Virus record (IMG/VR): IMGVR_UViG_3300009149_009119 | Coordinates: 1 to 21,093 of that record | Reading direction: 5' to 3' (one strand) | Source of the DNA: a virus | Length of the DNA stretch: 21,093 nt | Shown: positions 1 to 21,093 of the stretch, piece by piece | Layout of the letters: the number at the start of each line of letters is the position of its first letter | How positions within the stretch are numbered: the first letter of the stretch is position 1 | Made by a program: the position numbers and the translations under genes | The notes under the pieces: generated by a model | Seen by the model: the letters and a program-made list of their open reading frames with translations, nothing else | What the model was told of the DNA's origin: nothing | Databases searched by the model: none

Positions 1-724
1 TGGTGCGGGTGCCATCGCCTAGATAATCGGATACTGATACGCCGGCCCCACCACCGAACCAGTCACTACGATACACAGTGAAGGTACCGGCGGCACTGCC
101 CAATGCCACAGCAGGTCGGAGATTGCCGATGTCTGTGACCATGACATCGGCGAATCCATCACCGTTGAGATCTGTCACTGTGCTGTCGTGTGGGTTCACT
201 GAACCAAAATCCAAGGTCTGGCGCGTGAAAGTGCTGTTGCCATTGTTGAGGTATACTGTGCTGGGAGTCATGTATGTCATGGTGTCAGTAAATGCAGCCA
301 CGAACATGTCGGTTTGACCTGTGCCACGGAAATCACCAAATCTCACGGTGCTGCCACCCGTATTCACATTGTCGTTGCCGGAGAACCATCTCGAAGTTTC
401 GTTTGAGAATGAGCCGGTGTTCCAACCGTAGACCTGCAGCGCGCTGTTCTGCCAAGCGGCCTGGGTTTGCGCCCAGCCCACGCTCTGCACCACCACTTCT
501 TGAGTGGTATCACCGTTGAGGTCTTTGGCATACACTTCAGTGTTGGGTGAGAGATATGTGCTGCCGTTCAACGGCTGGAAATGGTTCACACGCACTGGGG
601 CATGATAAGGCACATCGGAACGAACAAATCCGCCCAGCGTGGCCGATCCACCACCTCCTCCACCGCCGCAGGCCGTGACCGCCACTGTTACTGCGATAGA
701 CAGACTGGTTCTGGTAAACTGCAT
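1..724 (-). CDS. FG-GAP/VCBS-repeat lipoprotein, partial (C-terminus beyond left edge)
   Basis: An open frame runs from an ATG at 724 to the left edge with no stop, giving 241 codons. The N-terminus (MQFTRTSLSIAVTVAVTACG) is a short basic start, a hydrophobic stretch and a lipobox VTAC-G with Cys at residue 20, followed by a Gly-rich linker, so the product is probably exported and lipid-anchored. The mature part carries repeated Ca-binding-loop-like motifs of the FG-GAP (beta-propeller/VCBS) type: DLNGDTTQEVVV, DFRGTGQTDMFV, DLNGDGFADVMV and DYLGDGTRT. A good ribosome site (AGGAG, 5 nt spacing) precedes the ATG. It has a candidate promoter of its own and is the last gene of the minus array in this window. 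A secreted propeller lipoprotein is unusual next to phage replication genes. Its role is unknown; surface binding or host-envelope modification are guesses. Confidence 0.8.
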   Translation of the reverse strand, partial: MQFTRTSLSIAVTVAVTACGGGGGGGSATLGGFVRSDVPYHAPVRVNHFQPLNGSTYLSPNTEVYAKDLNGDTTQEVVVQSVGWAQTQAAWQNSALQVYGWNTGSFSNETSRWFSGNDNVNTGGSTVRFGDFRGTGQTDMFVAAFTDTMTYMTPSTVYLNNGNSTFTRQTLDFGSVNPHDSTVTDLNGDGFADVMVTDIGNLRPAVALGSAAGTFTVYRSDWFGGGAGVSVSDYLGDGTRT

Positions 725-753
725 GATCACTCCTAGATCACGGACATGATGCT

Positions 754-783
754 AGTGTATGCGAATTTGTATTTTCTGGTCAA
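754..783 (-). promoter_or_regulatory. Candidate sigma70-type promoter for the lipoprotein gene
   Basis: On the minus strand a TTGACC -35 box (778-783) lies 18 nt from a TACACT -10 box (754-759), about 30 nt upstream of the lipoprotein ATG. The -35 matches 5 of 6 consensus bases and the -10 matches 4 of 6. This would let the lipoprotein be expressed separately from the long upstream array. It is a pattern match only. Confidence 0.4.
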
Positions 784-792
784 CCTAGGGTC

Positions 793-829
793 TATCGGGT
801 TGCAAAGTCCTGCGGCAGTTTGATGTTGT
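793..829 (-). repeat. 37-bp imperfect direct repeat, copy 1 (orphan folE tail)
   Basis: This segment matches 1053-1089 at 30 of 37 positions in the same orientation. Read on the minus strand it encodes NNIKLPQDFATR and then a stop, close to the true FolE C-terminus DNIKLQQDFAPR. The stop codons of the two copies align. It sits just after the stop of the 67-aa gene, in the same frame, and looks like a leftover folE 3' end. Confidence 0.75.
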
Positions 830-836
830 TCAGTGA

Positions 837-1040
837 TTACGGCTGGAAAAATTTCTCCATCACTTCCAGTTTGTCCCGGTATTCTGCAATCTGTGCCACT
901 GCTCGTTCAATGGCTTCCATGATGTCTGAGTGATCATGGATGGCAGTGGGATTATTCAGCATGACTTCCACATTGATGCGATGTTTTTCAATATGTGCTT
1001 GATAGTGCATTTTGCTGGCTGTGATTAGTTGTTGTCTCAT
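837..1040 (-). CDS. 67-aa conserved-looking phage protein of unknown function
   Basis: A small protein that is largely helical and charged, with the segment HIEKHRINVEVMLNNPTAIHDHSDIMEAIE followed by a predicted coiled helix to the end (stated as residues 15-44; key residues are the His-rich HDHSD centre). It resembles small proteins recalled from marine T4-like phages, but no function is known to me. The ATG at 1040 has an AGGA ribosome site about 8 nt upstream and lies 11 nt after the folE stop. It is bracketed by two copies of the folE 3' end, which suggests that it arrived as a cassette or that the junction was rearranged. Codon use does not differ obviously from its neighbours. Confidence 0.7.
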   Translation of the reverse strand: MRQQLITASKMHYQAHIEKHRINVEVMLNNPTAIHDHSDIMEAIERAVAQIAEYRDKLEVMEKFFQP

Positions 1041-1051
1041 TTCGATTTTCC

Positions 1052-1786
1052 TTATCTAGGTGCAAAATCCTGTTGTAGTTTGATGTTGTCAAAGAACTCT
1101 TTCTTGGTGCCGGCATCGTCTCGGAACGCACCTTTCAGCACCGTTGTCTGTGTTAGGCTGCTGTGTGCCATGATGCCGCGGTTGGTGCAGCAACCATGTT
1201 CCGCCTGCACATACACACCTACATCTTGAGATTCGGTCACCTTCATGATCTCTCGGGCGATGTCGTTACAGAGTTCTTCCTGCAGTGTGCCTCTGCGGCT
1301 ACACCACTGTGCGATTCGAGTGTATTTGCTGAGACCGATTAGTTTTTCTGCGGCCAGAATACCAATGTAGGCCACGCCTGCAACAGGTTGGTGATGGTGG
1401 CTGCACATGCTGCGCAGTTCACTGCGCACAACCAACATGCCCTCATAGCGGTCCTCGCTGTTGTTAGGAAATGCTGTGCAATCGGGGGCTGGATCATATC
1501 TACCTCCCATGATTTCGTTGTAGTACATCTTGGCCAAACGTCGTGCCGTACCCTTGGAATTGGGATCGGTTTCTCGATCGATCAAGAGTCGATCCAGCAC
1601 CAGTTCAAAGGCTTCGGTAGCTTCATCGATCAACACCGTTTTCATTTCTGGATACACATAGTCCGACACATTGTCTCCGGCCCAGAATCTCTTGCCCTGG
1701 GCTTTCATGTTTTGCCGGATGGTGTCGCTGAGATAGGTGCCTTTTGTGGGCACCGGGTTGGCATATTCGTTAAATTTTGCGATCAT
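1052..1786 (-). CDS. folE: GTP cyclohydrolase I (FolE)
   Basis: FolE converts GTP to 7,8-dihydroneopterin triphosphate, the first step to folate and to 7-deazaguanines (preQ0). At 244 aa the protein is slightly longer than the usual 180-220. Family motifs are clear: MCSHHHQP around 127-134 gives zinc ligands Cys128 and His131, GLSKYTRIAQWCSRR (151-165) is the substrate-pocket segment, and YVQAEHGCCTNRG (192-204) gives the second zinc Cys at 199. The ATG at 1786 has a GGAG site 5 nt away. It follows a short aminotransferase gene in the same array. In a phage also carrying a DpdA-like enzyme, FolE most likely feeds deazaguanine synthesis for DNA modification, although boosting the host's folate pool is possible. 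Its 3' end is duplicated downstream. Confidence 0.93.
   Translation of the reverse strand: MIAKFNEYANPVPTKGTYLSDTIRQNMKAQGKRFWAGDNVSDYVYPEMKTVLIDEATEAFELVLDRLLIDRETDPNSKGTARRLAKMYYNEIMGGRYDPAPDCTAFPNNSEDRYEGMLVVRSELRSMCSHHHQPVAGVAYIGILAAEKLIGLSKYTRIAQWCSRRGTLQEELCNDIAREIMKVTESQDVGVYVQAEHGCCTNRGIMAHSSLTQTTVLKGAFRDDAGTKKEFFDNIKLQQDFAPR
1053..1089 (-). repeat. 37-bp imperfect direct repeat, copy 2 (genuine folE 3' end)
   Basis: This is the in-gene copy of the repeat at 793-829, 260 bp away in the same orientation. It covers the last codons and stop of folE. The pair flanks the 67-aa gene, as seen when an element inserts at the end of a gene and rebuilds the reading frame, or after recombination between related genomes. 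Confidence 0.75.
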
Positions 1787-1812
1787 GATATCTCCGAGTT
1801 AGTGGTGGTGGA

Positions 1813-2421
1813 TCACCTTTGTGCCGTGATCTGGATCTGTCTTAGATCTGGATAAGCATGATATTTAGGCCCATCATTCACTGTGGGCAGCAATTCTAAG
1901 GCTCTTTCTGCTTCTTCGATAGTGGGGCGATAGTGATAGCCCACACGGAAAACCTGTTGATCCTGCCAGGGTGCAATCGCAAGATCTCTGCCGTCTGATC
2001 GCTGTGTGATCATGACATCATAGGCATCGGCATCATCTAACAGTATAGCACCACCGCGGCCTATCTGTAAAGGTTTAGAATGTCCAAAACTCAGGCACTG
2101 CATCTGTCCGGGTCGATACATGTTTTTTTCTAGTCTACGAGCCGAATCCCAGATCCTGGTGCCCACAAACTGATATTCTCCAATCCAACGTTGCCAGGCA
2201 TGGTCATGATAGTGGTACTGGATGCCTAACTTGTGCATGGTCATAGGCACCGAAAGATAGGTGTAGGGAGTGAATGAGCACTCTGTGACGCCGTCGTGCC
2301 TGAGGCACAGTTCTATGGCATGGGTGCAGCAGTCAGTCATGATCGCATAGGGAGCCGCGGTGAATGCTGCCAGAGCCTGCTCGAACCGCAGTATCTTATC
2401 GAACATACCAGGCCCAGGCAT
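1813..2421 (-). CDS. Short DegT/DnrJ/EryC1/StrS-type aminotransferase
   Basis: PLP-dependent sugar aminotransferases of this family add an amino group to keto-sugar nucleotides. The motif SFGHSKPLQIGRGG (111-124) contains the expected PLP lysine, Lys116. IWDSARRL (90-97) supplies the Asp that pairs with the cofactor ring nitrogen, and GYHYRPT (161-167) matches the family's GxxxR region. The protein is 202 aa against the usual 360-400, and most of the C-terminal domain is missing. The end looks natural, so it may be a compact phage form or a decayed copy. The start overlaps the upstream epimerase by 26 nt. ATG 2421 has AGGAG 10 nt upstream; ATG 2406 is an alternative. With the epimerase, glycosyltransferases and acetyltransferase nearby it suggests synthesis of an amino sugar. 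Confidence 0.75.
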   Translation of the reverse strand: MPGPGMFDKILRFEQALAAFTAAPYAIMTDCCTHAIELCLRHDGVTECSFTPYTYLSVPMTMHKLGIQYHYHDHAWQRWIGEYQFVGTRIWDSARRLEKNMYRPGQMQCLSFGHSKPLQIGRGGAILLDDADAYDVMITQRSDGRDLAIAPWQDQQVFRVGYHYRPTIEEAERALELLPTVNDGPKYHAYPDLRQIQITAQR

Positions 2422-3360
2422 GCTGCATGATCTCCTGGGTGTTGTGGCGTGGGACCCAACCTGTGATCAGATTGAATCGCTCACTGCTGGCAGTGAGCAC
2501 CGCAGGATCACCCTCGCGCCTGGTGCCCTGAGTGCAGCGCAGACTACGACCAGTGATGGTCTCGGCAATGGACATGATGTCACGATTGCTGGCGCCCACT
2601 GCAGTGCCCAGATTGTATATACCTGCAGGAACCACGTCGTACATGGCCATGTGGTGTGCCATCGCTATGTCCTCCACATGCACATAGTCTCGCACACAAG
2701 TGCCATCTGCGGTGTCATAGTCTGCACCATTCAGCGTGAACTCGCGATCATCGCGGAGACTTTCTAGCACACGCGCCATGATGTGCGTGGCCCCAGGTGC
2801 TTGGCCATGCCGGCCCGCACTGTCGGCACCGCAGGCATTGAAATATCGGAACGCCACGTAGTCTAGTGCATAGGCTCTGCGATAGGCAGCCAGCATGAAC
2901 TCTGTCATGAGCTTGCTTTCGCCGTAAGGGCTCACAGGCAGGGCCGGATCAGATTCTGCACAAGGGGTCAGCACTGGTTCGCCATACACTGCTGCTGAAC
3001 TGGAGAAGATCACACGACAGTGAGGCAACATGCCATGGCCGCGCATGAAATCCAGCATGCCCTTGGTGCCTACAAAGTTGTTTTGATAGTATGTGGCAGG
3101 ATCATCCACACTGGGACCCACCAGGCTGGTTCCTGCACAGTGCACCACTGCACAGGGTCTTTCCGCCACCAAAACTGCCAGTCCCGGCTCGCTGGCAAAG
3201 TCTGCCTGGATGAGTAGTCAGCCACGCCTTCAAGATGCTGTGGCACAGGCTCACGATCTATGCCAATCACACGATGTCCGGCATCTTTCAGGGCAAGCAT
3301 GGTCTGGCCGCCGATGTAGCCTGCGGCTCCTGTGACCACTGCAGTTTTTGGAGCGCTCAT
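2396..3360 (-). CDS. galE: UDP-glucose 4-epimerase-like SDR enzyme, interrupted by a frameshift
   Basis: GalE-type enzymes interconvert UDP-glucose and UDP-galactose, or their N-acetyl forms, using NAD. The N-terminal part from ATG 3360 has the NAD loop TGAAGYIG (10-17). In another frame, ending at 2396, follow FSSSAAVYG, the catalytic SPYGESK (Tyr and Lys), FRYFNACGAD and GTCVRDYVHVEDIA. Both halves together cover the whole family in order. The switch lies at about 3200-3213: the first frame runs on as nonsense-like sequence, while the second gives ADFASEPGLAVLVAERP without a gap. One missing base in the segment read as TCATCCAGGCAGA would explain it. The start overlaps the glycosyltransferase stop (ATGA). 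The gene is either broken, or the break is a sequencing error. Confidence 0.85.
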
Positions 3361-4541
3361 TGATACTTGGCCGGCGCTACGTGATCGCGATAACGAGCAC
3401 CCGAACGGTTCCACTCACCGCCCTGTCCTGTCATAATGTCCACGATGCGATCCACTGTGCCGTCGTTCCAGTCTGATATAGAGCCCATACGGTGATGTGG
3501 CCCATGCAACAGGCGATGTAGTTTGGCGACAGCATCATCCAGGCTCCAGGGCACATACAGCCGATCCGGATCATTGGCAAAGGTCTCAGGAAAGCTGCGA
3601 TAAGCAGGGTATAAAACGTTGCAGCCCAGGGTGTCAGCCTCACTTACTGTGTTTGACACCCAGTCCTGCAGCGCACAGTTGAACAGCACACGAGTGTCGT
3701 TCAACAGTGCGTAGTAATCATTCTTGTTGAGATCGGCATAGATCCGTAGTCGTCCTTGCTGTTGCAGTGCCTGAGCACGCTGAACATAATCTGCATTGTT
3801 GGATCTCAATGGCGCACCAGAGAACACTGCAAACTCCACCTCAGGATTGGTGGCCTGCACACGTTCTGCCAGATCCATGAAGAATCCCGGCTGCTTCTCC
3901 TGATCAAATCTAGCAGCAAAAGCCACACGTATTTTGCGATCACTGAATGGCCGTATGTTCGCAGCACCACCGATGCGTTCTTGTACTTCTGCCTTGCCAA
4001 ACGCCAGGCCCGAGATGTTGTAGATGGGAGCTGACCAGCCCGCGATACGCATGTGTGCCACCATCTCTTCGTTGGTGGCCAGCACAGTGATACCGGGCAT
4101 GAGATTCACCATGCGTTCAAACGCACTCATCCAACCCGCCATGCCCCACACATGCACAAAATCATCGGGGTCGATGGCCTGTGCAAGACAGCGAACAAAG
4201 ATCCTGGGGCGGAGATTGTGAGGAACCTGGTCCATGACGTAGGCCAGGCTTTCAATGCCCGGAGCAAACATGTCTTCGAAATACACCACATCCTCGGCCG
4301 TGACCTCTCCTTGCTGCATCAGCCGCACCAGATTCATGATCTGGCTCATGGCAAAGTAGCTTCGACCATGCGCATCCAAGACTTGGCCCACGGAAATCTT
4401 TTCGCTGTTGTCCAGGGTGAGTCCGGGCACATACACCACGTCTAGTCCGCGGCGCTCGAACACGCGCCGGTTCCATTCTGTCAGCTGCAGAGTGTAACGA
4501 GCTTGGTAACTCTCAAGTCCCATGTAGAATAATTTACGCAT
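3357..4541 (-). CDS. GT4-type (GT-B) glycosyltransferase
   Basis: A 394-aa protein starting MRKLFYMGLESYQARYTLQL. The C-terminal half has the typical GT-B nucleotide-sugar domain: VAFAARFDQEKQP, then a Rossmann-like half with SGAP and NKNDYYALLNDTRV, and SEADTLGCNVLYPAYRSFPE, the family's donor-binding region. The start at 4541 was chosen because it overlaps the stop of the previous gene (TGATG). A longer frame to 4679 runs entirely through that gene. The gene precedes galE and the DegT-like gene with ATGA coupling, so together they look like a sugar-nucleotide and transfer module. The acceptor could be phage DNA, a virion protein or the host envelope; the sequence does not tell. Confidence 0.8.
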   Translation of the reverse strand: MRKLFYMGLESYQARYTLQLTEWNRRVFERRGLDVVYVPGLTLDNSEKISVGQVLDAHGRSYFAMSQIMNLVRLMQQGEVTAEDVVYFEDMFAPGIESLAYVMDQVPHNLRPRIFVRCLAQAIDPDDFVHVWGMAGWMSAFERMVNLMPGITVLATNEEMVAHMRIAGWSAPIYNISGLAFGKAEVQERIGGAANIRPFSDRKIRVAFAARFDQEKQPGFFMDLAERVQATNPEVEFAVFSGAPLRSNNADYVQRAQALQQQGRLRIYADLNKNDYYALLNDTRVLFNCALQDWVSNTVSEADTLGCNVLYPAYRSFPETFANDPDRLYVPWSLDDAVAKLHRLLHGPHHRMGSISDWNDGTVDRIVDIMTGQGGEWNRSGARYRDHVAPAKYQ

Positions 4542-4753
4542 CAGCGGCTCCGGCGGCTGTCTAGATGCCACATATCCTTGGCGAACTTGCCCTGCAGGTG
4601 CTTGTTGAATTGTTGGTAAGCGTATGACCGCCAGTTGTAGAGATCCGCTTCGTTGAAGCGATAGCCAAAGTCCTGGCAAAAGGTCTGGAACTGTTCTAGA
4701 TCATCAAAGATCGCAGTGACTCGAGGGTTGGGTTTGAACAGGGGCTTGCCCAT
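4541..4753 (-). CDS. 70-aa phage protein of unknown function
   Basis: A small soluble protein without membrane segments. The core FQTFCQDFGYRFNEADLYN and the following WRSYAYQQFNKHLQGK are rich in aromatic and basic residues. It resembles short proteins I recall next to glycosyltransferase genes in marine T4-like phages, but I know no function. ATG 4753 has an AGGA ribosome site 7 nt upstream. The stop overlaps the glycosyltransferase ATG as TGATG, which indicates translational coupling. Confidence 0.7.
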   Translation of the reverse strand: MGKPLFKPNPRVTAIFDDLEQFQTFCQDFGYRFNEADLYNWRSYAYQQFNKHLQGKFAKDMWHLDSRRSR

Positions 4754-4765
4754 GTCGCTGTCCTT

Positions 4766-5281
4766 TTAGATGTTGACGGAAAGGTTAGGTCGGTGAGTTT
4801 CATACTTGATGAGGCAACCGTTCTCACCATCTTCGGCCACCTCGATCCACACAGCACGACCGGGATACCGATCTGCTATCTGTATATATAGGTCGTCAGC
4901 GATCATCTCGCAACTTTTGTAATCTAGTTGGAGCGTGGGGGCTGATGCCAGTCCAGCGGGATGGTTATGATCGGAAACGGTCCGATCACGCAAGACATCG
5001 GATCCTCCGGTCTTGGTATACAACGACAGGAGCCACCGCTTGAACTGGATGAACTCGATGTCCCTGTCGTTGTGGAACACATCGATCCACACCCGGAAAT
5101 GGAAGATATGGCGATGAGGATAACCAAGGAACGAAACATCATAGTGATCTCCGGTGGCCAATGACGGATCTGTTAAAGCGGCAGGATACTTATGTATGCC
5201 TTCTTTTTGGAACGTGACCCAGATCTTGCGATCCGCTGCGGCCATGATGCGGTCTACAGTTGCTCTTTGGTCTTGATTCAT
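4766..5281 (-). CDS. T-fold (QueD / 6-pyruvoyl-tetrahydropterin synthase)-like protein
   Basis: A 171-aa protein whose layout matches the T-fold pterin enzymes. His30 in FQKEGIH and the HxH pair His56/His58 in YPHRHIFHF could be the three zinc ligands. They are followed by a strand ending in IEF (75-77), where the family has its Asp-Phe segment, then SCEMIADDL (123-131) like the PTSENLA helix, and a final VAEDGENG (148-155) with the substrate-anchoring Glu position. The usual catalytic Cys of the CxxxHGH motif is not visible, so activity may differ from true QueD. It overlaps nth by 4 nt. With folE and dpdA in the same operon, a pterin or deazaguanine role is a reasonable inference. A function outside that pathway cannot be excluded. 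Confidence 0.5.
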   Translation of the reverse strand: MNQDQRATVDRIMAAADRKIWVTFQKEGIHKYPAALTDPSLATGDHYDVSFLGYPHRHIFHFRVWIDVFHNDRDIEFIQFKRWLLSLYTKTGGSDVLRDRTVSDHNHPAGLASAPTLQLDYKSCEMIADDLYIQIADRYPGRAVWIEVAEDGENGCLIKYETHRPNLSVNI

Positions 5282-5922
5282 ACAGAGTCCTTTTCGTGAT
5301 AGAAGTCACACACATCTGCAAGCATACACTGATCGCAGTCAGGATTGCGAGCCCGGCACACATATTTTCCGTGCTGGATCAACCATTCGTGAGCACCCCA
5401 GCGGTATTGGTCCGGTGTGTCGCGTTCCAGCACTTCTGCAGTCTGGTGTTCAGCTCGGGTGGCAGCTATGCCCAATCGGTTGCACAATCGATGCACATGG
5501 GTGTCCACTGCGATGGCAGGCTCCAGGAACACGAATCTCATCATGATGTCTGTACTTTTACGGCCCACGCCGGCCAACTGCATCAGCGCGGCACGATCAT
5601 TGGGTACTGCACCATCATGCCTGTCCAGTAACTGCTGACTCATCAGGCGGAGATGCCGGGCCTTGCGGTTATACATACCGGCTGGTCGGATCAAGGTCTT
5701 GAGCTGTTCCAGATCCAGGGCCAGTATCTCATCTGGAGTGGTGGCCACTGCAAACAGATTCTCGCAGGCCTGAGCAGTGCGTTCGTCCAGAGTCTGCGCG
5801 CTCAAGGTCACACCCACCAGGCTCTGGAAAGCATCCGCATAGATCTTTTCGGCAGGCACACGATTTGGCTCCGGATCCCGGGTGTGGAAGCGCTGGTACA
5901 TCACAACAATTTTGTCTGTCAT
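5278..5922 (-). CDS. nth: Endonuclease III (DNA glycosylase/AP lyase)
   Basis: Nth removes oxidised pyrimidines and cuts the abasic site. The 214-aa protein is full length. SAQT (41-44), the helix-hairpin-helix LAGVGRKS (116-123) with the catalytic Lys122, and AVDTHVHRLCNRLG (138-151) with catalytic Asp140 are present. The 4Fe-4S cluster ligands are Cys189, Cys196, Cys199 and Cys205 in the standard C-x6-C-x2-C-x5-C spacing. All key residues are intact, so it should be active. It lies between the MutH-like nuclease and the T-fold gene. ATG 5922 has a GAGG ribosome site. Its role may be repair of phage DNA or breakdown of host DNA. Confidence 0.92.
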   Translation of the reverse strand: MTDKIVVMYQRFHTRDPEPNRVPAEKIYADAFQSLVGVTLSAQTLDERTAQACENLFAVATTPDEILALDLEQLKTLIRPAGMYNRKARHLRLMSQQLLDRHDGAVPNDRAALMQLAGVGRKSTDIMMRFVFLEPAIAVDTHVHRLCNRLGIAATRAEHQTAEVLERDTPDQYRWGAHEWLIQHGKYVCRARNPDCDQCMLADVCDFYHEKDSV

Positions 5923-5956
5923 TGCGACCTCGCACTGCTTGCCCTATCAGGCAAAT

Positions 5957-6520
5957 TCAAAAAAGTCCAAAGGTGGAGCATGCCATGCGCTCCAGTTTCT
6001 CATAGGCACCTGCATTGATCCTGAAAGTAAAACTGCTGGCACCGCAGATTCTTTCCCAGTATCCGTACTCTGTGCCATACACATAGACCGGCAACACGGA
6101 GTTGGGTGCAGCCATGCAGCGCTGGATTTCTGCACGCCCATGTTCATAGGCCTGCTCGATCAGGTGCTGGATGTGCTCCGGACTGAAGTCATACACTCCG
6201 GCATCCACTATGACCTGGTCCTGGGTGAACACTCGCAGCTGCTGCTGGAACTTGTCAAAAATCACAGAATCTCGATAGGCAGTGTTGCACACCTGCTGGG
6301 GCGTCATGTTGCTGATATTCTGTGGACTGGTGGCGCCGAGATCGCGGCTTTTGAGCTCCAGGCCCAGCACCAAGATATCGCAGCCGGCACCGCGATTTAT
6401 GCGGATGCCCATGCCTTCGATGAGGTCTTCAATGAATCGGCCTGCATGACCATGCTGGTTGGTGGGCACAGCCTGGCCTATGAGGCTGTGACAGAGACCC
6501 GTGATGCTGACGTGATTCAT
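5957..6520 (-). CDS. MutH/Sau3AI-like endonuclease of the PD-(D/E)XK fold
   Basis: A 187-aa protein. The N-terminal half holds GHAGRFIEDLI with Glu31, then Asp48 in GCDILVLGLELKS and the catalytic pair Glu55 and Lys57. The spacing Asp-x6-Glu-Leu-Lys and the text DxxxLGxELK closely follow MutH (D-x6-ELK) and Sau3AI, which act at GATC. The rest of the protein is not recognised. The start overlaps the upstream gene by ATGA. Within a deazaguanine-modification operon it might cut unmodified host DNA or serve mismatch repair. The GATC link is an inference from family likeness only. A different PD-(D/E)XK nuclease remains possible. Confidence 0.6.
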   Translation of the reverse strand: MNHVSITGLCHSLIGQAVPTNQHGHAGRFIEDLIEGMGIRINRGAGCDILVLGLELKSRDLGATSPQNISNMTPQQVCNTAYRDSVIFDKFQQQLRVFTQDQVIVDAGVYDFSPEHIQHLIEQAYEHGRAEIQRCMAAPNSVLPVYVYGTEYGYWERICGASSFTFRINAGAYEKLERMACSTFGLF

Positions 6521-7043
6521 GTGATCACCTGATCTTGTTCGTAGTCACTCCAGTCTGTGAATCTGTTGCGTGGCATGAGATCTCGCAGTTCGTGCACCCA
6601 CACACCAGGATTGGTGGCAGCAAAATCTCGATCATCGATTTTTACACAGGTGTTGTAGTTCCAGAGTCGGGTGTAGGGTATGGCGACCTTGATGATGGGT
6701 ATGAATCTGTCACGTTCACAGAGACCACCGTCATGGAACTCCTCCACATAGCGCATGGGAATGTCCAGGCTGCACCAGAAACCACGATCCAGATAGGTCT
6801 GGATCACGTTTTCCAAGCAGTGTGTTCGTCTGGTGTGCAGGGACGGTAGCTGTCGTTGGCACCAAAAAAGATGTGCTTGATTGGTTCTGGCTGATCGTGT
6901 AAGTTTGTTTGATACAGCATTTTGTCAATCCTGTCCTGAACATGATAACCGATCACAAACAGGGTCTTCATGCCATGGGCAGGGGTGTGTTCAACTTCTA
7001 CCCCAGAGAAGAATCCGGCGTGTGGGTGTCCTGTCCTATGCAT
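6517..7043 (-). CDS. Conserved T4-like marine phage protein, interrupted by a frameshift
   Basis: Two frames make up one protein of about 176 aa. The first, from ATG 7043 (GGAG site 8 nt upstream), gives HAGFFSGVEVEHTPAHGMKT, then HIFFGANDSYRP, and stops after DEHTAWKT. The second continues ENVIQTYLDRGFWCSLDIP, then KIDDRDFAATNPGVWVHELR and FTDWSDY. One missing G in the run read as CTTGGAAAACG, near 6810-6817, restores TAWENVIQ. The combined text resembles a conserved cyanophage protein that I recall but cannot assign a function. The second half has no ATG of its own, only TTG. It overlaps the MutH-like gene by 4 nt. Confidence 0.75.
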
Positions 7044-7088
7044 GGTATGTGCTCCAGGGTGACTGTCGTTGGCGGCGATGATGTAGGG

Positions 7089-8687
7089 TCATATGCTCTG
7101 CTCCAGGGTGTCCAGCTTGGCCTGATCCAGTTCAGGTTCTGCCTCACTGTCGGGTTCAAAATCAAAATGCACATTGAACTGGCTGTGCGCGTTCACAGCT
7201 CGTCGGCCGGTGTATCCTCTGGTGCCCACGATGCGTTCCCACACTTTAGCATGATCATCGATGATGGCCAATGATTTCGAACGATTGCGTGCAGCAAACA
7301 CTGCATTGATGATCTTGCGAGCATCAAAATTGGCATCGTTGGGATGCAGCATCATGTCTGGTGCCACACCAGCATCATAGGCACGATTGGCACGCTGCAC
7401 TGCTTCTATGTGCATCCACACGTTGTGTCCCATCAGCAAGGCATAGGAGAACGAATCCCAGGAGGTGCGACCGATCTTGTCAATCTTGTTGAGATCTGGC
7501 ACCACATGATAGTGGTCGGGATTGGCAAAATCAAAAGGTGTGCTGCCCAGTTCTGCATCGGTTCTTCGCACGCCGTCTCGGTACACACAGATGTCCCGGA
7601 TTTCGAGTCGGCCGGAGATTGGGCTGTCTTCAAATGCTGGATGGATGCCGTCCTGTATCACAGCATCTCGGAAGGCACGATGATCAGTGGCATAGTGTTT
7701 GTGGTCTGCGGTGGCTGCCATCTGATATGACCACTTGGATCGATGATCTGTGAGGATGCTGTGATACAGTTGTCCATTGGCCGTGGCCAGGAACGGTGAT
7801 GCACAGTCAAAACTCATGGTGAACCGAGGGTTGGCATACTGTCGCACAGCGCGCTGTATGTCAGTGAGCAGCACTGCCCATTCCAGTCGTGAGGTACCCA
7901 GGAAGTGCATCCAGTCATGCACACCAGGCTCCAAGAGTCCATCGTGTATGAGATGCACCAGGCGTCGCAACACCAGATGCACATCGCACATGTTCTGTCC
8001 GCCCATGCCCCAGCCATTGAAGTGACGATCTGGATAACGCTGAGGATCACAGTAGTGTTTCATGGCGTCGTACCAGCGATCCGCTTCACTGTGGCTGCCG
8101 CCCTGCAGCACATTGAGGATTTTGGTTTCGCCATAGCGATTGGCGATCCAGAATTCGTTGTTGTACTGTGTGGCGCTGACAGCGTCTTCATAGGAGAATA
8201 TGCCGCAGGCAGCCGCGGCCACAGGATCGCGGAAGGTCCAGGTGGGTATGTCCATGGTCATGCCATGGGTGGCAATGCCCATCTGCCATTTCAACACCTT
8301 CTCGCGCTGGGCTTCTGCTTTGCGATCAGTGAAGTCTGCCCAGCGTCCGGGCCACACACCCTTGGCTATCTGGAAACCGCCTGAGTCCGCCAGCATCACG
8401 GTGTTGGCATCACGGTTTCTGACCATGTCTTCTTTGGCATCCGGTTTCGCAAGATCCAGATTGGCATGTCCTGCTGAGTACAGGCTCCAGCGATAGGGGA
8501 ACAGACCCCGCTGTGGATTCAGCCAGTTCAGGGCCTCCATGTCAGGCATGGCAGCCGGCATGCGGTTCTTGGGCACATACTCGGTGCTGCGTTGACGTCC
8601 TATGTAGGATGCATAGAACGAACTGATAGCCGGCAGGAATATGGCATAGTCTTGCTGACTTTGAGTAAGATCGTGTTGCTCAATCAT
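7089..8687 (-). CDS. dpdA: DpdA-like DNA guanine transglycosylase (TGT superfamily)
   Basis: A 532-aa TGT-fold enzyme. Compared with tRNA-guanine transglycosylase it shows MLADSGGFQ (98-106) with the base-binding Asp101, NVLQGG (192-197), GWGMGGQ (225-231) and SFDCASPFLATANG (292-305), with Asp294 in the place of the nucleophilic Asp of FDCVxPTR. It is longer than bacterial Tgt (about 375 aa), and the motifs are diverged as in DpdA, which swaps G for a deazaguanine in DNA. It is probably the key enzyme of a phage DNA-modification system, with FolE and the T-fold protein downstream. The ATG overlaps the sulfotransferase stop (ATGA). A tRNA-acting TGT is the alternative and is less likely given length and context. 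Confidence 0.8.
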   Translation of the reverse strand: MIEQHDLTQSQQDYAIFLPAISSFYASYIGRQRSTEYVPKNRMPAAMPDMEALNWLNPQRGLFPYRWSLYSAGHANLDLAKPDAKEDMVRNRDANTVMLADSGGFQIAKGVWPGRWADFTDRKAEAQREKVLKWQMGIATHGMTMDIPTWTFRDPVAAAACGIFSYEDAVSATQYNNEFWIANRYGETKILNVLQGGSHSEADRWYDAMKHYCDPQRYPDRHFNGWGMGGQNMCDVHLVLRRLVHLIHDGLLEPGVHDWMHFLGTSRLEWAVLLTDIQRAVRQYANPRFTMSFDCASPFLATANGQLYHSILTDHRSKWSYQMAATADHKHYATDHRAFRDAVIQDGIHPAFEDSPISGRLEIRDICVYRDGVRRTDAELGSTPFDFANPDHYHVVPDLNKIDKIGRTSWDSFSYALLMGHNVWMHIEAVQRANRAYDAGVAPDMMLHPNDANFDARKIINAVFAARNRSKSLAIIDDHAKVWERIVGTRGYTGRRAVNAHSQFNVHFDFEPDSEAEPELDQAKLDTLEQSI

Positions 8688-9355
8688 GTCTGCATCGAGG
8701 ATAGCAATAGATAATCATCTGAATAATGTCTACGTAATCTTTCCTGTAATTCCGGACGTTGTGTTAATCGTTCGCGGAAAAAATTTTGCAGTAGTGCATT
8801 GTCATCGTTGGCAGATCCCTGATTGCGATCCAACCCTGTTGCTGGTGTCCAGCCAAGGTACTGCTGTATTTTTTGATCAAACTCATGGTCTAGCATGAAA
8901 TATTTGTGCGGAACTTCGGGAAGTATATCTTTGATGATTTCATGCTGAGGCCATACATGATCATCAAATCTACTGATCACATCAAAAAACAATCTTTCTG
9001 TTACATCTGTGTACTGATCGATAAATGTCCTGGCATCCATACCATAATCATACTTGGTACATAATTCACCGGGAAATATCGGACCATTGGGACCATGCAC
9101 ACTTAGGATATAGGAGTTTATGTATTGTGCGATACCACTGATCCATCGTTCGATAGGATCTCTCAGGATCACGATTATCTCCGTGATTGTATCGCTGTGA
9201 TTTTCAGCCAAGGCCGCGTGCCATCCATGCCGCCGACTCCAATCCAGAAGAAAGCTACTGGCATTTTTTGGCACATTGATGATGAAACGATCACGTGTGG
9301 GATTGAGCACTCCTGATCCATGACCAAATCCACGTCCTTGCAGTGCTGATATCAC
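8684..9355 (-). CDS. Sulfotransferase-family protein
   Basis: A 223-aa protein with the PAPS-binding pattern of small sulfotransferases. RFIINVPKNASS (23-34) matches the 5'-phosphosulfate loop, VILRDPIERWISG (62-74) matches the 3'-phosphate loop, and HVWPQHEII (133-141) matches the family's later conserved block. It would move a sulfate to an alcohol or amine of an unknown acceptor. The start is GTG 9355, overlapping the gp45 stop (GTGA), and the end overlaps dpdA (ATGA). The gene is clearly AT-richer than both neighbours, so it appears to be a recent insertion that keeps the coupling. The acceptor may be a sugar, a virion protein or a modified base; none is shown. Confidence 0.7.
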   Translation of the reverse strand: MISALQGRGFGHGSGVLNPTRDRFIINVPKNASSFLLDWSRRHGWHAALAENHSDTITEIIVILRDPIERWISGIAQYINSYILSVHGPNGPIFPGELCTKYDYGMDARTFIDQYTDVTERLFFDVISRFDDHVWPQHEIIKDILPEVPHKYFMLDHEFDQKIQQYLGWTPATGLDRNQGSANDDNALLQNFFRERLTQRPELQERLRRHYSDDYLLLSSMQT

Positions 9356-10083
9356 TTGCTTTGTGCAGGCAGGATGTAGTTGTATTCCGCGATGCCCGAG
9401 TTCACTGTGATCTGGGCAGCGCCGTCGTCGGAGATGCGCACAGTCTTGTCACCGGTGAGATCCAGGATGGATATAACCTGTTTGATCGGCCAGGTCCAGG
9501 CCCGCTTGAGTTCGCCCGTGATGCCAGGATGGAACACGAATTCACCTGCGTGTGTGCTGTGATCACCGAACATGAACTTGAGATCGCCGGCATCGGTCTT
9601 GGTCTGGAAGTTGGACTCTTCTGCGTTGGCCTGTGCCTGCATTTTGAGCCGCTGGATGCCGGCCACAGTGGGTTCAAACTCGATGTGCCAGTTAGCTCCA
9701 CGGAACCGGGCAGTTTTCAGTTTCTCTGCCACGATCTCTGCGGTCATGAACCTGTAGTCGTTGCGGAAATCTGCTGCTGCGTTCTGGAAGTGCAGGCCTA
9801 CTGGTGTGGGTTCGCCGTTGCGATCCTGGCGCCGCACCGTGATGTGGGCATTCTCTCGATATTCCTGCAGGTTCAGCAGGATCTTGAGTTTGGTCAAGTT
9901 AGGCATACCAAAGGTGCCGATCCAGTCTGCCACAGGCGCCAGGAAGCGCCCCTGCACCACCACGGATCGATCTTCAGCGATGCCATCGATGACAGTTTCT
10001 CGGTCAGTGCCGGTGATTTTCACCAGATCAATACAGCCCAGGTCATGTGTGTGTTCCACAAGGTCCAGCAAATAGTCTCTCAT
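9352..10083 (-). CDS. 45: T4-like sliding clamp (gp45)
   Basis: A clamp of about 243 aa that holds the DNA polymerase on DNA and, in T4, also activates late transcription. The N-terminal MRDYLLDLVEHTHDLGCIDL and the following VKITGTDRET, the middle IGTFGMPNLTKLKILLN and the final VNSGIAEYNYILPA match T4-like gp45 proteins. The start is placed at ATG 10083, because GGAG stands 6 nt upstream; a frame to 10095 would include that ribosome site. It lies downstream of gp43 and the methyltransferase gene and has a candidate promoter in front. The clamp loader genes (gp44, gp62) are not in the window. Confidence 0.85.
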   Translation of the reverse strand: MRDYLLDLVEHTHDLGCIDLVKITGTDRETVIDGIAEDRSVVVQGRFLAPVADWIGTFGMPNLTKLKILLNLQEYRENAHITVRRQDRNGEPTPVGLHFQNAAADFRNDYRFMTAEIVAEKLKTARFRGANWHIEFEPTVAGIQRLKMQAQANAEESNFQTKTDAGDLKFMFGDHSTHAGEFVFHPGITGELKRAWTWPIKQVISILDLTGDKTVRISDDGAAQITVNSGIAEYNYILPAQSK

Positions 10084-10106
10084 CAGTTTCTCCATTGGTT
10101 GATACT

Positions 10107-10135
10107 ACTATATAGATCGTTTTAGTGATTTGCAA
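10107..10135 (-). promoter_or_regulatory. Candidate sigma70-type promoter before gp45
   Basis: On the minus strand TTGCAA (10130-10135) and TATAGT (10107-10112) are separated by exactly 17 nt. The -10 box matches the consensus in 5 of 6 bases and the -35 in 4 of 6. The -35 region overlaps the start of the intergenic space after the methyltransferase stop (10122-10124). It would give gp45, the sulfotransferase, dpdA and the genes downstream early expression by the host polymerase. Confidence 0.5.
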
Positions 10136-11066
10136 CAATTTTGGCCAGGCTCTGTCCACCACGCAGGCTGACAAGTTCACCGGGTCTGCGCATCTCCAAC
10201 CAGGTCACAGCATTGTCTATGTTCCAGCGCTGCTGGATCTCAAAACCCAGGCTTTCGGCCAGAGCAATCAGCATGGTGCCCGGCGTGTAACACATGAAGT
10301 TGCGTTCGGCCAAGTCCACACCGCCCCAGCGGTCGCAGTCATTGAATGTCAGGGCCAGCACTCCACCGGGCTTGAGTTTGCGATAGATGTCTGTGAGATA
10401 CAGACGGATCAGTTCAAACGGTTTGAACTCAAAAAAGTTCATGGCCAGGCAGAATCCAAACTGATGATCGGGCAGGTCACGCAGCACCAAGCCCTCACTG
10501 TCGCTTTCACGCAGCACATATCTTCTCAGCCGCCGCTGGTATTCCGGCGTGAACTGCTCAGTGGCTGTGTCCAACAGGCTGGATCGGATGTCCACGAGAT
10601 ACAGTGGATCACTGCCCACCAGCAAGGGCAGCCATTCGCCCTGGCCAGGTCTGATCACCATGCCTGCATGATGCCAGTCGCTGTGCAGACTGATGCGCGA
10701 TGTAAGGTAGTGCTTCACGGATTCGGTCAGCACAGGTCTACGATCCAGGATGTGCTGATCGGAATCACGCAGCATTTCTTCGCCATGCAGCTTGTAACTG
10801 GCCGCAAAATACCCAGGTTGCAGACCCTCGATCAGGCCCATGACGTCCTGCCGTGTGTCAAGGATGTGTTGACGGAAGGCTGCAATGGCTACATGCATGT
10901 GCTCACGATCCTGTGCGAGTTCGGCAATGCGTGCAGTTAGCCGGGGTTGACCTTCCAACACCACTCGGTTCAGTTCGCCCAGGACGTCATCGCAGATCCT
11001 GTCCGCATCCGGCAAGGATTCGGCGTCTAGGCAGTTAAGATAGCGTACCAATTCACGCAGTTTCAT
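10122..11066 (-). CDS. Methyltransferase-like protein (class I, SAM-dependent type)
   Basis: A 314-aa protein. The N-terminal third is mostly helical. The C-terminal two thirds look like a SAM-dependent fold: LPLLVGSDPLYLVD near residue 157 takes the motif I place but lacks the full GxGxG, LPDHQFGFCLAMNFFEF follows, and YRKLKPGGVLALTFND is the typical LKPGG block. The segment AERNFMCYTPG is well marked. I recall similar proteins in marine T4-like phages. The target is unknown. The start overlaps the gp43 stop (ATGA), so it is translated with the polymerase. The degenerate motif I leaves doubt about catalysis. Confidence 0.65.
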   Translation of the reverse strand: MKLRELVRYLNCLDAESLPDADRICDDVLGELNRVVLEGQPRLTARIAELAQDREHMHVAIAAFRQHILDTRQDVMGLIEGLQPGYFAASYKLHGEEMLRDSDQHILDRRPVLTESVKHYLTSRISLHSDWHHAGMVIRPGQGEWLPLLVGSDPLYLVDIRSSLLDTATEQFTPEYQRRLRRYVLRESDSEGLVLRDLPDHQFGFCLAMNFFEFKPFELIRLYLTDIYRKLKPGGVLALTFNDCDRWGGVDLAERNFMCYTPGTMLIALAESLGFEIQQRWNIDNAVTWLEMRRPGELVSLRGGQSLAKIVANH

Positions 11067-13723
11067 TGGAAATCAAAGAGATTCTGGAAGGTGTTTTCGG
11101 TGTTGGTGGCTGACACCAGATCCCAGTCCAGCACACTGAGCAGATTGTCGATCTTTTGGTCCACCACGGTGGCCTCCATTTCGGCATCTGCAAACGGCAG
11201 CTCACGGAACCACTGCGGCAGGTTCAGTTCGTCGGTGGGATAGGCGATGGAGGTCCAGCCCAGGGCATTGGGTCGGAGCTTGCACACGATGGCCTTCATG
11301 CCATCCACGATCTGCATGCTGTAGTTGTCGGAGTTCATGCGGCGCATGGTGTTCCAGTTCATGCCTGCACGCACATGACCCGGCATGTTGGCGCGGCCTT
11401 CGCGCTGTTCTTTTTTCATGTACAGCGTGAGATTGTTCACGCGCTTGGGGCTGCCCTTTTCCCAGCCCGGACGTTCTGCGAACGCATACTTGAATGTGCG
11501 GATCTTTTCGATCACGGCTTCGCGGTCAGTGCCAGTCAGCACGTCATCCAGGATCTCGCTCAGGAAGTCCTGGATGACCTTGGGAGTGTCTGATCGCTTG
11601 AGATCCAGGCCCATGGCCTTGACCTTGCCCGGGCGGCCGTTGATGTCCAGGCGCCGACCTTCTCGATCAAAGATCATGACAGCATAGCGTTTCTTGGTGA
11701 TAAACAGGCCTCGGCTGGCCACCACTTCTCGACCACCTCTGATGACCTCACCCATCTCGCGTGGCACATGGAAGGCTCGTTCCATGAAGCCAGGAAAGCT
11801 CTGATTGACCTGTTCCGCGATGCTGTCATAGAGCTGGATGCAGGTTTCTTTGCTCCAGGTCATGCGCCCCGCCTCCACTTCTTCACGCAGCACAGGCCAG
11901 GCTGAGAAAAAGCAACTGTCTGTGTCTCCGTAGATGATGGCATCACCCACATGATCGTACCGGCCAGTAATGCATTCGTTCACGTGAGCATCCATGTGCT
12001 GTGCAATGGCACGACCTGTGAGCGTGGTACTCTGTCCGATGCGCCGGTCAAAGAATCTGCAGCCAGGATTCAGTATGGCACCGTAGAGACTGTTCAGGTT
12101 GATCTTTTTCACCAACTGGCGCTTGTCCCAGTACTGTTCTTCCTGCGGCGTGGTGCACTGTTTGAGGCGGGCCTGCATGTCTTGGCGTTCTCTGTACCAG
12201 CGTTTGAGCAGGCCCGGGATCACGGCCTCGATCTCATAGGTGAATATGGTGCCGTTGGCGGAGATCATCCAGGGCTGATTTGAGTCAAAGATCATGTGCC
12301 ACACTTCCGCAGCGGAATGCACAGATTCTGCCCCATCTCGCCAGTCTATGGTGATCTCTGTGCCGCGTTGTTGTTCCATCACGGCTGTGTATTCCAGGGT
12401 GCCAAACAAGCCTTCCCAGGCCGCGGCGAAACTGCTGCCACTGCGCTGTCGATCCGCGATGTAGTGATCAGTCATGGTGGACCGGAGTTGGCCCATGATG
12501 GTCTCTGGTCCCATGTTCAGAGCGCGGATCGTGGCCGGATATAGACTGTTGATGTCAATGCTGCCAACCCAGTCGTGCATGCCTTTCTTGGGTGTGGCCA
12601 CATAGGCACCAGCGGCCTGGGTGGCGTCGTCTGTGAGGCGCTCTTGTCGCATCGGCACCACCATGCCACGTTCATGTGCTTCGTTGATGATGGCCTGCTC
12701 GGTCACAGCCACTGCACCCATGGTGGTGGGCAGCAGCACAGTGTTCTCATGGGCCAGGGTGTTGGCCAGATCCAGGAAGCGCAGTTTGCGATCAATGTCG
12801 GCCAGTCCACGCACATCTTGCCGGTTGTATTCGATGAAGGTCTTCCAGTTCTGATTGTAGAGCTGATCTAGCGTGCCTTCAAACCGGGTCTTGCTGCCCA
12901 GTTCTTCGTACTCCAGTATGGCATCCAGGCTGTATGAGTGGCGTTCTTCGTAGGTGTATTTCCTGTAGAGCTGCATGTAGTCTAGATGCACACGGCCTAC
13001 GAGATCGAACGTGATGTTTTCGGCGCCAAATCTCTCAAAGGTGCGCTGCTTGGGCATCTGATCCCAGAGACAGAATCTGCGCGTGTCATCCTTTGACAGC
13101 ACTCGAGTGGTGCGCTGTATGGTATAAGGAATATCATAGCCCTCGGAGTTCCAGCCCGACAGCACATCAGCATCCTGGATGAGATTTAGGAAGGTATCCA
13201 GCAGTTCCTGTTCTTCCCAGCACACAAAGGTATTGGGGAATTCGGCTGCAATCTCCTGGGCAGTGGCCTGTGTCATGTGTCGGGGCGGCCGCACCACGGT
13301 AACCAACTGATCCAACCACGCCAGATACACTGAGATCGCCGTGATGGCATTGAACGGATCTTCAGGCCGGCTGAATCCACGCTCTGGGTCAAAATCCACT
13401 TCAATGTCAAAGAATGCAGTGTGCAAGGCAGGAGCGTCCTGACCCTGGTAGTTTTCGGCCAGGCAACGGAATATGGGATTTATGTCGGCTTCATACAGAG
13501 TCTTGCCTTTGTGCATGGCCTGTTCTCGACGAAACTCTTTGGAGTTGCGTGTGGAGAATCTGGCCACTGGCGTGCCATGGATCGATCGGAACCGGCCTCT
13601 GGCATCGTCATAGTACAGCACATAGTTGGCAGGGTGCTCTTCAAAGTAGCGCTCACCGTCTCGGCGACCCACTATGTGTATGCGATCTCGATCTCGATCG
13701 AAGAGTGCGTCGATATATGACAA
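11063..13723 (-). CDS. 43: T4-like family B DNA polymerase (gp43)
   Basis: The replicative polymerase with 3'-5' exonuclease, 886 aa, complete. Exonuclease motifs are DIEVD (106-110, Asp106/Glu108), GWNSEGYDIPY (190-200, Asp197) and YNRQD (299-303, Asp303). Polymerase motif A is DINSLYP (390-396), motif B is KINLNSLYG (540-548) and motif C is YGDTDS (598-603). All catalytic residues are intact. The first codon is TTG at 13723 in MSYIDALFDRDRD, with AGGAG 7 nt upstream; no ATG fits the family start better. The stop overlaps the methyltransferase gene. How this polymerase handles deazaguanine-containing template is unknown. Confidence 0.97.
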   Translation of the reverse strand: MSYIDALFDRDRDRIHIVGRRDGERYFEEHPANYVLYYDDARGRFRSIHGTPVARFSTRNSKEFRREQAMHKGKTLYEADINPIFRCLAENYQGQDAPALHTAFFDIEVDFDPERGFSRPEDPFNAITAISVYLAWLDQLVTVVRPPRHMTQATAQEIAAEFPNTFVCWEEQELLDTFLNLIQDADVLSGWNSEGYDIPYTIQRTTRVLSKDDTRRFCLWDQMPKQRTFERFGAENITFDLVGRVHLDYMQLYRKYTYEERHSYSLDAILEYEELGSKTRFEGTLDQLYNQNWKTFIEYNRQDVRGLADIDRKLRFLDLANTLAHENTVLLPTTMGAVAVTEQAIINEAHERGMVVPMRQERLTDDATQAAGAYVATPKKGMHDWVGSIDINSLYPATIRALNMGPETIMGQLRSTMTDHYIADRQRSGSSFAAAWEGLFGTLEYTAVMEQQRGTEITIDWRDGAESVHSAAEVWHMIFDSNQPWMISANGTIFTYEIEAVIPGLLKRWYRERQDMQARLKQCTTPQEEQYWDKRQLVKKINLNSLYGAILNPGCRFFDRRIGQSTTLTGRAIAQHMDAHVNECITGRYDHVGDAIIYGDTDSCFFSAWPVLREEVEAGRMTWSKETCIQLYDSIAEQVNQSFPGFMERAFHVPREMGEVIRGGREVVASRGLFITKKRYAVMIFDREGRRLDINGRPGKVKAMGLDLKRSDTPKVIQDFLSEILDDVLTGTDREAVIEKIRTFKYAFAERPGWEKGSPKRVNNLTLYMKKEQREGRANMPGHVRAGMNWNTMRRMNSDNYSMQIVDGMKAIVCKLRPNALGWTSIAYPTDELNLPQWFRELPFADAEMEATVVDQKIDNLLSVLDWDLVSATNTENTFQNLFDFQ

Positions 13724-13824
13724 ACTATTTCTCCTGTGGCTTATGGCCCACTAGCCGTGATTCATGCCTGTGACGTAGGCGAAGTGATTGTTATTTAATA
13801 AAATATCAAACACATGATTAAAAA

Positions 13825-14371
13825 TTAACATGTTTTTTTGTAATGCGTATTTTCCTGGATGATATCTTTGATGATCAATGATTTGACCGCAGTTGAGGTT
13901 CCTTCGGCCACCGATACGTTGTTTATTATTATGGTTCCTGCACCTATCCAACAATAATTTTTAATTCGACTACTTCCACATACGGTTACTTGTCCGCTGA
14001 TAAAACTGCCTTGTCCAATTTCCGCCCCGTGTGCTATCAACGAATTGCTGTGGATTATCACATCACTTTGTATTAATGATTGTGCCAGGATAAACAAAAA
14101 TTCCGTCTTTGATATAAGTCTGTTCCGGAAGAACACTAAATCTATGTAATTGGGAATAATCCAGGTGTTGGCTAATTTGTTTTCTTAACGGAAATTTAGT
14201 CACTAGATTTATATAAAACACATCAGTATTTCCAGATGATGCCAAAAAATCATCTGGATTTTGTCTACACAGAGTTTTCCCCTGGGATAAAAGATAGAAT
14301 TCTAAATCTTTAAAAGTAAGACTGTCATATGATATTGCACAATAAGGGCCTTTTCCTATAACCTTAAACAT
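13825..14371 (-). CDS. Hexapeptide-repeat acetyltransferase (PglD/NeuD-like), interrupted by a frameshift
   Basis: These enzymes acetylate amino sugars. The first frame, from ATG 14371, has an N-terminal domain and reaches GIFVYPGTII before a stop at 14063. The second frame continues QSDVIIHSNSLIAHGAEIG and GSFISGQVTVCGSSRIKNYCWIGAGTIIINNVSVAEGT, with the six-residue left-handed beta-helix rhythm, to 13825. One extra base in the run read as ATCATTAATACAAAG, near 14070-14085, explains the shift. The gene is AT-rich like its upstream neighbour and unlike gp43. With the DegT-like aminotransferase it suggests an N-acetylated amino sugar. The break could be real or a sequencing error. Confidence 0.75.
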
Positions 14372-14409
14372 TTTCCAGTTCTACATCCTTGCGAAAATTT
14401 TGAAATAAT

Positions 14410-15381
14410 TTAATTGCACGATTCAAGTTTCAATATCTGATCAAATGGCATCCTGCATTTGCTGTGCCATGAGTCTGCCCAGGTTTTCATTATGTTTCTA
14501 TTGTGCAGTGCTTTTTGTTGCCAATCATCTAATATCTTCGTAGTGATATCTAAATTTATCAATCTTTGGGTCTCAGACAAAATGGCTTCCTGACGATTCA
14601 CACATGTTTTTGAGGTATCATATAGATCGTAACTGTGATCAACATAATCATCAAACACATCAAATCTCATATCTCTCAATCGTTGCACACATCCAGTGGC
14701 CGCAAACAACAACCAGGGTCTAGGAAGTTGTATAGCCCTCCACATTTTTTCAGAAAATACCTGGCAATCAGTTCTTTCAAAATAAGTTTCAACTATGATA
14801 CTAAATTTGGTAGACAAAATTATTTCACAAAGATTATCTTCATCAATGAAATTTTTGTAAGGAACTATTTGTTTTATATCCTCTTTGATGTTATCAAACG
14901 AAGAAAGAAATTCTTTATGCCAATAGTCAAATGTTTCCAAAGGATCATCACTGGGATACCAAAGACCTCGCCTTTGATGCATGTTAAAAGACACAAAGCT
15001 ATGATCTAACAATCCTCGTGAGTGCAACAGATAAAACCAAGATTGTCTAATTGGATCAGTACGATTTAAAAAACAGTTGAAATCTTTTTTGATCACCCCG
15101 TCGGTTGCTATCTTTGGTATGTAATAAGCACCATAAAAATCATTTGGTAAACTGTAAATTGATACATTGGGCCATTGATTGTTAATCGTGTGTTCAGAAA
15201 TCACGTAGACTCTTTTGTATCTTGAAGATATATCTCGGAGATGATCCAAGTTGGCTGCGTCCTCAAGATACACACTAATTACGGCGTCATTACTCAGTTT
15301 TTGATTAGCAGACTTGGCCCACTCATGTATGATACAAATAGAATTCACCCATTGTCCTCGCCAATCGGTTTCCGTGATCAA
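14410..15381 (-). CDS. Glycosyltransferase-like protein (possibly GT10/GT-B type)
   Basis: A 323-aa protein. The middle segment FNCFLNRTDPIRQSWFYLL and the C-terminal segment FSIIVETYFERTDCQVFSEKMWRAIQLPRPWLLFAATGC, followed by LRDMRFDVFDDYVDHSYD, resemble the donor-binding half of fucosyltransferase-like GT10 proteins, with the pattern E-x-x-F-s-E-K-x-W-r-a-i. The link is weak and based on memory of the family. The start is TTG 15381, which overlaps the dsbA stop (TTGA), so an ATG is lacking. The gene is AT-rich compared with ahcY and gp43 and forms a probable acquired pair with the acetyltransferase gene. The acceptor is unknown. Confidence 0.5.
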   Translation of the reverse strand: MITETDWRGQWVNSICIIHEWAKSANQKLSNDAVISVYLEDAANLDHLRDISSRYKRVYVISEHTINNQWPNVSIYSLPNDFYGAYYIPKIATDGVIKKDFNCFLNRTDPIRQSWFYLLHSRGLLDHSFVSFNMHQRRGLWYPSDDPLETFDYWHKEFLSSFDNIKEDIKQIVPYKNFIDEDNLCEIILSTKFSIIVETYFERTDCQVFSEKMWRAIQLPRPWLLFAATGCVQRLRDMRFDVFDDYVDHSYDLYDTSKTCVNRQEAILSETQRLINLDITTKILDDWQQKALHNRNIMKTWADSWHSKCRMPFDQILKLESCN

Positions 15382-15638
15382 AGAGTTTTGCCCACAGTGG
15401 TCAGGATAGTTTCCAACAAGGCGTGGTCTGCCTGCTCCTTGCCAAACTCGGCCTTGTGAGCAAGGCGAATGGCCTTTTTCAGGATGTTGGGCTTGATTTC
15501 CATTTCTTCTGCGATGGCCTTCACCGTGTCACTCAGACCGCCGTTCAAGGTCTCAATCTCGTGCATGACCTGCATGCCTTCATTGATAATTTGGATAAGT
15601 TTGGCCTTTTGTTCTGCTGAAAAATCTCGATTGTCCAT
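15378..15638 (-). CDS. dsbA: DsbA-like double-stranded DNA-binding protein (late transcription)
   Basis: An 86-aa helical protein (NEGMQVMHEIETLNGGLSDT, then KAIAEEMEIKPNILKKAIRL). Its size and layout match the T4 DsbA family as found in cyanophages, where the protein binds dsDNA near late promoters. ATG 15638 has GAGG 6 nt upstream, 8 nt after the ahcY stop. It overlaps the next gene at the TTGA. DsbA is a T4-lineage marker and fits the TATAAATA late promoter seen at 17.59 kb. Function is inferred from family likeness. Confidence 0.75.
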   Translation of the reverse strand: MDNRDFSAEQKAKLIQIINEGMQVMHEIETLNGGLSDTVKAIAEEMEIKPNILKKAIRLAHKAEFGKEQADHALLETILTTVGKTL

Positions 15639-15646
15639 GTGTATCC

Positions 15647-16927
15647 TCAGTAACGATATGATTCAGATTTGTAGGGTCCAGCAACATCAACACCGATGTA
15701 CTGAGCCTGTGTGGTGTGCAGTTCAGTTAGTGTAGCACCTATCTTGGCAAGATGCAACCGCGCCACTTCTTCGTCGAGATGTTTTGGCAAAACCGCTATC
15801 TCGCCGGCCGTATACTGACCATGATTCTGGAACAGTTCGATCTGGGCCAGCACCTGGTTGGTGAACGATGTTGACATCACAAAACTGGGATGTCCAGTGC
15901 CGCAGCCCAGATTCACCAGCCGACCTCGAGCCAGTAAAATAATCTTTTTTCCATTGGGCCAGATCACATGATCTACCTGTGGCTTTATCTCTTCCCAGGT
16001 AAGATCGTCAAGAGCAGCCACGTCGATCTCGTTGTCAAAGTGCCCGATGTTGCACACGATGGCCTGGTCCTTCATCCGGTCCATGTGTGCTCGTGTGATC
16101 ACATCGATGTTGCCAGTGGCCGTGACAAAGATATCGGCCCGGTCCGAGGCGTAGTCCATGGTGACCACCCGGTAGCCCTCCATGGCGGCCTGAAGGGCGC
16201 AGATGGGATCGATCTCGGTGACCCAGACCTGGGCTGAGAGCGCACGCAGGGCCTGTGCGGAGCCTTTGCCTACGTCGCCATAGCCAGCAACCACGGCCAC
16301 CTTGCCTGCGATCATCACGTCAGTGGCGCGCTTGATGCCGTCCACTAGGCTTTCTCTGCAGCCGTAAAGATTGTCAAACTTGGCCTTGGTGACAGAATCG
16401 TTGACATTGATGGCTGGTATGGGCAGTTCGCCACGGTGAGCGCGTTCGCGCAATCGCAGGATGCCCGTGGTGGTTTCTTCGCTAACGCCCAGGATGCCCG
16501 GCACCAGTTCGGGATACCGGGTGAAGATACGATCTGTGAGGTCATGACCATCATCAAGGATGAGATTGGGTTGCCAGCCCGCAATGGTCTGATCGATGCA
16601 CCACCAGTATTCTGCTTCGGTCTCACCTTTCCAGGCCCATACCGGAATGCCAAGATCAGCGATGGCAGCGGCAGCATGGTCCTGTGTGGAGAAGATGTTG
16701 CAGGAACTCCAGCGCACTTCTGCGCCCAAGGCCACCAAGACCTTGATCAGCACAGCAGTCTGGATGGTCATGTGCAGGCTGCCCACGATGCGGGCGCCAG
16801 CCAGTGGTTGTTCGGCCACATATTTGTCTCGCACTGCCATGAGGCCCGGCATTTCAGTCTCAGCAATGGCAATTTCTCTATGGCCCCATGCGGCCAGTGT
16901 GATGTCAGCAACTTGATATTTGTTCAT
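15647..16927 (-). CDS. ahcY: S-adenosylhomocysteine hydrolase
   Basis: AhcY splits S-adenosylhomocysteine, the product inhibitor of methyltransferases, into adenosine and homocysteine, using bound NAD. The 426-aa protein is complete and highly conserved: [95 protein letters not shown] (NAD loop), [25 protein letters not shown], and the canonical C-terminus [10 protein letters not shown]. Start ATG 16927 fits the family. A GTG at 16996 would add 23 unlikely residues. No clear ribosome site is visible. In a phage this is an auxiliary metabolic gene; it could sustain methylation by the phage methyltransferase. Confidence 0.97.
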
Positions 16928-17002
16928 AGTGGTATATATGCTCACTGAGTGCGCAAGGGTAGCGATTCCTGTGCACCGGGCAGCAGCCGCCCACACGCAA
17001 CC

Positions 17003-17266
17003 TTACGGTCCTAAGGTGGTGTTCTTGAGAGCATGGTAGATTTGTACCTGCTCCAGCATGTGAGTAAGTTCAGGATCAGTTTCGGCAGACTGGAATATGT
17101 CTCTCCAGAGTTGGCTGCGCAGCATGCGTTGCCGCATGGGACCTTCTTTTACGATCTCGCGATGATTGGTGCCGGCTCGCCGGCGATACACAGTGTCTCC
17201 CGAGTCCGGTGATTCATACACATACACTGCGCTATCTGTTGTGTCTGGCTTAGCGCTGGGGTTCAT
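17003..17266 (-). CDS. 87-aa phage protein of unknown function
   Basis: A small protein with the segment AVYVYESPDSGDTVYRR, which resembles short proteins recalled from cyanophages. It then has a helical tail ending in HMLEQVQIYHALKNTTLGP. ATG 17266 overlaps the stop of the upstream gene (ATGA), so it is coupled. A longer frame upstream to 17518 was not used because it runs through the previous gene. No catalytic motif is visible, and no function is known to me. Confidence 0.7.
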   Translation of the reverse strand: MNPSAKPDTTDSAVYVYESPDSGDTVYRRRAGTNHREIVKEGPMRQRMLRSQLWRDIFQSAETDPELTHMLEQVQIYHALKNTTLGP

Positions 17267-17568
17267 TTCTTTGGCGCTGTTGATACTCGTATCGGAGCCT
17301 GACCACTTCCTCCAGAGGATTTTCCTGCACGGCCTGCTGCGCTCTGCGCTCGGCGCTTTCGTACCACTGCACTCTTCTTCTCTGAGTCTGACATAGAGCG
17401 AGCTTTTGCTGCTGGAACACATTTTGCATACCCACGCTTGTCTCCTGAGGTACCACACTCTGGGTGCCCGCCACCCTTCTTTTTCCGGCCAATGTTCACC
17501 CATTTCTGGCGGAACCACTTGCGCAGTCCGCCCTGATAAGCATCCATTATAAACTCACGTGCTCGCAT
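17263..17568 (-). CDS. 101-aa basic phage protein (KWV-RKKKGG type) of unknown function
   Basis: A small basic protein that starts MRAREFIMDAYQGGLRKWFR and continues VNIGRKKKGGGHPECGTSG, with two Cys (HPEC and AKC) that could bind a metal. The Lys/Arg-rich C-terminus suggests nucleic-acid contact. The start is ATG 17568 rather than a TTG six bases upstream, because family-like text begins at MRAREF. AGGGA lies 10 nt upstream, and a T4-type late promoter lies about 20 nt upstream. It shares its N-terminal tag with the 18.5 kb protein, which hints at a common signal. Function unknown. Confidence 0.75.
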   Translation of the reverse strand: MRAREFIMDAYQGGLRKWFRQKWVNIGRKKKGGGHPECGTSGDKRGYAKCVPAAKARSMSDSEKKSAVVRKRRAQSAAGRAGKSSGGSGQAPIRVSTAPKK

Positions 17569-17589
17569 GGTCAATGGTTCCCTGTGGCA

Positions 17590-17597
17590 TATTTATA
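17590..17597 (-). promoter_or_regulatory. T4-type late promoter (TATAAATA)
   Basis: The minus-strand octamer TATAAATA is an exact match to the T4 late promoter. It overlaps the stop codon of the upstream gene and stands about 20 nt before ATG 17568. Transcription would start a few bases before the AGGGA ribosome site. It marks the four small phage genes as probably late-expressed. Confidence 0.6.
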
Positions 17598-18237
17598 GTG
17601 TGTCTGTGCCGCGATAGAACCAGGCATTGTCACCACCTGCTGACCACTTGGCACGGTTTTCCACGGAGTATGTTTCAGTGGGTATGCGGAAGTCCGGCGT
17701 TTTCAACACAGCCGGCACCAGGCTCACGTCGTACCACAGGCAGCGATTGTTGGGCTGGCAGGCAAACTGCCCGTTGTCCAGGCGTATGAAGTTGTAGCTC
17801 TTGTGTTCCTGCACACCTTCTGTGAAGGTAACATCCAGGCAGTTGTGGTCCGGAGCCGCGAAGTCCACTGTGAACAGATACTGACCAAAATGGAACTCAC
17901 GATCTTTGCCGTAGTATTTGACCTTGAGTCCGCGCAGGTTTGACTTTTCGATCACGGCCATGTCATAGCCCAGGCAGTCCCAGATCTGCAGATGGTCAAG
18001 ATCGTGATAGTGACCAGACTCTGGTATCTTCCACACATAGGCAGATATGGGCAGCTTGTCATACAGTGCGCCGTAGTCTGTGAGCATGCATTCTATGCGG
18101 AAGGCCTGGCCCTTGATGGCTTTTGCAGTGACCCAGTAGCAGGGTTCCAGTTCGCCGTGCCCCTGTTCGTGATTGTACAGGAACTCACGTCGTACAAAAC
18201 ACTTGATGGGAGGCACATTGGCCACTAGGAATGTCAT
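17593..18237 (-). CDS. Conserved T4-like phage protein of unknown function (214 aa)
   Basis: A protein with segments LVANVPPIKCFVRREFLYNH, ELEPCYWVTAKAIKG, LPISAYVWKIPESG, LQIWDCLGYDMAVIEKS, YNFIRLDNGQFACQPNNRCL and YSVENRAKWSAG. I recall this pattern from marine T4-like phages, where it is widely conserved, but I know no function. No membrane segments or catalytic motif are visible. It starts at ATG 18237, one base after the stop of the upstream gene (TAG-C-ATG), and has no strong ribosome site, so it may depend on coupling. Its stop contains the late promoter of the next gene. Confidence 0.8.
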   Translation of the reverse strand: MTFLVANVPPIKCFVRREFLYNHEQGHGELEPCYWVTAKAIKGQAFRIECMLTDYGALYDKLPISAYVWKIPESGHYHDLDHLQIWDCLGYDMAVIEKSNLRGLKVKYYGKDREFHFGQYLFTVDFAAPDHNCLDVTFTEGVQEHKSYNFIRLDNGQFACQPNNRCLWYDVSLVPAVLKTPDFRIPTETYSVENRAKWSAGGDNAWFYRGTDTL

Positions 18238-18238
18238 G

Positions 18239-18520
18239 CTATTGGCCCGCGGCTGCTATGGCCGCACCTTTGTTGAAACTGGGGCTCAGCGTGACCGGGG
18301 TTCGACCGTTCCGGCCATACCATTCATGACCGGCTCGGTGGCCCGAACAGTCCTGGGTGCATTCACTGCCACGGAACCTGAGTTCGGCCAGTTGTTCTTC
18401 TGAGGTTTTTTTCCTACCGGCACAGTGCGCACGCTGGCTGAATCCGCGCGGGCGATCACAGTTAATCGAACGCTTGTATTTTTTGCTCCACTTCTCAGAA
18501 ACAAATTCACCGGCTCTCAT
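18239..18520 (-). CDS. 93-aa phage protein with a YKRSINC/AHCAGRK motif
   Basis: It begins MRAGEFVSEKWSKKYKRSIN, then GFSQRAHCAGRKKTSEEQ, and ends with CTQDCSGHRAGHEWYGRNGR and a SPSFNKGAAIA tail. The Cys and His residues may form a metal site. I recall such segments from several small cyanophage proteins. The start at ATG 18520 was chosen over a 16-residue-longer frame to 18568, because MRAGEF matches the MRAREF start of the 17.5 kb gene. There is no good ribosome site. A CTAAATA late-promoter-like motif is 5 nt upstream. It is transcribed away from the homing endonuclease gene. Confidence 0.75.
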   Translation of the reverse strand: MRAGEFVSEKWSKKYKRSINCDRPRGFSQRAHCAGRKKTSEEQLAELRFRGSECTQDCSGHRAGHEWYGRNGRTPVTLSPSFNKGAAIAAAGQ

Positions 18521-18542
18521 GACAATATTTAGTGTATCTAAG

Positions 18543-18572
18543 ATTGGCCGGTGCCAATGCAAATGCATTTGC
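18543..18572. repeat. Two adjacent palindromes between divergent genes
   Basis: ATTGGCCGGTGCCAAT (18543-18558) is a 6-bp stem with a 4-nt loop. GCAAATGCATTTGC (18559-18572) is a perfect 14-bp palindrome. Together they fill the 83-bp gap between the 93-aa gene (minus) and the homing endonuclease (plus). They could be operator sites, a bidirectional terminator or part of the homing site. Confidence 0.7.
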
Positions 18573-18578
18573 CACTAA

Positions 18579-18586
18579 CATAAATA
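18579..18586 (+). promoter_or_regulatory. Late-promoter-like motif before the homing endonuclease
   Basis: CATAAATA matches the T4 late consensus TATAAATA at 7 of 8 bases, 17 nt upstream of ATG 18604. Transcription would begin about at the AAGGAG site. The leader would be very short, so this is tentative. Confidence 0.35.
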
Positions 18587-18603
18587 CAAACAAGGAGATC
18601 ATA

Positions 18604-19170
18604 ATGTATTATATCTATAAAATCACAAATCAAATCAATCACAAAAACTATATTGGTTATACAAAAAATCCAAAAAGCAGATGGGCTTGTCATAAAACTG
18701 AGTCTAAACGGTTGCGCAGTGGGCAGAACATCCATAAGGCCATGGCCAAACACGGCATAGAAAATTTTTTATTTGAAGTAATTTTCCAACACCCTGATAA
18801 AAATTTTGTCTTCCGTGAAATGGAAGATAGATTTATCAGAGAACACAATGCCATGGGACCTTACGGCTACAATATGAATCCTGGAGGTAATGGACGTATC
18901 GAAATATCAGAAACGACCAGACAAAAAATGAGTGCGGCAAAACAAGGCAAGATTCCCTGGAACAAAGGTGTAAAAGGCTCTGTGCCGTGGAACAAAGGAT
19001 TGACCAAGGATGATCATAGAGTGGCCAAAAATTTAGCCTCTGCCAGGCAGTCTCGAAAAAATTATGTACCGTGGAATAAAGGATTGACAAAAGCAGATGC
19101 TCCGCAATTGTCAAATTCAGGAGTCAAGAAAGGCAATGTGCCTTGGAACAAAGGCACAAGCCTACAGTAA
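18604..19170 (+). CDS. GIY-YIG homing endonuclease
   Basis: The only plus-strand gene, 188 aa. The N-terminal GIY-YIG nuclease domain shows YYIYKI (2-7), YIGYT (16-20), Arg26, His30 and a probable catalytic Glu74 in REMEDRFI. The C-terminal part is built of PWNKG repeats at 118-122, 128-132, 156-160 and 180-184, like the NUMOD-type DNA-binding repeats of phage homing endonucleases. AAGGAG 7 nt before ATG 18604 is an ideal ribosome site. The gene is AT-rich compared with its neighbours. It ends 2 nt before the stop of the convergent gene. It is a free-standing selfish gene; no intron or intein boundary is seen nearby. Confidence 0.88.
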   Translation: MYYIYKITNQINHKNYIGYTKNPKSRWACHKTESKRLRSGQNIHKAMAKHGIENFLFEVIFQHPDKNFVFREMEDRFIREHNAMGPYGYNMNPGGNGRIEISETTRQKMSAAKQGKIPWNKGVKGSVPWNKGLTKDDHRVAKNLASARQSRKNYVPWNKGLTKADAPQLSNSGVKKGNVPWNKGTSLQ

Positions 19171-19172
19171 TA

Positions 19173-20351
19173 TCAATCTTTTTTCTTTGCTTTGCCCATT
19201 CGCCAGCCACCGCCCTTAGATTTGTAATATTTGGCAGCCCAGGCCGATGCATATGCACTCGGCCAGACATCAAACTTTGAGCGTGCAGCGGCCTTGGCTC
19301 TGCTCCACAGTTCGGGATTGGTGGGTTGTGGCTTCTTCTTGGCCTCCTGCATGGGCTTGTTTACCATGGTGGGCCTGCCGGGTGCAATCGGCAGCATTGG
19401 GCTACTGGGGTTCACAGGCTGTGGTTGTGGTCGAGCAGGCGCGCCAGTGAATGAAGGTTTTTGTTCTTCCAAATCTGACCGCACTGCGTAATCTACATCT
19501 ATGTCCAGGACCTCACGGTCCTGGAGTGCAAAATGTCGGTGGATGCGATCGCGGAAGCCTTCGTCTGCGGTGATGCGCACGCGTTTCACAGAGCCATCAT
19601 CCAGGGTCACAGTGGCCACGTGGTATTCGCCGGGCTGTAGGCCCTCTGCAGTGACCACGGGTTTGCCACCGCGCACATTGACATTGGCGCCACGTCCAGA
19701 CAGTTGCCCGGCCCGCGGCTCACGACCTTGCCCAATGTGTCGGCTGCCCTGGCGTCGTAGTCGTGCGCCCAGTCTGGGCATTCGGCCTGGCTCCTGTTGT
19801 ATCTTGCCACCACGTGCCAGGAAGTCCTGCATTTCCGCATCTCGATCATCCTCTGTCACTGCTGCGCTGCCCTTGCGTTGTTTCAATATCGCCAACATCT
19901 GTTCCAGGCGTTCAATGTCGGCCTCTTCGGCATCATTTTCCATGTCCAGGCGCAGGATGTCTGAGCGATCCTGTGCCTGTTGGCCGCGGAAGTCCAGTAT
20001 CAAGGCTTCAAGATCGTTCTGCGCCTGGGGATTGTTGGTCCTGAGCATTTTCAAGATGCGTTCAATCCTGGGGTTGCCGCCCTTGGTGCCTTTCACTGCG
20101 GTTTTCTGTGTTTCGCTGAGACGGGTGATGCGACCTTGATCCTGTTCTGCGGCCTGTTGTGCAGCGTCAAAGGTCATGTAGTCATTGGCATGGCCATCCG
20201 GAAAGGTCACCCGGAAACGGAACGCACCTGCAGGCCGCTCGGCTTCGATGTCTCGCATGGTCAGTTGCTGCCGCATGCTGGGAGGCATGTCACTGGGCTT
20301 CATGGCTTCGTTTATTTTTTGATCATTGTTGAAAAGGTCAGTGAATATCAT
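19173..20351 (-). CDS. 392-aa phage protein with a C-terminal KAAARSKFDVWPSAYASAW motif
   Basis: A protein of three apparent parts. Residues 1-40 form a tail rich in polar residues with a KINEAM segment. The middle is acidic and helical (coiled-coil-like ERLEQMLAILKQRKG), then Gly/Arg-rich, then a small beta domain (GEYHVATVTLDDGSVKRVRI). A Pro-rich linker leads to a C-terminal LWSRAKAAARSKFDVWPSAY and KYYKSKGGGWRMGKAKKKD. I recall that last motif from proteins of marine phages. The segment INEA fits the T4 prohead protease consensus (L/I-x-E then A/G/S). The start is ATG 20351, directly after the upstream stop. Function unknown; a virion-related role is a guess. Confidence 0.7.
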   Translation of the reverse strand: MIFTDLFNNDQKINEAMKPSDMPPSMRQQLTMRDIEAERPAGAFRFRVTFPDGHANDYMTFDAAQQAAEQDQGRITRLSETQKTAVKGTKGGNPRIERILKMLRTNNPQAQNDLEALILDFRGQQAQDRSDILRLDMENDAEEADIERLEQMLAILKQRKGSAAVTEDDRDAEMQDFLARGGKIQQEPGRMPRLGARLRRQGSRHIGQGREPRAGQLSGRGANVNVRGGKPVVTAEGLQPGEYHVATVTLDDGSVKRVRITADEGFRDRIHRHFALQDREVLDIDVDYAVRSDLEEQKPSFTGAPARPQPQPVNPSSPMLPIAPGRPTMVNKPMQEAKKKPQPTNPELWSRAKAAARSKFDVWPSAYASAWAAKYYKSKGGGWRMGKAKKKD

Positions 20352-20352
20352 G

Positions 20353-21093
20353 TCAGGCTTCTTCTATGTAATCTTGGGGCTGGCTGGCTTGCCGGCGGCG
20401 AGCACAGAACATCTCCACGGCCATAGTGGCTTCGTCGAGATTGGGGAATTTGGTGTTGCTTTGTTTATTTTTGATAGACACCCGGAAGCCGTCATCTTCA
20501 TTGCCGGTTATCTTGATCTCGTGGCCGTCGTTGGTGTGGAGAGTTTTCACGGACCGGATCTGATCGATGTCTTTTGGCATCCGATCTTTGAGGTCGGGAT
20601 CCTTCTTTATGGCAGTGGCCACGTCCTGGAGATAGTCACCCAGCCTGCGTTTCATGGTAGCTAGTACGTCTTCAGTGGCAGTGTCTTTTGCCGGAGTTTC
20701 CGATGTGCCACGTGCCCGAGCTGCGATGGCTGCGCTTTCATCCATGCCTTTGGGTTGTCCAGGTCGCATGGGCATGGTTCGTGTGGTTTTTTGTGCAGCA
20801 GATAAAAATTCATAATCTTTGGGACTTACAATTATTTTGCTGCCGAGTTTTTTATCGCCGCCTTCCAATCCAAAAAAAGTCTTGCCTGCAAACTCCAGCG
20901 TGACTTTGCGGAAACCTTGCCGATCGGCTTTTTGTTCAATGTCTGGTGTGATTTCTTTCCAAAGTCCGCTGGGCACGATAGCAGTCATGCCGCGCCCACC
21001 AGTTTTGGCCATGGGTTGACCTGGCACACTCACATCAACATAGTAGGGAACGCCTGGATCTTCCGTGATTGTTGTATCGTGGGCTTCGGCAAA
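20353..21093 (-). CDS. Phage protein of unknown function, partial (N-terminus beyond right edge)
   Basis: The frame is open from 20353 to the right edge with no stop, giving 246 codons, so the N-terminus is outside. A GTG at 21033 could act as an internal start but gives no reason to prefer it. Parts seen are a beta-rich N-terminal part (FRKVTLEFAGKTFFGLEGG, KIIVSPKDYEFL), a low-complexity linker (SAAIAARARGTSETPAKD), a helix (LATMKRRLGDYLQDV) and a C-terminal strand-rich domain (GHEIKITGNEDDGFRVSIKN). It ends YIEEA, one base before the next ATG. I do not recognise it. It is likely co-expressed with the 392-aa protein. Confidence 0.65.
   Translation of the reverse strand, partial: FAEAHDTTITEDPGVPYYVDVSVPGQPMAKTGGRGMTAIVPSGLWKEITPDIEQKADRQGFRKVTLEFAGKTFFGLEGGDKKLGSKIIVSPKDYEFLSAAQKTTRTMPMRPGQPKGMDESAAIAARARGTSETPAKDTATEDVLATMKRRLGDYLQDVATAIKKDPDLKDRMPKDIDQIRSVKTLHTNDGHEIKITGNEDDGFRVSIKNKQSNTKFPNLDEATMAVEMFCARRRQASQPQDYIEEA

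Follow-up and report, generated by a model that had tools for sequence, protein, structure and literature searches.

The window, the whole stretch of DNA analysed here, is the entire IMG/VR record IMGVR_UViG_3300009149_009119 (21,093 bp) and holds part of a gene cluster from a tailed-phage genome. The minus-strand array described in the first-pass annotation is present: a TGT-superfamily protein with DSGGFQ and SFDCASPF motifs, a complete FolE, and a T-fold protein with an HxH pattern lie together with a sliding clamp (gp45). The cluster is larger than was stated there, and also includes a glycosyltransferase (GT), a galE-like epimerase and a short DegT-like aminotransferase (Table 1). Dozens of viral contigs share the order Pol-MTase-clamp-DpdA-(9303-like)-T-fold-GT-galE-DegT-FolE; the relatives used for comparison are mostly genome fragments. 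The clamp matches a Phosso phage gene that carries a sliding-clamp annotation (phmmer 5.6e-40) and had no match in NCBIfam, the sole family library tried for it. Frameshifts split two window genes, the 9303-like gene at ~6812 and galE at ~3100. The former is a single ORF in nearly all relatives and the latter in most, which points to possible sequencing errors in the contig. Fold search with the model of the 9303-like protein (pLDDT 87) gave nothing in the PDB at E<=1e-3.

Table 1. Features of the cluster and the adjoining replication genes in the window.
Feature	Position	Strand	Remarks
FolE, GTP cyclohydrolase I	1052..1786	-	244 aa; PF01227 E=8.6e-39
Short DegT/PseC-like aminotransferase (mini-DegT)	1813..2421	-	weak match, E=6e-5; about 200 aa in relatives
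galE-like NDP-sugar epimerase	2396..3414	-	TIGR01179 E=5.8e-73; frameshift gives ORFs 3070-3414 and 2396-3172
GT4-type glycosyltransferase	3357..4541	-	ATG start at 4541 (MRKLFYMGLES...); PF00534 E=4.6e-5
Small conserved protein between T-fold gene and GT	4541..4753	-	70 aa; 63 loci; stop overlaps GT start
T-fold protein (QueD paralogue, DpdL-like)	4766..5281	-	His triad H30/H56/H58 kept; Leu at QueD catalytic Cys
9303-like conserved protein	6517..7043	-	one-base frameshift at ~6812 splits the gene
DpdA-like DNA-guanine transglycosylase (new family), predicted	7089..8687	-	532 aa
Putative clamp-interacting peptide QFNVHFDF of DpdA-like protein	7158..7181	-	residues 503-510; disordered tail, pLDDT<50
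Nucleophile D294 of DpdA-like protein	7806-7808	-	in SFDC
Catalytic D101 of DpdA-like protein	8385-8387	-	in DSGGFQ
Sliding clamp	9352..10095	-	homology to Phosso sliding clamp
SAM-dependent methyltransferase between Pol and clamp	10122..11066	-	conserved, 81 loci
DNA polymerase C-terminal putative clamp-interacting peptide TFQNLFDFQ	11066..11092	-	T4 precedent
Family B DNA polymerase	11063..13723	-	

The 532-aa protein carries DSGGFQ at residues 101-106 and SFDCASPF at residues 292-299, and its motifs align with those of E. coli Tgt as MFDCVMPTRNARNGHLF vs SFDCASPFLATANGQLY. The protein matched nothing in Pfam, PHROG or NCBIfam, nor did its family profile match any PDB sequence, so a fold search was needed. 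At E<=1e-3 the AlphaFold model (pLDDT 85, pTM 0.84) matched 15 PDB entries by fold, and all 15, including the top match, are tRNA-guanine transglycosylases. Across aligned relatives, D101, SGG, D294 and some 45 further columns do not vary. Judged from its model, the protein is a TGT-superfamily enzyme with the TGT (beta/alpha)8 fold that keeps both catalytic aspartates. The invariant columns, the TGT-first PDB match and the conserved gene order together place the observation beyond chance.

Grouping with tRNA Tgt, which would have counted against the first-pass annotation, did not occur. In profile-profile comparison (hhalign), phage DpdA2 was the nearest group that could be detected (E=3.5e-7), a link that, like those to TGT and QueD, denotes distant similarity. 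Unrelated protein sets mostly gave E>=0.1, and the one stronger match, to a sulfotransferase set (26 columns, E=9.5e-4), was rejected as spurious; an hhalign E of ~1e-3 alone is therefore not evidence here. Window-family and DpdA2 HMMs gave no cross-matches at E<=1, and the window protein had no match to phrog_10773. By these sequence comparisons, the protein founds a new family distantly related to phage DpdA2. Comparison with the DpdA3 and DpdA4 families covered the genomes of CP220 and HVTV-1: neither gave a window-family match, and a search of the whole of CP220 turned up no related transglycosylase. The DpdA2 of Vibrio phage nt-1 (YP_008125322; phrog_10773; Hutinet et al. 2019 PMC6884629) is likewise a phage-encoded TGT-superfamily protein with FolE, QueD and QueE neighbours and with DSGG-Q and (F/Y)D motifs, but nt-1 has QueC and its DpdA2 is without the tail peptide described below. 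The DpdA2 proteins of ACP17, X1 and BUCT-ZZ01 are, as in the window cluster, accompanied by T-fold and GT genes. DpdA1 of phages 9g and CAjan is also a DNA-guanine transglycosylase, and the 9g dpdA lies beside clamp and polymerase genes, but it shows only trace profile similarity to the window family (E 0.04-0.1). The Gat-QueC route of 9g yields dG+ (PMC6884629).

In its disordered tail, the DpdA-like protein contains a peptide that matches the one at the end of its cognate DNA polymerase. Equivalent DpdA/Pol pairs are TLDELFE/SLDDLFE in ACP17, SLEELFG/SLESLFG in X1, SLDSFFD/TLDDFFS in BUCT-ZZ01 and NNNDLFGW/NNTDLFDW in Vibrio phage 2.275; the clamp peptide of T4 polymerase is SLDFLF (PMC12746103). 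The pattern is found in DpdA tails at 79 of 84 loci versus 10 of 466 other stretches of the same protein, a count obtained with a broader pattern and larger search window than the first, narrower pattern, which gave 65/84. Among DpdA2 enzymes it is present in 69/78, versus 57/2345 other ORFs. Chromosomal relatives in Magnetospirillum have no clamp peptide in the transglycosylase. The peptide matches suggest that the DpdA-like enzyme travels with the replication clamp, attached by its polymerase-like tail. DpdA2 clusters encode a second GT besides the T-fold-linked one, and this protein ends in a clamp peptide in 40/41 cases; the peptide is limited to the second, DpdA2-type GT, the window-type GT being without it.

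The T-fold protein has Leu at the QueD catalytic Cys position in 144/144 cases, and the alignments contain no conserved QueD Asp-His, so the QueD identity given to it earlier was rejected, although the T-fold-like HxH protein itself is present. QueF was also rejected, since PF14489 is absent from carriers except Vibrio phage 2.275. A search of PDB sequences with the T-fold profile returned chance matches only. The gene is homologous to CGPG_00067 of Cellulophaga phage phiST (tblastn 6e-9), which adjoins QueD, QueE and FolE, and the two share a three-His site in alignment. We take the protein to resemble the CDG decarboxylase DpdL; DpdL and the dDG/dCDG pathway were reportedly described by Cui et al. 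in 2023. It is, on sequence grounds, probably a DpdL-like QueD paralog with a probable zinc site, for which decarboxylation of 7-carboxy-7-deazaguanine (CDG) may be the reaction. In phiST no homologous GT, window-type DpdA or DpdA2 gene was found, in which it differs from the window cluster.

Because the TGT-like gene lies between the clamp and FolE genes and encodes a polymerase-like, clamp-binding-like tail peptide, its product probably acts on DNA as a DpdA, not on tRNA as a Tgt. Modification of phage or host tRNA would fit the TGT fold and its catalytic motifs, but we regard this as highly improbable: besides the tail peptide and the polymerase/clamp operon, the protein's nearest group is phage DpdA2, and the TGT zinc site CxCxxC...H is not conserved, there being no invariant CxCxxC among 20 aligned sequences, in which C367 is the sole invariant Cys. 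A 7-deazaguanine DNA-modification module within a replication operon, as first annotated, is upheld to that extent; the preQ0-type base assigned to it is not. FolE is in the window, and a true QueD and QueE are encoded in relatives just past the position of the contig edge. The suggestion that QueE and QueC may lie outside the window holds, in relatives, for QueE, present in 27/27 records. Twenty-two IMG/VR relatives (up to 316 kb) lack QueC, having short partial matches only, and so do the complete genomes of PA5oct, Phosso, ACP17, RHph_I1_18, phiST and BUCT-ZZ01. The weak QueC-like matches in the L004, L016 and L045 records, X1 (below cutoff) and D479 are short and partial (59-106 positions), and we did not take them for QueC. 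Hosts often encode QueC, which could supply a preQ0-type base, and in Vibrio phage 2.275 a window-family DpdA adjoins QueF, QueC, FolE and QueD. However, among 80 DpdA2 loci, T-fold without QueC occurs in 69, QueC without T-fold in four and both in none, and a preQ0-type base made with QueC from the host or from elsewhere in the genome is improbable.

A further alternative is that the DNA contains plain 7-deazaguanine or CDG and that the GT, galE and DegT genes serve other ends, e.g., virion or host-surface sugars. Such a base would be consistent with phiST, MA9V-3 and other phages that have T-fold and FolE/QueE genes and no homologous GT by tblastn, and GT4 genes, as seen in Pfam and PHROG, are common phage accessory genes. 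The window GT scores just under the curated PF00534 cutoff, and its X1 homolog above it (8e-12). Against this alternative, linkage of GT and T-fold gene recurs in five unrelated phage lineages as well as in Magnetospirillum: the two genes adjoin in the PA5oct group, ACP17, Phosso and BUCT-ZZ01, and are one gene apart in X1. Among 50,697 phage records, the window GT has matches in 12, all of which carry the T-fold gene and a DpdA, and 16 of 20 with ACP17 GT homologs carry the T-fold gene. DpdA2 relatives account for 379 candidate stretches in IMG/VR, and in 68 of the 80 loci examined the T-fold gene adjoins the GT. The clamp peptide at the end of the second GT also points to DNA, and we consider a plain base unlikely.

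We therefore favor, with a probability of roughly two in three, a phage DNA hypermodification cluster for QueC-independent, clamp-coupled 7-deazaguanine that is probably glycosylated. FolE, QueD and QueE, the last two outside the contig, would make CDG; with no QueC, ADG and preQ0 would not be made. The T-fold paralog of QueD would act on CDG, in the simplest case as a decarboxylase yielding 7-deazaguanine. The DpdA-like transglycosylase, held at the clamp by its tail peptide, would exchange guanine in new DNA for 7-deazaguanine, with D294 attacking the nucleoside and D101 as general acid/base by analogy with Tgt. The GT, supplied by the galE/DegT sugar genes, would most likely glycosylate the modified base. 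No thymidylate-synthase/dCMP-hydroxymethylase family gene was found in 10/10 relatives, ACP17, X1 or BUCT-ZZ01, whereas PA5oct, Phosso and Vibrio phage 2.275 encode a thymidylate-synthase-family protein. Most carriers thus offer no T4-type hmC/hmU acceptor in view, and a GT serving hydroxymethyl-pyrimidines is disfavored. Should the T-fold product be plain 7-deazaguanine, it would offer no evident hydroxyl to carry an O-glycoside, which counts against this reading; the GT might then form a C-glycoside or use the carboxylate or another handle. The T4 alpha-GT binds gp45 (PMC13216743), a precedent for a phage-DNA glycosyltransferase on the clamp, predicted here from peptides; the T4 acceptor is hydroxymethylcytosine, whereas here it would be a modified guanine. 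In a bolder reading, which we judge evenly balanced, phages with this cluster would carry in their DNA a glycosylated 7-deazaguanine, a sugar-bearing hypermodified purine; the base would be formed independently of QueC and introduced at the replication fork by the clamp-tethered transglycosylase, after which GTs, some also tethered to the clamp, would act.

We know of no report of sugar-decorated guanine in DNA; if correct, it would be a new kind of phage DNA armor with a bearing on escape from restriction and CRISPR. The clamp peptide offers a concrete, testable account of how DpdA meets its DNA substrate. The bacterial dpd cluster, reportedly described by Thiaville et al. in 2016, likewise comprises a chromosomal transglycosylase with que genes, whereas the Magnetospirillum clusters combine GT, T-fold and window-family DpdA genes. 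The cluster is widespread and largely unannotated: IMG/VR contains at least 599 candidate stretches that encode the window DpdA family, and annotated phage records mostly list the DpdA, T-fold and GT genes as hypothetical. Cultured phages with the cluster are PA5oct, Paride, ACP17, BUCT-ZZ01, X1 and Phosso.

The window, an IMG/VR record of 21,093 bp in its full length, is a phage genome fragment encoding a T4-type replisome, and the genes of its minus-strand array are listed below in order of transcription. The order common to its relatives is polymerase, methyltransferase, clamp, DpdA, 9303-like protein, T-fold protein, small protein, glycosyltransferase (GT), galE, DegT, FolE and QueD.

Features of the window, with the minus-strand array in order of transcription
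Feature	Position	Strand	Remarks
Adenosylhomocysteinase	15647-16996	-	complete; TIGR00936, E = 6e-180
Family B DNA polymerase		-	
Methyltransferase		-	
Sliding clamp		-	
Sulfotransferase-like protein	8684-9355	-	weak Pfam match; present in 12 related loci
TGT-like (DpdA-like) protein	7089-8687	-	
9303-like protein	6517-7043	-	conserved family; split by frameshift
ORF		-	one of two here, with endonuclease III
Endonuclease III (Nth)	5278-5922	-	Fe-S motif; none in other related loci
T-fold protein	4766-5281	-	
Small protein		-	
Glycosyltransferase	3357-4541	-	GT4-type
galE-like	2396-3414	-	split by frameshift
DegT-like		-	
FolE		-	
Low-GC island	13825-15381		GC about 35%; hexapeptide-transferase-like and unknown genes
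ORF with repeated WNKG motif	18532-19170	+	looks like a GIY-YIG homing endonuclease

The two frameshifts are possibly sequencing errors; the split site of the 9303-like gene reads TGGAAAAC in the window and TGGGAAAAY in relatives. Only five related loci share the adenosylhomocysteinase, which may serve the conserved methyltransferase by recycling SAH. The low-GC island was probably acquired recently.

Pfam, PHROG and NCBIfam scans gave no family-library match for the TGT-like protein. In a fold search with its AlphaFold model (34 aligned sequences, pLDDT 85.4, pTM 0.84), TGTs made up 15 of 15 PDB matches at E ≤ 1e-3. D101 (DSGGFQ) and D294 (SFDC) are invariant in the aligned relatives, the latter lining up with FDC in E. 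coli Tgt, and the protein lacks the TGT zinc cysteines. Profile-profile comparison ranked phage DpdA2 as the closest group (E = 3.5e-7), ahead of E. coli Tgt (1.8e-3) and 9g DpdA1 (0.04); the sequence profiles of the window family and DpdA2 detect each other in neither direction. Viral contigs hold at least 599 candidate stretches that encode window-family DpdA, and named carriers are the PA5oct group, Sinorhizobium phage Phosso and Vibrio phage 2.275. Because the gene lies near QueF, QueC, FolE and QueD in Vibrio 2.275 and near QueE in PA5oct, the family is tied to 7-deazaguanine; its substrate would be DNA. All conclusions on the cluster are drawn from sequences or models.

It had been suggested that QueE and QueC, missing from the window, might lie outside it. 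In relatives this held for QueE, present in 27 of 27 tested records, and failed for QueC. Since relatives encode QueD and QueE, the window most likely lacks both owing to the contig end. QueC gave no convincing match in 22 IMG/VR relative records, was not found in the complete genomes of PA5oct, Phosso, ACP17, RHph_I1_18, phiST and BUCT-ZZ01, and had only a partial match, below the cutoff, in X1. Unlike the absence of QueD and QueE, that of QueC is genuine. In the Synechococcus phage BUCT-ZZ01, a xanthine-guanine phosphoribosyltransferase (3441-3902) is flanked by QueE and QueD.

The T-fold protein is distinct from QueD: three His positions are kept, Leu replaces the catalytic Cys in 144 of 144 T-fold sequences, and true QueD, retaining Cys and Asp-His, is encoded separately. 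Among 80 independently collected DpdA2 loci, 69 have only the T-fold protein, four have only QueC and none has both. Most simply, the T-fold enzyme would act on 7-carboxy-7-deazaguanine (CDG) in QueC's stead. DpdL was reportedly proposed by Cui et al. in 2023 as a CDG decarboxylase in phages making 2'-deoxy-7-deazaguanine. In Cellulophaga phage phiST a T-fold homologue adjoins QueD, QueE and FolE. Archaeal and Streptomyces relatives adjoin QueD/QueE/FolE or QueD/FolE, with no transglycosylase detected, as would fit an enzyme working on the free base. The Streptomyces sp. NEAU-Y11 locus, where the relative adjoins QueD and FolE, is perhaps a 7-deazapurine natural-product cluster. Phages phiST, Ahp1, D479, Bakedbeans, MA9V-3 and RHph_I1_18 carry T-fold, FolE and QueE with no DpdA2-profile match, and the window-family DpdA profile has no match in phiST or RHph_I1_18. 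T-fold neighbours include MazG in phiST and a dNMP kinase in D479, a hint that the route runs at the nucleotide level.

Circularity does not affect the co-occurrence figures, since DpdA similarity decided which loci were selected, whatever their T-fold, GT, QueC or tail content; the sequences counted are related and do not represent independent events, with distinct tails counted where possible. A homologue of the window GT, whose gene adjoins the T-fold gene, is likewise placed in PA5oct, ACP17, Phosso and BUCT-ZZ01 (with one gene between in X1), in 68 DpdA2 loci, and in Magnetospirillum contigs of up to 1.4 Mb that also carry window-family DpdA. A search of 50,697 phage records gave 12 matches for the window GT, all 12 with T-fold and DpdA, and 20 for the ACP17 GT, 16 of them with T-fold. 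The 9303-like protein is limited to PA5oct-group and ACP17 records, and the cluster is present in 13 of 13. A second GT occurs in 41 DpdA2 loci and a galE-like gene in 30 of 68. The T4-type hydroxymethylase falls within the thymidylate-synthase family, of which no gene was found in 10 of 10 relatives, ACP17, X1 or BUCT-ZZ01; hmC or hmU is therefore an unlikely sugar acceptor in those phages. The proposed acceptor and linkage are putative. In Xanthomonas phage PhiXhv-15, a related GT adjoins a GlmS-like aminotransferase and a GlcNAc-malate-type deacetylase, and que genes are not annotated; this may be a different sugar modification.

In the DpdA-like protein, the disordered tail contains F-N-x-L-F-D, resembling the peptide with which the DNA polymerase of these viruses ends. 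The T4 polymerase docks its SLDFLF peptide into a clamp pocket (PMC12746103); in that phage the gp43, gp55 and gp33 tails can replace one another (PMC2988020), and gp45 is bound by alpha-GT (PMC13216743). The putative clamp peptide occurs in 79 of 84 DpdA-like tails versus 10 of 466 other stretches of the same protein. It was first spotted in this window-family set; the DpdA2 set and the DpdA/polymerase pairs give the best test of it. The part of the literature covered yielded no paper connecting DpdA to the clamp. The peptide is absent from nt-1 DpdA2, and only about 0.1% of G is modified in nt-1 DNA (PMC6884629), a single case that is only suggestive. Chromosomal Magnetospirillum DpdA members also lack it; Magnetospirillum, Methylobacterium and Rhodospirillaceae contigs combine GT, T-fold and window-family DpdA without it. 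Among DpdA2 tails, 69 of 78 (distinct, 40 of 48) carry the peptide versus 57 of 2345 other ORFs; FolE, QueD, QueE and T-fold proteins of these loci have none, and the second GT has it in 40 of 41 (distinct, 25 of 26). DpdA and polymerase peptides co-vary between lineages: TLDELFE/SLDDLFE in ACP17, SLEELFG/SLESLFG in X1, SLDSFFD/TLDDFFS in BUCT-ZZ01 and NNNDLFGW/NNTDLFDW in Vibrio 2.275.
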